Source of the DNA: Neorhizobium alkalisoli | Lineage (GTDB): Bacteria; Pseudomonadota; Alphaproteobacteria; Rhizobiales; Rhizobiaceae | Reading direction: 5' to 3' | Assembly (NCBI RefSeq): GCF_007829835.1 | Contig: NZ_VIWP01000001.1 | Location: 310,001 to 374,000 of the forward strand | DNA: 64,000 nucleotides | In this document: in pieces, positions 1-64,000 of the stretch | Numbering within the stretch: the first letter of the stretch is position 1 | How the letters are laid out: each line of letters opens with the position of its first letter | Notes under the pieces: model-generated | What the model saw: only the letters and a program-made list of their open reading frames with translations | What the model was told of the DNA's origin: nothing | Database searches by the model: none | Position numbers and translations under genes: made by a program

Positions 1-60
1 AAGCGTCACCGAACCGGTCTCGATCGTGGTGTGAAAAGCTTCGAGCTGCCTGATATTCAT
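1..60 (-). CDS. LysR-family transcriptional regulator, N-terminal fragment cut by the window edge
   Basis: Reading leftwards from the ATG at 60-58 gives MNIRQLEAFHTTIETGS followed by VTL before the window ends. This is the typical opening of the LysR winged-helix domain (helix 1, with the 'RQLEAF...ETGS' pattern). Only 20 residues are visible, so the effector domain cannot be judged. It diverges from the DppA-like gene at 346 across a 285-bp gap, the usual layout for a LysR regulator and the operon it controls; the ligand would then be an amino acid, peptide or imino acid. Family call is by pattern recognition. Confidence 0.8.
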   Translation of the reverse strand, partial: MNIRQLEAFHTTIETGSVTL

Positions 61-104
61 CGCCGGTTGCGTCCTTCACGCTGTCCGAAGCAACATGAGT
101 TTTG

Positions 105-149
105 GTTATAATGATCGGATAACAAGCTATTTGACAATCATGTTGTCAA
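105..149. promoter_or_regulatory. Two 19-bp dyads between divergent lysR and dppA-like genes
   Basis: GTTAT-N9-ATAAC lies at 105-123 and TTGACAA-N5-TTGTCAA at 131-149; their centres are 26 bp apart, close to 2.5 helix turns. The TTGACA of the second dyad followed 17 bp later by CTTTTA could be a sigma-70 promoter reading to the right. The pair fits binding by a dimeric or tetrameric LysR regulator, although neither has the strict T-N11-A spacing. The rest of 61-345 holds nothing else I can identify. Confidence 0.45.
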
Positions 150-345
150 GGCGCTTTTATCGTCGCAACGATACCGCCTGCCCCTTCCAGAAGACGCCAA
201 AACGCCGTTCGGGGACAAGGGCGGAGACTGAAAACCAATCCTCTGCGTCGGGCTTTTGCTCCGCGGACGGCCTCTACGAGGCCGGCTGGTGATCATCCAT
301 GCCAAGGCCGCAGAAAGCGGCTCGAAAAGAAGGGAACGGAACTCA

Positions 346-1953
346 ATGAACAGAAAGACACTCGGCCTCTGCCTGCTTGCGATGATGGCGGCAGCGCCCG
401 CCAATGCCGCCATGCTCTCCGTCTGCATCGAAGGCTCCCCGGAAGTCTTCAATCCGGAAATGACCAGCAACGGCACGACCGCCTATGTGCTCGGTCAGAT
501 CTATGACGGCCTTGTTGCCGTAAAACCCGGCTCATCCGAGATCGAGCCGGCGCTGGCCGAAAGCTGGTCTGTTTCCGACGACGCCAAGACCTATACGTTC
601 AAGCTGCGCCACGGTGTCAAATGGCAGTCGAACGACAAGTTCACGCCGACCCGCAACTTCAATGCCGACGACGTGATGTTCACCTTCGAGCGGATGATGA
701 AGAAGGATCATCCCTATGCGAAGGTCAATGGCGGCACGTTCATCACCTTCAACACCAAGCTCGCCGATGCGCTGGACAGCATCAAGAAGATCGACGACTA
801 CACGGTCGCCTTCGTCCTGAAACAGCCGCTCGCCCCGTTCATCGGCATCATGGCGCATAATTCGCTCTCGATCACGTCCGGCGAATATGCCGACGTTCTT
901 GCCAAGGCGAAGACGCCCGAGCTGATCGACCGCGAACCGATCGGTACCGGCCCGTTCCAGCTGCAGGCCTACCAGCAGGATGCCGTTATCCGCCTCGTGC
1001 CGTTCAAGGACGGCTGGGGTGCGGCGATCAAGGACAAGTCGCGCACGCCGATGGTCGACAGCGTCGTCATGGCGATCAGCGCCGATGCCTCGGTTCGTCT
1101 GCAGCGGGCCGTGGCCGGCGAATGCCAGATCGCGCTTTACCCGAACCTTGCCGACCGCGGCATGATCGAAAAGAGCGGCACGCTCAATGCCGTGCAGACG
1201 CCGGTCGCCTCGACGGGTTTCATCACCTTCAATTTCAGAGACGAGAAATTCAAGGACAAGCGTGTCCGTGAAGCCCTGGCCCATGCGATCAACATCAAGC
1301 CACTGGTCAGCAATGTCTATGACGGTATGGGCACCGTAACCGGCGCCGTCATCCCACCTTCGCTCTGGGGTTACGACAAGGATATCGGCGGCTACAGCTA
1401 CGATCCGGAACTGGCCAAGAAGCTGCTTGCGGAAGCCGGTTACAAGGACGGGTTCTCGACGCAGATCTGGGCGATCCCGGTCGCCCGCCCCTATATGCCG
1501 AACGGCCGCCGCGCCGCCGAAATGATCCAGGCGGACTGGGCGAAGATCGGCGTCAAGGCCGACGTCATCTCCTACGAATGGGGCGAATACATCACCCGCG
1601 CCCGCAATGGCGAAGCACAGGTCGGCATGTTCGGCGGCATCTACGATTTTCCGGATCCGAGCCAGATACCGAACAATTACTTTACCTGCGACAGCGCCGG
1701 AAAGCCGAGCCCGTCGAATATCGGCGCATGGTGCGACAAAGACTTCATCGGCCTGATGAACCAGGCCGGCACGATCACCGATCAGACCAAGCGGATCGCA
1801 TTCTACAAGGAAGCGCAGGAGCGTTTCCACGCCGAAGTGCCGGCCGTCATTCTCGGCGGCGCCGACACGATCACGGCGGTTGCCAAGAGCGTCAAGGGAT
1901 ACGTGCCGGCCATCTTCGGTTCCAGCCGCCTTTCCGGCGTGACCGTCGAATAA
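346..1953 (+). CDS. DppA-like dipeptide/oligopeptide ABC substrate-binding protein (SBP family 5)
   Basis: A 535-residue periplasmic binding protein. The ATG at 346 is chosen because it is preceded by AGGGAACGGA and opens a clean Sec signal peptide (MNRKTLGLCLLAMMAAAPANA). The mature start CIEGSPEVFNPEMTSNGTT and the stretch GVKWQSNDKFTPTRNFNADDV match the peptide-binding protein DppA closely, and the length equals that of E. coli DppA. No permease or ATPase genes follow, so it must use a membrane unit encoded elsewhere. It heads an operon with an amino-acid oxidase (70 bp downstream) and a RidA protein, which suggests uptake of short peptides or D-amino-acid-containing compounds for oxidation. 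Confidence 0.9.
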   Translation: MNRKTLGLCLLAMMAAAPANAAMLSVCIEGSPEVFNPEMTSNGTTAYVLGQIYDGLVAVKPGSSEIEPALAESWSVSDDAKTYTFKLRHGVKWQSNDKFTPTRNFNADDVMFTFERMMKKDHPYAKVNGGTFITFNTKLADALDSIKKIDDYTVAFVLKQPLAPFIGIMAHNSLSITSGEYADVLAKAKTPELIDREPIGTGPFQLQAYQQDAVIRLVPFKDGWGAAIKDKSRTPMVDSVVMAISADASVRLQRAVAGECQIALYPNLADRGMIEKSGTLNAVQTPVASTGFITFNFRDEKFKDKRVREALAHAINIKPLVSNVYDGMGTVTGAVIPPSLWGYDKDIGGYSYDPELAKKLLAEAGYKDGFSTQIWAIPVARPYMPNGRRAAEMIQADWAKIGVKADVISYEWGEYITRARNGEAQVGMFGGIYDFPDPSQIPNNYFTCDSAGKPSPSNIGAWCDKDFIGLMNQAGTITDQTKRIAFYKEAQERFHAEVPAVILGGADTITAVAKSVKGYVPAIFGSSRLSGVTVE

Positions 1954-2023
1954 CAGGATAACGAACAGGACAATGGCCGGCGGCAGGACCCGCCGGCCAC
2001 CAACCCATCTTCAGGAATTCGAA

Positions 2024-3130
2024 ATGCGTGTGTTGATTATCGGGGCCGGCATACTCGGCTCCAGTGCCGCCTACCATCTTGCAGCCCAGGGCATCGAGGT
2101 CGAGATCGTCGACGAGGCCCATCAGGGCAAGGCCACCATGGCCGGCGCCGGCATCGTCTGCCCCTGGGCGACGAAGGTCGAGGAACCGGAATGGTACAAG
2201 CTCTACGAGGCGGGCACCCGCTTCTATGACGGCCTGATCAGCGGCCTGAAGGCCAGGGGCGAAACCGATCTCGGTTATGGCAAGGTCGGCGCGCTGGTCG
2301 TCGCCGAAGACCGGGCCGAATTCGATGCAGCGGCCGAGCGTGTCGCGCGCCGCACCAAGAATGCGCCGGAAGCCGGCGAGATCCGCCATCTGACCCCGGC
2401 CGAGGCCCGCGCCCTCTTCCCGCCGCTGCGCGAGGATTTTGACGCGATCCATATCCCGGGTGCCGCCCGCGTCGATGCACGCCTGCTGTCGGCCGCGATG
2501 GTGCGGGCCGCCGTTTCGATGGGCGCGAAATTCCGCAGCGATTACGTGACGCTCAAGACCGATGGCGACCGCGCCCGCTGCCTCGACAGCACCGGCAAGG
2601 AAATCGCCGCCGACCAGATCATCGTCACGGCCGGCGCCTGGGCCTCTCAGATCCTGCGCCCGCTCGGCCTCGATCATCCCGTCGTGCCGCAGAAGGGCCA
2701 GATCGTGCATCTGCGCCTGCCGGGTGTCGCCACCGCCAAATGGCCGGTCGTGCTGCCGATGAGCAGCCATTACATGCTCGCCTTCGACGACAGCCGCGTG
2801 GTGATCGGCGCGACCCGCGAAAACAATTCCGGCTTCGATTACCGCGTTACGGCGGCCGGAGAACTGGAAGTGCTGAGCGCCGGCCTGAAAATCGCGCCGG
2901 GTCTTGCCAATGCGACGCTGATCGAGACCCGCATCGGCTTCCGCCCGGCCGGCGAAACGATGAACCCGATCCTTGGCCGTGTGCCCGGTTTCAGCAACCT
3001 CACGCTCGGCAACGGCCTTGGCGCCGGCGGCCTGACGATCGGTCCGTTTGCCGGAAGCCAGATCGCCAAGATCGCCATCGGCCAGACAACCGACATTCCA
3101 CTTGATCTCTACGCCCCGAAGGCAAGCTGA
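2024..3130 (+). CDS. DadA/glycine-oxidase-like FAD-dependent amino-acid oxidoreductase
   Basis: A 368-residue flavoprotein starting at the ATG at 2024, just after the AGGAATTCGAA stretch. The N-terminus MRVLIIGAGILGSSAAYHLA is a Rossmann FAD-binding motif (GxGxxG), and residues 15-30 of the next strand end in the acidic EIVDE. The C-terminal IGFRPAGETMNPILG and LGNGLGAGGLTIGPFAG are DAO-family signatures that close the FAD site. Family enzymes oxidise D-amino acids, sarcosine or glycine to imino acids. It is likely cytoplasmic or membrane-associated. The RidA gene downstream would hydrolyse the imine product. Exact substrate cannot be read from sequence. Confidence 0.85.
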   Translation: MRVLIIGAGILGSSAAYHLAAQGIEVEIVDEAHQGKATMAGAGIVCPWATKVEEPEWYKLYEAGTRFYDGLISGLKARGETDLGYGKVGALVVAEDRAEFDAAAERVARRTKNAPEAGEIRHLTPAEARALFPPLREDFDAIHIPGAARVDARLLSAAMVRAAVSMGAKFRSDYVTLKTDGDRARCLDSTGKEIAADQIIVTAGAWASQILRPLGLDHPVVPQKGQIVHLRLPGVATAKWPVVLPMSSHYMLAFDDSRVVIGATRENNSGFDYRVTAAGELEVLSAGLKIAPGLANATLIETRIGFRPAGETMNPILGRVPGFSNLTLGNGLGAGGLTIGPFAGSQIAKIAIGQTTDIPLDLYAPKAS

Positions 3131-3163
3131 AATCAGGCTTTCCGATCGCTGGTTCTACCACCT

Positions 3164-3186
3164 CTCCGCCGCACACCGTGGCGGAG
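3164..3186 (+). terminator. Hairpin between oxidase and RidA genes
   Basis: CTCCGCC (3164-3170) pairs with GGCGGAG (3180-3186) around a 9-nt loop. There is no proper T-run after it, so it may reduce read-through or protect mRNA ends rather than end transcription completely. Confidence 0.35.
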
Positions 3187-3220
3187 ATCCCCTCCCCTTT
3201 GACTGATGAAGGAAATTGAC

Positions 3221-3577
3221 ATGATCACCCGTCACCGCAAACACCGCATCATGCACGGCGTCGTCGAACACAATGGCGTCCTATATGTTGGCGGTCACGC
3301 CGCAACCGACATTTCCGTCGGCATGAAGGAACAGACCGAGCAGACCTGTGCCAAGCTCGAGGATGTGCTGAACGAATGTGGTTCCGACAAGCATCACATC
3401 CTGTCTGCCCGCATCTACCTCTCCGACATGTCGGGCAAGGAAGCGATGAACGAAGCCTGGCTCGAATGGCTCGACGGCGACGACCTGCCCTCGCGCGCCA
3501 CGATCGGCGTGGCCGATCTCGGCGACCCGAAGCGTCTGATCGAGATCGTCCTGATCGCCGCCAAGAAGGACGCGTGA
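3221..3577 (+). CDS. RidA (YjgF/YER057c/UK114) family enamine/imine deaminase
   Basis: A 118-residue protein of normal RidA length. The ATG at 3221 is preferred over one at 3206 because GAAGGAAA lies at the correct distance. Recognisable parts are the N-terminal NGVLYVGGHA strand, the central helix with LEDVLNECGSDKHHILSARIYLSDM, and the C-terminal RATIGVADLGDPKRLIEIVLIAA, where the Arg that binds the substrate carboxylate and the late Glu are kept. RidA proteins speed hydrolysis of reactive enamines and imines to ketones and ammonia. Directly downstream of an amino-acid oxidase, it most likely clears the 2-imino acids that enzyme makes. Confidence 0.9.
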   Translation: MITRHRKHRIMHGVVEHNGVLYVGGHAATDISVGMKEQTEQTCAKLEDVLNECGSDKHHILSARIYLSDMSGKEAMNEAWLEWLDGDDLPSRATIGVADLGDPKRLIEIVLIAAKKDA

Positions 3578-3647
3578 TTTGACGGGGCGGGCCGCAGCTC
3601 GCCCCCACGACTGCGGGCAAGTTTGAAAATCGCGAGGCCTATCCCAT

Positions 3648-3764
3648 CCTCATTCCTGTGCTTGTCACAGGAATCCAGCCGCCGCGCGTCCGCGCGGCGA
3701 GAGGTATCTTCTCAGCCCAAGGACTTGGGCTGGCTGGATCCCTGTGACAAGCACAGGGATGAGG
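3648..3764 (-). repeat. Palindromic intergenic mosaic repeat, copy 1 (reverse orientation)
   Basis: A 117-bp element bounded by inverted 24-bp ends (CCTCATTCCTGTGCTTGTCA... and its complement ending at 3764, one mismatch). Inside are two further hairpins: GCCGCGCG/CGCGCGGC-type near 3678-3700 and CAGCCCAA-GGAC-TTGGGCTG near 3713-3733. The same parts occur in opposite order at 41889 and 62932, so this copy is inverted relative to those. It lies between the RidA gene and the FMN enzyme gene. Confidence 0.9.
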
Positions 3765-3834
3765 GAAGAGATGGAAGCACTCGCCACAATCACCGACAGC
3801 CCGGTCACTTGAATTTTGCCGCAGGGAGAAAGAC

Positions 3835-4947
3835 ATGAGCGACAAGCCGAACCGGATCGACGATCGTTACGCGACATCGGAAAAATACACGACGCTGCGC
3901 GGGATCTATCACGATGCGAAGCGCCGGCTTTCGGAGATCGACTGGAACTATCTCTCCTGTGGCACCGGCGACGAGGTGACGCTCAGAGAAAATACCGCTG
4001 TCTTCGACAAGGTACGTTTCGAAGTGCCATTGTTTGCCGGTATCAGCAATCCCGATACGCGCACGAACGTGCTTGGTTTCGACCTCAGTTTTCCGGCCTT
4101 CATCGCCCCCTTCGGCGGTGGCGAGGCCGTGTTTCATCCCGAGGGACATCTGGCGATCGGCCGCGCCGCGGCAGCCGTCGGCATTCAGCAGATGGTGCCG
4201 GTCGCGGCCTCGCATTCGCTTGAGGATATCGCCAAGGCATCATCAGTTGCTTCGGTCTTCCAGCTGACATTCGTTGGCGATGAAGGTGGTGTGCTTGAGA
4301 TGATCGAACGTGCCAAGGCGGCGGGTTACAAATATATCTGCGTCACCTATTCGCCGATCCGCCAGTGGCGCGAACGGATGATGGAAGACCGGTTTTCGCT
4401 GCGCAACGAAAGCGGCCCATCGAATTTCGGCCCCGGCAAGTCGGATCCGGCGGCCCTACAGGAATTGCTCGATTTCACCAAACCCCGCTGGACCTGGGCA
4501 CAGGCTGCCAGCGTCATCCGCCGCTCGCCGCTTCCCTGCATCGTCAAGGGCGTTTCCAGCGGTCGCGATGCGAAGGCAGCAATCGATGCGGGCGCGGTCG
4601 GTCTCTATGTCTCGAATTACGGAGGCCGGACCATCGACCGCACGCCGACTGCACTCGAAACCCTCCCGGCGATCCGCAAGGCGGTCGGCAAGGACATTCC
4701 AATCGTCCTCGACAGTGGCATCCGCCGCGGCAGTGACATTGCCGCCTCGATCGCGCTTGGCGCCGACGCGGTCGCTCTCGGCCGGCTCATCGCCTATGGC
4801 ATGGCCGCGGATGGCGAGCATGGCGTGCGCCGGACGCTGGAACTGCTGCAGCGGGAATTCTGGACGACGCTTGGCCATCTCGGCTGCTCGTCGGTCGCAG
4901 AACTGACGGCCGACGTCATTTCACCCGGATCGTTTCCGGCGGCCTGA
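3835..4947 (+). CDS. FMN-dependent alpha-hydroxy-acid oxidase homologue with altered active site
   Basis: A 370-residue TIM-barrel flavoprotein of the glycolate/lactate oxidase family; AGGGAGAAAGAC precedes the ATG. Family landmarks are WNYLSCGTGDEVTLREN (FMN-side Tyr kept), PAFIAPFGG, FQLTF, IVKGVSSGRDA and VLDSGIRRGSDIAASIALGADAVALGR (phosphate-binding loops). The catalytic His of SNHGxR is Tyr262 here (SNYGGR), and the TVDxP segment carrying the Asp that assists that His reads TYSP. The Arg of GGR remains. FMN binding should survive, but classical alpha-hydroxy-acid oxidation may not. It follows the oxidase/RidA genes after the repeat and may belong to the same functional group. Confidence 0.85.
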   Translation: MSDKPNRIDDRYATSEKYTTLRGIYHDAKRRLSEIDWNYLSCGTGDEVTLRENTAVFDKVRFEVPLFAGISNPDTRTNVLGFDLSFPAFIAPFGGGEAVFHPEGHLAIGRAAAAVGIQQMVPVAASHSLEDIAKASSVASVFQLTFVGDEGGVLEMIERAKAAGYKYICVTYSPIRQWRERMMEDRFSLRNESGPSNFGPGKSDPAALQELLDFTKPRWTWAQAASVIRRSPLPCIVKGVSSGRDAKAAIDAGAVGLYVSNYGGRTIDRTPTALETLPAIRKAVGKDIPIVLDSGIRRGSDIAASIALGADAVALGRLIAYGMAADGEHGVRRTLELLQREFWTTLGHLGCSSVAELTADVISPGSFPAA

Positions 4948-4965
4948 AAATCGGTCGCCGTCAGA

Positions 4966-7900
4966 TCAGGTCCTGATGACAGAGACACCGGCCAGCGATA
5001 CGGCCAGCTCGTGGCTTCCATAGGGCTTGCGGAGCAGGACGGCGCCTTCCATCACGGCGTCGTCCGGCAGGCGGTCATGGCCGGTCGCGAAAACGACGCC
5101 GATCGTCGGCGAAAGCCGGCGTGCCTCATGCGCGAATTGACCGCCGGTCATGCCCGGCAGGCCGAGATCGGTTACCAGCACGTCGAAACTGCCCTGCTGC
5201 ATCAACTCAAGCGCTTCCTCGCCACTCGAAGCTTCGGTCACGTCATGGCCAAGCTCGCCCAGGAGATCGGCGGTGTTCATGCGGATCAGGAAATCGTCCT
5301 CGACCAGCAGGACGGAATAGCGGACAGCCTCCGGCAGCTGCGGCTGGGAGTGGGATTGTGATAGGGGCTCTGCCGTTTCCGTTACGGGCTTGGCTGCAAG
5401 CGCCGCACGCATGCTGTTGCGATGCTGCTGGTTGTTGAGCACGAGACGCACCTTTCGTGCCAGCGCTTCGCGCGTATAAGGCTTTGAGAGAAGATCGACA
5501 CCGGGATCGAGCCGGCCGCCATGGACGATCGAGTTCTCCGTATAACCAGACGTGAAGAGCACGGCGATATCCGGCAGCCGCTCGCGCGCGTGGCGGGCAA
5601 GCTCGGTGCTCTTGACCGGGCCGGGCATGACGACGTCGGTGAACAGGAGGTCGATCGGCACGCCGCTTTCGACAACGCTGAGCGCACCGGCGGCATCCTT
5701 GGCCTTCAATACACCGTAACCGAGATCGCCGAGCATTTCGACGACGGTGGCACGGACCTGTTCGTCGTCCTCGGCGACCAAAATGGTTTCCGAACCGCCG
5801 GTGATCGGCCCGAAATCGGCATCGGTGACGAGATCCTCGCTGCGCTGGACGCGCGGAAAGTAGATCTTGACCGTCGTGCCCTGGCCGACTTCGCTATACA
5901 TCTTGATATGGCCGCCGGACTGCTTGACGAAACCATAGACCATGGAAAGGCCGAGCCCGGTTCCCTTGCCGACGGGCTTCGTCGAAAAGAACGGCTCGAA
6001 TACCTGTTCCATCACTTCGGCGGTCATGCCGGTACCGGTATCGGTGACGGCGAGCATGACATATTGCCCCGCCGGCACATCGGCATACTGGCGCACGTAA
6101 TTGTCGTCGAGAAAGGCGTTGCCGGCCTCGATCGTCAGCTTGCCGCCGCCTTCCATCGCATCGCGGGCATTGATCGCAAGGTTGAGCAGGGCATTTTCGA
6201 TCTGGGTCGGATCGACCTGCACGTTCCAGAGGCCGCCCGAGCTCACCGTCTCGATCTCGATATCCTCGCCGAGCGTGCGGCGCAGAAGCTCCTCGATACC
6301 GGTCAGGAAACGGCCGATATTGATGACCTTCGGTTCCAGCGGCTGGCGGCGGCCGAAGGCGAGAAGCTGGCTTGCGAGTTTCGAACCACGCTGAACACCG
6401 GCCAGCGCATTCTCGACACGGCGCTGGGCACGCTGGTTGCCGGTCAGGTCCTTGCCGAGCAATTGCAGATTGCCCGAAATGACCTGAAGCAGATTGTTGA
6501 AATCATGCGCAACGCCGCCGGTCAGCTGGCCTAGCGCTTCCATCTTCTGGCTCTGGCGCAACGCCTCCTCGGCCCGGATGCGCTCGGCGATCTCGGCGGC
6601 AACGCGCTGTTCCAGGCCGGCATTGACGATCTGCAGTTCTTCTTCGGCACGGCGGCGTTCGGCAAGCTCGCGCTCGGCCGTGCGGAACAGGCGGGCATTG
6701 TCGATCGCGATCGCCACCTGGCTTGCGGCGCCGACCACGAGACGCTCGTGTTCGCGGCGGAAACGGCCCGGCTGCGGATGGCCGAAGAGAATGCCGCCGA
6801 TCACCTCGCCGGAGCGGGACGTGACGGAGACGGCGAGATAACTGCGCACCGGCAGGTGCCCTTCCGGCATGCCGCTAAACGGGGCGTTCTTGCCATAACG
6901 CGGGTCGGCCAGAATATCGTCGGAGCGGATGACGCCGGCGCCGGTAAAGGTCGGCGCAAACACTTCCGTATTGCGCGGCATCGGAAAGTGCTCGAAGGCC
7001 TCGCGCGAAACGCCGGAGAGCGCGTAGAGCCGGTAACGCTCGCCCTTCTCGTCGTTGACATTGTAGAAGAACGCACCGAACTGAGCGCCCGTCAGCTCGA
7101 CGCCGGCATCGGTTGTCATCTGCACGACCTTTTCGAGGTCGAGTTCGGCGGAAAGATCGGCGCCGAGCTTGTTCAGGACTTCGAGATACCGGGTCTCGTC
7201 GCGCAGCGCGATTTCGGCCTTCTTCTGGTCGGTAACGTCGCTGCCCTGGATGAAGATGCCGGTGACCGAGCGTTTTTCATCGATGACGGGCTGGAAGACG
7301 AAATCGACAAAGCGCTCTTCCGGCGGCAGGCCCGGCTGGCGGGCCAGTGTTACCGGCGTGCCATTGCCGATATAGGGAAAACCGGTGCGGCGGACATCGT
7401 CGAGAAGATCCGTAAAACCCTGTTCGATCACTTCCGGCAGGACATGCCCTACGGCGTGATTGACCAGATCCCGCCGGCCGACTAGCCGCTGATAGGCGTC
7501 GTTCGCCATCTCGAACGTATGGTCCGGTCCGGAGACGAGCGCCATGAAGCCCGGCGCCTGTTCGAACAGCTGGCCGAGACGTTCGTGCTCGCCCTGTAGA
7601 CGCTTTTCGGCCTTCACCTTGGCGGTGTTCTCGACGACGATCGCCATCACGCCGAAAGCCTTGCCGGCTTCGTTATAGACGGGTGAATAATAGAGGTTCA
7701 TGAAAGCCGAATCCGGCACGCCGGATCGGTCGAGGATCATTTCCTGGTCGGAATAGGCGAGCGTTCCGCCTGCGAAACAGACTTTCATGACATTGTCGTT
7801 GAAATCTGCGACCTCGGGCCAGCCCTCGCGGACCTTCGAGCCCAAAAGTCCTGGATGGCGGCGGCCGGCGAATTCGGAATAGGCGTCGTTGTAGATCATC

Positions 7901-8112
7901 ACGCCGTCGTCGTTCCACAGCGAAACGATCGGCACCGGCGATTGCAGCATCAGCGAGATGGAAGTCTTCAGGCTCTGCGGCCAGCCGCCGATTGCGCCGA
8001 GCGACGTCTTCGCCCAGTCAAAAGAGGCTATCAGCCGCGCCATCTCCCCCGGATGAGAGAGAAAGGCAGTCTCGGCATTCGGATATGTCGTCATCAGGCT
8101 ATCGGCCGCCAT
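4966..8112 (-). CDS. Hybrid sensor histidine kinase (PAS-PAS-GAF-HisKA-HATPase-REC-REC)
   Basis: A 1048-residue soluble signalling protein. In order: PAS-like domain (about 20-150, [22 protein letters not shown]), second PAS (about 170-300, [26 protein letters not shown]), GAF (about 320-490), short coiled coil, HisKA with H-box [11 protein letters not shown] near 535, HATPase ([28 protein letters not shown]), then two receiver domains with phospho-acceptor Asp in [10 protein letters not shown] and [10 protein letters not shown]. No transmembrane segment is evident. Kinases of this HDFNN group often act in stress or light/redox sensing. No separate response regulator is next to it. Start at 8112 has a weak ribosome site; 8094 is an alternative. 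Confidence 0.93.
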
Positions 8113-8162
8113 CGCTCATGTTTCGCCGTCTTACATGAGAACGATCAACTCGGACAGCCTTG

Positions 8163-8177
8163 ATGATTGTCAAATAG
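8163..8177 (-). promoter_or_regulatory. Candidate promoter element of the hybrid kinase gene
   Basis: On the minus strand CTATTTGACAATCAT includes a consensus -35 hexamer TTGACA about 60 bp before the kinase start. The same 15 bases occur at 127-141 before the DppA-like gene. No convincing -10 is seen at 17 bp. Confidence 0.35.
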
Positions 8178-8185
8178 GGCAGAGC

Positions 8186-8233
8186 TGTCAAAAAGCGAGA
8201 GCCGAAACCGCCATGGTTCCGGCTCTCTGCTAA
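8186..8233 (-). terminator. Rho-independent terminator of the IalB-like gene
   Basis: Arms 8215-8227 (GGTTCCGGCTCTC) and 8197-8209 (GAGAGCCGAAACC) form a 13-bp stem with a 5-nt loop and one G-T pair; on the minus strand it is followed by CGCTTTTTG. It lies 28 bp past the stop of the minus-strand gene at 8261. On the plus strand the A-run before it makes it possibly two-way, but no plus-strand gene ends here. Confidence 0.8.
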
Positions 8234-8260
8234 AAAAATTGCCGGCTGAAAGCGAGGCAA

Positions 8261-8764
8261 TCAGCGGCAGGCGGCAGCACTTTCCAGCGCGGCTGAAACA
8301 CCGGTCAGCGAGAATGTGTAGCTGGTCTGGGTGCCGCGACCGGAGACCGCCTTCAGGGTCAGCTGGGCGCCGCCGCGCATGGCGCGGATCAGCGCCGCGT
8401 CGTCGCCTTCCTGCTGGGTCCAGCCGGAATTGCCCTTCGGCACCATGACGAAGCTTTCGTCGCCGACCGAAGCCGTCATCTGCGAGCCGGCCTGCAGGTC
8501 GTAACCCATGATCGCCTGCGGGTAATAGCCGTTGCCGGAAGGCTTCGGTGCCACGAGGAAATAGTTGTCGCCATGCGAAACGCTGGCCGGCAGGGCCTGT
8601 TTCGGCACGGTCAGGACATAGCAGCTCTTGGAGCCGCCGTTCTGGTAGGAATAGAGGTTCCAGTCGCCGAACTGTCTCACCATCGTGGGGGTCGGTTGCG
8701 CCAGCGCCGGAAGGGCGAAAGTTAAAACGGCCAAGGGCGCAAGGGCGAAAGGTTTGAAGGACAT
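8261..8764 (-). CDS. Invasion-associated locus B (IalB) family exported protein
   Basis: A 167-residue protein; the ATG at 8764 has AGGAGA just upstream and opens a Sec signal peptide ending near LPALAQP. The mature part has the family pattern: an early FGDWNLYSYQNGGSKSCYVL (Trp then Cys), a beta-rich middle with DNYFLV and a closing Cys two residues from the C-terminus that probably pairs with the first. IalB was named from Bartonella, but homologues are widespread in rhizobia and brucellae with no known biochemical role; periplasmic or envelope location is expected. It is a single-gene unit with its own terminator. Confidence 0.8.
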   Translation of the reverse strand: MSFKPFALAPLAVLTFALPALAQPTPTMVRQFGDWNLYSYQNGGSKSCYVLTVPKQALPASVSHGDNYFLVAPKPSGNGYYPQAIMGYDLQAGSQMTASVGDESFVMVPKGNSGWTQQEGDDAALIRAMRGGAQLTLKAVSGRGTQTSYTFSLTGVSAALESAAACR

Positions 8765-8924
8765 CTCGTCTCCTGATGACAAAATCAAAGGGAAACGCGG
8801 GCGCAAGCGCATCCGCGAGAGTGAGCCATAGGAGGAACCGGCGGTTACCGGAAAGTTAAAATTTTAACGTCTTTCGCCCCGCGAAAGCCTTCAGACCGCC
8901 GCAAAGCAGGGCATCGTGATCGCC

Positions 8925-8950
8925 GTATCGCTGCTAAAATACTGCGATAC
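8925..8950. other. Inverted repeat in the ialB-hutD intergenic gap
   Basis: GTATCGC (8925-8931) and GCGATAC (8944-8950) flank a 12-nt AT-rich centre in the 290-bp gap 8765-9054. It has no T-run for a terminator on the hut side. It could be an operator for the ialB-like gene or a weak mRNA end for hutD. Nothing else is recognisable in the gap, which otherwise holds the ialB promoter. Confidence 0.3.
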
Positions 8951-9054
8951 CAACAGCTGTGCAGCATTCGCAGCCCGCGCCTCACAGGCTGTTCACAAAT
9001 GCGTCAGGCCGGTGGCAAAATCGGGGATAAGTGCCGCAAACGGCCCCGATCGCT

Positions 9055-9624
9055 TCAAACGGCCAGGAGTTCGACGACGTAGAACGCGGTTTTTCCTGCA
9101 GCATCCGCCCCGATTGGCGCATCGCCCTCTTCAAGGATGACGGCATCGAGCGGGCCAAGTGCTGCGCCATCTTCGCGGAGACGGCATTCGCCGACGGTGA
9201 GGATGAGCGTGACGCTCGCATCCGGTGCCGGTGCGACATTGTCGAGCGATGTCTTCAGCGAAACCCGATGGGTGAACGTGCCCCGACGGGTCATGACGTT
9301 GAGATCGGTAATGGCATCGGAGAGCAGCCGCGCGCTGGTCGGCGCATCGGCGGCGAAGGCATGCGGCGGCGTTTCCTGGCGCAGCGTCATATCCGCCTGC
9401 CCCTCGACCGAAAGCACGATGCCTTCACCCGACAAGACGCTCAGTGTCCGGTCTATGCCTTCGAAGACGGAGAATGCGCCATCCTCCACCACGGCCGCCA
9501 TGCTGATGCGCCAGTCGAAATCGTTCACCGACGCGTTTGGCGGATAGACGGCGATCTCGACCGTCTCGCCCTTCCCGTTCTTCCAGGCCATGCGGCGATA
9601 ATCGGCGGCGCGCAGGATCTTCAT
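9055..9624 (-). CDS. hutD: HutD family protein, histidine utilisation
   Basis: A 189-residue bicupin of the HutD/Ves family. The opening MKILRAADYRRMAWKNGKGETVEIAVYP with the conserved WKNGxGxTxEI motif, then FDWRISMAAVVEDGAFSVFEGIDRTLSVLSGEG, is diagnostic. HutD is not an enzyme of the pathway; work in Pseudomonas suggests it limits urocanate or formylglutamate build-up, probably by binding a pathway intermediate. It is the last gene of the minus-strand hutIHUD operon, separated from hutU by 145 bp that contain a palindromic repeat. Confidence 0.9.
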   Translation of the reverse strand: MKILRAADYRRMAWKNGKGETVEIAVYPPNASVNDFDWRISMAAVVEDGAFSVFEGIDRTLSVLSGEGIVLSVEGQADMTLRQETPPHAFAADAPTSARLLSDAITDLNVMTRRGTFTHRVSLKTSLDNVAPAPDASVTLILTVGECRLREDGAALGPLDAVILEEGDAPIGADAAGKTAFYVVELLAV

Positions 9625-9671
9625 CGTTTTTCAGCTCCGCAGATCGATAAAGGGCAAACCTCTCCACCGCC

Positions 9672-9749
9672 ATGCTCGGGCTTATCCCGAGCATCTATAA
9701 CGGCTTGATATCATGGATGTGGACAGATCCTCGGGACAAGCCCGAGGAT
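9672..9749. repeat. Palindromic intergenic repeat of a second family
   Basis: Two hairpins, ATGCTCGGGCTTATCCCGAGCAT (9672-9694) and ATCCTCGGGACAAGCCCGAGGAT (9727-9749), are also inverted copies of each other (CTCGGGCTT/AAGCCCGAG). They lie between hutU and hutD. CTCGGGACAAGCCCGAG elements of this kind are common between genes in rhizobia; here it would fold in the hut mRNA and could lower hutD expression. Confidence 0.75.
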
Positions 9750-9769
9750 GACGTTCGTGACAGAATGGA

Positions 9770-11455
9770 TCAGTTGCCCAAAATGCCGGGCAGTCGCAGG
9801 CCCTTTTCCTTGGCGCAATCGACCGCGATGTCGTAGCCCGCATCGGCGTGGCGCATGACGCCGGTTGCCGGGTCGTTCCAGAGAACCCGTTCGAGACGGC
9901 GATCCGCATCCTCGGAGCCATCGGCGCAGATGACCATGCCGGAATGCTGCGAATACCCCATGCCGACGCCGCCGCCGTGATGCAGCGACACCCAGGTGGC
10001 GCCCGATGCGGTGTTGAGCAGGGCGTTCAAGAGCGGCCAGTCGGAGACGGCGTCCGAGCCATCCTTCATGGCTTCCGTCTCGCGGTTCGGCGAAGCAACG
10101 GAGCCACTGTCGAGATGGTCGCGGCCGATAACGATCGGGGCCGAGAGTTCGCCATTGCGGACCATTTCGTTGAAGGCGAGGCCGAGCTTGTGGCGATCAC
10201 CGAGGCCGACCCAGCAAATGCGCGCCGGCAGGCCCTGGAAGGCGATGCGTTCGCGCGCCATGTCGAGCCAGTTGTGCAGGTGCTTGTTGTCGGGCAGCAG
10301 TTCCTTCACCTTGGCATCGGTCTTGTAGATATCCTCCGGGTTGCCCGAAAGGGCGGCCCAGCGGAACGGGCCGATGCCGCGGCAGAACAGCGGGCGGATA
10401 TAGGCCGGCACGAAGCCGGGGAAAGCAAAGGCGTTTTCAAGGCCTTCATCCTTGGCGACCTGGCGGATGTTGTTGCCGTAGTCGAGCGTCGGAACACCGG
10501 CATCCCAGAAGGCGACCATGGCTTCGACATGCGCCTTCATCGAAGCGCGGGCGGCGGTTTCGACCGACATCGGATCGCTTTCGCGCTTGGCCTTGGCTTC
10601 CTCGACCGTCCAGCCGATCGGCAGGTACCCGTTGCGCGGATCATGTGCCGAGGTCTGGTCGGTGACAATGTCGGGGCGCGGGCCGCCCTCATTCATCCGC
10701 TTGACCAGTTCCGGGAAGATTTCGGCAGCATTGCCGAGCAGGCCGACGGACTTGGCTTCACCCTTCGCCGTCCATTCGGCAATCATCGCAAGCGCTTCAT
10801 CCAGCGTCTTTGCCTTGGCGTCGACGTAACGGGTGCGCAGGCGAAAATCGATGCGGGTTTCGTCGCATTCGACGGCAAGGCAGCAGGCGCCGGCCATGAC
10901 GGCTGCGAGCGGCTGGGCGCCGCCCATGCCGCCGAGGCCGCCGGTGAGGATCCACTTGCCCTTGAGGCTGCCGTTGTAATGCTGGCGGCCGGCTTCGACG
11001 AAGGTTTCGTACGTGCCCTGAACGATGCCCTGGGTGCCGATATAGATCCACGAACCGGCGGTCATCTGGCCGTACATGGCGAGACCCTTCTTATCCAGTT
11101 CGTTGAAATGGTCCCATGTCGCCCAGTGCGGCACGAGGTTGGAATTGGCGATCAGAACGCGCGGCGCATCCTTGTGGGTGCGGAACACGCCGACCGGCTT
11201 GCCGGACTGAACCAGCAGCGTCTCGTCCTCGTTCAACGTCTTCAGGGTCGAGGCGATCTTGTCAAAATCGTCCCAGGTGCGGGCGGCGCGGCCGATGCCG
11301 CCATAAACGACCAGTTCATGCGGGTTTTCCGCAACGTCCGGGTCGAGGTTGTTCATCAGCATGCGCAGCGGCGCTTCGGTCATCCAGCTCTTGGCATTGA
11401 GCTCATTGCCGCGCGGCGAGCGGACATCGCGAATGTTATGGCGTGGATTGGTCAT
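9770..11455 (-). CDS. hutU: Urocanate hydratase (EC 4.2.1.49)
   Basis: A 561-residue cytoplasmic enzyme that hydrates urocanate to imidazolonepropionate using tightly bound NAD+ as electrophile. Full-length family features: [13 protein letters not shown] near the N-terminus, [26 protein letters not shown], the NAD loop [36 protein letters not shown], and the catalytic region [20 protein letters not shown] with [46 protein letters not shown] close to the C-terminus. Length is normal. Second step of histidine breakdown, 28 bp after hutH in the same operon. Confidence 0.98.
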
Positions 11456-11483
11456 GGTTCAGTTCCCGGTTTTGTATCAACGA

Positions 11484-13019
11484 TTATATGTCAAGAACCG
11501 GCAGGATGCCGGTGGAGATGGCGGCAACCAGCGCGCCGGAAGCGACGAGACCGGAGGCGGCGGCCAGATCCGGCGCCATATAGCGGTCGTCCTCCAGAAC
11601 CGGCACGGCAGCACGCAGGACGGCGACGGCCTTTTCCAGCTCCGGGCTGGTCTTCAGCGGACCGCGCAGCTCGACGCCCTGCACCGCGGCAAGCGCCTCG
11701 ATGCCCAGAATGCCGAACAGGTTTTCGGTCATGGCGAGCAGGCGGCGGGCACCGTGGCAGGCCATGGAAACATGGTCTTCCTGGTTGGCGGAGGTCGGCG
11801 TCGAATCGACCGAGGCCGGGTGCGACATCTGCTTGTTCTCGCTCATCAGCGCGGCAGAGGTGACTTCGGCAATCATCAGACCCGAATTCAGGCCCGGCTT
11901 TTTCGACAGGAAGGCCGGCAGGCCGTAGGAGAGGGCCGGATCGACGAGCAGCGCGATGCGGCGCTGGGCGATCGCGCCGATTTCGCAGATGGCGAGCGCC
12001 GTCTGGTCGGCTGCGAAGGCAACCGGTTCGGCGTGGAAATTGCCGCCGGAAACGACTTCGTTATCGGAAAGGACGAGCGGATTGTCGGTGACCGCATTGG
12101 CTTCGATTTCCAGCGTGCGGGCAACCTGGCGCAGAAGGTCGAGGCAGGCGCCATCGACCTGCGGCTGGCAGCGGATGCAATAGGGATCCTGCACGCGCTC
12201 GTCGCCCTCGATATGGCTTGCACGGATTTCCGAGCCTTCGAGCAGGTTACGCAGTGCCGCGCCCGCATCGATCTGACCCTTGTGGCCGCGCAGCGTGTGG
12301 ATGTCCGGATGGAACGGGGCGGAGGAGCCCATGGCGGCATCCGTCGACAGCGCGCCGGTGACGAGCGCCGTCTGGGCGGCGCGATGGGCGCGGAACAGGC
12401 CGGCAAGCGCCAGCGCCGTCGAGGTCTGGGTGCCGTTGATCAGCGCAAGACCTTCCTTGGCGGCAAGAACGACCGGCGCGAGACCGGCTTTCTTCAGGGC
12501 TTCGGCAGAGGCCAGACGTTCGCCGCCGAAAAAGGCTTCGCCCTCACCCATCATCGTCGCCGACATATGGGCGAGCGGCGCGAGGTCACCGGAGGCGCCG
12601 ACAGAACCCTTTTCGGGAATGACCGGAATGACGCCCTTTTCCAGCATGCCCTCGATCAGACGGACCAGTTCCAGACGGACGCCGGATGCGCCGCGGCCGA
12701 GCGAGATCAGTTTGAGCGCCATGATGAGGCGAACAACGTTTTCCGGAAGCGGCGCTCCGATGCCGCAGCAATGCGACAGGATCAGGTTGCGCTGCAAAGT
12801 GGCGAGATCGGCCGCATCGATCTTGATCGAGGCGAGCTTTCCAAAGCCGGTATTGATGCCATAGACCGGCGCATTGCCGCTCGCGATCTCTGCAATGCGC
12901 TTTGCCGCCTTCTCGATACCCGCATCGAAGGAGCGGTCGAGCTTGGCGGAACCGTTGTTCCAGTAAATGTCGGCGAGTGCGGCGAGCGTGACCTGGCCGG
13001 GATGGAGCGTGATCGTCAT
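11484..13019 (-). CDS. hutH: Histidine ammonia-lyase (EC 4.3.1.3)
   Basis: A 511-residue member of the aromatic amino-acid lyase family, converting L-histidine to urocanate and ammonia. The Ala142-Ser143-Gly144 triad in [14 protein letters not shown] forms the MIO prosthetic group. Other conserved parts are [12 protein letters not shown] (active-site Tyr loop), [29 protein letters not shown] and the [17 protein letters not shown] region. Translation starts inside the end of hutI (ATGA overlap), so the two genes are probably translationally coupled. Confidence 0.98.
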
Positions 13020-14272
13020 ACGGATACCTGTTGACCCCTAAAGATGCGGGCGTGGAGCGGGTTGAAGCCCATGCGGTAAACAAGCTCCGCCGGCCGTTCG
13101 ATGTTCCAGATCGCGAAGTCGGCGGATTTTCCGGCTTCGAGCGTCCCTGTTTCCGGGAGAATTCCGAGCGCCCTTGCCGCCTCGCGCGTCGCACCGGCAA
13201 GGCATTCCTCGACGGTAAGGCGGAACAGCGTCGCCGACATGTTCATCGTCAGAAGCAGCGAGGTGAGCGGCGAAGTTCCTGGATTGCAGTCGGTCGCGAC
13301 GGCGATCCGGACACCGGCATCGCGCAGGGCCTGGATCGGCGGTTTTTGGGTTTCGCTGATGGCGTAGAAGGCGCCGGGCAGAATGACGGCGACCGTGCCG
13401 GCTGCGGCCATGGCGGCAGCGCTCTCCGCATCGAGATATTCGAGATGGTCGGCAGACAGCGCGCCATAGGAGGCCGCCATTTTCGCGCCACCCAAGTTGG
13501 AGAGCTGCTCGGCATGCAGTTTTATGGGCAGGCCGAGTTCTTTCGCCTTGTCGAAGACGATGCGCATCTCATCGACGGAAAAGGCGATGCCTTCGCAAAA
13601 GCCGTCGACGGCGTCAATCAGGCCTTCCGCATGGCCCTTTTCCATGGCCGGCAGGACGATATCGGTGATGTAATCACCGTTGCGGCCCTTGTATTCGACC
13701 GGCGTCGCATGGGCGCCGAGGAAGGTGGTGAGGACGCGCACCGGCCGGACTTTTTCCAGCGCACGGGCGGCTCGCAACATGTTGAGCTCGCCCTCGATCG
13801 ACAGACCGTAACCGGATTTGATCTCCAGCGTCGACGTGCCTTCGGAAAGCAGCGTATCGACGCGCGGCAGGGCCGCCTTGACGAGGCCATCGACCGAAAG
13901 CGCGTTGGTCGCCTTGATCGAGGAGACGATGCCGCCGCCGGCGCGGGCGACTTCTTCATAAGTCGCGCCGTCGAGCCGCATTTCGAATTCCATGGCGCGG
14001 TCGCCGCCATAGATGATGTGGGTATGGCAATCGATGAAGGCCGGCGTGATCACCCTGTCCTCGACATCAATGACGTCGGCATCCCCGGAAAGGCTGAGCG
14101 GCAGATCCTGCCAGGGGCCGGCAAATACGATTCGGCCATCCTGCACGGCAATCGCGCCATCTTCGACGATTGCGGAAACGCCGCTATCGCCGGCAAGCGT
14201 CAGAAGCCGCGCATTGCGCCAGATGCGGACGACACCGTCGCCGCCAGAAGAAGATTTATTGTCCTCACCCAT
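13016..14272 (-). CDS. hutI: Imidazolonepropionase (EC 3.5.2.7)
   Basis: A 418-residue amidohydrolase that opens 4-imidazolone-5-propionate to N-formimino-L-glutamate. Metal-binding HTH in [25 protein letters not shown], the LKIKSGYGL-type strand ([14 protein letters not shown]), [23 protein letters not shown] and [21 protein letters not shown] match the family. The ATG at 14272 is preferred over 14278 because AAGGCGG is then 7 nt away. First gene of the minus-strand hut operon; its promoter region faces hutF across a 123-bp gap with a perfect operator-like palindrome. The reading frame stays open far upstream antisense to hutF, which is a high-GC artefact. Confidence 0.97.
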
Positions 14273-14301
14273 CAGCATTCCGCCTTTCTTTCGTGATCCA
14301 A

Positions 14302-14313
14302 ATGTATATACAT
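14302..14313. promoter_or_regulatory. Perfect ATGTATATACAT palindrome, candidate HutC operator
   Basis: A 12-bp perfect palindrome midway between the divergent hutI and hutF starts. HutC, a GntR/UTRA repressor released by urocanate, binds sites containing TGTATATACA-type cores in pseudomonads and brucellae. One site here would control both transcripts. The hutC gene is not in this window, so the binding protein is inferred. Confidence 0.7.
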
Positions 14314-14395
14314 AATGACCCATGTGACAAGAGCTAATTCGGTAGCTAGCTTGCAGACCGAAATTGGCCAGAGGCGAACGGCAGGAGAGTTTGAA

Positions 14396-15748
14396 ATGGC
14401 GACATCGACTATTTTCGCAGCGCAGGCGCTTCTGCCGCAGGGCTGGGAGAAAAACGTCCGGCTGACGATCGAGGGCGAGCGGATCCTGTCCGTCGAGACC
14501 GGCGCGAAGGCCGATGCGGGCGACGAGCAGCATGATGTCGTCATCCCGGCCATGCCGAACCTCCACAGCCACGCCTTTCAGCGCGCCATGGCCGGCCTTG
14601 CCGAAGTGCGCGGCCCCGGCGACGACAGTTTTTGGAGCTGGCGGACGATCATGTACAAGTTCGCCCTGTCCATGACGCCGGACGATATCGAGGCGGTGGC
14701 GGCGCAGCTTTATATGGAAATGTTGGAAGCCGGTTTTGCCCGCGTCGGCGAATTCCACTACCTGCATCACGACAAGGACGGGCGCCCTTACGCCAATATC
14801 GCCGAACATGCGGAGCGGATCGGCGCGGCAAGTGCTGCGACCGGTATCGGCTTGACGCTTCTGCCGGTCTTTTATGCCCATTCCGGCTTCGGCGGCGGAG
14901 CGCCGGTCGAGGGGCAGCGGCGCTTCATCAATTCGCTCGACAGCTTTTCCGACCTCATGGAAGGTGCAGCCAAGGTGACAGCAAGCCTGCCCGGCGGCCG
15001 TATCGGCCTTGCACCGCACAGCCTGCGCGCCGCAACGCCGGATGAATTGTCAAAAGTCATTCCGATGGCCAAGGGCGGGCCGATCCATATCCATGTCGCC
15101 GAACAGGTGAAGGAAGTGGAAGACTGCATCGCCTGGTCCGGCGCCCGGCCGGTCGAATGGCTGCTCGCTAATGCGCCTGTCGACGAAAACTGGTGCCTGA
15201 TCCACGCGACCCACATGACCGATTCGGAAACCCGCGACATGGCCCGCCGTGGCGCAATCGCCGGGCTTTGCCCGATCACCGAGGCCAATCTCGGCGACGG
15301 CACGTTCCAGGCGACGATTTTCCGTGAGGAAGGCGGGCGGTTCGGCGTCGGCTCGGATTCCAACGTGTTGATCTCCCTGCCGGGCGAACTGCGGCAATAC
15401 GAATATTCGCAGCGTCTGGCGCTCAGAGCCCGCAATGTCATCGCCGATCCGAACCAATCGACCGGCCGCAGCCTGTTCGATGGCGCAATCGCCGGTGGCA
15501 GCATCGCCATGCAGGCCCCGACAGGGATCGCCAAGGGCAATTTTGCGGATATCGTATCGCTCGACACGAAGGCCATTCCCTATCTGTCTGGTGACCAGAT
15601 CCTCGACCATTTCATCTTTGCCGGCGGCGTCGGCATCGACAGCGTCTGGGCGCTTGGGGCCAAGCAGGTACATAACGGCCGGCATATCGGTCGCGATGCG
15701 ATCAGCCGCCGCTTCACCGAGACAATGACGGCGCTGATGAACAGCTAA
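14396..15748 (+). CDS. hutF: Formimidoylglutamate deiminase (EC 3.5.3.13)
   Basis: A 450-residue amidohydrolase; the ATG at 14396 follows CAGGAGAG. It removes ammonia from N-formimino-L-glutamate to give N-formyl-L-glutamate, the five-step hut route. Landmarks: metal-binding HSH in [64 protein letters not shown] and [25 protein letters not shown] with the late metal Asp. It is transcribed away from hutIHUD. The next enzyme, formylglutamate deformylase HutG, is not visible in the window. Confidence 0.97.
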
Positions 15749-15757
15749 AACGTCTCC

Positions 15758-15790
15758 GAGCCGGGCGATCCCAGCAGAATTGCCCGGCTC
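15758..15790 (+). terminator. Terminator-like hairpin after hutF
   Basis: GAGCCGGGC (15758-15766) pairs perfectly with GCCCGGCTC (15782-15790) around 15 nt, 10 bp past the hutF stop, followed by CGTTT. The rest of 15749-15977 (229 bp) should contain the carbonic anhydrase promoter, in which I see no clear boxes. Confidence 0.6.
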
Positions 15791-15977
15791 CGTTTCAGAC
15801 ACCCCCTCAGCTAAGCTCGCAAAAACGTTATGCTTTGCCGCATTTCATGCTGCATCGCGACATAATCTGCCTCTTTTGCCATGTTCTTCTCGCAAGTGCG
15901 AAATGATCGCTTCTTGCAACCCGCCGGAGCGAGGCAAACCTCCCTGCCTCGAGCCCGACCCGTACGAGGAACAGACC

Positions 15978-16697
15978 ATGGACGACCTTCTAAAAGGCAT
16001 TTCCAATTTTCGCGAAGCCGTCTTTCCCGACAATTCGGCTCTCTACCAGAAACTCGCAAGAGAAGGGCAGAAGCCGCAGGCGCTCATCATCTCCTGCGCC
16101 GACAGCCGGGTCATGCCCGAAACCATCACGCAATCCGGACCGGGCGAACTCTTCGTCTGCCGCAATGCCGGCAATATCGTGCCGCCGTTCCAGACGATGA
16201 ATGGCGGCGTCTCCTCCGCGATCGAATATGCGGTGATCGCGCTCGGTGTCCGCGACATCATCGTCTGTGGCCATTCCGATTGCGGCGCGATGAAAGGCCT
16301 TTGCCATCCTGAACTTTTGGCGCCCATGCCGAATGTCGCGGCCTGGCTGAAGCACAGCCATGCCGCCCATTCGATCGTCTGCGAGGCCTATCCCCCGACA
16401 CTGGAAGACAAGGAGAAGATCCGCGCCGTCGCCATGGAAAACGTGGTCGTGCAGCTCGATCACCTGCGCACACACCCTTCCGTCGCGGCAAAGCTCGCAA
16501 AGGGGGAAGTGACCCTGCATGGCTGGTTCTTCGATATCGAGACCGGCAGCGTGCTTATCTACGACGGCGCGGCCTCCCGCTTCACGGAACTGGAAGACGG
16601 ACAGCCGCTTGCGGTTGCCGTCAGCGGCCGCGACGTGCCGCAGGTCATCCCATTCCGCCGCAAGAATGGGGCCGAGCGGGCAGCTCTCAACGTCTGA
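15978..16697 (+). CDS. Beta-class carbonic anhydrase (EC 4.2.1.1)
   Basis: A 239-residue zinc enzyme that interconverts CO2 and bicarbonate. The ATG at 15978 is placed after GAGGAACAG; upstream in-frame starts would add a non-homologous tail. Zinc and catalytic motifs are clear: CADSRVMPE (Cys, then the Asp-Arg dyad), FVCRNAGNIVPP, and CGHSDCGAMKG (His and Cys zinc ligands, four residues apart). A conserved C-terminal domain carries LHGWFFDIETGSVLIYD. It is cytoplasmic and 128 bp ahead of a bestrophin-type anion channel on the same strand. Confidence 0.96.
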   Translation: MDDLLKGISNFREAVFPDNSALYQKLAREGQKPQALIISCADSRVMPETITQSGPGELFVCRNAGNIVPPFQTMNGGVSSAIEYAVIALGVRDIIVCGHSDCGAMKGLCHPELLAPMPNVAAWLKHSHAAHSIVCEAYPPTLEDKEKIRAVAMENVVVQLDHLRTHPSVAAKLAKGEVTLHGWFFDIETGSVLIYDGAASRFTELEDGQPLAVAVSGRDVPQVIPFRRKNGAERAALNV

Positions 16698-16825
16698 GGC
16701 CCCCGCACAAACTCCCGCCCCACGCACCGAGATATCCAGCCGGATGGGCCGATCGTTATCGATTGCGCCCGTCCAGGCCTGCGGCGATGCGCGTGATCAC
16801 CGTTTATACGAGAGGTTGAGAGTTC

Positions 16826-17725
16826 ATGGTCCTACCCCAATCCGCCCGTCTCCCCAGAATGCTCGGCTATATCGGCTGGCCGCTTGCGCTGCTGTTCATC
16901 TGGGACATCGCCGTCACCGTTGCCTATGTCTACCTGCCGCATCCTGGGTTCGATCTTCCAGCGCTGCCGATGACCCTGCTCGGCTCGGCGCTTGCCCTGT
17001 TTCTCGGGTTCCGGAACAACAGTGCCTATGCACGATGGTGGGAAGCCCGAACTCTTTGGGGCGCGATGGTCAATTCCTCCCGGTCATTCGGTCGTGAAGT
17101 CTTTTATCTGATCGATGCAAATCCGGAGAGCGAAAAGCTCAGGCACGATCTCATTCGCCGGCAGATCGCCTATGTCAACGCATTGCGCTGCCATCTGCGA
17201 CGGCAGCCGCCTTTCGAGGAGATCGCCGACTTTCTGCCCGATGACGAGGTCGAGGCGTTGCGCACCGTCTCCAACGTTCCCAACGCCATCCTGAACAGAA
17301 GTGCGGCCATGCTTGCCGAGGCGTCGGAACGCGGCTGGATCGACAGCTATCGCAGGGTGCAAATCGAAAGCCTACTGGTGGACATGAGCAATGCACAGGG
17401 CGGCATGGAGCGGATCAAGAATACGCCGCTGCCGCGCGAATACGGCTACTTCCCGACGCTGTTCGTGCATTTCTTCTGCATTCTTCTGCCGATCGGCCTT
17501 GTCGACACGCTGACGATCTATACGCCGCTGGCATCGACCGTGGCCGGCTTCATGCTGCTGGCCATGGACAGGATCGGTGCGGACCTTCAGGATCCGTTCG
17601 AAAACCGTGCCCATGACGTTCCCGTCACGTCGATCTGCCGGACGATCCAGATCGACCTCGAACAGCTGATCGGCAAGCGGGAGCCCGCAAAGCCGCTTCA
17701 GCCGGTGGAGAATGTTCTCTGGTGA
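16826..17725 (+). CDS. Bestrophin family (UPF0187/YneE) anion channel protein
   Basis: A 299-residue membrane protein; GAGAGGTTGAGAG precedes the ATG. Membrane helices are seen at about residues 12-33 (IGWPLALLFIWDIAVTVAYVY), 45-62 (LPMTLLGSALALFLGFR), and a pair at about 210-255 (YFPTLFVHFFCILLPIGLVD, ASTVAGFMLLAMDRIGADL). Family signatures are FLGFRNNSAYARWWEARTLWGAMVNSSRSF and the late DPFENRAHDVPVTSICRTIEI-like segment (here TIQIDLEQ). Prokaryotic bestrophins form pentameric channels; ion selectivity differs between members. Beside a carbonic anhydrase, bicarbonate passage is possible. Confidence 0.9.
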   Translation: MVLPQSARLPRMLGYIGWPLALLFIWDIAVTVAYVYLPHPGFDLPALPMTLLGSALALFLGFRNNSAYARWWEARTLWGAMVNSSRSFGREVFYLIDANPESEKLRHDLIRRQIAYVNALRCHLRRQPPFEEIADFLPDDEVEALRTVSNVPNAILNRSAAMLAEASERGWIDSYRRVQIESLLVDMSNAQGGMERIKNTPLPREYGYFPTLFVHFFCILLPIGLVDTLTIYTPLASTVAGFMLLAMDRIGADLQDPFENRAHDVPVTSICRTIQIDLEQLIGKREPAKPLQPVENVLW

Positions 17726-17736
17726 GGGAACAGGGA

Positions 17737-17765
17737 TCGGGCCTGCCGCTCTTCAACGGGCCCGA
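17737..17765. terminator. Hairpin between convergent bestrophin and flavin reductase genes
   Basis: TCGGGCC (17737-17743) and GGCCCGA (17759-17765) pair across a 15-nt loop in the 46-bp gap between convergent stops. No strong T-run; a two-way attenuating structure is likely but not certain. Confidence 0.4.
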
Positions 17766-17771
17766 AATCCG

Positions 17772-18281
17772 TCAACGAATATAGTGATACCGGCGGCGGA
17801 AATAGAGAAGCGCCTCGTCCTCTTCGGGACCATGCGCAACACCGACGACACGGCAGAACAGAACATGATGCGTGCCGCTCTCGACCGCATTTTCGACTTC
17901 GCAATCGAAGGAGACGATCGCGCCGTTGAGGCGCGGCGCGCCGGTGACGCCCGTCACCCATTCGCCTGAGGCGAATCGTTCCTGCTGCGGCGTCGAGCCG
18001 CCGAACAGTTTTGACATCGCCTCATGGCCCGATGCCAGCGTATTGACGCAGAGAACCCGGTTCTTCTCGAACATGCCGGCGACCGAACTGGAACGGTTGA
18101 GGCAGACAAGCAAGGTCGGCGGACGGTCGGTGACGCTGCAGACGGCCGATGCGGTAAAGCCCGCAAGCCCTCCCGGGCCATCGGTCGTCACGATATTGAC
18201 CGCTGCGGCAAGCCGCGCCATGCCCTCGCGAAACGCCAGCCGCGTTGCTTCGACTTCGTCATTGATCGGATCGCTCGTCAT
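17772..18281 (-). CDS. Flavin reductase (HpaC/RutF-like, FMN-binding split barrel)
   Basis: A 169-residue protein; the ATG at 18281 lies after GGGGATAG, while upstream in-frame ATGs give a low-complexity Asn/Gly-rich leader. The sequence FREGMARLAAAVNIVTTDGPGGLAGFTASAVCSVTDRPPTLLVCLNRSSS, NRVLCVNTLA and HHVLFCRVVGV follows the NADH:flavin oxidoreductase family that feeds reduced FMN or FAD to monooxygenases. It diverges from the aryl-CoA operon at 18522 across 240 bp, so it may support that pathway, although the operon's own monooxygenase carries its own reductase-type domain. Confidence 0.85.
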   Translation of the reverse strand: MTSDPINDEVEATRLAFREGMARLAAAVNIVTTDGPGGLAGFTASAVCSVTDRPPTLLVCLNRSSSVAGMFEKNRVLCVNTLASGHEAMSKLFGGSTPQQERFASGEWVTGVTGAPRLNGAIVSFDCEVENAVESGTHHVLFCRVVGVAHGPEEDEALLYFRRRYHYIR

Positions 18282-18473
18282 TCTATCCCCAGTCCAGTCA
18301 TTCCCGTTTCCGTCGTTCCCGCTTTCATTATTACGGGCAACGGTATTGCCGCTCGCAAAAGAACGGTCTGACATATGTGTCATCCACGCCTGATTTTGCA
18401 ATGCCGCATGACGGTTGCGGCACATCATAGATTGCGCGAATTATCCGCTTGACGGGCCGATGCACAGCCATAT

Positions 18474-18483
18474 AGTTTAAACT
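18474..18483. promoter_or_regulatory. AGTTTAAACT palindrome before the aryl-CoA operon
   Basis: A perfect 10-bp palindrome in an AT-rich patch 39 bp before the monooxygenase start. The wider sequence TATAGTTTAAACTTAAAAT resembles operators of MarR-type repressors that answer to aryl-CoA thioesters. No marR gene is in view, so the binder is unknown. The rest of the divergent gap 18282-18521 shows a possible TTGACG -35 at 18449-18454. Confidence 0.5.
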
Positions 18484-18521
18484 TAAAATAATAGGTGGAA
18501 CGATTTCAGGAGGAATTGGGC

Positions 18522-20834
18522 ATGCGCATCGTCTGTATCGGCGGAGGACCTGCAGGTCTCTATTTCGCGCTCCTGATGAAGAAGTTTCATCCCGAACATT
18601 CGATCTCGGTGGTCGAGCGCAACCGGCCTTACGACACGTTCGGCTGGGGTGTCGTTTTCTCCGACGCGACCATGATTTCGATGCGCGCCTGGGATCCGGA
18701 AAGCGCTGCCGAAATCGAGGAAGCCTTCAATCACTGGGACGATATCGAGCTCTTGTTCAAAGGCACCCGCCAGCGCACATCCGGCCACGGTTTCGTCGGC
18801 ATCGGCCGCAAAAAGCTTCTGAACATTTTGCAGCGGCGCTGCGAGGCGCTGGGCGTCGAACTCGTGTTCGAGACGGATTCCGACGGGGATACGGATTATC
18901 CCGATGTGGATCTCATCATCGCCTCCGACGGCTTCAACTCAAAGATCCGCAACCGTTACCCGGAGGTCTTCGAACCCGATCTCGTCGTGCGCCCGAACCG
19001 CTATATCTGGCTCGGCACGAAAAAGCTGTTCGACGCCTTCACCTTCGATTTCCGCAAGACGGACCACGGCTGGTTCCAGGCGCATATCTACAAGTTCGAC
19101 GAAAACACCTCGACCTTCATCGTCGAGACGACCGAAGAGGCCTATGAAAAACACGGCCTCGGCACTCTCGACCAGCAGGGATCGATCGATTTCTGCCAAA
19201 ACCTGTTTTCGGAGGTTCTCGAAGGCGCCGAGCTGATGACCAATGCGCGGCACCTGCGCGGATCGGCATGGCTGAATTTCAACCGGCTGATCTGCGACAA
19301 GTGGAGCCATTTCAATGGCAATTCGCATGTCGTGCTGATGGGCGACGCCGCCCATACCGCGCATTTCGCCATCGGCTCGGGCACGAAGCTGGCGATCGAC
19401 GATGCGATCGAGCTGACCAACCAGTTCAACAAACTTGGTCACTCCAAGGATAGCATCCCGGCGGTCCTTTCGACCTATGAGGAGATCCGCCGCGTCGATG
19501 TGGCCCGCATCCAGAATGCCGCGCGCAATGCGATGGAATGGTTCGAAGTGGTCGGCCAGCGTTATGCCGACACGCTGGAGCCGCCGCAGTTCATGTATTC
19601 CATGCTGACCCGCTCGCAGCGCATCAGCCACGAAAATCTTCGCCTGCGCGATCCCGTCTGGCTGGAAGCATACGAGCGCTGGTTCGCAGAAAAGAACGGT
19701 ATCGAGATTAGTGGCAACGGCCGTGTCCTGCCGCCGATGTTCACGCCCTATTCGCTGCGCGGCACGGATCTGCCGAACCGCATCGTCATGTCGCCGATGG
19801 CGATGTATTCGGCAAAAGACGGGATGATGGACGACTTTCATCTTGTGCATCTGGGGTCTCGCGCGCTCGGCGGCGCCGGTCTCGTGTTTGCCGAGATGAC
19901 CTGTGTATCGCCGGATGCGCGTATCACGCCCGGCTGCCTCGGCCTGTGGAACGACGAGCAGGCGGCGCAGTGGAAACGTTTCGTCACCTTCGTGCACGAC
20001 AATTCCGCCGCCAAGGTCGGCATCCAGCTAGGCCATGCCGGCCGCAAAGGGGCGACGAAGCTTGCCTGGGATGGCATAGACCAGCCGCTGACCGAAGGTG
20101 GGTGGCCGCTGATCTCGGCTTCCGCCCTGCCCTATCTGAAAAACAGCCAGGTGCCAAAGGCAATGGACCGGGCCGATATGGACCGGGTCAAGGCCGACCA
20201 TGTCCGCGCTGCGAAATATGCGGCAGACGCCGGGGCCGACTGGCTGGAGCTGCATTGCGCGCACGGTTATCTGCTGTCCAGCTTCCTGTCGCCGCTGACC
20301 AACCGGCGCGACGACGACTATGGCGGCAGCCACGAGAACAGGGCGCGGTATCCGCTGGAAGTATTTTCGGCGATCCGCGAAGTCTGGCCGCAGGACAAGC
20401 CGATTTCGGTGCGCCTGTCCTGCCATGACTGGTTCGAAGGCGGCAATACGCCGGATGATGCCGCGATCTTCGCAAGAATGTTCAAGGAGGCGGGCGCCGA
20501 TCTGATCGACTGCTCGTCCGGTCAGGTCTGGAAGGAGGAAAAACCGGTCTATGGCCGTCTGTTTCAGACGCCTTTCTCCGACAAGATCCGCAACGAGATC
20601 GGCATTCCGACGATTGCCGTCGGCGCGATTTCGGAAGCCGATCAGGCCAACTCGATCATCGCCGCCGGCCGCGCCGATCTTTGCGCCGTTGCTCGCCCGC
20701 ATCTCGCCGATCCGGCCTGGGTGCTGCACGAGGCGGCCAAGATCGGGCTGACCAGCATTGTCTGGCCGAAACAGTACCAGTCCGGCAAGATGCAATACGA
20801 AACCGGGCTTGCCCGTGCCGCGGCAGCAAAGTGA
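18522..20834 (+). CDS. Aryl-CoA monooxygenase/reductase fusion, 2-aminobenzoyl-CoA or salicylyl-CoA type
   Basis: A 770-residue two-domain flavoenzyme starting after CAGGAGGAATT. Residues 1-390 are a class A FAD monooxygenase: MRIVCIGGGPAGLYFA, ADGFNSKIRNRYP-like segment, and VLMGDAAHTAHFAIGSGTKLAIDDA near 270-290. Residues 405-770 are an Old Yellow Enzyme barrel: MFTPYSLRGTDLPNRIVMSPM, LHCAHGYLLSSFLSPLTNRRDDDYGGS and VGAISEADQANSIIAAGRADLCAVARP. This fusion is known from aerobic anthranilate breakdown in Azoarcus evansii, where it hydroxylates and then reduces 2-aminobenzoyl-CoA to a non-aromatic 2-amino-5-oxo-cyclohexene carboxyl-CoA. Similar proteins are also named salicylyl-CoA 5-hydroxylase. 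RidA in the operon favours the amino substrate. Confidence 0.9.
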   Translation: MRIVCIGGGPAGLYFALLMKKFHPEHSISVVERNRPYDTFGWGVVFSDATMISMRAWDPESAAEIEEAFNHWDDIELLFKGTRQRTSGHGFVGIGRKKLLNILQRRCEALGVELVFETDSDGDTDYPDVDLIIASDGFNSKIRNRYPEVFEPDLVVRPNRYIWLGTKKLFDAFTFDFRKTDHGWFQAHIYKFDENTSTFIVETTEEAYEKHGLGTLDQQGSIDFCQNLFSEVLEGAELMTNARHLRGSAWLNFNRLICDKWSHFNGNSHVVLMGDAAHTAHFAIGSGTKLAIDDAIELTNQFNKLGHSKDSIPAVLSTYEEIRRVDVARIQNAARNAMEWFEVVGQRYADTLEPPQFMYSMLTRSQRISHENLRLRDPVWLEAYERWFAEKNGIEISGNGRVLPPMFTPYSLRGTDLPNRIVMSPMAMYSAKDGMMDDFHLVHLGSRALGGAGLVFAEMTCVSPDARITPGCLGLWNDEQAAQWKRFVTFVHDNSAAKVGIQLGHAGRKGATKLAWDGIDQPLTEGGWPLISASALPYLKNSQVPKAMDRADMDRVKADHVRAAKYAADAGADWLELHCAHGYLLSSFLSPLTNRRDDDYGGSHENRARYPLEVFSAIREVWPQDKPISVRLSCHDWFEGGNTPDDAAIFARMFKEAGADLIDCSSGQVWKEEKPVYGRLFQTPFSDKIRNEIGIPTIAVGAISEADQANSIIAAGRADLCAVARPHLADPAWVLHEAAKIGLTSIVWPKQYQSGKMQYETGLARAAAAK

Positions 20835-20844
20835 GGAGCAAGCC

Positions 20845-21651
20845 ATGACCGCTGCCACTGGCAGACTTGCAGGTCGCCATGCGCTCGTGACCGGTGCGGG
20901 ATCGGGCATAGGTGCTGCCATCGCCACCGCTCTCGTCGAGGCCGGTGCGCGGGTGACGCTGGCTGGCCGCCGGGCGGAGCCGCTGGAGGCGCTTGCGCAT
21001 GAACTCGCCAAGACGTGGGGACACGACAAGGTCTGCGTCGCCTCGGGTTTCGATGTCACCAACACGGCAGCGATCGAGATCGGTCTCACGGCTGCACGCA
21101 CCGCGTTTGGGCCGATCAATATCCTCGTCAACAATGCCGGCGAAGGCCCGAGTGCACCGTTCGAAAAGACCTCGCTGGAGATGTGGAACCATGTTCTAGC
21201 CGTCGATCTGACCGGCGTGTTTCAAGTGACGCAGGCGGTTCTGCCGGATCTGAAGGCCGCAGGTTCGGGCGCCCGTATCATCAACATCGCCTCGACGGCG
21301 GGACTGACCGGTTACGCCTATGTTTCGGCCTATGTTGCAGCGAAGCACGGTGTCGTCGGCCTCACCCGCGCATTGGCACTGGAACTGGCAAAGACCGGCA
21401 TCACCGTCAACGCGGTCTGCCCGGGCTTTACCGATACGCCGCTGATCGCCCGCTCGATCGAAAACATCGTCGCAAAGACCGGCCGGACGGAAGAACAGGC
21501 GTTGAAGGAATTTACGAAGAACAATCCGCAGGGGCGGCTGGTGAAGCCTGAGGAGGTTGCAGACACGGTTCTGTGGTTGGCTTCGTCGGCCGCGCAATCG
21601 ATCAATGGTCAGGCAATCGCGGTTGCCGGTGGGGAGGTCCTGGCCGGCTGA
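20845..21651 (+). CDS. Short-chain dehydrogenase/reductase in the aryl-CoA operon
   Basis: A 268-residue classical SDR, 10 bp after the monooxygenase gene with GAGGAG before its ATG. NAD(P) motif TGAGSGIG near residue 17, NNAGEGP, catalytic Ser in IINIASTAGLTGYAY and the YVAAK dyad (Tyr-xxx-Lys) are present, followed by NAVCPGFTDTPL. It probably handles an alcohol/ketone on the alicyclic CoA ring after the first reduction, as in the steps leading to ring opening. The true substrate is unknown. Confidence 0.9.
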   Translation: MTAATGRLAGRHALVTGAGSGIGAAIATALVEAGARVTLAGRRAEPLEALAHELAKTWGHDKVCVASGFDVTNTAAIEIGLTAARTAFGPINILVNNAGEGPSAPFEKTSLEMWNHVLAVDLTGVFQVTQAVLPDLKAAGSGARIINIASTAGLTGYAYVSAYVAAKHGVVGLTRALALELAKTGITVNAVCPGFTDTPLIARSIENIVAKTGRTEEQALKEFTKNNPQGRLVKPEEVADTVLWLASSAAQSINGQAIAVAGGEVLAG

Positions 21652-21693
21652 TCGCCCGCCATGGGACAGGGATCAAGACAAGAGGAGAGCGAC

Positions 21694-22140
21694 ATGGAAC
21701 TGGAAAAGGGCATTACCGAAAACGGCAGCGGTTATGAGGGCACGACCTGGAACATTCTGGGCCAGGTCTACTTTCCCAAAGCCGTCTCGGACGACACGTT
21801 CGCCTTCGAGACCAATAGCCTGCCGGGGCAGTTCGTGCCCGTCCATATCCACCCGACCCAGGACGAATTCATTCTCGTGCAGGAAGGTGAGATTGACCTG
21901 AAACTCGACGGAAACTGGGTCAAAGCCAAGGCCGGAGATCTGGTTCGCATGCCGCGCGGCATTCCGCATGGCTATTTCAACAAATCCGACAAGCCGTGCC
22001 GGGCGCTCTTCTGGGTCTCGCCCGCCCGCCAGCTGAAAGAGCTTTTCGAAGAGCTGCATGAAATGACCGACGTCGAGGAAATCGTAAAAGTTTCCGCCGC
22101 GCATGAGGTGGATTTCCTGCCGCCTTCCGCCAACGACTGA
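21694..22140 (+). CDS. Small cupin-domain protein in the aryl-CoA operon
   Basis: A 148-residue single-domain cupin; AAGAGGAGAG precedes the ATG. Cupin motif 1 is PVHIHPTQDEFILVQEGE (His, His, Glu metal ligands), motif 2 is DLVRMPRGIPHGYFN (His). The C-terminal third, rich in Glu and Leu (KELFEELHEMTDVEEIVKVSA), is probably helical. Similar cupins occur next to aryl-CoA genes, but I know of no assigned reaction. It might be a metal-dependent hydrolase, isomerase or ring-processing enzyme. Confidence 0.8.
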   Translation: MELEKGITENGSGYEGTTWNILGQVYFPKAVSDDTFAFETNSLPGQFVPVHIHPTQDEFILVQEGEIDLKLDGNWVKAKAGDLVRMPRGIPHGYFNKSDKPCRALFWVSPARQLKELFEELHEMTDVEEIVKVSAAHEVDFLPPSAND

Positions 22141-22179
22141 CAGCGGGACAGTCGAGCTGAGAAACGGGAGGAGACAGGC

Positions 22180-23022
22180 ATGAACGACGTGATGAATGGC
22201 ATGAAGCAGAGCTTTCGCGACTACCAGCCAAAACACTTTCTCTGGGAAGTGAGTGAGGACGGCCGCGTCGGCACGATCCGGCTGAACCGGCCGGAGCGCA
22301 AGAACCCGCTGACCTTCGACAGCTATGCCGAGATGCGCGACCTGTTTCGCGATCTTGTTTATGCCTCAGACATCCGCGCCATCGTGCTGACCGGTGCGGG
22401 CGGCAATTTTTCGTCCGGCGGCGACGTGTTCGAGATCATCGAGCCGCTGACGGCAATGCCGATGCCCCAGCTTCTGGCCTTCACGCGCATGACCGGCGAT
22501 CTCGTCAAGGCGATGAAGAAATGCCCGCAGCCGATCATCGCCTCGGTGGACGGTATCTGTGCCGGCGCCGGCGCGATCCTTGCCATGGCGTCGGACATGC
22601 GGCTGGCAACGCCGGAAGCGAAGACGGCCTTCCTCTTCACCCGCGTTGGGCTTGCCGGTGCGGATATGGGTGCCTGCGGGATCCTGCCGCGCATCATCGG
22701 TCAGGGCCGTGCCGCCGAACTGCTCTTCACAGGCCGTTCGATGAATGCCCGCGAGGGTGAGGCCTGGGGCTTTTTCAACGCGATCCATCCGGCCGACGTT
22801 CTTGAAACCGAGGCGAAAAAGCTTGCGCATTCGCTGGCCGATGGCCCGTGGTTTGCTCATACGATGACAAAAACCATGCTGAACCAGGAATGGGCGATGG
22901 GTCTCGACGAGATGATCGAGTCGGAAGCTCAGGCGCAGGCGATCTGCATGGCGGCCAAGGATTTTCGCCGCGCCTTCGAGGCTTTTGCGGAAAAGCGCAA
23001 ACCCATCTTCGAGGGTGATTGA
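22180..23022 (+). CDS. Enoyl-CoA hydratase/isomerase family protein (possible ring-opening hydrolase)
   Basis: A 280-residue crotonase-fold protein preceded by GGGAGGAG. Oxyanion-hole segments are visible: [18 protein letters not shown] and [23 protein letters not shown], followed by [35 protein letters not shown]. Crotonases in aryl-CoA pathways can hydrate double bonds or open alicyclic rings hydrolytically. It is one of two crotonase domains in the operon; the other is fused to a dehydrogenase and suited to beta-oxidation, so this one may act on the ring. Its stop overlaps the next start (TGATG). Confidence 0.88.
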
Positions 23023-24197
23023 TGGGCACCCCTACCACGCTTCAGGGGCCGCCGCGGGATTTTCTCGACTGGCCATTCTTCGACGACAGCCACAAGGCGC
23101 TGGCCGAAAAGCTGGATGATTTTGCGGCCTCCCGCGCGCTCGCGCAGATCGACCATGCGGATACCGACAAGGCCTGCCGCGCCATCGTCCGGTCGCTGGG
23201 CGAGGCTGGCCTGCTGGATGCGGCGACCGGCGCCGGAGGCAGCGTGCCGATCGACAGCCGCGCGGCCTGCCTGACGCGCGAAACGCTGGCCTGGCATGAC
23301 GGGCTTGCCGATTTCGCCTTTGCCATGCAGGGGCTCGGCACGGGCGCGATCGGCCTTTCGGGGTCGGAAGAGCTGCGCCGCACGGTTCTGCCGAAGGCGC
23401 AGTCCGGCGAGTGGATCTCCGCTTTCGCGCTGTCGGAAAAGGATGCCGGTTCGGATGTCGCGGCCATGGCCTGCGCCGCCCGCAAGGACGGCGACCATTA
23501 TGTGCTCGACGGCGAAAAGACCTGGATTTCCAATGGCGGCATCGCCGATGTCTATACCGTTTTTGCCCGCACCGGCGAGGCGCCCGGCACGCGGGGCATT
23601 TCCGCCTTCGTCGTGTTTGCCGACGATCCGGGTTTTTCGATCGCCGAGCGGATCGATGTGATCGCGCCGCATCCGCTGGCGACGATCCGGTTCGACAATT
23701 GCCGAATTCCGGCCTCGCGCCTGCTCGGCACGCCCGGCGAAGGGTTCAAGATCGCCATGCGGACGCTCGATATTTTTCGTGCTTCGGTCGCGGCAGCGGC
23801 GCTCGGATTTGCAAAGCGCGCGCTGGATGAGGCGACGGCTCATGCGAAAACGCGAACAATGTTCGGCAACCATTTGTCCGACCTGCAGATGACGCAGGCA
23901 GCGCTGGGCGAAATGGCAGCCGAGATCGATGCCGCGAGCCTTCTGACCTATCGCGCCGCATGGCGCCGTGACGTCCAGAACCTTTCGACCACCAAGGAAG
24001 CGGCGATGGCGAAGATGGTGGCGACGGAAAATGCGCAGAAAGTGATCGACCGCGCAGTGCAGATGTTTGGCGGCCGAGGGGTCCAAAAAGGCGAGATTAC
24101 CGAAAGCCTGTATCGCGAGATCCGCGCGTTGCGCATCTATGAAGGGGCGACCGAGGTGCAAAAGCTGATCATCGCCCGCGAATTGTTGAAGGTGTGA
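23022..24197 (+). CDS. Acyl-CoA dehydrogenase
   Basis: A 391-residue FAD enzyme; its ATG shares one base with the stop of the hydratase gene. Typical features: [18 protein letters not shown] (FAD and substrate contacts), [19 protein letters not shown], a [28 protein letters not shown] helix, [40 protein letters not shown] with the catalytic Glu in YEGATE. It would introduce a double bond into an acyl-CoA produced from the ring and pass electrons to ETF. The N-terminal domain is shorter than average but looks complete. Confidence 0.92.
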
Positions 24198-24205
24198 GAT
24201 CGGCC

Positions 24206-24637
24206 ATGGCTTTTACCACCACACGCCGGCTGAATTTCGGGGATTGCGACCCTTCGGGCATCGCCTATTTCCCGTCCTACCTCAACATTCTGGTCGGCGT
24301 TTACGAAGAGTTTTTCGAGGCGATGGGTTTTGCCTGGCCGCAACTGATCAACGACCGAAAACTCGGTTTTCCGACGGTGACGCTCGACCTCACCTTCAAG
24401 AGCCCGGCCTTGCATGGCGACATGATGGATTTTTCGATTGCCGTCATTCACATCGGCAACAGCTCGCTCGATCTTCAACACACGGTGACGACCGGTGACC
24501 GCCTGCTCTGGACCGCCCAGCAGCGGCTCGTTGTCACCTCACATGAAACCAAGAAGGCCGTTTCCTGGCCGGACGATATGCGCCTTGCGCTGAATGAGCA
24601 TTTGGAGAGACATGATGCACACAATCCTGCAGCCTGA
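24206..24637 (+). CDS. 4-hydroxybenzoyl-CoA-thioesterase-like hotdog thioesterase
   Basis: A 143-residue hotdog-fold protein. The active-site segment FGDCDPSGIAYFPSYLN has the Asp of the 4-HBA-CoA thioesterase group; LDLTFKSPALHGDMMDFSIAVIHIGNSSLDLQHTV is the usual strand pattern. It probably releases aryl-CoA or dead-end CoA esters to recover CoA, a housekeeping job often found in aryl-CoA operons. The RidA start lies inside its 3' end (26-bp overlap). Confidence 0.88.
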   Translation: MAFTTTRRLNFGDCDPSGIAYFPSYLNILVGVYEEFFEAMGFAWPQLINDRKLGFPTVTLDLTFKSPALHGDMMDFSIAVIHIGNSSLDLQHTVTTGDRLLWTAQQRLVVTSHETKKAVSWPDDMRLALNEHLERHDAHNPAA

Positions 24638-25010
24638 AGGCTGGGCGAAGCCGATCGGTTATGCCAATGGCGTCGCCGCCACCGGAAGGCAGGTCTTTGT
24701 CGGCGGGCAGATCGGCTGGAACAGCCAGTGCCAGTTCGAGACCGATGATTTCGTCGCGCAGGTGCGCCAGACGCTTCAAAACATCGTCGCCGTACTGGCG
24801 GAAGCCGGCGCCGGGCCGCAGCACATTACCAGCATGACCTGGTATTTTGTCGACAAGGCCGAATATACCGGCAATCTCAAGGGCATCGGCCAGGTTTATC
24901 GCGAGGTCATCGGCAAGCATTTTCCGGCCATGGCCGCCATGCAGGTTCTGGCGCTGGTCGAGGATCGCGCCCGGATCGAGATCCAGGCAACCGCCGTCAT
25001 TCCGGAATGA
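24612..25010 (+). CDS. RidA family deaminase of the aryl-CoA operon
   Basis: A 132-residue RidA homologue whose ATG (24612, or 24615) follows TTGGAGAGAC inside the end of the thioesterase gene. Key parts: GYANGVAATGRQVFVGGQIGW, VRQTLQNIVAVLAEAGAGPQHITSMTWYFVDKAEYTGNLKGIG and FPAMAAMQVLALVEDRARIEIQATAVI, where Met replaces the usual Arg in the R-x-x-x-x-V motif but a later Arg and Glu remain. In this operon the likely job is hydrolysis of an enamine or imine on the reduced 2-amino ring, releasing ammonia. It differs clearly in sequence from the RidA at 3221. Confidence 0.88.
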   Translation: MMHTILQPEGWAKPIGYANGVAATGRQVFVGGQIGWNSQCQFETDDFVAQVRQTLQNIVAVLAEAGAGPQHITSMTWYFVDKAEYTGNLKGIGQVYREVIGKHFPAMAAMQVLALVEDRARIEIQATAVIPE

Positions 25011-25017
25011 TTTTTCG

Positions 25018-26979
25018 ATGAGCGCGCCAATAGAGTTTTCCGCAACCGTATCCGGCACCATTCGGGATGGCGTGCTAATCGTCACCCTCGACAGTCCGCC
25101 CGTGAATGCGACTTCGGCAGAAGTTCGTCGCGGCCTGAAAGCCATGCTGGAATTCGCGGAAAGCTCTGCTGAAACCACGGCGATCGTGCTGACGGGTGCT
25201 GGCAAAACCTTTATCGGCGGCGCCGATATCAAGGAATTCGGCAAACCGGCGGAAGAGCCCACCTTGCCTGCCGTCATCGAGGCGATCGAGGCTTTTGGCA
25301 AGCCGGTGGTCGCGGCCCTGAACGGGGCCGCGCTCGGTGGTGGGCTGGAAGTGGCGCTCGCCTGCCATATCCGCATCGCATCGGCAGTGGCACAGGTCGG
25401 CCTACCGGAAGTCAAGCTCGGCATCGTGCCCGGCGCCGGTGGCACGCAGCGCCTGCCGCGGCTGACGGGGATTGCGGTTGCGCTGGAGCTGATCGCATCG
25501 GGCCGGATCGTCAAGGCATCTGAGGCCCGGGCGCTCGGTATCGTCGATGACGTTGTCGAAGGCGATCTCACCGAGGCTGCGATTGCCGTGGCGAAAGCGA
25601 TGGTCGGAAAACCGCGGCGCCGGACGGGCGAACTTTCAGTAGCCGCTCTGGACCCGGCCGAAACGGAACGCGCATCGGCAAAAATCCTCGCCAAGGCACG
25701 AGGCCAAAAGGCGCCGGGCGAAGCCGTACGGCTCGTCCTCTCCGCCGCCCGCCCGCTGGCCGAAGGACTGGCGGATGAACGTGCTACTTTTCTTGCTCTC
25801 CGGGACAGTCGTGAGGCCGCAGCACTACGGCATGTGTTCTTTGCCGAGCGCGAGGCGGGCAAGGTCGCGGGTCTTGAAGGCGTCGAGCCTCGCGCCGTAG
25901 CCACGATCGGCATTTGCGGGCTTGGCCTGATGGGCAGCGGCATCGCCGTCGCCGCTCTTTCCGCTGGCTACCGTGTGATCGGTCTCGACCAAACCGCAGA
26001 TGCAGCGGAAAAGGGCCGGGAACGCATCATCGGCCTGATGGAGAAAAACCTTGCCTCGGGCCGGCTTGATCAGGCCAGTTTCGATGCCCAGAAAGCCCGG
26101 CTTTCGGTGACAGCGAACGATGCCGATCTGAGCCCCTGCGACCTCGTCATCGAAGCGGTGTTTGACGATCTCGCCGTCAAGACGGACCTGTTTCGCCGCC
26201 TCGACAAGGTTTTGCGGCCGGACGCGATCCTCGCCACCAATACCAGCTACCTGAACCCCGACGAGATCGCGGCAGTAACGCAACATCCCGAACGCGTGCT
26301 CGGCCTGCATTTCTTCTCGCCGGCCCATGTCATGCGGCTGCTTGAAGTCGTCCGTTGCGCAAAGACTGCACCGGACGTGCTGGCGACCGGGCTTGCCGTG
26401 GCGAAAAAGCTGCGCAAGCTCGCGATCGTCACCGGCGTCACCGAAGGCTTCATCGGCAACAGCATCTTTTCCGCCTATCGCCGTGAAGCGGAATTCCTGC
26501 TGGAAGACGGTGCCATGCCGGAAGAAATCGACAGGGCGCTGGAGGATTACGGTTTCCCGATGGGCCTGTTTGCCGTCTACGACATGGCCGGCCTCGAAAT
26601 CGCCTGGGCGCGCCGCAAGCGGCAGGCGGCGACCCGCGATCCTTCGGACCGCTATGTCGAGATCGCCGACCGGCTCTGCAAGGCAGGACGTTTTGGCCAG
26701 AAGGCCGGGCGCGGCTGGTATGTCTATCCAGAGGGCAAGCGCGTGGTCGATCCGGACGTGACCGCGATCATCGAGACGGCCAGAGCGAAAAAGGGCATCA
26801 CCCCGCGCAGCTTCTCGCAGGCCGAAATCCTCGAGCGCCTTCTCGCCGCCATGGCGGCGGAAGGGCAGCGTCTGCTTGCGGAAGGGATCGCGGCAAGGGC
26901 AAGCGATATCGATCTGGTGATGATCAACGGCTACGGTTTTCCGGCCCACAAGGGCGGGCCGATGTTTGCGGCCGGCTGA
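25018..26979 (+). CDS. Bifunctional enoyl-CoA hydratase/3-hydroxyacyl-CoA dehydrogenase (FadB/FadJ-like)
   Basis: A 653-residue fusion. Residues 10-190 form a crotonase domain (LTGAGKTFIGGADIKEFG, ALNGAALGGGLEVALACHIRIAS, GIVPGAGGTQRLPRLTG). Residues 295-480 are the NAD-binding 3HCDH domain (TIGICGLGLMGSGIAVAALSAGYRVIGLD, LVIEAVFDDLAVK, NTSYLNPDEIA, GLHFFSPAHVMRLLEVV), then two 3HCDH C-domains with GFIGNSIFSAYRREAEFLLEDGA and MINGYGFPAHKGGPMFAAG. It should finish beta-oxidation of the ring-opened CoA ester to acetyl-CoA and succinyl- or glutaryl-type products. The ATG at 25018 is 8 bp after the RidA stop; ribosome site is weak. Confidence 0.93.
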   Translation: MSAPIEFSATVSGTIRDGVLIVTLDSPPVNATSAEVRRGLKAMLEFAESSAETTAIVLTGAGKTFIGGADIKEFGKPAEEPTLPAVIEAIEAFGKPVVAALNGAALGGGLEVALACHIRIASAVAQVGLPEVKLGIVPGAGGTQRLPRLTGIAVALELIASGRIVKASEARALGIVDDVVEGDLTEAAIAVAKAMVGKPRRRTGELSVAALDPAETERASAKILAKARGQKAPGEAVRLVLSAARPLAEGLADERATFLALRDSREAAALRHVFFAEREAGKVAGLEGVEPRAVATIGICGLGLMGSGIAVAALSAGYRVIGLDQTADAAEKGRERIIGLMEKNLASGRLDQASFDAQKARLSVTANDADLSPCDLVIEAVFDDLAVKTDLFRRLDKVLRPDAILATNTSYLNPDEIAAVTQHPERVLGLHFFSPAHVMRLLEVVRCAKTAPDVLATGLAVAKKLRKLAIVTGVTEGFIGNSIFSAYRREAEFLLEDGAMPEEIDRALEDYGFPMGLFAVYDMAGLEIAWARRKRQAATRDPSDRYVEIADRLCKAGRFGQKAGRGWYVYPEGKRVVDPDVTAIIETARAKKGITPRSFSQAEILERLLAAMAAEGQRLLAEGIAARASDIDLVMINGYGFPAHKGGPMFAAG

Positions 26980-27081
26980 TTCTTCGGCAGTCCGGCAGGG
27001 CATTGAACATGCGGCGATATCGTCGCATGCTGGCGGACGGCCCTCGACGTCATATTTCTCCAGATATTGCCGGTGCTTTTT

Positions 27082-28236
27082 ATGTCTTCCATTGCCGATA
27101 TCACCCGTGAACTTGCCGATCTCGTTTCCTTCCCCACCGTCAGTGCCAGCTCCAATCTCGACCTGATCGACCATGTCGAAGCGCGCATGGCCCCTTTCGG
27201 CGCGCGGATGCGGCGCTTTCCGAATGCCGATGGCACCAAGGCGAATGTGCTGGTCAGCATCGGCCCGGAAGCGCCGGGCGGTATCGTCTTCAGCGGTCAT
27301 ACTGACGTCGTGCCGGTCGAAGGTCAGGCCTGGACGAGCGACCCATGGGTTTTGAAGGAAGCGAACGGCCAGCTCATCGGTCGCGGCGCGACCGACATGA
27401 AGGGCTTTCTCGCCTGCTGCATGGCCGCCGTGCCCGGAATCGTTGCAAAAAACCTCAAGCGTCCGGTGCATCTCGCCTTTTCCTATGACGAGGAAGTTGG
27501 CTGCACAGGTGTCGGCTCTATGGCGGAATGGATCGGACAGAGCGATCTGAAACCACGCCTTGCCGTAATCGGCGAGCCGACGCGCATGGATCTGGTCGCG
27601 GCCCATAAGGGCGGGCTGGTCGGCTGGTGCCGCATTCTCGGAAAACCCGGCCATTCCTCGCAGCCGGATCGTTATGTCAACGCGGTCATGGTCGGCGGCG
27701 AGATGGTGGCCGAGATCAACCGCATCCGCGAGGACATGCGCAACGGCCCGCGCTTCGAGGGCCTCGATCCGCCCTATTCGACCATCCAGGTCAACATCAT
27801 CCGCGGCGGCACGGCGGGCAACATCGTTGCCGAGCGTTGCGACGTGCAGTGGGAGATGCGGATCATTCCCGGCGAAAGCGATCAGGCGGTGCTGGAGCGG
27901 ATGAAGCATTTTGCCGCCGAAAAGCTAGAGCCGGCGATGAAGGCGATCGATCCGGCATGCGGCATCACTTTCGAGCTGCAGGCCCATATTCCCGGCCTCA
28001 AGCCGAATGATGATCCGACGCTCGATGCCGAACTGTTGCGCCTCCTCGGCAAGAACGAGGTCCACTATGTCTCCTATGGCACGGAGGCCGGCATATTCCA
28101 GATCGCCGGCGTGCCCTCGGTCATCATCGGTCCGGGCGATATCGCGGATGCGCACCAGCCGAACGAATCGATCGCGATTTCGGAACTCGAGCGCTGCGCC
28201 TCTTTCCTCGACAGGCTGACGGACAGCTGCTGCTGA
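27082..28236 (+). CDS. argE: ArgE-type acetylornithine deacetylase / M20 family amidohydrolase
   Basis: A 384-residue metallohydrolase. Zinc-site motifs: FSGHTDVVPVEGQAW (His, Asp), IGRGATDMKGFLACCMA (bridging Asp), FSYDEEVGCTGVGSM (Glu-Glu), VIGEPTRMDLVAAHKGGLVGWCRILGKPGHSSQPDRYVNAV and the C-terminal YGTEAGIFQIAGVPSVIIGPGDIADAHQPNE with the last His. It removes the acyl group from N-acetylornithine or related N-acyl amino acids. Its position between an aryl-CoA operon and an amide-hydrolysis cluster, not near arg genes, leaves open an N-acyl amino-acid role. Its stop directly abuts the stop of the convergent IclR gene. Confidence 0.85.
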   Translation: MSSIADITRELADLVSFPTVSASSNLDLIDHVEARMAPFGARMRRFPNADGTKANVLVSIGPEAPGGIVFSGHTDVVPVEGQAWTSDPWVLKEANGQLIGRGATDMKGFLACCMAAVPGIVAKNLKRPVHLAFSYDEEVGCTGVGSMAEWIGQSDLKPRLAVIGEPTRMDLVAAHKGGLVGWCRILGKPGHSSQPDRYVNAVMVGGEMVAEINRIREDMRNGPRFEGLDPPYSTIQVNIIRGGTAGNIVAERCDVQWEMRIIPGESDQAVLERMKHFAAEKLEPAMKAIDPACGITFELQAHIPGLKPNDDPTLDAELLRLLGKNEVHYVSYGTEAGIFQIAGVPSVIIGPGDIADAHQPNESIAISELERCASFLDRLTDSCC

Positions 28237-29025
28237 TCAGACCGCCGGGCGCTTTTCCGCAACCGGCACACGACGATAGCCGAGGGCTCGGCTGATTTCG
28301 TCGGCCGTATTGCGCAGCATCAGCAGCATCGCTTCGCGTCGTTCGAGATAACGGATCGTTGGGGCACCGAGATTGAGCGCCGCCGTGATGCTTCCATTGG
28401 CGTCGAAGACCGGCGCGGCGATGCCCGTCGAGCCGGTGACGAATTCCTGGTCGTTGATCGCGTAACCATCCCGGCGCACCCGCGCCAGCATGTCGCGAAT
28501 GACGGTGGGATCCGTCACCGTGTAGCGCGTGTAGGAGAGGAACTGGACCCGCTCCAGATAATTGTCCAGCGCGTCCTTCGAGGCATGGGCAAGCAGGACC
28601 CGGCCGGTCGCGGTGCAATAGGCCGCGATCGCCGCGTCCAGGTTGATATCGTAACGCACGCCCTGTCGGCTAACGCTTTTTGCCAGCCTTCGGATGTCGC
28701 AATGAGCGTTCATCGTCGCCAGGATGATGGTTTCCCCCGATTCGTCGCGCAGCTTTTCCATGAAGGGACGTGCGGTCAGCACGAGGGGCTCCTCATGCCG
28801 ACGGAAGGGAAAGCCGTGGCGGCTTGCCTCCACCAGCACGTATCGTCCGGCGGCGTCGCGAACCACATGACCGCGGGCGACTAGCGTCTGCACCAGACCA
28901 TGGGCACTGCTTTTCGGGAAGGACATGCTGTGGACAATATCAGCCAGCGAAACGGCATCCCGCTGGGTGGCGAGATATTCCAGCAGATCGAGAATGCGCC
29001 CCGCGCTCTTTATCTCGGAGTTCAT
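28237..29025 (-). CDS. IclR family transcriptional regulator
   Basis: A 262-residue regulator (start could also be 29046, adding 7 residues). The N-terminal winged helix reads AGRILDLLEYLATQRDAVSLADIVHSMSFPKSSAHGLVQTLVARGHVVRDAAGRYVL; the C-terminal effector domain has ETIILATMNAH, YDINLDAAIAAYCTATGRVLLA and TGIAAPVFDANGSITAALNLGAPT, the standard IclR ligand domain. It diverges from the CE4-family gene at 29132 over about 106 bp, so it probably controls that gene and perhaps the importer operon behind it. The ligand would be a breakdown product of the imported compound. Confidence 0.92.
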   Translation of the reverse strand: MNSEIKSAGRILDLLEYLATQRDAVSLADIVHSMSFPKSSAHGLVQTLVARGHVVRDAAGRYVLVEASRHGFPFRRHEEPLVLTARPFMEKLRDESGETIILATMNAHCDIRRLAKSVSRQGVRYDINLDAAIAAYCTATGRVLLAHASKDALDNYLERVQFLSYTRYTVTDPTVIRDMLARVRRDGYAINDQEFVTGSTGIAAPVFDANGSITAALNLGAPTIRYLERREAMLLMLRNTADEISRALGYRRVPVAEKRPAV

Positions 29026-29131
29026 ATATGTGAACGAAACCCCCATTGCTGACTACCGGTTCGGCTCATAACACTTCTGCCTAGAAACTTGCCACAACCT
29101 AAGACAGCATGCCGAAAGGGCGAATGTTTCC

Positions 29132-30055
29132 ATGAACGCAGCCAATAAGCAAAATGATATCTCCGAACCCTGGACCTGGCCGGATAGTGTCTGGCAGCAG
29201 AAGGTACAGAAGGTGCGCGCAGGCCGCTCGCTGCGACCGGCAAAATGGAAAAACGGCGCGCGCATGGCAGTGGCAATCTCCTTTGATTCGGATCATGAGA
29301 CGGTGGAACTGCGCAATGGCGGCGTTTCCTTCGGCAAGATGAGCCAGGGTCAGTACGGCGCCCGCGCCGGCTCGCCGCGTATCCTGCGCCTGCTTGAAAA
29401 ATACGGCGTTCCGGCCTCGTTTTTCATGCCGGCCGTATCGGCCATGATCAATCCGGAAGAGGTGAAGACCGTCATTTCCGCCGGCCATGAACTGGCGATC
29501 CACAGCTGGATCCACGAATTCAATTCCCGCCTCGACGAAGAGACCGAACGCGATCTCGCCTTGCGCGCAGCCGACGAACTGGAGCGCCTTTCGGGCGTGC
29601 GTCCGGTCGGCATGCGCACCGCATCCTGGGATTTCAGCCCCTATACGCTAAAAATCGCCCGCGAAATGGGCCTTCTCTACGATTCCTCGCTGATGGCCGA
29701 CGACGAGCCTTACGAGCTGCTGGAGGATGGCGAGCCGACCGGTATCGTCGAAATCCCGGTCGAATGGATTCGCGACGACGCGCCTTATGTGGCGATGGAC
29801 CGGATGACCGGCACGCGCCCCTATGGCGGCCCGGCCATGGTTTTCGACATCTTTTCCCGCGAGCTGGAAGCCGCCTATGAAGAGGGCGGGCTTTTCCAGC
29901 TGACGATGCACCCGCATCACATCGGCCACCGCTCGCGCATCTTCATTCTCGAAGAGATCATCAGGCTCGCCCAGTCCAAGGGCGATGTCTGGTTCACCAC
30001 GCATGCGGAGCTTGCCCGCTATTGCGCCGAGGAGGCCGACCTCTTCAAGTCCTGA
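29132..30055 (+). CDS. CE4/polysaccharide-deacetylase family amidohydrolase (PuuE/PgdA-like, possible cyclic imidase)
   Basis: A 307-residue NodB-fold protein without signal peptide. Metal-site motifs are AISFDSDHETVE (Asp-x-Asp) and ELAIHSWIHEF (His-xxx-His); MRTASWDFSPYTLKIAREMGLLYDSSLMADDEPY is typical of the HpPgdA/PuuE subgroup, which contains allantoinases and cyclic-imide hydrolases acting in the cytoplasm as well as peptidoglycan deacetylases. No export signal and the position beside an importer operon favour a small-molecule amide or imide as substrate. It has its own strong terminator. Confidence 0.85.
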   Translation: MNAANKQNDISEPWTWPDSVWQQKVQKVRAGRSLRPAKWKNGARMAVAISFDSDHETVELRNGGVSFGKMSQGQYGARAGSPRILRLLEKYGVPASFFMPAVSAMINPEEVKTVISAGHELAIHSWIHEFNSRLDEETERDLALRAADELERLSGVRPVGMRTASWDFSPYTLKIAREMGLLYDSSLMADDEPYELLEDGEPTGIVEIPVEWIRDDAPYVAMDRMTGTRPYGGPAMVFDIFSRELEAAYEEGGLFQLTMHPHHIGHRSRIFILEEIIRLAQSKGDVWFTTHAELARYCAEEADLFKS

Positions 30056-30066
30056 CAAACGATCCG

Positions 30067-30110
30067 GGCGCCTGTGCCATGGGAGGCTGCAGGCGCCATT
30101 TTCTATATTT
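30067..30110 (+). terminator. Rho-independent terminator after the CE4 gene
   Basis: GGCGCCTG (30067-30074) and CAGGCGCC (30090-30097) form a perfect 8-bp stem with a 15-nt loop, followed by ATTTTCTATATTTT. It separates the CE4 gene from the importer operon, whose promoter must lie in 30098-30150. Confidence 0.85.
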
Positions 30111-30155
30111 TCTTCAGATATTTAATCATCACAAACAACAATGAGGGTAAGGGAC

Positions 30156-31649
30156 ATGTCTGTAAGATTAACATCCATCGCCGCGGTTCTTCTGACGCTT
30201 GCATCGTCAGCCGCTTTTGCACAGTCCAAGGACGCGCTGACGATCGATCTCTCCGGCGATGCCGCGACGCTCGATCCCCACCTGCAGTGGGACACCAACA
30301 GCTACAGCATCTACCGCAATATCTTCGACAACCTGCTGACCCGCAATCCGGCCGGCGAGATCGTGCCGCAGATCGCAAAATCGTGGAAATATGCGGACGA
30401 CAAGACGATCGAATTCGAGATCCGTGACGACGTGACCTTCCAGGACGGCAGCAAGCTGACCGCCGAAGACGTCGCCTTCTCTATCAACCGCATCATCGAC
30501 CCGAAGCTGAAGAGCCCGCAGCTCACCCAGTTCGACCAGATCTCCAAGGCTGAGGTCAGCGGTCCGAACAAGGTGACGATGACGACCAAGTCCGCCTATC
30601 CGGCGCTGCTCGCCCAGCTCGTCAAGCTTTCGATCGTGCCGAAGGCCTATGTCGAAAAGGTCGGCGACCAGGAATTCAACGCCAAGCCGCTCGGTTCTGG
30701 TCCCTACAAGCTTGCCAACTGGCAGAAGGGCGTTCAGACCGAACTGGAAGCCTATGGCAGCTACTGGCGCGTCAAACCGCCTTTTGCGAAGGTGACCTTC
30801 CGCACCGTGCCGGATGCTTCCACCCGTCTCGCTGACCTGAAGACCGGCAAGGCCGACCTGATCGGCGGCGTGACCCCGGATCAGGCAGCCGGCATGAAGA
30901 GCGAAACCGCGATCAAGGTTCTGTCGGCTCCGACCGAACGCGTCGGTTACCTCTATATCAACGCTGAGGCCGGCCCGACCAAGGATGTCCGCGTCCGTCA
31001 GGCGATTGCCTATGCAATCGACCGCAGCGCGCTGATCGAGGCCCTGCTGGCCGGTTACGGCAACCCGGTCAATATCGTCGGCGCCAAGCCGATCTTCGGT
31101 TACACCGACAAGGTCGAAGGTTATGCCTACGATCCGGAAAAGGCGAAGGCCCTCGTCAAGGAAGCCGGAGCCGAAGGCGCCAAGCTCGAATTTCTGACCT
31201 CGCCCGCCTATAACCGTGCGACGATCGAAGCCATCCAGCAGATGATCAACGAGGTCGGTCTCAATGTCGAAATCGCATCCAGCGACCAGGCGACCTTCCT
31301 CAAGCGCCGCCAGGGCGAACCGGCCAATGCTGGCAGCATGGCCTTCGGCGCCTGGTCCTGCGCCTGCCAGGATGCGGACGGGATCATCTTCCCGCTCTTC
31401 CGCAGCGGCAGCATCTGGGCAAAATACAAGAACCCGCAATATGACGCTCTCGTCGACGGCGCCCGCGTGACGCTCGACAAGAACGAGCGGTTGGCCAAGT
31501 ACGAACAGGCCTACCAGATCCTGAAAGACGACGTGCCCGGCATCGGCCTTTATCAGGCTTTTGCGATCTATGGCGCCAACACCAAGCTCAACTGGACGCC
31601 CACCGCCAACGAGGCGATGTTCGTGACAGACATGAGCTGGCAGCAGTAA
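30156..31649 (+). CDS. ABC transporter substrate-binding protein, family 5 (peptide/opine/nickel type)
   Basis: A 497-residue periplasmic protein; GAGGGTAAGGGAC precedes the ATG, and a Sec signal peptide ends at SSAAFAQS. The mature start DALTIDLSGDAATLDPHLQWDTNSYSIYRNIFDNLL and FEIRDDVTFQDGSKLTAEDVAFSINRI are classic SBP_bac_5 features. It heads an eight-gene operon with two permeases, an SDR, two ATPases, a penicillin-acylase-like hydrolase and an FAD oxidase. Family members bind peptides, glycosides, opines or amides, so the substrate is best inferred from the downstream enzymes. Confidence 0.93.
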   Translation: MSVRLTSIAAVLLTLASSAAFAQSKDALTIDLSGDAATLDPHLQWDTNSYSIYRNIFDNLLTRNPAGEIVPQIAKSWKYADDKTIEFEIRDDVTFQDGSKLTAEDVAFSINRIIDPKLKSPQLTQFDQISKAEVSGPNKVTMTTKSAYPALLAQLVKLSIVPKAYVEKVGDQEFNAKPLGSGPYKLANWQKGVQTELEAYGSYWRVKPPFAKVTFRTVPDASTRLADLKTGKADLIGGVTPDQAAGMKSETAIKVLSAPTERVGYLYINAEAGPTKDVRVRQAIAYAIDRSALIEALLAGYGNPVNIVGAKPIFGYTDKVEGYAYDPEKAKALVKEAGAEGAKLEFLTSPAYNRATIEAIQQMINEVGLNVEIASSDQATFLKRRQGEPANAGSMAFGAWSCACQDADGIIFPLFRSGSIWAKYKNPQYDALVDGARVTLDKNERLAKYEQAYQILKDDVPGIGLYQAFAIYGANTKLNWTPTANEAMFVTDMSWQQ

Positions 31650-31679
31650 GCGCGACTAGATAAAGGCGGATCGAATACG

Positions 31680-32600
31680 ATGTTGAGATATGCCGTCCAG
31701 CGGCTGATTCAGGCTGTCATTGCGATTTTCGGCGTGCTCACCATCGTGTTCGTCGTCATGCACTTTTCCGGCGACCCGACGCTTCTGCTCGTGCCGCCGG
31801 ATGCCTCTGCCCAGATGATTGCGGAACTGCGCCACCAGCTCGGCTTCGACCAGCCGCTCTGGGTGCAATATCTGAATTACCTCGGCGGACTTATCCGCTT
31901 CGATTTCGGCCAGTCCGTCGTGCAGCGCATTCCCGCGATCGATATCGTCATGTCGCGCGTGCCCTATACGATGATGCTGGCCGGCGGTGCGATCGTCGTT
32001 GCGGTCGGTATCGGCATTCCGGCCGGGATCATGATGGCGACCCGGCGTGGCGGGTGGCTGGAGCGGGTGCTGACGGCCATCGTCGTCACCGGCCAGAGCG
32101 TGCCGACTTTCCTGTCCGGCATCCTGCTGATCTTCGTTTTCGCCGTCACCCTGCGCTGGCTGCCGACCTCGGGTTCAGGCGATTTCGCCTCGCTGATCAT
32201 GCCCTCGGTGGCGCTCGGGGCGCTCTCCATGTCGACCTTCGCCCGCATGACCCGCATCTCGATCATCGACGAACTCGGCAAGGACTATGTGCGGGCCGGC
32301 CGTGCCCGCGGCCTTTCCATGGGCTCGGTCGTCACCCGTCACGTCCTGCGCAATGCGGCAATCCCGGTCATCACCATTGCGGCGCTCGAGATCGGTAACC
32401 TGCTTGCCGGCGCTGTCATCGTCGAGACCGTCTTCGCATGGCCGGGCATCGGCCAGCTCGCCATCCAGTCGATCCAGTCGCGCGATTTTCTCGTCGTGCA
32501 GGTGATCGTGCTGCTGATTTCCTTCGTCTACGTGCTGACATCGGTCGCCGCCGACTTCGTTTACGCGCTGGTCGATCCGCGCATCCGTCTGGCCCGATAG
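31680..32600 (+). CDS. DppB-type ABC transporter permease
   Basis: A 306-residue inner-membrane protein with six predicted helices. It opens with MLRYAVQRLIQAVIAIFGVLTIVFVVMHFSGDPTLLL, the family N-terminal helix, and the coupling segment that contacts the ATPase is YVRAGRARGLSMGSVVTRHVLRNAAIPVITI. It pairs with the DppC-type permease 11 bp downstream and lies 30 bp after the binding-protein gene. Confidence 0.94.
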   Translation: MLRYAVQRLIQAVIAIFGVLTIVFVVMHFSGDPTLLLVPPDASAQMIAELRHQLGFDQPLWVQYLNYLGGLIRFDFGQSVVQRIPAIDIVMSRVPYTMMLAGGAIVVAVGIGIPAGIMMATRRGGWLERVLTAIVVTGQSVPTFLSGILLIFVFAVTLRWLPTSGSGDFASLIMPSVALGALSMSTFARMTRISIIDELGKDYVRAGRARGLSMGSVVTRHVLRNAAIPVITIAALEIGNLLAGAVIVETVFAWPGIGQLAIQSIQSRDFLVVQVIVLLISFVYVLTSVAADFVYALVDPRIRLAR

Positions 32601-32611
32601 GAGAGATTTTC

Positions 32612-33469
32612 ATGAACACAGCTCTCCTGACCACTCGCCTGCGTCGCGTGCCGATCTCTGTCATGATCGTCTGTCTGATCCTGACGATCATCGTCGTCCT
32701 CGCCATCCTGGCACCCTATGTGGCGCCGGTCGATCCGTCGAAACAGAACCTGCTCGGACGCCTGAAGCCACCGGGTTTCGAGCGCGGCGGCATCACCTAC
32801 TGGTTCGGCACCGACGATCTCGGCCGCGATCTCCTGTCACGCACGCTTTACGGCGCCGGCGTCTCGCTGGGCGTCGCAAGCCTCTCGGTCGTCGTCTCGA
32901 CCCTGGTCGGCGTCACACTCGGCATGGTCGCCGGCTGGTTCCGCGGCTCCGTCGAGATCGTCATCATGCGGCTGGTCGATATCATGATGTCGATCCCGGC
33001 CATTCTGCTTGCCGTGCTGACAGTCGCCGTGCTCGGACCGGGCTTTCTGAAACTCGTGCTGGTTCTCGGCCTCACCCGCTGGCCGCGGTATACGCGTGTC
33101 GCTTATGCCCAGACCCTGCAGGTCGCCAACCTGCCCTTCATCAAGGCGTCGGAACTGGCCGGTGCGGGAGCTGCGCGCATCCTCTTCCGCCATATCCTGC
33201 CGAATATCGCCGGCCCGATCCTGATCGTGGCAACGGCCGAATTCGGGTTGATGATCCTCATGGAGGCAGGCCTCTCCTTCCTCGGCCTCGGCATCCAGCC
33301 GCCGGCCGCAAGCTGGGGCGCGATCATGAGCGTCGGGCGCGAATATATCGAGCGCGCCTGGTGGATCGTCGCCTTTCCCGGCGCCTGCCTTTTCCTTCTC
33401 GTCTTTTCCGTCAACGTTCTGGGCGACTGGTTGCGCGACCAGCTCGATCCGCGTTCCCGCAGCCGCTGA
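32612..33469 (+). CDS. DppC-type ABC transporter permease
   Basis: A 285-residue membrane protein; GGAGAGATTTTC precedes the ATG. The N-terminal helix (VPISVMIVCLILTIIVVLAILAPYVAP) is followed by the DppC-typical periplasmic patch HWFGTDDLGRDLLSRTLYGA-like sequence (here YWFGTDDLGRDLLSRTLYGA). The EAA loop is FIKASELAGAGAARILFRHILPNIAGPILI, and LSFLGLGIQPPAASWGAIM is conserved near the C-terminus. Together with the preceding gene it makes the membrane channel. Confidence 0.94.
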   Translation: MNTALLTTRLRRVPISVMIVCLILTIIVVLAILAPYVAPVDPSKQNLLGRLKPPGFERGGITYWFGTDDLGRDLLSRTLYGAGVSLGVASLSVVVSTLVGVTLGMVAGWFRGSVEIVIMRLVDIMMSIPAILLAVLTVAVLGPGFLKLVLVLGLTRWPRYTRVAYAQTLQVANLPFIKASELAGAGAARILFRHILPNIAGPILIVATAEFGLMILMEAGLSFLGLGIQPPAASWGAIMSVGREYIERAWWIVAFPGACLFLLVFSVNVLGDWLRDQLDPRSRSR

Positions 33470-33496
33470 TTTTTCCGCATTTTCGAGGCTTTCACC

Positions 33497-34282
33497 ATGG
33501 AATTTGAGAACAAGACCATCGTCATTACCGGAGCCGCCGGCATTTTCGGCCGCTGGATCGCCGCCTATTTCGCAAAGGAAGGCGCCCGCCTGTGTCTCAG
33601 CGACGTCCGCATGGACGGGCTTGAAAGAGCGGTGAGCGAACTCGGCCTCGACCGCTCCAAGGTCCTGCTGCACGCGACAGAGCTGACCAGCGACGCCTCG
33701 ATGCTGGACCTCGTCGATCTCGTGAAGCGCGAGTGGAAGGCGCCGGATATTCTCGTCAACAATGCCGGCATCTATACCCGTTTCAGCCTGCTCGACATGG
33801 ATATTGCCGACTGGGACCGCGTCTTCGGCGTCAACCTGCGCGCGCCCTTCCTGCTTTCCCGCGAAATGGCCAAGCTGATGATCGCGGAAGGCAAGGCCGG
33901 TTCGATCGTCAACATTTCGTCGGGCGCCTCGCGCAAGATGACGCAAAACGGCGTGCCCTATTGCACCTCGAAAACCGCGATCGACCGGCTGTCCAAGGGG
34001 TTTGCCATGGAGCTTGCGGAATATGGCATCCGCGTCAATGTCGTCGAACCGGGTTTTGCGCCGGGCAGCGAGGTCAGCGAACTTTCCGACGATTACGTCA
34101 CCAACATGCTGAAGAATATCCCGCTCGGCCGCTCTAGTGGGCCGATGGATGCACCGGCGGCGATCGCCTATCTCTGCTCCGAAAAGGCCGGTTTCATCAC
34201 CGGTGCCACGCTTGCCGTCGATGGTGGCAATTCGATCGGAACTTACAAGCGCCCAGAGCGCGACGCTGCCAAGGCCGGTTGA
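33497..34282 (+). CDS. SDR family oxidoreductase inside the importer operon
   Basis: A 261-residue classical SDR placed between the permease and ATPase genes. NAD(P)-binding ITGAAGIFGRWIAAYFA has Ala-Ala-Gly-Ile-Phe-Gly in the usual TGxxxGIG loop, so the second Gly is kept but the loop is slightly unusual. NNAGIYTRF, catalytic Ser in SIVNISSGASRKM and YCTSK (Tyr-xxx-Lys) are intact. Insertion in a transporter operon implies that it acts on the imported compound, for example oxidising a hydroxyl released after hydrolysis. Confidence 0.9.
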   Translation: MEFENKTIVITGAAGIFGRWIAAYFAKEGARLCLSDVRMDGLERAVSELGLDRSKVLLHATELTSDASMLDLVDLVKREWKAPDILVNNAGIYTRFSLLDMDIADWDRVFGVNLRAPFLLSREMAKLMIAEGKAGSIVNISSGASRKMTQNGVPYCTSKTAIDRLSKGFAMELAEYGIRVNVVEPGFAPGSEVSELSDDYVTNMLKNIPLGRSSGPMDAPAAIAYLCSEKAGFITGATLAVDGGNSIGTYKRPERDAAKAG

Positions 34283-34292
34283 GGAGGACCTG

Positions 34293-35288
34293 ATGGAGGT
34301 TTCGCCAAGCCCGCTTCTGACCGTCGACAGCCTGACCATCGATATCGCTGGCGCCCATGTCGTCGATGACGTCTCCTTCACCGTCGCACCCGGCAGGGTC
34401 ATGGCTCTGGTGGGTGAATCCGGCTGCGGCAAGTCGCTCACCTCCTATGCCATGCTCGGCCTTCTGCCGCCCGCCGCCAAACGCACTGGCGGGCGGATCA
34501 TGCTGGAAAACACCGATCTCGCGTGCCTGACGGAACGCCAGTTCCGCAAGGCCCGCGGCAAGGATATTTCCATCATTTTTCAGGAACCGAGCGCCTCGCT
34601 CGATCCGCTCTCGACGGTCGGCACGCAGATCGCCGAGGCGTTTCGCGCCCATCACGGTGGATCGAAGGCGGAGGCGTTCGAAAAGGCGCGGCAGATGCTG
34701 GTCGATGTCGGCATTCCCGATCCGAACCGCCGCCTGCACCAATATCCGTTCGAACTCTCCGGCGGCATGTGCCAGCGCATCATGATCTCGATCGCGCTGA
34801 TTTGTGGTCCACGCGTTCTGGTCGCCGACGAACCGACGACCGCGCTCGACGTAACAATCCAGGCGCAGATCCTCGACCTGATGAAAAAGCTGGTCGCCGA
34901 GCGCGGCACGGCAATCGTGCTGATCACCCATGACATGGGTGTGGTTGCCGATATCGCCGACGATGTCGCCGTCATGTATGCCGGCCGGATGGCCGAAATC
35001 GCCCCGGTCCATGCGCTCTTCCGCGAACCGAAGCATCCCTATACGGCGCTTTTGCTTGCAAGCGTCCCGAAACTCGATCATGCGCCAAAGGCGGACCTGG
35101 CGACGATCGAGGGAATGGTGCCGACACCGAGCGAATTCGGTGTCGGTTGCCGCTTTCATGACCGCTGTCCTCTCTCGACCGACAAGTGTCGCAGCGAGGC
35201 CCCGCCGCTCTTCGATTGCGGCGACGGGCATCGCTCCGCCTGCTGGCATATCGACCGCATGGCGGAAATCCGCGCGGTGGCGGCATGA
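34293..35288 (+). CDS. DppD-type ABC transporter ATPase
   Basis: A 331-residue ATPase with GAGGAGG just before the start. Walker A GESGCGKS, Q-loop IIFQEPSASLDPLSTVG, signature LSGGMCQR (Met in place of Gln), Walker B RVLVADEPTTALD and the switch His in VLITHDMG are all visible. The C-terminal oligopeptide/dipeptide extension carries GCRFHDRCPLSTDKC, the cysteine cluster that binds an iron-sulphur centre in this subfamily. Overlaps the next gene by 4 bp (ATGA). Confidence 0.94.
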   Translation: MEVSPSPLLTVDSLTIDIAGAHVVDDVSFTVAPGRVMALVGESGCGKSLTSYAMLGLLPPAAKRTGGRIMLENTDLACLTERQFRKARGKDISIIFQEPSASLDPLSTVGTQIAEAFRAHHGGSKAEAFEKARQMLVDVGIPDPNRRLHQYPFELSGGMCQRIMISIALICGPRVLVADEPTTALDVTIQAQILDLMKKLVAERGTAIVLITHDMGVVADIADDVAVMYAGRMAEIAPVHALFREPKHPYTALLLASVPKLDHAPKADLATIEGMVPTPSEFGVGCRFHDRCPLSTDKCRSEAPPLFDCGDGHRSACWHIDRMAEIRAVAA

Positions 35289-36262
35289 GCGAGCAAAAGA
35301 ACGTTCTCGAAATCCGTGACGTCGCCGTGCATTTCGGCGGCAATGGCGGCCTCTTCGGCAAGTCCGGCGCGGTGGTGAAAGCCGTCAACGGTGTCACGCT
35401 GGATATCGTGCGTGGCGAGACGGTGGCGCTGGTCGGGGAATCCGGCTGCGGAAAATCCACGCTGTCCAACACGATCGTCGGCCTGCAGCAGCCGGTTGCC
35501 GGCAGCGTCAAAATCGGCGGCGAGGAAGTAGTCGGCGCCGACCGCAAAAAGCTGAACGACATCCGCCGCAAGGTGCAGATGATCTTTCAGGATCCGGCTC
35601 TGTCGCTCGATCCGCGTTCGACGATCGGAGCGACGATCGGCGAACCGCTGATCGTGCGTGGCGTCGCCAAGGGCAAGGCGCTGAAGGAACGCGTCGGCGC
35701 GCTTTTGGCCCAGGTGGGCCTGCGCCCCGAACACGCCGATCGTTACCCGCACCAGTTTTCCGGCGGCCAGCGGCAGCGAGTGGTGATCGCGCGCGCTCTG
35801 GCGCTCGAACCGGATCTCGTCATCTGCGACGAACCGGTTTCGGCGCTCGACGTTTCGGTACGCGCCCAGATCCTCAATCTGCTGGTGGCGCTGCAGAAGC
35901 GCACAGGCGTCTCTTACCTGTTCGTGTCTCACGATCTCGGCGTCGTCCGGCATATCTGCGACCGCGTCGTCGTGATGTATCTCGGCCGGTTCGTGGAAAT
36001 CGCCGATCGCGACACGTTCTTCGCCAATCCGAAGCATCCCTATACAAAAGCCCTGATGTCGGCCGTGCCGGAGGCCGATCCGGAGGTGCAGCGTTCCAAG
36101 GAGCGCCTTATCCTCGGCGGTGAGCTTCCGAGCCCGGCCAACATTCCCTCCGGCTGCGCTTTCCACACGCGCTGTCCGCTGGCGACGGAAATCTGCGGCC
36201 GCGAGCGCCCGGAACTGACTGTGCGGGACGACGGCGCCCGTGTGGCCTGCCATCACGCCTGA
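35285..36262 (+). CDS. DppF-type ABC transporter ATPase
   Basis: A 325-residue ATPase translationally coupled to the preceding one. Walker A GESGCGKST, MIFQDPALSLDPRSTIG, signature FSGGQRQR, Walker B LVICDEPVSALDVSVRAQ, and switch SYLFVSHDLGVVRHI. The C-terminus has GCAFHTRCPLATEICGRERPEL, the second Cys cluster. With the DppD-type subunit it forms the asymmetric ATPase pair of peptide-type importers, completing a full five-part transporter (30156, 31680, 32612, 34293, 35285). Confidence 0.94.
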   Translation: MSEQKNVLEIRDVAVHFGGNGGLFGKSGAVVKAVNGVTLDIVRGETVALVGESGCGKSTLSNTIVGLQQPVAGSVKIGGEEVVGADRKKLNDIRRKVQMIFQDPALSLDPRSTIGATIGEPLIVRGVAKGKALKERVGALLAQVGLRPEHADRYPHQFSGGQRQRVVIARALALEPDLVICDEPVSALDVSVRAQILNLLVALQKRTGVSYLFVSHDLGVVRHICDRVVVMYLGRFVEIADRDTFFANPKHPYTKALMSAVPEADPEVQRSKERLILGGELPSPANIPSGCAFHTRCPLATEICGRERPELTVRDDGARVACHHA

Positions 36263-36295
36263 ACGACCAAGACGCCGCAACGAAAAGAGACTGCC

Positions 36296-38653
36296 ATGAG
36301 CGATACCCCCGTCAACGAAACGATCGAACTTGCGGGTCTCGATGCCGCGGCGGAAATCCGGGTCGATCGCTGGGGCATTCCGCATATCCGGGCGGAGAAC
36401 GAAAAGGACCTGTTCTTCCTGCAGGGGTTTAACGCCGCCCGCGACCGGCTCTGGCAGCTCGATCTGTGGCGCAAGCGCGGCCTCGGCCTGCTCGCCGCCG
36501 ATTTCGGCCCCGGTTATCTCGCGCAGGACCATGCCGCCCGGCATTTCCTCTATCGCGGCGACATGGCGGCCGAATGGGTGTCTTACGCGCCGGACACAGA
36601 GGCGATCTGCACCGCCTTCGCGACCGGCATCAACGCCTATATCGCGCTTTGCGAGGCGGAGCCCGCACGCCTGCCGCCGGAATTTGCGGTCTTCGGCACA
36701 AAACCGGCTCGCTGGCAGCCATCGGATGTCGTCCGCATCCGCAGCCATGCGCTGACCCGCAACGGCCTGTCGGAAATTTTGCGCGCCAATATCATGGCCC
36801 GCACGGATGCCGAAACCGATCTCCTGCGCTTCGAACTCGATCCGCCGGTGATACCGGAACCCGCCGAGGGCATTGTGCTTGCCGATATCCCGATGGCCGC
36901 GACACGCCTGTTCAAGCTCGCGACCGCCGCTGTCACTTTCGACAAAGCGCGGCTGGCTGCCGGGATCGACGACATCTGGAAATGGACCGAGCTCACCGAT
37001 CTCGGCGACATCGTCCAGGCCGTCGCCGAACAGGGTTCCAACAACTGGGCCGTCCATGGCTCACGCACGGAGACGGGCCGCCCAATCCTCGCCAGCGACC
37101 CGCACCGCGCCCATGCCGTGCCGTCGCTGCGTTACCTCGTCCATCTCGAAGCCCCGGGCTTCAACGCGATCGGCACCGGCGAGCCGACCGCACCCGGCAT
37201 CTCGCTCGGCCACAACGACCGCAACGCCTTCGGCCTGACAATTTTCGGTGCCGATCAGGAGGATGTCTATATCTACGAGACGAAGGACGGCGATCCCGAC
37301 TCCTATCGTTATGGCGAAGGTTACGAGAAGATTGGGCGGATCGAAGAGAGTTTTGGCGTCAAGGGTCATCCCGACCAGACGCTGACCTTGTCCTTCACCC
37401 GCCACGGGCCGATCCTCCACGAAAATCCGCAAAAGCGGATCGCCATCGCCATGCGTTCGGTCTGGCTTTCACCCGGCTCGGCCGCCTATCTCGGCAGCCT
37501 GTCCTATATGCGCAGCGGCTCGGTAAAAGAGTTCGCCGAAACGCTCGGGTCCTGGGGTACGCCTTCGGTCAACCATGTCAGCGCCGACGTAACGGGCGAT
37601 ATCGGCTGGTTCACAGCCGGCTTCACGCCGGTGCGGCATAACTGGCAGGGCCTGCTGCCTGTACCCGGCGACGGCAGTTACGAATGGGACGGCTTTTTGC
37701 CTCCCGACCAACTGCCGCGCAAATACAATCCGGCGGAAGGTTTCGTCGCCTCCGCCAACGAGATGAACCTGCCGAAAGACCGTGATCCAGCCGCGCCGTC
37801 GATCGGCCATGAATGGGCCGAGGTCAGCCGCGCCGAGCGGATCAAAACCGTTCTGGCCAATGATCCGCGGCACACGCTGAAGGCCTCGATGGACCTGCAG
37901 ACGGATGTCTATTCCCGTCCGGCCGCCATCATTTGCGGGCTTCTAGGAGAGGTCGCCAAAAAGCATGCGCTGGATGCAGTGCAATTGCATGCTTCTGCGC
38001 TTCTCGATGGTTGGGATCACCGACTGGAAGCCACAAGTGCGCCAGCGCTGCTCTTCGAAGTCTGGTGGATGAAACACCTGCGCCCCGGTCTTCTGGCACG
38101 TTTTGCACCCGACCCGGTCGTGCGGCAATTGCTGCTGCCCGGCGATGTCGATCGCATGCTTTCGCTTCTGGCCGAACCCGGCGCCCATTGGCCAGCATCG
38201 GAGCGTGACGCCCTGCTGCTCTCGACCCTTTCGGCAGGCTTTGCCGATTGCGAGCGTCGGCTCGGGGCCGATCCCAAGGCGTGGCGCTGGGGCGATCTGC
38301 ATCGCGCGCTCTTCGAACACGCGACGGACCGGACCAGGACGGAGGATCGCGGCGCATGGAATGTCGGTCCGCTTTCGGTGGGCGGCAGCCGTTCCACGCC
38401 GATGCATGCGGCCTATCGTGTCGGTGATTTCGGCGTCAATTCCGGCGCCTCGGTGCGGCTCGTCATGGATGTCGGCTATTGGGACAACAGCGTCTGCATC
38501 AATGCCCCCGGCCAGTCGGGCGATCCGCGCTCCAGCCATTATGCCGATCTTTCCGGCCTATGGGCGAAAGGCGACTATGTGCCGCTTCTCTACAGCCGCG
38601 AACGGATCGCGGAAGAGACGCACGCACTGATCACCCTGCTTCCGAAGCGCTAG
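36296..38653 (+). CDS. Penicillin-acylase family Ntn-hydrolase, no signal peptide
   Basis: A 785-residue precursor of the N-terminal nucleophile hydrolase family (penicillin G, cephalosporin and acyl-homoserine-lactone acylases). The alpha part starts IRVDRWGIPHIRAENEKDLFFLQGFNAARDRLWQLDLWRKRGLGLLA; self-cleavage is expected before Ser248 in EQG-SNNWAVHGSRT, giving a beta chain of 538 residues with SDPHRAHAVPSLRY, the NHVSADVTGDIGWFTAG segment and a catalytic Asn region near ASANEMN. Classical members are periplasmic; here the N-terminus MSDTPVNETIELAGL is not a signal. Fused in one operon to an importer, it should hydrolyse an amide bond after uptake. Confidence 0.9.
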   Translation: MSDTPVNETIELAGLDAAAEIRVDRWGIPHIRAENEKDLFFLQGFNAARDRLWQLDLWRKRGLGLLAADFGPGYLAQDHAARHFLYRGDMAAEWVSYAPDTEAICTAFATGINAYIALCEAEPARLPPEFAVFGTKPARWQPSDVVRIRSHALTRNGLSEILRANIMARTDAETDLLRFELDPPVIPEPAEGIVLADIPMAATRLFKLATAAVTFDKARLAAGIDDIWKWTELTDLGDIVQAVAEQGSNNWAVHGSRTETGRPILASDPHRAHAVPSLRYLVHLEAPGFNAIGTGEPTAPGISLGHNDRNAFGLTIFGADQEDVYIYETKDGDPDSYRYGEGYEKIGRIEESFGVKGHPDQTLTLSFTRHGPILHENPQKRIAIAMRSVWLSPGSAAYLGSLSYMRSGSVKEFAETLGSWGTPSVNHVSADVTGDIGWFTAGFTPVRHNWQGLLPVPGDGSYEWDGFLPPDQLPRKYNPAEGFVASANEMNLPKDRDPAAPSIGHEWAEVSRAERIKTVLANDPRHTLKASMDLQTDVYSRPAAIICGLLGEVAKKHALDAVQLHASALLDGWDHRLEATSAPALLFEVWWMKHLRPGLLARFAPDPVVRQLLLPGDVDRMLSLLAEPGAHWPASERDALLLSTLSAGFADCERRLGADPKAWRWGDLHRALFEHATDRTRTEDRGAWNVGPLSVGGSRSTPMHAAYRVGDFGVNSGASVRLVMDVGYWDNSVCINAPGQSGDPRSSHYADLSGLWAKGDYVPLLYSRERIAEETHALITLLPKR

Positions 38654-38723
38654 AAAAGAGCTAAGAAGAGCGGCCGACAACAAGCGTATCCCCGAGTCGG
38701 CGCGATCAGGCAGGAATGCAGAT

Positions 38724-40124
38724 ATGACAATGGATCTGGCTTCGGATTTGATGGCGGCCTTGCGCGCGGCGATCGGCGACGATTTCGTCAAGCAGGGAAG
38801 CGACATTCCCGTAAAACATTGGTCCGATGCCACGGAAATGACGCCGGTCTGCCCGAAAGCGCTTCTGCTGCCCGGCTCGACGGCCGAGGTTTCCGCCGTT
38901 CTTGCCTTGTGTTTCAAGGCCGGCCAGCCGGTTGTGATCCAGGGCGGATTGACCGGCCTTGCCGCCGGTGCGCAGCCGCAGGAAGGCGAGATCGCGCTGT
39001 CGCTACAGCGCCTGAATGGCATCGAGGAGATCGACATCGAGAGCCGCACGATGATCGCCTTTGCCGGAACGCCTTTGCACGTCATTCACGAGGAAGCGCA
39101 GAAAGTCGGCCTGCATTACGGCGTCGATCTCGGCGCCCGCGGCAGCTGCACGATCGGCGGCAATGTCGCCACCAATGCCGGCGGTGTCCAGGCCGTGCGC
39201 TACGGCGTGACGCGCCGCAATGTGCTGGGCCTCGAAGCCGTACTGTCGGATGGTACGGTGCTGACCGGCCTCAACAAGATGCTGAAGAACAATACGGGTT
39301 ATGACTGGCCGCAGCTGATGATCGGCAGCGAAGGCACGCTCGGCGTCATCACCCGTGTGTCGCTGTCGCTCTCCCCAGCCCCGCCCGCATTCCAGACCGC
39401 ACTTTGCGCCGTTTCCGGCGTGGCGGATGCCGCCGCCGTTCTCGGACGGCTGGAACAGATTTTTCCCGGCCGGCTCGTCACCTTCGAGGGCATGTGGCGG
39501 GAATATATGGATGTGACCGCAAAGCTCGGCACATTGGCGGAACCCTTTGCCGAACGGCCCGAAATCACGCTGCTGATCGAAGCTGCCCTCGGCGACGGAC
39601 AGGAGGGGCAGGATCTGCTGGCGGAAGCGCTTTCGACGCTGATGGAAGAAGGCCGTGTTCAGGACGCGGTGCTTGCCCAGTCGCTGCAGGACCGCCAGCG
39701 TTTCTGGGCCTATCGGGAAGCCAATTACGAATTCCACCACATCATGCCCGCCGGCGAACATTTCGACATCAGCCTGCCGATGAATGTCATGGACGCGGCG
39801 ATTGCGCATATGCGGGCGGCAACAGCATCTGAAATGCCGGGCAGCACGTTTATCGCTTATGGCCATATGGCAGACAGCAATCTCCACCTTGCCGTCTATC
39901 CGGACGCATCCGCAAACGATGCCGCCGGCTCCAAAGCGATCGTTTATGACGCCGTCGGAATGTTCAAGGGCAGCATATCGGCCGAACACGGCATCGGCAT
40001 GCTGAAGCGGCCATACCTGTCACGCAGCCGCACGCCTGCGGAACTCGCTCTGATGAAGAGCCTGAAACAGACTTTTGACCCTGCCGCCATTCTCAATCGC
40101 GACCGGATTTTCGCCGCCGGCTGA
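38724..40124 (+). CDS. GlcD/D-2-hydroxyglutarate-dehydrogenase-like FAD-linked oxidase
   Basis: A 466-residue flavoprotein of the VAO/PCMH family. FAD-binding segments are VVIQGGLTGLAAGAQP, GVDLGARGSCTIGGNVATNAGGVQAVRYGVTRRNVLGLEAVLSDG and LMIGSEGTLGVITRVSLSL; the C-terminal FAD-oxidase cap has FIAYGHMADSNLHLAVYP and SAEHGIGMLKRPYL, with metal-site His residues. Family enzymes oxidise D-2-hydroxyacids (lactate, glycolate, 2-hydroxyglutarate). Last gene of the importer operon, 70 bp after the acylase gene; it probably oxidises a hydroxy acid released by hydrolysis. Confidence 0.92.
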   Translation: MTMDLASDLMAALRAAIGDDFVKQGSDIPVKHWSDATEMTPVCPKALLLPGSTAEVSAVLALCFKAGQPVVIQGGLTGLAAGAQPQEGEIALSLQRLNGIEEIDIESRTMIAFAGTPLHVIHEEAQKVGLHYGVDLGARGSCTIGGNVATNAGGVQAVRYGVTRRNVLGLEAVLSDGTVLTGLNKMLKNNTGYDWPQLMIGSEGTLGVITRVSLSLSPAPPAFQTALCAVSGVADAAAVLGRLEQIFPGRLVTFEGMWREYMDVTAKLGTLAEPFAERPEITLLIEAALGDGQEGQDLLAEALSTLMEEGRVQDAVLAQSLQDRQRFWAYREANYEFHHIMPAGEHFDISLPMNVMDAAIAHMRAATASEMPGSTFIAYGHMADSNLHLAVYPDASANDAAGSKAIVYDAVGMFKGSISAEHGIGMLKRPYLSRSRTPAELALMKSLKQTFDPAAILNRDRIFAAG

Positions 40125-40422
40125 TCAGCCAGAATACGACCGGCGACAGCAACCCCGACGACGCTCCTTTGTTTTCAGTTCAATTCCCGGCTGCTGATAT
40201 TGCGGTACCAGACGGCCGGGGACCATTTTTCTGCGTCCAGAACAAGCCTTGCAAGTCAGGCGCTTAGCGTCCCGGCGACGGCTCAGTTTCGAGCCGTTGT
40301 CAGATCTCGCAATAGAACCGGATATCCGCAACCCGTAAAATACGGGCATCGACCTTGGCCAAGGACGGTTTGGAGGAGACGCATCCGGGAGGACTTTCAG
40401 CCACGACAAAAAGGGGCTTTCG
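40125..40422. other. 298-bp gap before the GH16 gene
   Basis: No gene is supported here. It should hold the glycanase promoter. GAGGAG at 40374-40379 and GGGAGGA at 40388-40394 look like ribosome sites but no reading frame follows them; the real start uses AAGGGG at 40411-40416. I see no palindrome of note. Confidence 0.5.
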
Positions 40423-41856
40423 ATGACCAAGACCGTTTTGAATGCAGTCGGCGACACGCTCTATTACAGCGGCGATCCTACAGCCTGGTTTTCCGCCACG
40501 GGTTCCGGCCCGACCCTTGCCGGTTCTGCCGGTAACGACGCCATGTATGGCAACAGTGCCGTCAATGTGACCATGAGCGGCGGCACAGGCGACGACGTTT
40601 ATTACCTCTATTCGAGCATCAACCGCGCCGTCGAATCCGCCGATGGCGGCATCGATACGATCAATACCTGGATGAGCTATACGCTCCCCGACAATATCGA
40701 AAACCTGACCGTCACCGGGGCCGGCCGTTACGCCTTCGGCAACAGCCTCGACAATATCATCTCAGGCGCTGCCGGTACCCAGACGATCGATGGCGGCGCC
40801 GGCAATGACGTGCTGACCGGCGGCGGTGGCGCCGATATCTTTATCGTCACCAAGGGCAATGGCAGCGATCTCATTACCGATTTCGGTGCCGACGACACGA
40901 TCCGCCTCAACAAATACGGCTTTACCTCCTTCGAACAGCTCAGCAGCCATTTCACCCAGGAGGGCGCCAATCTGCGGCTGGATCTGGGGGACGGCGAAAG
41001 TCTGCTTCTCGCCAATACCAGCGCCGACCAGCTGAGCGAAAGCCAGTTCCAGCTGCCGCTCGACCGTTCGCACCTGACCCAGACCTTTGGCGACGAGTTC
41101 AACAACCTCTCGCTGTTCAACGGCACGAGCGGGACATGGGATGCGAAATTCCCCTGGGCGCCCACGGAAGGGAGCTCGCTTCCGACCAATGGCGAGCTGC
41201 AATGGTACGTCAACCCGGCCTATGGCCCGACCGCATCCGCCAATCCCTTCTCCGTGTCGAACGGCGTGCTGACGATCACCGCCAAAGATACGCCGGATGC
41301 ACTGAAGGATACGGTTGGCGGTTACGATTATACGTCAGGGCTGCTGACCACCGCCTCCACATTCTCCCAGACCTACGGTTATTTCGAAATCCGCGCCGAC
41401 ATGCCGACCGATACGGGCGTCTGGCCGGCCTTCTGGCTGCTTCCGGAAGACGGTTCCTGGCCGCCGGAACTGGATGTGGTCGAAATGCGCGGACAGCAGC
41501 CGAACACGGTGCATGTCTCGGCCCATTCCAATGCGACAGGCCAGCAGACAACGCAGACTTCGGCCGTTCAGGTGCCGAGCACGGACGGGTTCCATACTTA
41601 CGGGGTGCTGTGGGGCGAGGACGAGATCGTCTGGTACTTTGACGATGTCGCGATCGCCCATGCCGATACGCCGGACGACATGCACAAGCCGATGTACATG
41701 CTGGTCGATCTTGCCGTCGGCGGCGTGGCCGGGACACCGCCGAATGGGCTGCCGAACGGTTCGAAGATGCAGATCGATTATATTCACGCCTATTCGCTGG
41801 ATGATCCGTCGGTTGCGACGATGGTGAGCAGCAGCGCGCAGGATGGGCTGGTTTGA
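40423..41856 (+). CDS. Secreted GH16 endo-glycanase with RTX-type calcium repeats (ExsH-like)
   Basis: A 477-residue protein. Residues about 30-150 contain RTX nonapeptide-like units (SAGNDAMYG, GGTGDDVYYL, GGAGNDVLTGGGGADIF), which bind calcium and mark type I (ABC/MFP/TolC) secretion; there is no Sec signal. Residues about 215-465 are the GH16 domain: GELQWYVNPAYG, YGYFEIRADMPTDTGVWPAFWLLP and the active site ELDVVE with nucleophile Glu349 and acid/base Glu354. Similar rhizobial enzymes (ExsH, exported by PrsDE) cut nascent succinoglycan or beta-1,3-1,4-glucans. Stands alone on the plus strand. Confidence 0.9.
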   Translation: MTKTVLNAVGDTLYYSGDPTAWFSATGSGPTLAGSAGNDAMYGNSAVNVTMSGGTGDDVYYLYSSINRAVESADGGIDTINTWMSYTLPDNIENLTVTGAGRYAFGNSLDNIISGAAGTQTIDGGAGNDVLTGGGGADIFIVTKGNGSDLITDFGADDTIRLNKYGFTSFEQLSSHFTQEGANLRLDLGDGESLLLANTSADQLSESQFQLPLDRSHLTQTFGDEFNNLSLFNGTSGTWDAKFPWAPTEGSSLPTNGELQWYVNPAYGPTASANPFSVSNGVLTITAKDTPDALKDTVGGYDYTSGLLTTASTFSQTYGYFEIRADMPTDTGVWPAFWLLPEDGSWPPELDVVEMRGQQPNTVHVSAHSNATGQQTTQTSAVQVPSTDGFHTYGVLWGEDEIVWYFDDVAIAHADTPDDMHKPMYMLVDLAVGGVAGTPPNGLPNGSKMQIDYIHAYSLDDPSVATMVSSSAQDGLV

Positions 41857-41861
41857 GCTTC

Positions 41862-41892
41862 GAGGTAAGGGGCTGAAGCCGCTCCTTACCTC
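41862..41892 (+). terminator. Hairpin after the GH16 gene
   Basis: GAGGTAAGG (41862-41870) and CCTTACCTC (41884-41892) pair perfectly 6 bp after the stop codon. Its right arm runs into the repeat at 41889, so the terminator may be built partly from that element; no T-run follows. Confidence 0.5.
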
Positions 41893-42005
41893 ATTCCTGT
41901 GCTTGTCACAGGAATCTAGCCAGCCCAAGTCCTTGGGCTGGAAGGACTCTTTTAGCCGCGCAGACGCGCGGCTGCTGGATTCCTGTCACAAGCACAGGAA
42001 TGAGG
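41889..42005 (+). repeat. Palindromic intergenic mosaic repeat, copy 2
   Basis: A 117-bp element with the same 24-bp inverted ends as copies 1 and 3. Internal order: CCAGCCCAA-GTCC-TTGGGCTGG hairpin, then AGCCGCGC-AGAC-GCGCGGCT hairpin. It lies between the convergent GH16 and isochorismatase genes. Confidence 0.9.
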
Positions 42006-42036
42006 TCGAGGAGACTTTTGTGCGTTCTGGGAGCAT

Positions 42037-42690
42037 TCAGACAGCCACCTTCAGCCCAACCCACGACCGCTCCACATCGGCGAGCTCGACCACATTGGCA
42101 AACGACCACGCCATGCCAAACAGCGAATAATGATTGCGCTCGGCCAAAAACTCGGCGACCGCATCTTTGACCACGAACGTCCCGTAATCCCGCTGCCCCG
42201 CATCACGCACTGTCGACTCGACGCAGATATTCGTCGTGACGCCGCAGACGATCAGGTTGCGGATGCCCATGCCGGTCAGGACCGGTTCGAGGCGGGTGCC
42301 GTAAAACGCGCTAGGGCGGGATTTGTCGATGATGACCTCGTCCGGCCGCACATTCAGCTCGGCGATCAGCTCGACCTCTTCGGTGCCGTAACCCAGCGAA
42401 TTGCGGGCCTTGCGCTCTTCCGGGTTCGCCCCGTATTTGCGCCCGAGATCGACCATGCCCGGCGAATAGACGTAACGCGTGAAGATGACCGGCACGCCCT
42501 GCGCCCGCGCCAGATCGACCAGCTTCACCGTGCCGGGTATCGCGGCACGCAGTGGCGAAACGTCGATCCCCGCCCGGCCGAGCGAGTCATTATTGTTGAA
42601 AAAGGCCCGCTGCATGTCGATCACGATGACGGCCGTATCGGCTTTCGGCAGATCGCCATTGTACATGCGGATGGGGTGGAGCTCGCTCAT
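42037..42690 (-). CDS. Isochorismatase-family cysteine hydrolase
   Basis: A 217-residue hydrolase (ATG at 42690 with GGAAAG upstream; an in-frame GTG 30 bp earlier is less likely). Catalytic triad residues are Asp25 in VIVIDMQRAFF, Lys in IIDKSRPSAFYGTRLE, and Cys in VCGVTTNICVESTVRDA, with the cis-peptide Val-Thr-Thr. Members cleave amides such as N-carbamoylsarcosine, nicotinamide, ureidoacrylate or biuret, or isochorismate. The genes around it give no clear clue; an amide is the likelier substrate given the amide-degrading cluster nearby. Confidence 0.88.
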   Translation of the reverse strand: MSELHPIRMYNGDLPKADTAVIVIDMQRAFFNNNDSLGRAGIDVSPLRAAIPGTVKLVDLARAQGVPVIFTRYVYSPGMVDLGRKYGANPEERKARNSLGYGTEEVELIAELNVRPDEVIIDKSRPSAFYGTRLEPVLTGMGIRNLIVCGVTTNICVESTVRDAGQRDYGTFVVKDAVAEFLAERNHYSLFGMAWSFANVVELADVERSWVGLKVAV

Positions 42691-42741
42691 CTGAAAACTT
42701 TCCGAATTTATTGAAGGCACTTTTGTCGGCGAAGGCGATCC

Positions 42742-44601
42742 TCAGCCGTCATGTTCGCGGATAATCTCGATGAAGGCGTCGCCATATCGTTCCAGCTTCG
42801 ACTGACCGACGCCGGAAATGCCGAGCAGGGCGTCGTGATCCGTCGGCCTCTGTTTTGCAAAGGCGATCAGCACCGTATCGGCGAAAACGACATAGGGCGG
42901 AACGGCAAGTTCCTTGGCGATAGAAGTGCGCAAGCGCCGCAGAGCTTCGAACAGGATCGCATCATCCCCTTCGAGGCTCGATCTTGCGTTGCCTGATGAG
43001 GAAGAGGCGGTGCGCGATGCCTTGCCCTTTGTCGGGCGGTCCCGGCGGAAGCGTATTTCCCGTTCGTGCTTGAAAACGGCGCGAGCGCCCTCCTGCAGTT
43101 TCAGGGCGCCGAACGCTTCATGGTCGACACTGACGAGGCCTGCCGCCAGAAGCTGGCGATAGACCGATTGCCAGGTTTTTTGCGCAATATCCTTGCCGAC
43201 GCCGAAGACCGGCATGCTCGTATGACCGAAACGGATGGTCTTTTCATTCTCGTTGCCGAGCAGAACGTCGATCAGGTGACCCGTGCCAAACCGTTCGCCG
43301 GTGCGATAGATGGCGGCGAGCGCCTTGATCGCCGCTTCGGTTCCGTCCCAGGTATCGACCGGCTTCAGGCATGTATCGCAATTGTTGCAGCCGCCCGCAT
43401 GGCTTTCGCCGAAATGCGCCAAAATCGCCTGACGCCGGCAGCCGGCCGTTTCGCAGATACCGAGCAGCGCATTCAGCTTGGCGCGCTCGACGCGCTTGAT
43501 GTCATCGCCCGAATTGCCGCCATCGATCATCCGGCCCCGCTGGATGACATCGGCCATGCCATAGGCCATCCAGACTTCAGATGGCAGGCCGTCGCGCCCG
43601 GCGCGGCCGGTTTCCTGATAATAAGCCTCGACCGAGCCCGGGAGATCGAGATGGGCGACATATCGGACATTCGGCTTGTCGATGCCCATGCCGAAGGCGA
43701 CGGTGGCGACAAGGCAGAGTTCTTCCTCCTTAAGGAAGGCATCCTGGTTGGCGTCACGCTCGTGCCGCTCCATGCCGGCATGATAGGCGAGCGCGCGAAT
43801 ACCCTGATCGTTCAGCCACTCGGCCGTTTCCTCGACCTTGGCGCGCGACAGGCAATAAACGATGCCGCTCGATCCCTTGTGCCCGGAGAGGAAACGCAAA
43901 AGCTGCTGGCGCGGCTGGTCACGCTCGACGATTTCATAGGCGATGTTGGGGCGGTCGAAGGAGGTGGTAAAAACCTCGGCATTGTTCAACGCCAGCCGCT
44001 CGATGATGTCGTCGCGGGTATGCGGATCGGCGGTCGCCGTCAGCGCCATGCGCGGCACGCCGGGATAAAGCGCCGCGAGCTCTCCGAGCTGGCGATATTC
44101 GGGCCGGAAATCATGGCCCCATTGCGAGACGCAGTGGGCTTCGTCGATCGCGAACAGCGAGATCTTTGCGTTGCCGATCACATCCTTGAAGGCCGGGGTA
44201 ACGATGCGTTCGGGCGTGACATAAAGAAGATCGAGTTCGCCTATGGCGATCGCCCGGCGCACATCGATAAAATCCTCGCGCGACAGGGAGGAGTTGAGCG
44301 CGGCAGCCCGCACGCCGAGCTGTTTCAGGGCCTCCACCTGGTCGCGCATCAGGGCGATCAGCGGCGAAACGACGATGCCGAGGCCGTCGCGGCAGAGCGC
44401 CGGGATCTGGAAGCAAAGCGACTTGCCGGCACCGGTCGGGAAGAGAACAACGGCATCACCGCCCGAGACCACATGCTGAACAACCGCACCCTGTTTGCCG
44501 CGGAAAGCGGAATAGCCATAGACGCGCTTCAGCACGTCGAGCGGGTTCTTCGTGCTTCCTTCGTCAAAAAGGGCGTCGAGGCTGTTATCGGTCTGCGGCA
44601 T
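42742..44601 (-). CDS. recQ: ATP-dependent DNA helicase RecQ
   Basis: A 619-residue helicase, normal RecQ length; the ATG at 44601 follows GAGAG. Helicase core: [36 protein letters not shown] (motif I), DEAH box in [24 protein letters not shown] with the RecQ aromatic loop, [29 protein letters not shown] (motif VI). The zinc cluster reads [12 protein letters not shown]...CNNCDTC, and an HRDC domain ([25 protein letters not shown]) ends the protein. Acts in recombination and fork repair. Confidence 0.97.
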
Positions 44602-44661
44602 GGAATCTCTCATTCTGGGAAGGCCGCCACTATGGCACAGGTGTTGCGGCCATCGCGAGGC

Positions 44662-46065
44662 CTAACCCGAACTGTTGAGAAGCTTTGCGGCCGAAAGCGC
44701 CGAGACGCGGCCGAGCGCAACCGCCGTCAAAAGGCCGTTGCCGGAGAGATAACCGCTGGCATTGCTGCCGGACACACCGCAGGCGGCCCCGCCTGCGGCA
44801 AACAGATTGGCGATGACCGAGCCATCCTCGCGCAACACCCTCGCCTCGCCATCCACGACGAGCCCGCCTTGGGTATGGAACAGCGCACCGGTGACCTTTA
44901 CGGCACGGAACGGTGGCTGGAGCGCCGAAATGCCGGCCAATCCGCGGTCGAAATCATCTTCCGAGCCATCGACCTTGCAGGCCTCGAACTGTGCAAAAGT
45001 CTTTGCCAGTCTGTCGGGATCGACCTGCATCCGACCTGCCAATTCCTCGATCGTCTCGGCCGAAATCACTGCATTCAGCCGCTCGGCTTCACGAAAATCC
45101 TCGAACTGGGCGGCAATGGCGGCGATGCGCTGATCGAACACCGTCCAGGCTATGCTCTCTGGCTGCGCCAGCACATTGGCCGCCTGTTCGGAATAACCCT
45201 GCGCTTCGTTGGAAAAGCGCGCGCCATGCAGAGTGACCTGAAAGCCGCCCTCCATGACGGTTGCCCAGGTGATCAATATGCCGGCCGGATGGGCGACCGA
45301 GCCGTGGCCCTGATGACCGCCGAGATGGTGGGTCGCAGCACCGATCTCCTCGCCCCAGAGAAGGGCGTCGCCCTGATTGCCGGGATGGCCGAAATAGAGC
45401 GCATCGCGCATCTGCGGAATGTATTTTTCGACGAGAGCCGGATTGCCACCATACCCGTTGCAGGCGAGGATCAGGGCTTCGCAGCCGATCTCTTCGCGAG
45501 TACCGTCCGGTCGGGACAGGATAACGCCGCGAACTTTTCCATCACTGCCGACGACAAGCGTCTCGACATGCGCCTCGGTCAGAATATCGATGCCGGCCTG
45601 TTCGGCGGCAGAACGGAGCCGATCGATCAGTTCGCCGCCCGAGCGCGACGGCAGGCCGTGCATGCGCAGTTGCGAATGGCCGGGATAACGAAAGTCCTCG
45701 ACCAGCGAAAACGGCAGGCCATGGGTATCGGCTAGCCATTCCAGCGTTGGGCCCACTGTTTGCGTCACAAGCTGCACAAGAGCCGGATCCGGTTCGTCAT
45801 GCGCCTTTTGAAGAATATCGGCCGCGAAAATCTCCGGAGCATCGCTGATGCCGGCAGCCTTCTGCCACCTCGTACCGGCCGCGGGAATAAGCCCCGCCGA
45901 AAGCGCCGTCGAACCGCGCGGCAGAGGATCGCGTTCAAGCACGAGCGGATCGAGGCCTTCGGCCTTTGCCGTCAGAGCGGCCACCATGCCGGCCGCACCG
46001 CCGCCGATGATGATGAGCGGTACGGTCAGGTCGAAACTGCGATCGGATATTTCGACGCGGTTCAT
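44662..46065 (-). CDS. Fumarate-reductase/KSTD-type FAD-dependent dehydrogenase
   Basis: A 467-residue flavoprotein. FAD site LIIIGGGAAGMVAALTAKAEGLDPLVLERD and C-terminal NLFAAGGAACGVSGSNASGYLSGNGLLTAVALGR; middle segments GARFSNEAQGYSEQAANVL (the GxRFxNE family motif) and FHTQGGLVVDGEARVL. This family reduces or oxidises C-C bonds next to carboxylates (fumarate, urocanate, tricarballylate, ketosteroids). The gene begins 15 bp after livF and is the last of a seven-gene operon with a Liv-type importer, so an imported carboxylic acid or enone is the probable substrate. No haem domain or signal peptide. Confidence 0.85.
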   Translation of the reverse strand: MNRVEISDRSFDLTVPLIIIGGGAAGMVAALTAKAEGLDPLVLERDPLPRGSTALSAGLIPAAGTRWQKAAGISDAPEIFAADILQKAHDEPDPALVQLVTQTVGPTLEWLADTHGLPFSLVEDFRYPGHSQLRMHGLPSRSGGELIDRLRSAAEQAGIDILTEAHVETLVVGSDGKVRGVILSRPDGTREEIGCEALILACNGYGGNPALVEKYIPQMRDALYFGHPGNQGDALLWGEEIGAATHHLGGHQGHGSVAHPAGILITWATVMEGGFQVTLHGARFSNEAQGYSEQAANVLAQPESIAWTVFDQRIAAIAAQFEDFREAERLNAVISAETIEELAGRMQVDPDRLAKTFAQFEACKVDGSEDDFDRGLAGISALQPPFRAVKVTGALFHTQGGLVVDGEARVLREDGSVIANLFAAGGAACGVSGSNASGYLSGNGLLTAVALGRVSALSAAKLLNSSG

Positions 46066-46080
46066 CTACCCCTCCCCGTC

Positions 46081-46782
46081 TCAAAGGCCGAGATAGGCGC
46101 GGCGAAGTTCGGGATCGTCCTTCAGCTTTGCCGCATCGCCGGAAATGGTGACGGTGCCGTTTTCGAGGATATAGGCGCGGCTTGCGAGTTCCAGCGACTG
46201 CACGACATTCTGCTCGACCAGCATGATCGGCAGGCCGTCGTCGCTCAGGCGCCGGATCAGCGTGAACATCTCTTCGACCAGAAGCGGCGAGAGGCCGAGC
46301 GAAGGTTCATCGAGGATCAGCAGCTTTGGTTCGCCCATGAGGCCACGGCCGATCGCCAGCATCTGCTGCTCGCCGCCGGACATGGTGCCGGCAAGCTGGG
46401 TCGTGCGCTCCTTCAATCGCGGGAAGATGGAAAACACCTTGTCGAGATTGGTGCGGCGCGCGCTTTTCGGACGGCAATAACCGCCAAGCTCGAGATTTTC
46501 GAGAATGGTCAGGTTCGGAAAGATCTTTCGGCCTTCCGGCACATGGATGAGGCCAGCCGAGACCACGGTCTTGGCACTCGCCCCAAAGATGTCCTGACCA
46601 TTGAAACGGATCGCCCCACTGCGAGCCGGCTGCACGCCGGACAAAACCTTGTTGAGGGTTGTCTTGCCGACGCCGTTCGAGCCGAGAACGGCGACGATTT
46701 CACCCTTGCCGACAGAGAGGGTCAGGCCGCGCAGCACTTCCGTGCCGCCATAACCAGCGCGCAGGTCGGTGATCTCAAGCAT
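46081..46782 (-). CDS. LivF-type branched-chain amino-acid ABC ATPase
   Basis: A 233-residue ATPase; start MLEITDLRAGYGGTEVLRGL after GGGGAAAG. Walker A GSNGVGKTT, signature TMSGGEQQMLAIGRGLM, Walker B LLILDEPSLGLSPLLVEEMF, switch His replaced in the family-typical MLVEQNV. Begins inside the end of livG (8-bp overlap). Substrate need not be a branched-chain amino acid; HAAT importers also carry aromatic acids, urea and other small acids. Confidence 0.93.
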   Translation of the reverse strand: MLEITDLRAGYGGTEVLRGLTLSVGKGEIVAVLGSNGVGKTTLNKVLSGVQPARSGAIRFNGQDIFGASAKTVVSAGLIHVPEGRKIFPNLTILENLELGGYCRPKSARRTNLDKVFSIFPRLKERTTQLAGTMSGGEQQMLAIGRGLMGEPKLLILDEPSLGLSPLLVEEMFTLIRRLSDDGLPIMLVEQNVVQSLELASRAYILENGTVTISGDAAKLKDDPELRRAYLGL

Positions 46783-47521
46783 TGGCTTTCCCCTCGCTGC
46801 GGATGCGCTCGGCAGCGCCATGGCCAAGATAGGCTTCGATGACCGCGGGATCATTGCAGACGATGCGCGGCTCGCCGCTGGCGATCATCTTTCCCTGAGA
46901 AAGCACATGCACGGTGTCGCAGAGGTTCATCACCGCCTGCATGATATGTTCGATCATCAGGATCGTGACGCCTTCATCGCGGATCTGGCGGATTATCGGC
47001 AGCACGTCGCGGATTTCGGAGGGGTTGAGGCCGGCGAGCACTTCGTCGAGCAGAAGCAGTTTTGGGCGCGTCGCCAACGCACGGGCCAGCTCTAGCCGCT
47101 TGCGGCCGGCAATGGTCAGGCCCGAGGCGAGCTTGTCGAGTTCGCGGCCGAGACCGACTTTTTCCGCCGTCAGAGAGGCCTGACGTTTTGCCTCGTCAGG
47201 GTCCTTCGTGTGCAGATAGGCGCCGACGGCGATATTGTCGCGAACATTGAGGCCGGCAAATGGCTGGACGATCTGAAACGTGCGGGCAAGACCGCGGCGA
47301 GCGCGCAAATGCGGCTTTTCCTGCGTTATGTCCTCGCCTTCGAAGGTGACGGAGCCGCCGTTCGGGGGCAGAAAGCCAGCAATCATCGCAAACAGCGTCG
47401 TCTTGCCGGCGCCGTTCGGGCCGATCAGGCCAGTGATCGAGCCTTGCTGCACTTCTATCGAGGCATTGTCGACGGCGAGAAGCCCGGAAAAGCGTTTCGT
47501 GAGGTTTTGAGCCTTGAGCAT
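46775..47521 (-). CDS. LivG-type ABC ATPase
   Basis: A 248-residue ATPase with GAGGGAGAGG before its start. Walker A GPNGAGKTTLFAMIAGF, ARTFQIVQPFAGLNVRDNI, an atypical signature region ASGLTIAGRKRLELARALA (LTIAGRK where LSxGxQR is usual, a known LivG variant), Walker B LLLLDEVLAGLNPSEI and switch LMIEHIM. Partner of the LivF-type subunit. Confidence 0.93.
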   Translation of the reverse strand: MLKAQNLTKRFSGLLAVDNASIEVQQGSITGLIGPNGAGKTTLFAMIAGFLPPNGGSVTFEGEDITQEKPHLRARRGLARTFQIVQPFAGLNVRDNIAVGAYLHTKDPDEAKRQASLTAEKVGLGRELDKLASGLTIAGRKRLELARALATRPKLLLLDEVLAGLNPSEIRDVLPIIRQIRDEGVTILMIEHIMQAVMNLCDTVHVLSQGKMIASGEPRIVCNDPAVIEAYLGHGAAERIRSEGKANA

Positions 47522-47532
47522 CGTCCTCTCCC

Positions 47533-48504
47533 TCACGCTGCTTCGGCGGCGGCAGAACGCCGGCGCTTCAGATTGGCGAAAAAACCGCGAATGCCGTTCG
47601 GCGCGAAGGCGACGCAGAGCACGAGAATGATGCCGAACACGACGAGGTCGAGGCCGGCAATGCCGCCCGAGAAGGACTTTGTCACCTCTCCAAGGCCGAG
47701 CAGCAGGACGGCGCCGATCAGCGGCCCGATCAGCGTGCCGGCACCGCCGACGATCGCGGCAAACAGCGCCTCGATGGAAATCCAGGAACCATAGGCGACA
47801 TTGGCGTCGATGAAGAGAAAGTTCTGGGCATAGAGGCAGCCGGCCAGCGCGGTCAGGCCGGCGGAGAGCGTGATCGCCTGCATTTTGACGCGAAAAATAT
47901 CGACGCCGAGCGCCTGGGCCGCCTGATCGTTTTCACGCAGGGCAATCAGATAGGCCCCGAAGGCCGAGCGTTCGAGCCAGCGCGACAGGAACAGCGCCAG
48001 GGCCACGAAGACGAGAAGGATGAGGAAGAAATAACGACGGTCGGAGAATTGCAGATAGGCAAAGCCGTTCTGCAGCTTGATCATCATGCCCGCCGCGCCG
48101 CCGGTAAAATCCCAGCTATTGGCGAGAATGCGCAGCACTTCCGCAAAAGCGAGCGTGATCAGCGCAAAATAGGATCCTTTCAGGCCGGCACGAAAACTCA
48201 GGAAACCGATGAAGGCGCCGACGAGCGCGCCAAGCGCTACGCCGCAGACAAGCGCGACCCAGGCATTGATGCCAAAACTGGTCTGCAGCACGGTCATCGC
48301 ATAGGCGCCAGTTCCGAAGAAGGCGGCATGGCCGAAGGACGAGAGGCCACCGTAACCGCCGAGCAGGTTCCAGCCCTGGGCCGTCAGGGTGATGATCATC
48401 ATGAAGATGAACAGGTTCAAGATGTTGCCCGGCAGGCCGACAAGCGCCAGCAGGCCAAGAACGATAAGGAAAGCCAGAGCGCAAAGAAGTTCGGCTTTTT
48501 TCAT
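47533..48504 (-). CDS. LivM-type permease
   Basis: A 323-residue inner-membrane permease with about nine hydrophobic segments. Family markers: QGWNLLGGYGGLSSFGHAAFFGTGAYA near the N-terminus and SWISIEALFAAIVGGAGTLIGPLIGAVLLLGLGE near the C-terminus. Its start overlaps the stop of the LivH-type gene by one base (TAATG), and 12 bp separate it from livG. Confidence 0.94.
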   Translation of the reverse strand: MKKAELLCALAFLIVLGLLALVGLPGNILNLFIFMMIITLTAQGWNLLGGYGGLSSFGHAAFFGTGAYAMTVLQTSFGINAWVALVCGVALGALVGAFIGFLSFRAGLKGSYFALITLAFAEVLRILANSWDFTGGAAGMMIKLQNGFAYLQFSDRRYFFLILLVFVALALFLSRWLERSAFGAYLIALRENDQAAQALGVDIFRVKMQAITLSAGLTALAGCLYAQNFLFIDANVAYGSWISIEALFAAIVGGAGTLIGPLIGAVLLLGLGEVTKSFSGGIAGLDLVVFGIILVLCVAFAPNGIRGFFANLKRRRSAAAEAA

Positions 48505-49373
48505 TAGCGCGCTCCGAACAGGCCGGTCGGCTTGAACAGCAGGACCAGGATGAAGATGAGAAAGATGCCGATCTGGCCAAGACTGTCGCCGAGAAAGAGG
48601 CTGGAGGCGGCTTCGACGACGCCGATCAGCAGGCCGCCGATCAGCGCGCCAGGGATGGAGCCCATGCCACCTAGAACGACGATGGTGAAGGCGACGAGCA
48701 CGAAGGCGGCACCCGTGGTCGGGCTGACATAAAAGGACGGCATCAGAAGGCCGCCGGCGATCGCCAGACAGGCCGTGCCGATCGCAAAGGTCATCGCGTA
48801 GACATGGGCGACATCGATGCCGACAAGGCTCGCACCGAGCTTTTCTTTGGCGACGGCGCGGATCGCCTTGCCGATATCCGTGCGATTCAGCACCAGCCAG
48901 AGCAGGCCGGCGGTGACGACCGAGACCGCAAGCCCGATCACCCGCGGCTGCGAGAGAAGCAGCGGACCGAGCGGGATGACCCCGAAAGCGTAATCGGTGA
49001 CGATGGTGCGCGTATCGGAATTGAAGCCGGCGAGAAGCAGGTTCTGGATGACGATGGAAAGCCCCAGTGTCACGAGCAGTATGCCGTTATCGGAGCCGCG
49101 ACTGGCCGGGCCGATGACGAGGCGCTGGAGGAAATAACCGATCGCGAACATGGCCGGCGTCACGAACAGGATCGCGACGTAAGGATCGAGGCCAAAATAT
49201 TCGCAGCCGATCCAGACCAGATACATCGAGACGGTTAGAAGCGCGCCATGGGCAAAATTGACGATGTGAAGCACGCCGTAGATCAGGGTCAGGCCAAGTG
49301 CGATCAGGGCATAGACGGCCCCCAGCATCAGCCCGTTGACAAGCGCTTCCAGAATGATTGTCGGCGAATACAT
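48504..49373 (-). CDS. LivH-type permease
   Basis: A 289-residue permease: LVNGLMLGAVYALIALGLTLIYGVLHIVNFAHGALLTVSMYLVW and FVLVAFTIVVLGGMGSIPGALIGGLLIGVVEAA are the HAAT permease signatures. Pairs with the LivM-type subunit. It follows the binding-protein gene by 64 bp. Confidence 0.94.
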   Translation of the reverse strand: MYSPTIILEALVNGLMLGAVYALIALGLTLIYGVLHIVNFAHGALLTVSMYLVWIGCEYFGLDPYVAILFVTPAMFAIGYFLQRLVIGPASRGSDNGILLVTLGLSIVIQNLLLAGFNSDTRTIVTDYAFGVIPLGPLLLSQPRVIGLAVSVVTAGLLWLVLNRTDIGKAIRAVAKEKLGASLVGIDVAHVYAMTFAIGTACLAIAGGLLMPSFYVSPTTGAAFVLVAFTIVVLGGMGSIPGALIGGLLIGVVEAASSLFLGDSLGQIGIFLIFILVLLFKPTGLFGAR

Positions 49374-49437
49374 GATTTTCCTTCAAAATGAGCCCGGAGC
49401 AAAATACGCCGCTCCGGGCCCTGCCGCCCTCTCCGGG

Positions 49438-50661
49438 TTAGCCGTTGGCCGGGAATTTCGGCTTGGACTGCGCAAACTGTTCTGGATAAACGACCTTGAT
49501 GTCTCCGCCCTGAACCTGGGTGTTGAGCGGAAGCGCATTGACGTTCTGGCCGGTCGCATCGAACTTCGTCCTGCCATAGGGCATGACGCCGCTGTCGAAC
49601 TCGTTCTTGGCAAGGGCTTCCACCAGCGCACCGCTTTCGGTGCTCTTGGCCATTTCAATTGCCTGCGCCGCGATCTGGATCAGCGAATAGTTGATCGGCG
49701 TGTTATAGGCATAGAATTTGCCGGTCGCCTTTACCGCTTCCATCAGTTTGGCGTTGGTCGGGTTCTTCGGATCGCCCCAGTGGTTGACGTCCATCACGCC
49801 TTCGGCCGCATCCGGGAATTCGCTGACGAACTTGTAGCTGGATGCAGCACCTCCGAAGAGGGCATAAATGCCCTTCGGCTTGACGCGCTGCTGCTGCATG
49901 GTGCGGGCGAGAAGCACGAACTCGTTGAAATACATCGACGGGATGATGAGATCCGGATTGAGCGACCGCAGCCGCAGCACGACATTCGACATGTCGCGCG
50001 CCGGTGTCGGGTGCGAAATCGTCTCGACGATCTGGAAGCCGAGCGGCGGCAGGCGCTGCTGCATCAGTTTTGCGAGGCCGGAACCGAGCAGGCCGTCCTC
50101 GTGGACGATCGCAACCGTCTTCGCCGCCTTGCCGGCAGCGTCGTTGATGGCGACGAGGTTTTTCAGCGCCACATCGGCCGATGCGCCAAAGCTCGGCCCG
50201 AAACGGAAGACGCTTTTCAGGCCGCGGGTCATCAGGCCGTCGGAGACGGCGCCATCGATGATGAAGGGCAGTTCGTAACGGGCCGCCGCCTGGCTGGCGG
50301 TCATGGCGATGCCGCTGGCAAACCCGCCGACGACGATGACGGCGCCGTCGGTCTTCAGCTGTTCGGTCGCCTGCGCACCGGCTTCCGCATTGGAGCGGGA
50401 ATCGCCGATCAGAAGCTGGATCTTGGCCCCACCCAGCGCCTTGATGCCGCCCGCATCGTTGATTTCCTTGACGGCGTATTCGGCGCCGATACGGGCAAGA
50501 TCACCGTCACCGGCAAAAGCGCCGGTGATCGGCTGGACAAGGCCGATCTTGACGATCGGTGCCTGCGCGCGGACGAGGCCGGGCGCGGCCAGAATGGTTG
50601 CGGCTGCGCCGCCTGCTTTCAATACGGTGCGTCTGGAAAAGGAATTGGTCAGCGTTTTCAT
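49438..50661 (-). CDS. Liv-type ABC substrate-binding protein with Tat signal
   Basis: A 407-residue periplasmic protein (Peripla_BP_6 family). The leader MKTLTNSFSRRTVLKAGGAA contains a twin-arginine motif SRRTVLK, then a hydrophobic stretch ending at VRAQA. The mature part begins PIVKIGLVQPITGAFAGDGDLARIGAEYAVKEINDAGGIKALGGAKIQLLIGDSRSNAEAG, the standard fold. Tat export means that it folds, perhaps with ligand, before crossing the membrane; this is common in alphaproteobacterial HAAT binding proteins. Its start overlaps the GntR stop (ATGA). Confidence 0.93.
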   Translation of the reverse strand: MKTLTNSFSRRTVLKAGGAAATILAAPGLVRAQAPIVKIGLVQPITGAFAGDGDLARIGAEYAVKEINDAGGIKALGGAKIQLLIGDSRSNAEAGAQATEQLKTDGAVIVVGGFASGIAMTASQAAARYELPFIIDGAVSDGLMTRGLKSVFRFGPSFGASADVALKNLVAINDAAGKAAKTVAIVHEDGLLGSGLAKLMQQRLPPLGFQIVETISHPTPARDMSNVVLRLRSLNPDLIIPSMYFNEFVLLARTMQQQRVKPKGIYALFGGAASSYKFVSEFPDAAEGVMDVNHWGDPKNPTNAKLMEAVKATGKFYAYNTPINYSLIQIAAQAIEMAKSTESGALVEALAKNEFDSGVMPYGRTKFDATGQNVNALPLNTQVQGGDIKVVYPEQFAQSKPKFPANG

Positions 50662-51485
50662 TTGTCTTTCACCCTCTTTGTTTTCGTTGCGCGGGAACCT
50701 GTTGCGGTGTCACTCCGAAATCCCTCGGACGTGGGGCTCCAGTGGCGGCTCCCTTCACTGCCCTTGCGCACGAGGTTCATCTGCAGGCTGTAGCGATCCG
50801 GCCGGTAAAGGGCGTGGAGATATTCCATGCCCCTTTCGCCCTTGCCGCGCACGACGCGGATCATCGAAATCAGCGGCGAGCCGACGCCGATGCCGAGCGC
50901 TTCTGCCACTTCCGGATTGGCCAGAACGGCGCCCACTTCCTGCCAGGCGGTCTCGGCCCTCAGGCCAGCCCGCTCCATCAGTTCGAGCAGCGCCATATGG
51001 GCAAGGTCGTCGCGGGAATATTCGCGACCGATCCGCTCGGGCACGTAAGCGGTGAGATAGGAAAAAGGCACGTCGTCGAAGGAGCGTACGCGCACCGATT
51101 TCTGGACGCGCTCATCGTCTTCCAGATCGAGTGCCTCGGCGATCTTTTCCGGTGCCTCGATATATTCGAAGGAGATCAGCCGGACGGCCGTCGAGCGACC
51201 CATTTCAATCAGATGGGCAAAGGCGTTGGAGAGATCGGCGGTCACCGGCTGCGCAAATGTCGAGCCGCGCACATAGGTGCCGGAACCCACCCGCTTCTCG
51301 ACGAGATCCTCGCGGGAGAGAAGATCCAGCGCCAGCCGGACGGTGACGCGAGACACATTGTATTGGTCGGCAAGCGCCAGCTCGCTCGGCAGGCGCGCAC
51401 CGGCCTTCAGCTCGCCGGTGACGATCTTGTCCCGCAGCAGCAGATAGACCTTCTGTGTCTTCAGCGGTTCCGTTGCAGGCCTCAA
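50658..51485 (-). CDS. GntR/HutC-subfamily (UTRA) transcriptional regulator
   Basis: A 275-residue regulator: winged helix LRDKIVTGELKAGARLPSELALADQYNVSRVTVRLALDLLSREDLVEKRVGSGTYV, then the UTRA ligand domain (VQKSVRVRSFDDVPFSYLTAYVPERIG, GSPLISMIRVVRGKGERGMEYLHALYRPDRYSLQMNL). The C-terminal 35 residues are polar and basic beyond the domain. As the first gene of the Liv operon it likely autoregulates. It is not next to hut genes, so it is probably not HutC despite the subfamily. Confidence 0.92.
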   Translation of the reverse strand: MRPATEPLKTQKVYLLLRDKIVTGELKAGARLPSELALADQYNVSRVTVRLALDLLSREDLVEKRVGSGTYVRGSTFAQPVTADLSNAFAHLIEMGRSTAVRLISFEYIEAPEKIAEALDLEDDERVQKSVRVRSFDDVPFSYLTAYVPERIGREYSRDDLAHMALLELMERAGLRAETAWQEVGAVLANPEVAEALGIGVGSPLISMIRVVRGKGERGMEYLHALYRPDRYSLQMNLVRKGSEGSRHWSPTSEGFRSDTATGSRATKTKRVKDK

Positions 51486-51512
51486 GGACAGCTCCCAATC
51501 TATCCTATTTTT

Positions 51513-51528
51513 AATACAGATTTTGTAT
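51513..51528. promoter_or_regulatory. Candidate GntR operator in the gntR-SDR divergent gap
   Basis: ATACA-GATTT-TGTAT (51514-51528) is a perfect-arm dyad inside wider symmetrical sequence (TCCTAT...ATAGGA and CAGCTC...GAGCTG, 51489-51538). The half-site AATACAGATTT matches 10 of 11 bases of AATACAGGTTT at 52670-52680 before leuC. Two direct repeats ATGCC[C/T]ATAT at 51552 and 51579 also lie in this gap. Confidence 0.55.
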
Positions 51529-51637
51529 AGGAGAGCTGACAGATTGCGTCAATGCCCATATAGTGGTCAATCGAGAAAATGCCTATATGCGGTGCAAAAT
51601 CGGACGACACCCGAACTGGCCCAAACTGGATTGAACG

Positions 51638-52612
51638 ATGAGCATTCTGATTACAGGCGCCGGCGGATTTATCGGCCTCAATCTGATCGAGGCATTGGCG
51701 GCGAAAGGCGAAAAGGTCGTCGCGCTGAATGATCGCCCCCTGCCACAAGGCTTTTCCGGTGGCGACGGGCTTGCTTTCGAAATTGCCGATGTACGGGACC
51801 GGAACGCGATTGCCAGGATACTGGCTCGTCACGAGGTCGCCTGCATCATCCATGCTGCTGCGATCACACTCGGCCCGAAAAGCGCGATTGCCACCGCAAA
51901 CGACGCTTTCGACGTCAATACGGTCTCGACCTCGGTCCTGCTCGAGGAAGGCCGCAAGACCGGCATCACCCGTTTCGTCTATCCGAGCTCTTCGGCCGTT
52001 TACGGTGCGGCACCGTTTGACGGCAAGCCGGTGACGGAAGACACCAATCCGATGCCGACGACGCTCTATGGTTTTACCAAGCTTGCCAGCGAAAGGCTGG
52101 TAATGGAGGCGGCACGCAGCTTCGGGCTTTCGGTCGCACGTGCCCGTATCACAGCCGTCTTCGGTCCACATGAACACGAGACCGGCGTGCGCGAAACGAT
52201 GAGCCCGCCTTTCCAGCTTGCCCGCAAGGCCGCCGATGGCGAAAGTGTTCTCCTGCCATCCGGTGGCGCCCGCGACTGGACGAGCAGCCGCGACATTGCC
52301 CAGGCGCTTGCCATCCTCGCGACTGCCGAAAGACTGCCATCGGATCTTTACAATCTCAGCCTCGGCGAAACCTGGCATGTGCGAATGCTCGCCCGAAAAC
52401 TGTCTTCGGTCTTTGCCGGCTGGACTTTGGGTGATGGTCTGGACGACGGCAGCGATAGCGTGATCGCGTTTAATGACGACCTGTCTAAACGGCGCTCTCC
52501 GGTCTGCGGCAAAAAATTCGAGCAGGATTTCGACTTCCGCTTCATGACGCCGGATGAGGCATGCAACGACTATGTGGCGTGGCTGCAGGGCGCCGATGGC
52601 GCGAGCGCCTGA
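51638..52612 (+). CDS. NAD-dependent epimerase/dehydratase family protein (extended SDR)
   Basis: A 324-residue extended SDR. NAD motif MSILITGAGGFIGLNLIEAL, HAAAITLGP, catalytic Ser-Ser-Ala in VYPSSSAVYGAAPF, and YGFTK (Tyr-xxx-Lys). The C-terminal region DWTSSRDIAQALAIL is typical of sugar- or sugar-acid-acting members; NAD-epimerase homologues include D-erythronate dehydrogenases and uronate dehydrogenases. It diverges from gntR and leads toward leuCD, so it belongs to the same catabolic module. Substrate is unknown. Confidence 0.85.
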   Translation: MSILITGAGGFIGLNLIEALAAKGEKVVALNDRPLPQGFSGGDGLAFEIADVRDRNAIARILARHEVACIIHAAAITLGPKSAIATANDAFDVNTVSTSVLLEEGRKTGITRFVYPSSSAVYGAAPFDGKPVTEDTNPMPTTLYGFTKLASERLVMEAARSFGLSVARARITAVFGPHEHETGVRETMSPPFQLARKAADGESVLLPSGGARDWTSSRDIAQALAILATAERLPSDLYNLSLGETWHVRMLARKLSSVFAGWTLGDGLDDGSDSVIAFNDDLSKRRSPVCGKKFEQDFDFRFMTPDEACNDYVAWLQGADGASA

Positions 52613-52652
52613 ACCGCAAAGAGATTCGGGGCGGCAGCTTGATTTGAGATGA

Positions 52653-52680
52653 AAACCTGTATTAGTCTCAATACAGGTTT
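52653..52680. promoter_or_regulatory. Long perfect palindrome before the leuCD-type genes
   Basis: AAACCTGTATT (52653-52663) and AATACAGGTTT (52670-52680) are exact inverted 11-bp arms around AGTCTC. It sits 54 bp before the leuC-type start and 40 bp after the SDR stop. The arm matches the half-site in the gntR promoter, so the same GntR protein is a good candidate to bind both. Confidence 0.65.
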
Positions 52681-52733
52681 ACGGCAGGACCGCGATTTTC
52701 CGGCGTGCGGCCTGCCCAGGGGAGAGAGTAGAA

Positions 52734-54148
<1,415 letters not shown>

Positions 54149-54152
<4 letters not shown>

Positions 54153-54763
54153 AACCTTTTACCAAGCTCGAAGCCAAGGCCGCACCCCTTCCCTTCGCCA
54201 GCGTCGATACCGACCAGCTGATCCCGGCGCGCTTCATGAAGCGCTCGCGGTCGGAAGGTTATGGCCAATACCTGCTGCACGACATGCGTTTCGACAGCGA
54301 AGGCAAGCCGATCAGTGATTTTCCGCTCAATGCGCCCCAGCGCGAGGGTTCGGAAATCCTCGTCGCCAGGCGTAATTTCGGGGCCGGTTCATCACGCGAG
54401 GCGGCCGTCTACGCACTGGTCGATTACGGTTTTCGCTGCGTCATCGCGCCGAGTTTCGGCGACATCTTTGCCTCCAACTCGGTCAATAACGGCCTTCTGC
54501 CCGCCCGCGTCAGCGAGGAAGATGCCGAGGAACTTCTGAGCCTGCTGGAGAACGGGCACGAGTCCGTATTCGTAGACCTAGAAAACTGCGAGATCCGCGT
54601 CGCCAACCACGTTTTCGGGTTCGAGATCGAACCCGTCTGGCGCACCAAGCTTCTCAATGGCTGGGACGATCTGGACCTGACGGCCAGCTACGCAGCCGAT
54701 ATCGCCCGCTATGTCGAAAGCGACCGCGAACAACACCCGTGGCTGCAGCAATTGCCGGGTTGA
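54149..54763 (+). CDS. LeuD-type hydro-lyase small subunit
   Basis: A 204-residue swivelling-domain protein overlapping the large-subunit gene by 4 bp (GTGA/ATG junction at 54149). LeuD motifs: FASVDTDQLIPARFMK, ILVARRNFGAGSSREAAVYALVDYGFRCVIAPSFGDIFASNSVNNGLLPARV, NHVFGFEIEPVWRTKLLNGWDDLDLT. Completes the heterodimer with the preceding gene. Residues that select the substrate (the loop after RRNFGAGSSRE) look LeuD-like, so a biosynthetic function is not excluded. Confidence 0.9.
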
Positions 54764-54791
54764 GATATGTGACTCGCCAGCCGGCTAGATT

Positions 54792-55052
54792 TTACCAGCT
54801 GGACGCCGAGCAGCACATCTTCTGGAAATCGGGTTTAACGGGCATTGCGCCATCCAGCTCACCGGCGCCGATGCCGCGATAGAACATGTCGACGCGGTGA
54901 TCGTGCAGCTTACCAAGCGCGTTTGCCGTATAGGCATTGGAGGCGCACTCCATCAGCCGCGCGAAGCGCTCGGCCGACATCCCGTCCGCGTGCCGAAGCT
55001 GCGCGATGAGGGGATCGTTGATGACATCAGTAATCGACAGGTCGTTTTGCAT
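54792..55052 (-). CDS. Small conserved-type protein of unknown function
   Basis: An 86-residue protein; the ATG at 55052 has CAGGAGC eight bases upstream. The sequence SITDVINDPLIAQLRHADGMSAERFARLMECASNAYTANALGKL is strongly helical and looks folded, and the tail ends QKMCCSASSW with a Cys-Cys pair. Similar short proteins with a 'NDPLIA-L--AD-' start seem familiar from rhizobia, but I can give no function. It converges on leuD with 28 bp between stops. Real-gene call rests on ribosome site, codon usage and amphipathic composition. Confidence 0.65.
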   Translation of the reverse strand: MQNDLSITDVINDPLIAQLRHADGMSAERFARLMECASNAYTANALGKLHDHRVDMFYRGIGAGELDGAMPVKPDFQKMCCSASSW

Positions 55053-55167
55053 GGGCTTGCTCCTGCCCTGCCTCATACACGCACTTTGCGACAAAATTAT
55101 TGTGGGCTGCGCAGAAAGGCATGTTCCATCGTCCGCGTCAGCGCGGAACGACAAGGCCAGGGTGGGG

Positions 55168-55193
55168 GCCCTCGCCGGGGTAGTGGCGAGGGC
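55168..55193. other. Strong hairpin in a 322-bp non-coding gap
   Basis: GCCCTCGCC (55168-55176) and GGCGAGGGC (55185-55193) form a 9-bp perfect stem with loop GGGGTAGT. It lies in 55053-55374, where no gene is supported. The gap also has GGCCTG/CAGGCC (55337-55353) and ACACC/GGTGT (55315-55330), which could end the minus-strand lactonase transcript. A small RNA is possible but unproven. Confidence 0.4.
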
Positions 55194-55374
55194 AACAGGA
55201 AGACGAAAGAAATGACGCTCTCATCTGGTGCACATGCACTCGGGTACTATCGCACCGTTTTGTGAAAGTTGCATTTCGCGCGGAAAACTACCGATTCTCC
55301 CGTCCTGGACGCAAACACCTTTTTTGGTGTGAAGGTGGCCTGGACCTCAGGCCGTCGGACTGCAGCGACTACAA

Positions 55375-56463
55375 TCACGCAAAGACGAGGCAGACCGGGC
55401 TGCCCGTTTCGAACGACTGTCCGGTCGGGGCAAGCGCGCCCGTTTGCTGATCGATGGCAAAAACGACAAGCGAATGGCTATCCTGATTTGCCGCGACGAG
55501 AAACCGTCCGGTCGGATCGATGGCGAAATCGCGCGGTATGCGGCCAAGAGTAGGATAGAAGCCGACGGGCTTGAGCAGCCCCTCCGAACCGACGATCTCG
55601 AAAGCCGCGATCGTGTCCGGTCCGCGGTTCGAGGCGTAGAGAAAGCGGCCATTCGGATGAAGGCGGATTGCGGCACAGGCGCAATCGCCGTCAAAACCGT
55701 CCGGCAATGTTGAGACCTCGGAAAGAAACCCGATCCCTTGTCCGTCATAGGAATAGGTCGAGACGGAGCATCCGAGTTCCTCGACGACGAAGACGTGTTT
55801 TCCATTCTGCGCAAACACCAGATGCCGCGGAAGCCCGCCCGGCCTGGTTTTGACCACGAGATCCGGGTCGATGCCGATCAGCACGTCGCCAAGCGGGTAT
55901 CGGGCGATCTCGTCCGTACCGGCGTCACAGACGAGAACATGGGCATTGCCGGGCGTTGCGGTCGCCTGATGCAGGTGCGGCCCTTCCTGCCGGTCGCGAT
56001 TGGGACCGCTACCGCTGCGGCGGATATCGACGGCATCACCAGTCGGCACACCTGCCTCGTCGAGCGCATAGGCAGCCAGATTGCCGCTGACATAATTGGA
56101 TATGAAAAGCCGGCGGCCCGAATGGTCGGTCGCGACATGACAGGGGCAGTCGCCATGGGCCGAAACCTTGGCGACTTCTACCAGAGTTCCGACCTCTCTG
56201 TCGAAACGCAGTGCCCTCGCGCCGGCGCCCTCCGCATGGGCAATTTCTTCGACGGCGTAGAGCATGTTGCCGTCGTTCGAAAGCGAGAGATAGGTGGGAT
56301 TGCGCAGGCCTGAAAGGCTCGAGACCGGCGACAGGGAGCCATCGCCTCCATCCATCCGCAGAACCGAGATGCCCATCCCCTTTCCCACCACATGCGGAAG
56401 AGTTTCGGTGTAGCTCCCGACGATGAGGAACGTGTCGGGCTTGTCCTGCAAATGCGTATCCAT
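55375..56463 (-). CDS. Lactonase-family seven-bladed beta-propeller (6-phosphogluconolactonase-like)
   Basis: A 362-residue protein; GGGAGGACGAC precedes the ATG at 56463. Repeated blade patterns are plain: NPTYLSLSNDGNMLYAVEE, DCPCHVATDHSGRRLFISNYVSGNLAAYAL, RHLVFAQNGKHVFVVEELGCSVSTYSYD, IRLHPNGRFLYASNRGPDTIAAFEI and FAIDPTGRFLVAANQDSHSLVVFAID. The family includes E. coli Pgl and muconate-type lactonases. No signal peptide, so cytoplasmic. Not in a pentose-phosphate gene group; may open another sugar or aryl lactone. Confidence 0.87.
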   Translation of the reverse strand: MDTHLQDKPDTFLIVGSYTETLPHVVGKGMGISVLRMDGGDGSLSPVSSLSGLRNPTYLSLSNDGNMLYAVEEIAHAEGAGARALRFDREVGTLVEVAKVSAHGDCPCHVATDHSGRRLFISNYVSGNLAAYALDEAGVPTGDAVDIRRSGSGPNRDRQEGPHLHQATATPGNAHVLVCDAGTDEIARYPLGDVLIGIDPDLVVKTRPGGLPRHLVFAQNGKHVFVVEELGCSVSTYSYDGQGIGFLSEVSTLPDGFDGDCACAAIRLHPNGRFLYASNRGPDTIAAFEIVGSEGLLKPVGFYPTLGRIPRDFAIDPTGRFLVAANQDSHSLVVFAIDQQTGALAPTGQSFETGSPVCLVFA

Positions 56464-56713
56464 GTCGTCCTCCCAAGCCGACCTGCCTGTGTCAGGCGTC
56501 AGCAGTATCGGGACCGGATGTAAGACCGACTGGCGGCCGATGTCGAGTGCCCACCGGCCGGACAAAGCCGGGTAAGTCTACGGGACCTTGACTTTAGACA
56601 AAGCAGAATGCCGCATTGAGCTTATCTGCAGATGTGATATCGAAAATTCGCCTGAAGCAGGTTGCACAGAGCATATCGTCTGCCGCGACACGCTTTGGAA
56701 GGCAGGACATATC

Positions 56714-57151
56714 GTGACACATCTTTTGACCAGAGCCGAACACGTGGCGCTCCGCATCATCTGCGCGGCGGCAATCCTGTTTATCGGCTTTGCGCATCGT
56801 CCTCTCGCACTGGCCCAGGAGCAGGGGCCTCAAAGACCAGGCATTCCGGCAGATTACAGCGACTACGCCCTGCCGGACGGTTCTTTCGCCAGCCTCTGCA
56901 TAACGGCCACGGACGATACAGGGTCGGACGACAACAGAAGCGACCATCACCACGGCCTGTTCGACAAAGGCTGCGAGGCCTGCCGCATCAGTGCCTCCAG
57001 CCTGCTTCCGGAGCCGGGCAGCCTGCCTGATGCATTGTTTCGCAGTCATGCCTCCGTCACGGCACCCATGCCGGAGCAGATCGACTATCGGCGACCATTT
57101 TCTCCCAATACCGGCCCGCGCCCGCCGCCCTCACTCCTGATCGAAGCGTAA
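56714..57151 (+). CDS. Small exported/membrane protein upstream of copCD (DUF2946-like)
   Basis: A 145-residue protein starting at the GTG at 56714 after GGCAGGAC. An N-terminal hydrophobic segment (VALRIICAAAILFIGFAHRPLALA) is followed by a polar part with LCITATDD, the cluster DHHHGLFDKGCEACRISA and a Pro-rich end. The His-rich stretch next to a CxxC pair suggests metal binding. Position before copC and copD, 54 bp away, supports a role in copper handling or delivery. DUF2946 is my best family guess by layout only. Confidence 0.6.
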   Translation: MTHLLTRAEHVALRIICAAAILFIGFAHRPLALAQEQGPQRPGIPADYSDYALPDGSFASLCITATDDTGSDDNRSDHHHGLFDKGCEACRISASSLLPEPGSLPDALFRSHASVTAPMPEQIDYRRPFSPNTGPRPPPSLLIEA

Positions 57152-57205
57152 ATCGGCACGCAGCATCCTGCTGCGGCCAAAATCCCTTCTTTCTGGAGCA
57201 ATTCC

Positions 57206-57571
57206 ATGTCTCGCATTCATCTTGCAGTGTCGCTGGCCGTCTCGGCTTTTCTCGCCTCCACGGGCGCCGCCTTTGCGCATGCGCATCTGCATGCCGCCTC
57301 TCCCGCCGACAAGGCGGTGACAGCCGCACCGACCGAAATCGACCTCACCTTTACCGAGGAGTTGAACCTCGCCTTCAGCGGTGCCGAGCTTCTCGGGCCT
57401 GACGGCAAGGCGATCAAGCTGGGGGATGGCGTGCTGATGGAAGGCGGCAAGGCTTTGATGATCCCGATCAGCGCGCCGCTTGCGGCCGGTGACTACAAGG
57501 TCAACTGGCACGTGCTTTCCACCGATGGCCACAAGACCAATGGCTCCTACGGTTTTACCGTAAAACCCTGA
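57206..57571 (+). CDS. copC: CopC-domain periplasmic copper-binding protein
   Basis: A 121-residue protein with a Sec signal ending AAFAHA; cleavage would expose an N-terminal His-Ala-His, the Cu(II) brace residue of CopC proteins. The fold markers LHAASPADKAVTAAPTEIDLTFTEELNLAFSGAELLGPDGK and the C-terminal VNWHVLSTDGHKTNGSYGFTV carry the remaining His ligands. Methionine-rich Cu(I) loop is absent, so it is probably a Cu(II)-only type. Ten bp ahead of copD. Confidence 0.92.
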   Translation: MSRIHLAVSLAVSAFLASTGAAFAHAHLHAASPADKAVTAAPTEIDLTFTEELNLAFSGAELLGPDGKAIKLGDGVLMEGGKALMIPISAPLAAGDYKVNWHVLSTDGHKTNGSYGFTVKP

Positions 57572-57581
57572 CCAACCGGCC

Positions 57582-58466
57582 ATGATCGAACCCGGCGGGC
57601 TTCTCGCCCTCTGCCGCTTTGCGCTTGATAGCGGCGCCCTGTTTCTCTGGGGCGCCGGTGCCTATCTTGCGGCCTTCGTATCGCCGCCCCTGAGCAGAGA
57701 TATCTGGCCAAGGCTTGCCGTCATCCGCTGGTTGGCCGTCACCGCCATAACGATCGGATGTGCGGCAACCCTGCCCCTTCAGGCTGCGATCCTCGGCGAT
57801 GGATGGGCCTCCGCCATCGATCTATCGATCATCACGGCCATCCTGCTCAAGACGGATATCGGCACAGCCTGGCTCTATCAGGCCGCCGCAGTTCTGCTGC
57901 TGCTTGGCGCGCAGACACCACGGCTGCGCCTCCGGATCGCACCGACGGCAATTGCAGGGCTCCTTGTGCTGGCGACCTTGCCGCTTTCCGGGCATGCCTC
58001 CATGCACACCGGATATTTTCGCCTCATCCAGCGCGCCAATGACCTTCTTCATCTCGCAGCCGGCGGGTTCTGGCTTGGGGGACTTGCGGCCTTCATCCTC
58101 ATCCTGCCGCAACTGAGGTATGACCATAGTCGGCCCGAGGCGGCGCACGCGCTAATCGCGTTTTCGAGGACGGGCCATGTTGCAGTGACCCTCGTCATCC
58201 TCTCCGGCATGGCCAGCACCTGGGCGATCCTCGGCGGCCTGCCGCTGGACTGGAATTTTGCCTATCAGGCACTGCTATCGCTGAAAGTCGTAATCGTTGC
58301 GACGATGATCCTCATCGCCGTCACCAACCGCTACGTCTTCGTGCCCCTGCTCGGCCGCCGCACGGATATGCTGACGGCTCTTGCGGTCGGCAGCGTGGCC
58401 GAGATCGTGCTCGGCCTCGCGGCGCTGGCCACCGTCGCCAGCTTCGGCCTCATGCAGCCGAGCTGA
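57582..58466 (+). CDS. copD: CopD-domain copper transport membrane protein
   Basis: A 294-residue inner-membrane protein with eight predicted helices: FALDSGALFLWGAGAYLAAF, VIRWLAVTAITIGCAATLPL, DIGTAWLYQAAAVLLLLGAQ, TAIAGLLVLATLPLSGHASMHTG, DLLHLAAGGFWLGGLAAFILILPQL, TGHVAVTLVILSGMASTWAIL, ALLSLKVVIVATMILIAVTNRYVF and ALAVGSVAEIVLGLAALATVASFGL. The HASMHTG and DLLHLAAGGFWLGG segments are typical CopD histidine-bearing parts. With CopC it probably takes copper into the cytoplasm. Confidence 0.92.
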   Translation: MIEPGGLLALCRFALDSGALFLWGAGAYLAAFVSPPLSRDIWPRLAVIRWLAVTAITIGCAATLPLQAAILGDGWASAIDLSIITAILLKTDIGTAWLYQAAAVLLLLGAQTPRLRLRIAPTAIAGLLVLATLPLSGHASMHTGYFRLIQRANDLLHLAAGGFWLGGLAAFILILPQLRYDHSRPEAAHALIAFSRTGHVAVTLVILSGMASTWAILGGLPLDWNFAYQALLSLKVVIVATMILIAVTNRYVFVPLLGRRTDMLTALAVGSVAEIVLGLAALATVASFGLMQPS

Positions 58467-58473
58467 GACATTT

Positions 58474-58499
58474 GTTTCGCCACAATGCGGTGGCGAAAC
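58474..58499. terminator. Two-way hairpin between convergent copD and putA
   Basis: GTTTCGCCAC (58474-58483) and GTGGCGAAAC (58490-58499) form a perfect 10-bp stem with a 6-nt loop, occupying nearly all of the 35-bp gap. It reads the same for both genes; T-runs are short. Confidence 0.7.
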
Positions 58500-58501
58500 C
58501 G

Positions 58502-61500
58502 TCAGCCGATCGCCATCAGGCTGGCATTGCCGCCGGCAGCCGCCGTGTTGACCGAGGTAGACACCTCTTCCAGCAGCCAGTTCAGGCAATAGGCATTCGG
58601 TTCGGAGACGGCAGACGTCGCGGCTGACTGGGTGAGCACAAGCGGACCTGGCAGGTCGGCAATGCGCCGCAGGATCGCGACAAGTTCTTCGCCTTCGGCC
58701 TCGATCAGTGCACCGGCATAGGGGCCGCTAACGGCCCAATCCTTTGTCCAGACCATGCGCGCGGCAATCGCAGCCGGCAGGTCGCGGCATTGAGCCTCAA
58801 GACCGGATGCCGCATCGATCACGACGCTATTGCCGGTCGCCATGGCCGCGCCGAGCTGGGCGATAAGGCCTTCAATCGTGCGGGGAACGAGGAGAATGCG
58901 GCCGCGCGGATGCAGCGCATAGGTATTCCTCTCGCCAACCGGACCGACCAGATCCTGCACGAGGCCGAGCGCGGATTCGCTGCCAAGTTCGCGCACCGCT
59001 TCGGCGACCGCATCCCTGCCCTTGTCGCGCAGCCATTGCGAAAGATCGGTCACGGCCGGATCCATATGGACGGAGCTATGCCGCGGCGGCACTGGCGGCT
59101 CCTGCAGCAGACGGCCGAGATAAAGCGGACCGCCCGCCTTCGGGCCGGTGCCGGAAAGGCCACGGCCACCGAACGGCTGGACACCGACAACCGCGCCGAT
59201 GACGTTGCGATTGACATAGACATTGCCGGCCTGCACGCGACCGGTGACATGCGCGATCGTTTCGTCGAGACGCGTATGCAGGCCGAAGGTGAGACCGTAA
59301 CCGGTGGCATTGATATCATCGATCAGCCGGTCGATATCCTGGCGGCGATAACGGATGACATGCAGGACCGGGCCGAACACTTCCCGCTTCAGATCAGCGA
59401 GCGTATCGAGTTCGATAATGGTCGGCGGCACGAACGTGCCTTTGGCTGCCACCTGCGGCAGTGCAAGCTGCTCGACCGGTCGGCCGGCGGTGCGCATGTT
59501 TTCGATATGGGCATCGATATTGCCTTTTGCCTCGGCGGTGATGACCGGACCGATATCGATATTGAGCCGATCCGTCGAGCCGAGCGTCAATTCCTTGAGC
59601 GCGCCGCGCAGCATGGTCAGCACCCGGTCTGCAACATCTTCCTGCAGGCAGAGAACGCGCAGAGCCGAGCAACGCTGGCCGGCGCTGTCGAAGGCGGACG
59701 CGATGACATCGCCGACGACCTGTTCGGCAAGCGCCGAGGAATCGACGATCATCGCGTTCTGGCCGCCGGTTTCGGCGATCAGCGGGATCGGTTTGCCGGC
59801 AGCAGAGAGACGCCCTGCAAGCTCGGCCTGGATCAGCCGCGCGACTTCGGTGGAACCGGTGAACATGACGCCGGCCGTCTGCGGTGCGGCGACGAGGGCG
59901 GCGCCGATGCGGCCATCGCCCGGTAAGAACTGCAGGGCAGCGACCGGAATGCCGGCCTCATGCAGCAGTCGGACGCCTTCAGCGGCAATCAGCGGCGTTT
60001 CTTCGGCAGGTTTGGCAAGAACCGTGTTGCCGGCGGCAAGGGCGGCGGCGATCTGGCCGGTGAAGATTGCCAGCGGGAAATTCCACGGGCTGATACAGAC
60101 GACAGGGCCGATCGGCTTGTGGGCAGCCCCAAGCGTGCGGCGGGTCTGTTCGGCGTAATAACGCAGGAAATCGATCGCTTCGCGCACTTCGGCAATCGCA
60201 TTCGCGGCAGACTTGCCGGCTTCGCGCATGACGAGGCCGAGAAGAACCGGCATGCGCGCCTGCATGGCATCCGCCGCACGATCAAGGCAGGCCGCCCTTT
60301 CGGCCGGAGAAACGGACGACCAGCCGCCGAGCGCCTCATGGGCAAGCCGGACGGCCTTTTGGGCATCCTCGACACTGGCTTCCTTCACCTCGCCCACCAC
60401 ATCCGAGTGATCGGCAGGATTGAGAACGGCGCGCGCGGTGCCCTCACCTGTTCCATCGCCAAGCTGCGGGACGGCTGACCAGTCGATAGCCGCACTTTCC
60501 TGCAGGGCCTTGCCGACGAGAACCAGCGTTTCCTCGTTCGAAAGGTCAAAACCTTCGGAATTGCGGCGGTCCTTGCCGAACAGGTCGACAGGCAGCGCGA
60601 TCTGATCGTGCTTCGCGCCGGGCTTCGGCATGGCCGCAACGACGGCAGCCGGATCGGCGATCAGCTCATCGACCGAGACATCGGCATCGCCGATGCGGTT
60701 GACGAAAGAGGAATTGGCGCCGTTTTCCAGAAGACGGCGAACGAGATAGGCCAGCAGCGTTTCATGCGTGCCGACCGGGGCGTAGATGCGGCAGGGGCGG
60801 TCGAGTTTATCGGCGCCGACGACCTCGTCATAGAGCGGTTCGCCCATGCCGTGCAGGCACTGGAATTCGTATTGCCCGACACGGAAATCCGGGCCAGCGA
60901 GCTGATAGATAGTCGCCAGTGTCTGGGCATTGTGGGTCGCAAATTGCGGGAAGATGACATCGGTCGCGCCGAGCAGTTTTCGCGCGCAGGCGATGTAGGA
61001 AACGTCCGTATGGACTTTTCGCGTGAATACCGGGAAGTCGGCAAGGCCATCCAGCTGGGCACGCTTGATCTCGGCATCCCAATAGGCGCCCTTGACGAGG
61101 CGCACCATGATGCGCCGCTTCGCGCGCCGGGCGAGATCGATGATGAAATCCAGCACGAAGGGGCAGCGCTTGCCATAGGCCTGCACAACGAAGCCGATGC
61201 CATCCCAGCCGGCAAGCGCCGGATCGAATGCCAGTTCTTCGAGCAGATCGAGCGAAAGTTCCAGCCGGTCGGCTTCTTCGGCATCGATATTGAGGCCGAT
61301 ATTGTAGGATTTTGCGATCGCCGCCAGCGCCTTTACCCGCGGCAGGAGTTCGCGCATCACCCGTTCCGCCTGACCGCGCACATAACGCGGATGCAAGGCC
61401 GAAAGCTTGATGGAAATGCCGGGACCTTCATAGATACCGCGGCCGGCAGAGGCCTTGCCGATCGCATGAATGGCGGCCTCGTAATCGGCATAATAACGCT

Positions 61501-62200
61501 CGGCATCCTTGGCCGTCGTCGCGGCCTCGCCGAGCATGTCGTAGGAATAACGGAATCCGCGCTTTTCCAGCGGACGGGACCGGCGCAGGGCCTCGTCGAT
61601 CGTCTCGCCGGTGACAAATTGCTCGCCCATCATCCGCATCGCCATATCGACGCCACGGCGGATGACCGGCTCACCGCAGCGGGCGATAAGGCGGGTCAGC
61701 GCTGCCGAAAGGCTGCGGTCGTTGACCGTCGAGGTGAGCTTGCCGGTAACGACGAGGCCCCAGGTGGCGGCATTGACGAAGAGCGAACGGCCCTCGCCGG
61801 CATGCGACTTCCAGTCGCCGGCGGAAATCTTGTCGCGGATCAGCGCATCGCGGGTCGCCATGTCGGGAATACGCAGAAGCGCTTCCGCCAGGCACATCAG
61901 CGCAATGCCTTCCTGGCTGGACAGCGAATATTCCTGCACCAGCGCCTCGACACCAGAACCCTTGTTCTTCTTGCGCAGCGAGACGATCAGGCCGCGGGCG
62001 GTGGCACGAATCTTTTCGACCATCTCGGCAGACAGGGTGGCCTCGGCGAGGAGCGGCGCGACACACTCGATTTCCGGACGGCGGTAGGCGGCGGTGATCG
62101 CCCGCCTCAAGTCCGATTGCGGCCGCACCGGCGGCGCGAAATCGGCAAAGGGCACGGCTTTGGCGGAAAATGCCGGGGTGCTGGTGTCTTCAAGAGCCAT
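58502..62200 (-). CDS. putA: Bifunctional proline dehydrogenase / L-glutamate-gamma-semialdehyde dehydrogenase
   Basis: A 1232-residue enzyme that oxidises L-proline to glutamate in two steps with substrate channelling; the ATG at 62200 follows GGAAAGAAACA. The PRODH barrel (about 170-480) has GRGIYEGPGISIKLSALHPRY, RIMVRLVKGAYWDAEIKRAQ and RRLLENGANSSFVNRI. The ALDH part (about 560-1030) has ISPWNFPLAIFTGQIAAALAAGN, ETGGQNAMIVDSSAL and catalytic Cys in SAGQRCSALRVL. A C-terminal extension follows. The N-terminal DNA-binding ribbon-helix-helix of enterobacterial PutA is missing, as expected where PutR is the regulator. Confidence 0.98.
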   Translation of the reverse strand: MALEDTSTPAFSAKAVPFADFAPPVRPQSDLRRAITAAYRRPEIECVAPLLAEATLSAEMVEKIRATARGLIVSLRKKNKGSGVEALVQEYSLSSQEGIALMCLAEALLRIPDMATRDALIRDKISAGDWKSHAGEGRSLFVNAATWGLVVTGKLTSTVNDRSLSAALTRLIARCGEPVIRRGVDMAMRMMGEQFVTGETIDEALRRSRPLEKRGFRYSYDMLGEAATTAKDAERYYADYEAAIHAIGKASAGRGIYEGPGISIKLSALHPRYVRGQAERVMRELLPRVKALAAIAKSYNIGLNIDAEEADRLELSLDLLEELAFDPALAGWDGIGFVVQAYGKRCPFVLDFIIDLARRAKRRIMVRLVKGAYWDAEIKRAQLDGLADFPVFTRKVHTDVSYIACARKLLGATDVIFPQFATHNAQTLATIYQLAGPDFRVGQYEFQCLHGMGEPLYDEVVGADKLDRPCRIYAPVGTHETLLAYLVRRLLENGANSSFVNRIGDADVSVDELIADPAAVVAAMPKPGAKHDQIALPVDLFGKDRRNSEGFDLSNEETLVLVGKALQESAAIDWSAVPQLGDGTGEGTARAVLNPADHSDVVGEVKEASVEDAQKAVRLAHEALGGWSSVSPAERAACLDRAADAMQARMPVLLGLVMREAGKSAANAIAEVREAIDFLRYYAEQTRRTLGAAHKPIGPVVCISPWNFPLAIFTGQIAAALAAGNTVLAKPAEETPLIAAEGVRLLHEAGIPVAALQFLPGDGRIGAALVAAPQTAGVMFTGSTEVARLIQAELAGRLSAAGKPIPLIAETGGQNAMIVDSSALAEQVVGDVIASAFDSAGQRCSALRVLCLQEDVADRVLTMLRGALKELTLGSTDRLNIDIGPVITAEAKGNIDAHIENMRTAGRPVEQLALPQVAAKGTFVPPTIIELDTLADLKREVFGPVLHVIRYRRQDIDRLIDDINATGYGLTFGLHTRLDETIAHVTGRVQAGNVYVNRNVIGAVVGVQPFGGRGLSGTGPKAGGPLYLGRLLQEPPVPPRHSSVHMDPAVTDLSQWLRDKGRDAVAEAVRELGSESALGLVQDLVGPVGERNTYALHPRGRILLVPRTIEGLIAQLGAAMATGNSVVIDAASGLEAQCRDLPAAIAARMVWTKDWAVSGPYAGALIEAEGEELVAILRRIADLPGPLVLTQSAATSAVSEPNAYCLNWLLEEVSTSVNTAAAGGNASLMAIG

Positions 62201-62361
62201 TGTTTCTTTCCAAATTCGATCCGGCATTTTCCGGATGGGGCACCCGACTTTCGCGACGAAAGCGATCGGCGGGAGAATAGAGGAAACACAACTTCCAAGC
62301 AGGTCTATATTGCGCTAGATTTCAGGTGAATTTCCTGATTTTTTGAAAGTTAGCAGTGATT
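62201..62361. promoter_or_regulatory. putA-putR divergent control region
   Basis: A 161-bp gap, AT-rich near putR. CAGGTGAATTTCCTG (62323-62337) has CAG-N9-CTG symmetry close to Lrp-type sites. In rhizobia and agrobacteria PutR activates putA and represses itself from such a shared region. Exact promoter boxes are not clear. Confidence 0.5.
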
Positions 62362-62829
62362 ATGGACAAGCGCGACGGCTTTTATGGCGATTTGGACCAG
62401 TTCGATCGCAAGATCATCGATGCGGTCTCCGAAGATGCGCGCATCTCGGTGACGGATCTTGCCGAAAAGATCGGCCTTTCCAAGACGCCGGTCAATGCAA
62501 GACTGAAACGTCTCGTGCAGGAGGGTTATGTTCTCGGCTTCCGCGCCGTGCTCAACCCGCAGAAACTCGGCCTCGACCATGTCGCCTTTGCCGAGGTGAA
62601 ACTGTCGGATACGCGGGAAAGCGCGCTCAACGCATTCAACGCCGCCGTCAGGAAAATTCCCGAGGTCGAGGAATGCCACATGATTGCGGGGCGGTTCGAT
62701 TATCTCTTGAAGGTGAGGACGCAGAATATCCGGCGGTATCGCGAGGTTTTGGGCGAGAAGATTTCCAGCCTGCCACATGTCGCGAGCACGTCCACATCGG
62801 TTGCGATGCAGTCGGTGAAGGAACATTGA
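62362..62829 (+). CDS. putR: Lrp/AsnC family proline-responsive regulator
   Basis: A 155-residue regulator. The helix-turn-helix is LDQFDRKIIDAVSEDARISVTDLAEKIGLSKTPVNARLKRLVQEGYVLGFRAVLNPQKLG; the RAM ligand domain has VEECHMIAGRFDYLLKVRTQNIRRYREVLGEKISSLPHVASTSTSVAM. Divergent from putA over 161 bp, the arrangement of the known PutR activator of Agrobacterium and Rhodobacter. A GTG six bases upstream is an alternative start. Confidence 0.93.
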   Translation: MDKRDGFYGDLDQFDRKIIDAVSEDARISVTDLAEKIGLSKTPVNARLKRLVQEGYVLGFRAVLNPQKLGLDHVAFAEVKLSDTRESALNAFNAAVRKIPEVEECHMIAGRFDYLLKVRTQNIRRYREVLGEKISSLPHVASTSTSVAMQSVKEH

Positions 62830-62931
62830 GGCGGGGGCACGATGCTCCCGTGCGCTCACGACTTACCTTAGAGCAAAGTTCCAGGGTACGTAGTTGGGCT
62901 GCGTAGGTAGCCCTGGCAGCTACCTCACCGA

Positions 62932-63047
62932 CCTCATTCCTGTGCTTGTCACAGGAATCCAGCCAGCCCACGTCCGTGGGCTGGAAAAACTCTTTCGCCG
63001 CGCAGACGCGCGTCGGCTGGATCCCTGTGACAAGCACAGGGATGAGG
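62932..63047 (+). repeat. Palindromic intergenic mosaic repeat, copy 3
   Basis: A 116-bp copy in the same orientation as copy 2, with 24-bp inverted ends, CCAGCCCA-CGTCCG-TGGGCTGG and CGCCGCGC-AGAC-GCGCGTCGG hairpins; the second stem has mismatches compared with copy 2. It occupies much of the 262-bp gap between putR and gfa. CCAGGG...CCCTGG and AGGTAG...CTACCT pairs at 62881-62925 may end putR. Confidence 0.9.
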
Positions 63048-63091
63048 TTGAGTTGAGCAAAACAGCGTCACGCCGATCCGTCGGGCAGCAA

Positions 63092-63673
63092 TCAGCTCGG
63101 CAGCGCGCCCGACTTCTTCGCAACCCATGTCGCGACATAATCCATCAAGCCCGGTGACAGGCAGTCATAGGGCTCCAGCCCGACTTCCTTCAGCCGCCCG
63201 CGAATGCCGTCCATGCGGCCCGGATCGACGCCCGATTCGATGATCGAGGAGACGAAGGCGGCAAAGCCCGGAGGCGCCCAGCCGGTTTCCTGGAACCGTT
63301 CCGGATGCACGAAGGAAAGCCCCTGGAAGGCGTGTTCCCGCTCAACCGGGCCATACATATGCACGCCGCATTCCTTGCAGGCATGCCGCTGGATAAGCGC
63401 GCTCGGATCGACGACCGCAAGCTTGTCACCGTTTTCCAGAACCGTGACCTTGTCAGTCGGGGCAACGGCGACGACGGAAAAATCGGCGCCTTTCGGCTTC
63501 CAGCATTTGGTGCAGCCGCAGGCATGGTTATGGGCGATCTGGCCCTCGATCTTCACCTTGACCGGCCGATCGGTGCAGGCGCAGACCAGCGTGCCGCCGG
63601 AAAAGCCGGGGCTGGCCGGCTTGATGCCGCTATCCACGGCAGGATGGATGCGAATTTGAACTGCACTGTCCAT
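63092..63673 (-). CDS. gfa: S-(hydroxymethyl)glutathione synthase (glutathione-dependent formaldehyde-activating enzyme)
   Basis: A 193-residue zinc protein; GGAGGAGACTTGA precedes the ATG. Zinc cysteines occur as [31 protein letters not shown] and [13 protein letters not shown], the Gfa pattern. It promotes the condensation of formaldehyde with glutathione. The following partner, class III alcohol dehydrogenase, lies directly upstream on the same strand (154 bp), so the two form the first steps of glutathione-linked formaldehyde oxidation. Confidence 0.95.
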
Positions 63674-63827
63674 TCAAGTCTCCTCCTCTTCTCCTCAAGG
63701 TCCGTCCGGTCGCCGGCGGCTGCCTTGCCTCAATAAGATATTCCTCCATAAGACATTGCCGCTGGAGCATACGCCTTTGCCATCAGCTCGGCACGCATTG
63801 CTTTTGCCGCCATGCAAGGCGCCCGCC

Positions 63828-64000
63828 TCAGCCGTAAATCACCACGCCGCGGATCGATTCACCCGAATGCATCAGCTCGAAACCCTTGTTGATGTCTTCG
63901 AGCGGCATGGTGTGGGTGATCATCGGGTCGATCTGGATTTTTCCATCCATGTACCAGTCGACGATCTTCGGCACGTCGGTGCGACCGCGGGCGCCGCCGA
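63828..64000 (-). CDS. S-(hydroxymethyl)glutathione dehydrogenase / class III alcohol dehydrogenase, C-terminal fragment
   Basis: The minus strand from 64000 to the TGA at 63830-63828 encodes GGARGRTDVPKIVDWY, then MDGKIQIDPMITHTMPLEDI, NKGFELMHSGESIRGVVIYG, the C-terminus of class III ADH (AdhC/FrmA). The enzyme oxidises S-(hydroxymethyl)glutathione to S-formylglutathione with NAD+. Only 57 codons are inside the window; the gene continues to the right. Confidence 0.9.
   Translation of the reverse strand, partial: GGARGRTDVPKIVDWYMDGKIQIDPMITHTMPLEDINKGFELMHSGESIRGVVIYG

Follow-up and report, generated by a model that had tools for sequence, protein, structure and literature searches.

Gene content of the locus

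An earlier note, made from the sequence alone, described within the window (the whole 64,000-nucleotide stretch analysed here) a block of genes for the uptake and breakdown of amides or imides. Every open reading frame named in that note is present in the window, and the families given for them scored above the Pfam cut-offs. The genes from that of the CE4 hydrolase through that of the FAD-linked oxidase all run in one direction, with intergenic gaps of no more than 85 bases. The features are as follows:

18495..26979, + strand: aromatic-CoA operon, upstream neighbour (NF006101, PRK08258, and Pfam for three members)
27082..28236, + strand: ArgE-like M20 deacylase, flanking, outside the conserved module (Pfam M20)
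28237..29046, - strand: IclR-family regulator, divergent from the catabolic genes (PF01614/PF09339)
29020..29035, no strand: candidate IclR operator GTTCATATATGTGAAC, with perfect arms GTTCA/TGAAC
29132..30055, + strand: CE4 hydrolase, proposed cyclic imide/amide ring opener (PF01522)
30141..31649, + strand: peptide-type solute-binding protein, SBP_bac_5 (PF00496)
31680..32600, + strand: ABC permease, DppB/NikB type (NCBIfam Opp2B, 299 bits against a cut-off of 350)
32612..33469, + strand: ABC permease, DppC/NikC type (NCBIfam Opp2C, 277 bits against a cut-off of 300)
33497..34282, + strand: SDR dehydrogenase within the importer operon (PF13561)
34293..35288, + strand: ABC ATPase, DppD type (open reading frame and profile search)
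35285..36262, + strand: ABC ATPase, DppF type (PRK11308, 409.3 bits against a cut-off of 408)
36296..38653, + strand: S45 Ntn-hydrolase of the penicillin-amidase family, proposed half-amide hydrolase (PF01804, 655 bits)
38724..40124, + strand: GlcD-like FAD-linked oxidase, flanking, outside the conserved module (Pfam)

The conserved core spans 28237-38653 and consists of iclR, the CE4 hydrolase, the peptide-type ABC importer with its embedded SDR, and the S45 acylase; it is smaller than the block of the earlier note. A scan for promoters and terminators found 3 and 6, against 3.5 and 10.0 expected.

A core of the locus is conserved across the genus

Of 57 genus genomes, the same 21 carry orthologues of the CE4 hydrolase (at least 79%) and of the acylase. 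Across the family, the same 11 of 394 genomes carry both, three of them from the genus (CE4 E-value 1e-140; acylase at least 67% identity). When stretches around the core were compared, in most cases reaching some 6 kb past iclR on the upstream side and 3.5 kb beyond the acylase, iclR, the CE4 gene, the importer and the SDR were found in identical order in all 20 other genus genomes fetched, followed by the acylase in 19; one locus (L058) begins at a contig end, so that its upstream side falls outside the comparison. An order shared by 20 of 20 genomes indicates that the arrangement is not due to chance. Within the genus an imidase-type and an amide-cleaving enzyme are kept together, which is the pairing looked for in a cyclic imide pathway.

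Among 40 named loci with a complete importer, the SDR is present in all 40 and the acylase in 32; the remaining eight have no acylase in the stretch covered, some of them being cut by contig ends. In a single genus genome (G053) the CE4 and acylase genes are unlinked, and a phylogenetically distinct acylase is present on another replicon. In the acylase tree the clade that excludes G053 has a support of 1.0 (UFboot 100), and the trees of the CE4 hydrolase, SDR, solute-binding protein, ATPase F and permease C group G053 with the same five genomes at 0.946-1.0. Further afield, where 20 of 35 listed distant acylase loci were fetched, a CE4 gene lies within about 12 kb of the S45 gene in seven, from six families, and these pairs adjoin importers of the SBP_bac_3, Peripla_BP_6 and Peripla_BP_4 types as well as the peptide type; the other 13 have no nearby CE4 gene. 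Three family genomes carry the acylase at 55-58% with CE4 absent at the cut-off used, and four R. rhizogenes-type loci hold only iclR, CE4, the solute-binding protein and an M20 gene.

A candidate operator at the divergent promoter

An IclR homologue at least 45% identical is found in 30 of the 40 complete-importer loci. The palindrome at 29020-29035 coincides with the opening codons of iclR as annotated and is the sole such site in the window at up to one mismatch. Of 42 named loci with an iclR gene, 35 have an exact copy no more than 250 bases from the iclR start, and all 42 have one when up to two mismatches are allowed, a conservation to which iclR coding constraint and common descent could contribute. 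A plus-strand scan gave 36 exact matches in 1.47 Mb, and the arms GTTCA/TGAAC occur at four places in the 7.0 Mb genome, against one for the control. An inverted repeat conserved at the divergent iclR/catabolic promoter is the pattern of an autoregulated IclR, and we regard it as the candidate operator.

The flanking ArgE, oxidase and aromatic-CoA genes

The earlier note had drawn one route from the ArgE-like deacylase to a D-hydroxyacid oxidase. In this genome the genes are adjacent, and a gap of only 70 bases separates the acylase and oxidase genes, which are possibly co-transcribed. ArgE orthologues are commoner in CE4-bearing genus genomes (15/21, against 4/36 of the others; p = 5e-6, with relatedness ignored), and G018, the nearest relative, has ArgE and the CE4 gene on one contig, some 22 kb apart. 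Oxidase homologues at 42-47% occur in 14 genomes, of which 13 also have the CE4 orthologue, and in G018 and G053 such a homologue (43-44%) and ArgE are no more than 2-3 kb apart; in Paracoccus (L120) an ArgE homologue (43%) adjoins the acylase. Against this, neither ArgE nor the oxidase was found in any of the 20 other genus stretches examined around the core, and the 40 complete-importer loci have an ArgE homologue (43%) in one and the oxidase in none. In all six loci inspected elsewhere (L187-L190, L194, L196) ArgE is in or beside another peptide-type importer cluster, and in three of them this cluster comes after the aromatic-CoA operon also present in the window; a scan of the window gave no operator copy near either gene. 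The closer oxidase orthologues (68-69%) are in three other genus genomes, none with a CE4 orthologue. Since the two genes are not linked to the core in relatives, despite their co-occurrence with it, we rejected them as members of the module, and a single pathway running the full length of the block appears very improbable. The D-hydroxyacid assignment of the oxidase stands as far as a GlcD-like, FAD-linked oxidase, the GlcD model itself scoring below its cut-off (229.5 against 567.9 bits).

Two further features near ArgE were set aside: a truncation by insertion of the fadJ-like gene before it, which stops at almost the same position in those relatives for which the gene end was compared, and a tRNA-Lys prediction inside ArgE, taken as a false positive. 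The M20 gene found after the acylase elsewhere is present in 21/21 CE4-bearing and 17/36 other genus genomes; in the window's genome it is on another contig.

The upstream operon encodes a salicylyl-/anthraniloyl-CoA hydroxylase as its first gene (NF006101, 1339 bits against a cut-off of 1078), an SDR, a cupin (by eye), an enoyl-CoA hydratase, an acyl-CoA dehydrogenase, a thioesterase, a RidA-family protein and a hydratase/dehydrogenase fusion, with a match to PRK08258 at 482 bits against a cut-off of 330. It is a possible sink for a released aromatic acid, which raises the alternative that the module feeds it: the amide would be a salicylate, anthranilate or oxindole conjugate from which the acylase releases the aromatic acid or amine. 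The whole block follows the operon in the window, as do an M20 gene and then the acylase in G053. However, just 2 of the 21 CE4-bearing genus genomes show such linkage, and 3 of the 21 have no hydroxylase; hydroxylase presence is not associated with CE4 (18/21 against 26/36, Fisher p 0.33), and the hydroxylase, fusion protein and acyl-CoA dehydrogenase were found in none of 100 further loci (some genomes counted twice). We consider this alternative unlikely.

By predicted fold, the CE4 hydrolase groups with enzymes acting on cyclic substrates

The predicted fold of the CE4 hydrolase is closest to structures of the PuuE/HpPgdA type, with a gap to other CE4 enzymes including polysaccharide deacetylases, when a second-look aligner was run on the chains ranked by Foldseek; identity to this group is 25-35%. 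TIGR03212 (PuuE) scores the protein at 83.8 bits against a cut-off of 424.6, and we therefore do not call it PuuE, but the previous placement in an imidase/allantoinase subgroup holds at that level through the predicted fold. Residues D52, D54, H124 and H128, invariant in 25 of 25 sequences, are candidates for the metal site, reading them as an Asp/His/His motif. No signal peptide was recognised by eye. The modelled fold places the enzyme in the PuuE/HpPgdA (cyclic imide/allantoinase) subgroup, and hydrolysis of a cyclic imide or amide is predicted for it.

Membership of this group could also suggest recycling of cell-wall or peptide fragments containing D-amino acids by an HpPgdA-like enzyme. 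The importer is of the peptide type, and HpPgdA-like genes are described as adjoining polyamine importers and D-Ala-D-Ala peptidases (PMC3084791). No peptidoglycan gene was recognised within the block, and HpPgdA reportedly showed no activity towards allantoin or any other compound assayed in that study (PMC3084791); we judge recycling to be quite unlikely.

The acylase keeps the S45 catalytic residues and is related to D-succinylase

The best solved chains for the acylase are 7eby and 7ea4 (737 and 734 bits), those of the D-succinylase of Cupriavidus sp. P4-10-C, with every other solved chain at or below 181 bits. The two enzymes belong to the same S45 branch, and 285 of 601 aligned residues are identical in the counted blocks. 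The catalytic residues are kept: Ser248, His270, Asn488 and Arg512 are present in 40 of 40 sampled sequences, the window's own included, with S248 as the N-terminal catalytic serine of the beta chain and N488 and R512 as the equivalents of Asn241 and Arg263 (reference positions from Table 1 of PMC11241749). The D-succinylase active-site residues R350, Y352 and E460 are replaced by I316, G318 and V425, so a succinyl half-amide is not assured as the substrate; G181 and I338 are also changed, to A152 and L304. A signal peptide was not apparent by eye, and the enzyme is therefore probably cytoplasmic.

Plants make N-malonyl D-amino acids, and the module might scavenge N-acyl amino acids with no imide involved, the acylase removing malonyl- or succinyl-type groups from plant-made N-acyl D-amino acids and the CE4 enzyme a second acyl group. 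Consistent with this are the nearest solved relative of the acylase, the conservation of Arg271 (R305 of D-succinylase), Ser303 and Ser401 in 40, 40 and 39 of 40 sequences, and the presence, in 16 of 40 loci, of an M20 peptidase-type deacylase downstream of the acylase; D-succinylase serves in the production of D-Phe and D-Trp, and L-isomers are reportedly accepted as well (PMC7431475). The three replaced active-site residues and the place of the CE4 enzyme in a cyclic-substrate group argue against it, and the hydantoinase A that stands in place of the acylase in other clusters (see below) would be left unexplained. Scavenging of this kind therefore seems rather unlikely.

A proposed route for a cyclic imide or hydroxy-lactam

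The importer, a single operon of SBP_bac_5 protein, two permeases and two ATPases, is of the peptide/nickel (SBP5) type. The start of its solute-binding protein looks signal-peptide-like by eye, and among 87 matches the nearest solved structure is 5u4o, followed by the agrocinopine-binding group. The SDR is generic, none of the best 25 of 230 NCBIfam models reaching its cut-off.

Starting from what was computed directly, namely the co-conservation, the co-occurrence of acylase and CE4, the candidate operator and the subgroup assignments of the enzymes, we favour, at somewhat less than an even chance, the reading that the core serves to break down an N-substituted cyclic imide or hydroxy-lactam under IclR control, with activities and substrate as predictions. 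The importer would take up the N-substituted hydroxy-lactam or imide, the SDR would oxidise the ring hydroxyl of the former to give the imide, the CE4 enzyme, judging by its structural subgroup, would hydrolyse one ring C-N bond, and the cytoplasmic acylase, by its family and intact catalytic residues, may split the half-amide, releasing an amine and an acid of the dicarboxylic type. We count for this reading the CE4/acylase co-occurrence, the phylogenetically distinct acylase of G053, the distant pairs, the CE4 fold, and the hxn precedent and partner hydrolases described below. Counted against it are the eight importer loci and four R. rhizogenes-type loci, the 13 distant loci and the three family genomes set out above, together with the generic SDR and the three replaced D-succinylase residues of the acylase; moreover, we know of no activity for the CE4 subfamily of this hydrolase. 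The reported inactivity of HpPgdA (PMC3084791) also counts against it. Pantothenate, acyl-homoserine lactone and opine routes were set aside, as nothing in the block is specific to them.

Relation to known systems and alternative partners of CE4

Cyclic imide metabolism in Blastobacter A17p-4 proceeds by an imidase and a half-amidase, and the proposed route shares this two-step logic of imide to half-amide. To our knowledge the bacterial half-amidase is not an S45 enzyme, unlike that of the module, and neither an importer nor an IclR operator is part of that pathway. A Pseudomonas putida cyclic imide hydrolase is also named in PMC9304392, which describes for the nicotinate (hxn) pathway of Aspergillus nidulans the sequence HxnW, HxnM and HxnN: an SDR makes a cyclic imide, an HpPgdA-like CE4 cyclic imidase opens it, and an amidase finishes. 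The likeness to the module is one of pathway description; HxnN is a FAAH-like amidase, not S45, and the substrate in that case is 3-hydroxypiperidine-2,6-dione (PMC9304392).

Bosea-type clusters (L119, L123-L125) have the order IclR-SDR-CE4-HyuA-HyuB-SDR-peptide ABC. They share with the module the CE4 enzyme (69-72%), a related IclR (51-58%) and a near-identical operator (exact in L123-L125, one mismatch in L119), but have hydantoinase A/B and no S45 acylase, and their importer permeases are 39-40% identical. Among 80 named CE4 loci, hydantoinase A (at least 50% to the Bosea protein) is present in 15, with hydantoinase B in 10 of these, and creatininase and/or isoaspartyl peptidase in three. 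Cyclic amides or isopeptides are the substrates of the hydantoinase, creatininase and isoaspartyl peptidase families. In 30 of the 80 loci no partner hydrolase of any of the three kinds was found at the cut-offs used, which we count against the imide reading. Auxin/oxindole catabolism was also considered, prompted by the hydantoinases and the anthraniloyl-CoA operon; neither 'hydantoinase' nor 'deacetylase' was found in the passages of PMC12633357 searched.

These clusters hint, doubtfully, at a widespread family of imide/lactam cassettes that has so far gone unrecognised. Each would centre on a single CE4 ring opener, in most cases accompanied by an SDR and importer and often by IclR and the operator GTTCAY-N3-YRTGAAC, and the amide-cleaving partner would be interchangeable (S45, hydantoinase A/B, or creatininase and/or isoaspartyl peptidase).

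Discussion

The uptake and breakdown island of the earlier note survives in reduced form: importer, SDR, CE4 hydrolase, acylase and adjacent IclR are conserved together, whereas ArgE and the oxidase are not members. That note had named enzymes not conserved together with the importer as evidence against an island; by linkage this is the case for ArgE and the oxidase, and not for the other enzymes. Its view that no described pathway matches also agrees with our search of openly licensed PMC literature, one query of which covered 25 of 606 matching papers, and which yielded no published description of the gene combination and no substrate tied to the set, and the module is apparently an undescribed amide/imide uptake and breakdown unit.

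Instead of the broad screen proposed earlier, assays can concentrate on two enzymes and one binding protein. If the imide reading is true, two large and mis-named groups, the PuuE-group CE4 'polysaccharide deacetylases' and the S45 'penicillin acylases', would gain a physiological role, and cyclic imides or hydroxy-lactams would emerge as nutrients of plant-associated bacteria, imported by dedicated transporters. Were the wider cassette family also to prove real, many 'penicillin acylases' of this S45 branch would cut imide half-amides, not beta-lactams or quorum signals.

Gene content and genome setting

Gene calls and profile matches located every gene named in the earlier note and bore out its family-level identities. 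In the host, the window corresponds to C1:310001-374000 of a 7.0 Mb genome, and among the matches listed the closest relatives judged by the CE4 protein are Rhizobium oryzicola (97%) and Neorhizobium. A second CE4 (63%) with its own importer genes is present in the same genome. The genes considered here are as follows.

18495-26979 (+), aromatic-CoA operon, with a salicylyl-/anthraniloyl-CoA hydroxylase as its first gene, a gene of the RidA family and a short fusion of enoyl-CoA hydratase with 3-hydroxyacyl-CoA dehydrogenase
27082-28236, ArgE-like M20 deacylase (ArgE)
28237-38653, core module: iclR (-), CE4 hydrolase, peptide-type ABC importer with an embedded SDR, S45 acylase
29132-30055, CE4 hydrolase of the PuuE/HpPgdA group
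30141-31649, solute-binding protein (SBP)
36296-38653, S45 acylase (penicillin-amidase family)
38724-40124, GlcD-like FAD oxidase

From 29132 onward the catabolic genes, encoding CE4, SBP, two permeases, SDR, two ATPases, the S45 acylase and the FAD oxidase, are closely spaced and run in the same direction, with iclR divergent from them. A 97-base tRNA-Lys predicted by ARAGORN at 27993-28089 (-) lies within the ArgE frame and is probably a false positive. At 40423-44613 there is an EglC endo-1,3-1,4-beta-glycanase (845 bits against a cut-off of 700). It is followed by a biuret/RutB-type cysteine hydrolase, which scores under its cut-off, and RecQ, on the opposite strand.

Extent of the conserved unit

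We compared 19-20 kb stretches from 20 other genomes of the genus that carry a CE4 orthologue (79-97%). The genes for IclR, CE4, SBP, permeases, SDR and ATPases are found in identical order in all 20, and the acylase gene is next in line in 19, so that the expectation of enzymes conserved together with the importer holds for CE4, SDR and acylase. The earlier note had also counted ArgE and the oxidase as members of this unit, which the comparison does not support, since neither was found in any of the 20 stretches (the upstream side of one, L058, lies beyond a contig end).

A wider set, the best 80 of 305 loci by CE4 similarity (the named loci, some of which come from the same genomes as the genus set), was scanned with tblastn. 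A complete orthologous importer is present in 40 of these; all 40 have the SDR, 30 an iclR (at least 45%), 32 the acylase (at least 60%) and 16 a PRK07473-type M20 gene, while an ArgE homologue (at least 40%) occurs in one and tblastn detected an oxidase homologue in none. The eight complete-importer loci without the acylase are L100, L111, L113-L116, L121 and L129, of which L111 and L113 begin at a contig end. Reduced loci of the R. rhizogenes type (L088, L089, L091, L092) show iclR, CE4, SBP and an M20 gene only, with permeases, an orthologous SDR and the acylase absent from the stretches examined.

In six of six inspected loci (L187-L190, L194, L196) ArgE lies within or adjoining a different peptide-type importer cluster, and the window ArgE therefore looks like a remnant of such a cluster. 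In L189, L190 and L194 the cluster with its embedded ArgE comes after a copy of the aromatic-CoA operon found upstream of ArgE in the window. An oxidase orthologue (68-69%) is present in three other genus genomes, none of which has the CE4 orthologue. Counter to the exclusion of these two genes, ArgE orthologues are found in 15/21 CE4-bearing genus genomes versus 4/36 others (Fisher p 5e-6, relatedness ignored), and 13 of the 14 genomes with a 42-47% oxidase homologue are CE4-bearing. In G018, the nearest relative, ArgE is ~22 kb from the CE4 gene, and in L187 and L188 (from G018 and G053) a GlcD-like FAD oxidase homologue (43-44%) lies 2-3 kb or less from ArgE and its importer genes. Given this co-occurrence and proximity, ArgE and an oxidase may belong together as partners in a separate system.

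Pairing of CE4 and the acylase

Among 57 genus genomes, the CE4 orthologue (at least 79%) and the acylase are each present in 21, and the 21 are identical (Fisher p ~5e-16, relatedness ignored). At family level, using cut-offs that we set and scoring the best few candidates per genome, CE4 was found at E 1e-140 or better in 11 of 394 genomes, including three of the genus; in each of the 11 the acylase, at 67-100%, shares a contig with CE4. Three further family genomes, outside these 11, have an acylase at 55-58%.

The sole unlinked case is G053, where the block lacks the acylase and an acylase gene is carried by a different replicon. The G053 CE4, SDR, SBP, ATPase F and permease C cluster with those of five genomes (support 0.946-1.0); its acylase falls outside the acylase clade of the same five (support 1.0; UFboot 100). 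It seems that the acylase was lost from this block and replaced by a different one. The G053 acylase and an M20 gene are located directly behind the same aromatic-CoA operon that lies upstream in the window (L195, 7649-11462), which, along with the aromatic acyl-CoA hydroxylase heading the window operon, would favour a module tied to aromatic-CoA breakdown. However, physical linkage to the operon is seen in just 2/21 genomes, the hydroxylase is missing from 3/21, and across the genus genomes its presence is unassociated with that of CE4. A tie to this operon is an unlikely alternative, which we do not favour as the explanation of the module.

The pairing with CE4 was also followed in a survey of 397 genomes of the order, which listed 36 acylase places; 20 of the 35 outside the window's own were fetched. 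A CE4 of the same family lies within ~12 kb of the acylase in seven of these distant loci, from six families, and none was found within that range in the other 13. The seven loci lie near importers with differing binding-protein families.

Importers and CE4 identity at the seven distant CE4-acylase loci.
L197: peptide type (by homology); CE4 74% identical
L198: SBP_bac_3; CE4 59% identical
L200, L199: Peripla_BP_6 (L199 has the same layout); CE4 33-38%
L201, L202, L203: Peripla_BP_4 (L202 and L203 by layout); CE4 33-38%

The L198 locus (G265, 508-16264) is a divergent version of ~16 kb, comprising a class III aminotransferase, CE4 (59%), SBP_bac_3-type ABC genes and an S45 acylase (47%). The aminotransferase beside CE4 is in line with a released amine.

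A candidate IclR operator

The 5' end of iclR holds a perfect inverted repeat, GTTCATATATGTGAAC, at 29020-29035. By itself it is unremarkable in the window (0.24 matches expected; 6/100 shuffles reach 2), and its weight as a candidate operator lies in its conservation. Of the 42 named loci that carry iclR, 35 have an exact copy near the iclR start and all 42 have one with no more than two mismatches. Among them are three Bosea hydantoinase clusters (IclR 52-58% identical; exact), L119 (one mismatch) and L149, where IclR is 37% identical (exact). Exact matches number 36 in 1.47 Mb of loci, and the operator arms occur at four places in the host's own genome (control, one). Stray exact matches distant from an iclR start are found in L151, L197 and L204. 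Part of this conservation could be coding, because the candidate shares bases with the opening codons of iclR as annotated. A scan of the window found no copy near ArgE or the oxidase.

Alternative partners and proposed chemistry

Other amide-cleaving enzymes accompany CE4 in some of the 80 named loci. The partner is the S45 acylase in 32, hydantoinase A (at least 50% to the Bosea protein) in 15, and isoaspartyl peptidase and/or creatininase in three (both in L122, one each in L126 and L127); at the cut-offs used, 30 have none of the three kinds and no locus has two. In L082 the acylase is accompanied by a hydantoinase A-like gene at 35%, and such genes at 33-34% occur in four other named loci. 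Of the 15 hydantoinase A loci, 10 also have hydantoinase B, 14 an SDR, 10 peptide-type permeases and eight an IclR, and the core is thus incomplete in places.

In L123 (9105-20880), L124, L125 and L119, from Bosea and a Rhizobiales isolate, the order is IclR-SDR-CE4-HyuA-HyuB-SDR-peptide importer. Annotated plasmid records have the layout GntR, creatininase, 2-dehydropantoate reductase-like, SDR, CE4, isoaspartyl peptidase. In the sister clusters L037 (5460-10732) and L039 a CE4 paralogue stands beside GntR, creatininase-family, 2-dehydropantoate reductase-like, SDR and isoaspartyl peptidase genes; L122 is a sister cluster with a CE4 paralogue and parts of this set, and L060 has a CE4 paralogue with importer genes.

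We found no description of the module in the open-licence literature on D-succinylase, imidases, cyclic imides (among the matches listed) or penicillin acylases of rhizobia, nor in that on the creatininase/isoaspartyl set and N-malonyl/N-succinyl D-amino acids. The CE4-importer association as such is not new, because the HpPgdA paper had already pointed out that HpPgdA-like CE4 genes neighbour those for polyamine importers and for D-Ala-D-Ala peptidases (PMC3084791).

The best-supported chemistry, which we advance tentatively and in which we infer every activity, is imide or hydroxy-lactam catabolism. The SDR would oxidise a ring hydroxyl, CE4 would then open the ring, and cleavage of the half-amide would be the last step. 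Hydantoinase, creatininase and isoaspartyl peptidase, found in the acylase's stead, are likewise of families acting on cyclic amides or isopeptides. In nicotinate catabolism of A. nidulans, one study describes how HxnW, an SDR, produces 3-hydroxypiperidine-2,6-dione, which HxnM opens before HxnN cuts the amide; HxnM resembles HpPgdA in structure and shares 64% identity with a cyclic imide hydrolase homologue of P. putida (PMC9304392). As described there, HxnW, HxnM and HxnN follow the same order of enzyme types, SDR, ring opener and amide cutter, as would, by analogy, the enzymes of the module.
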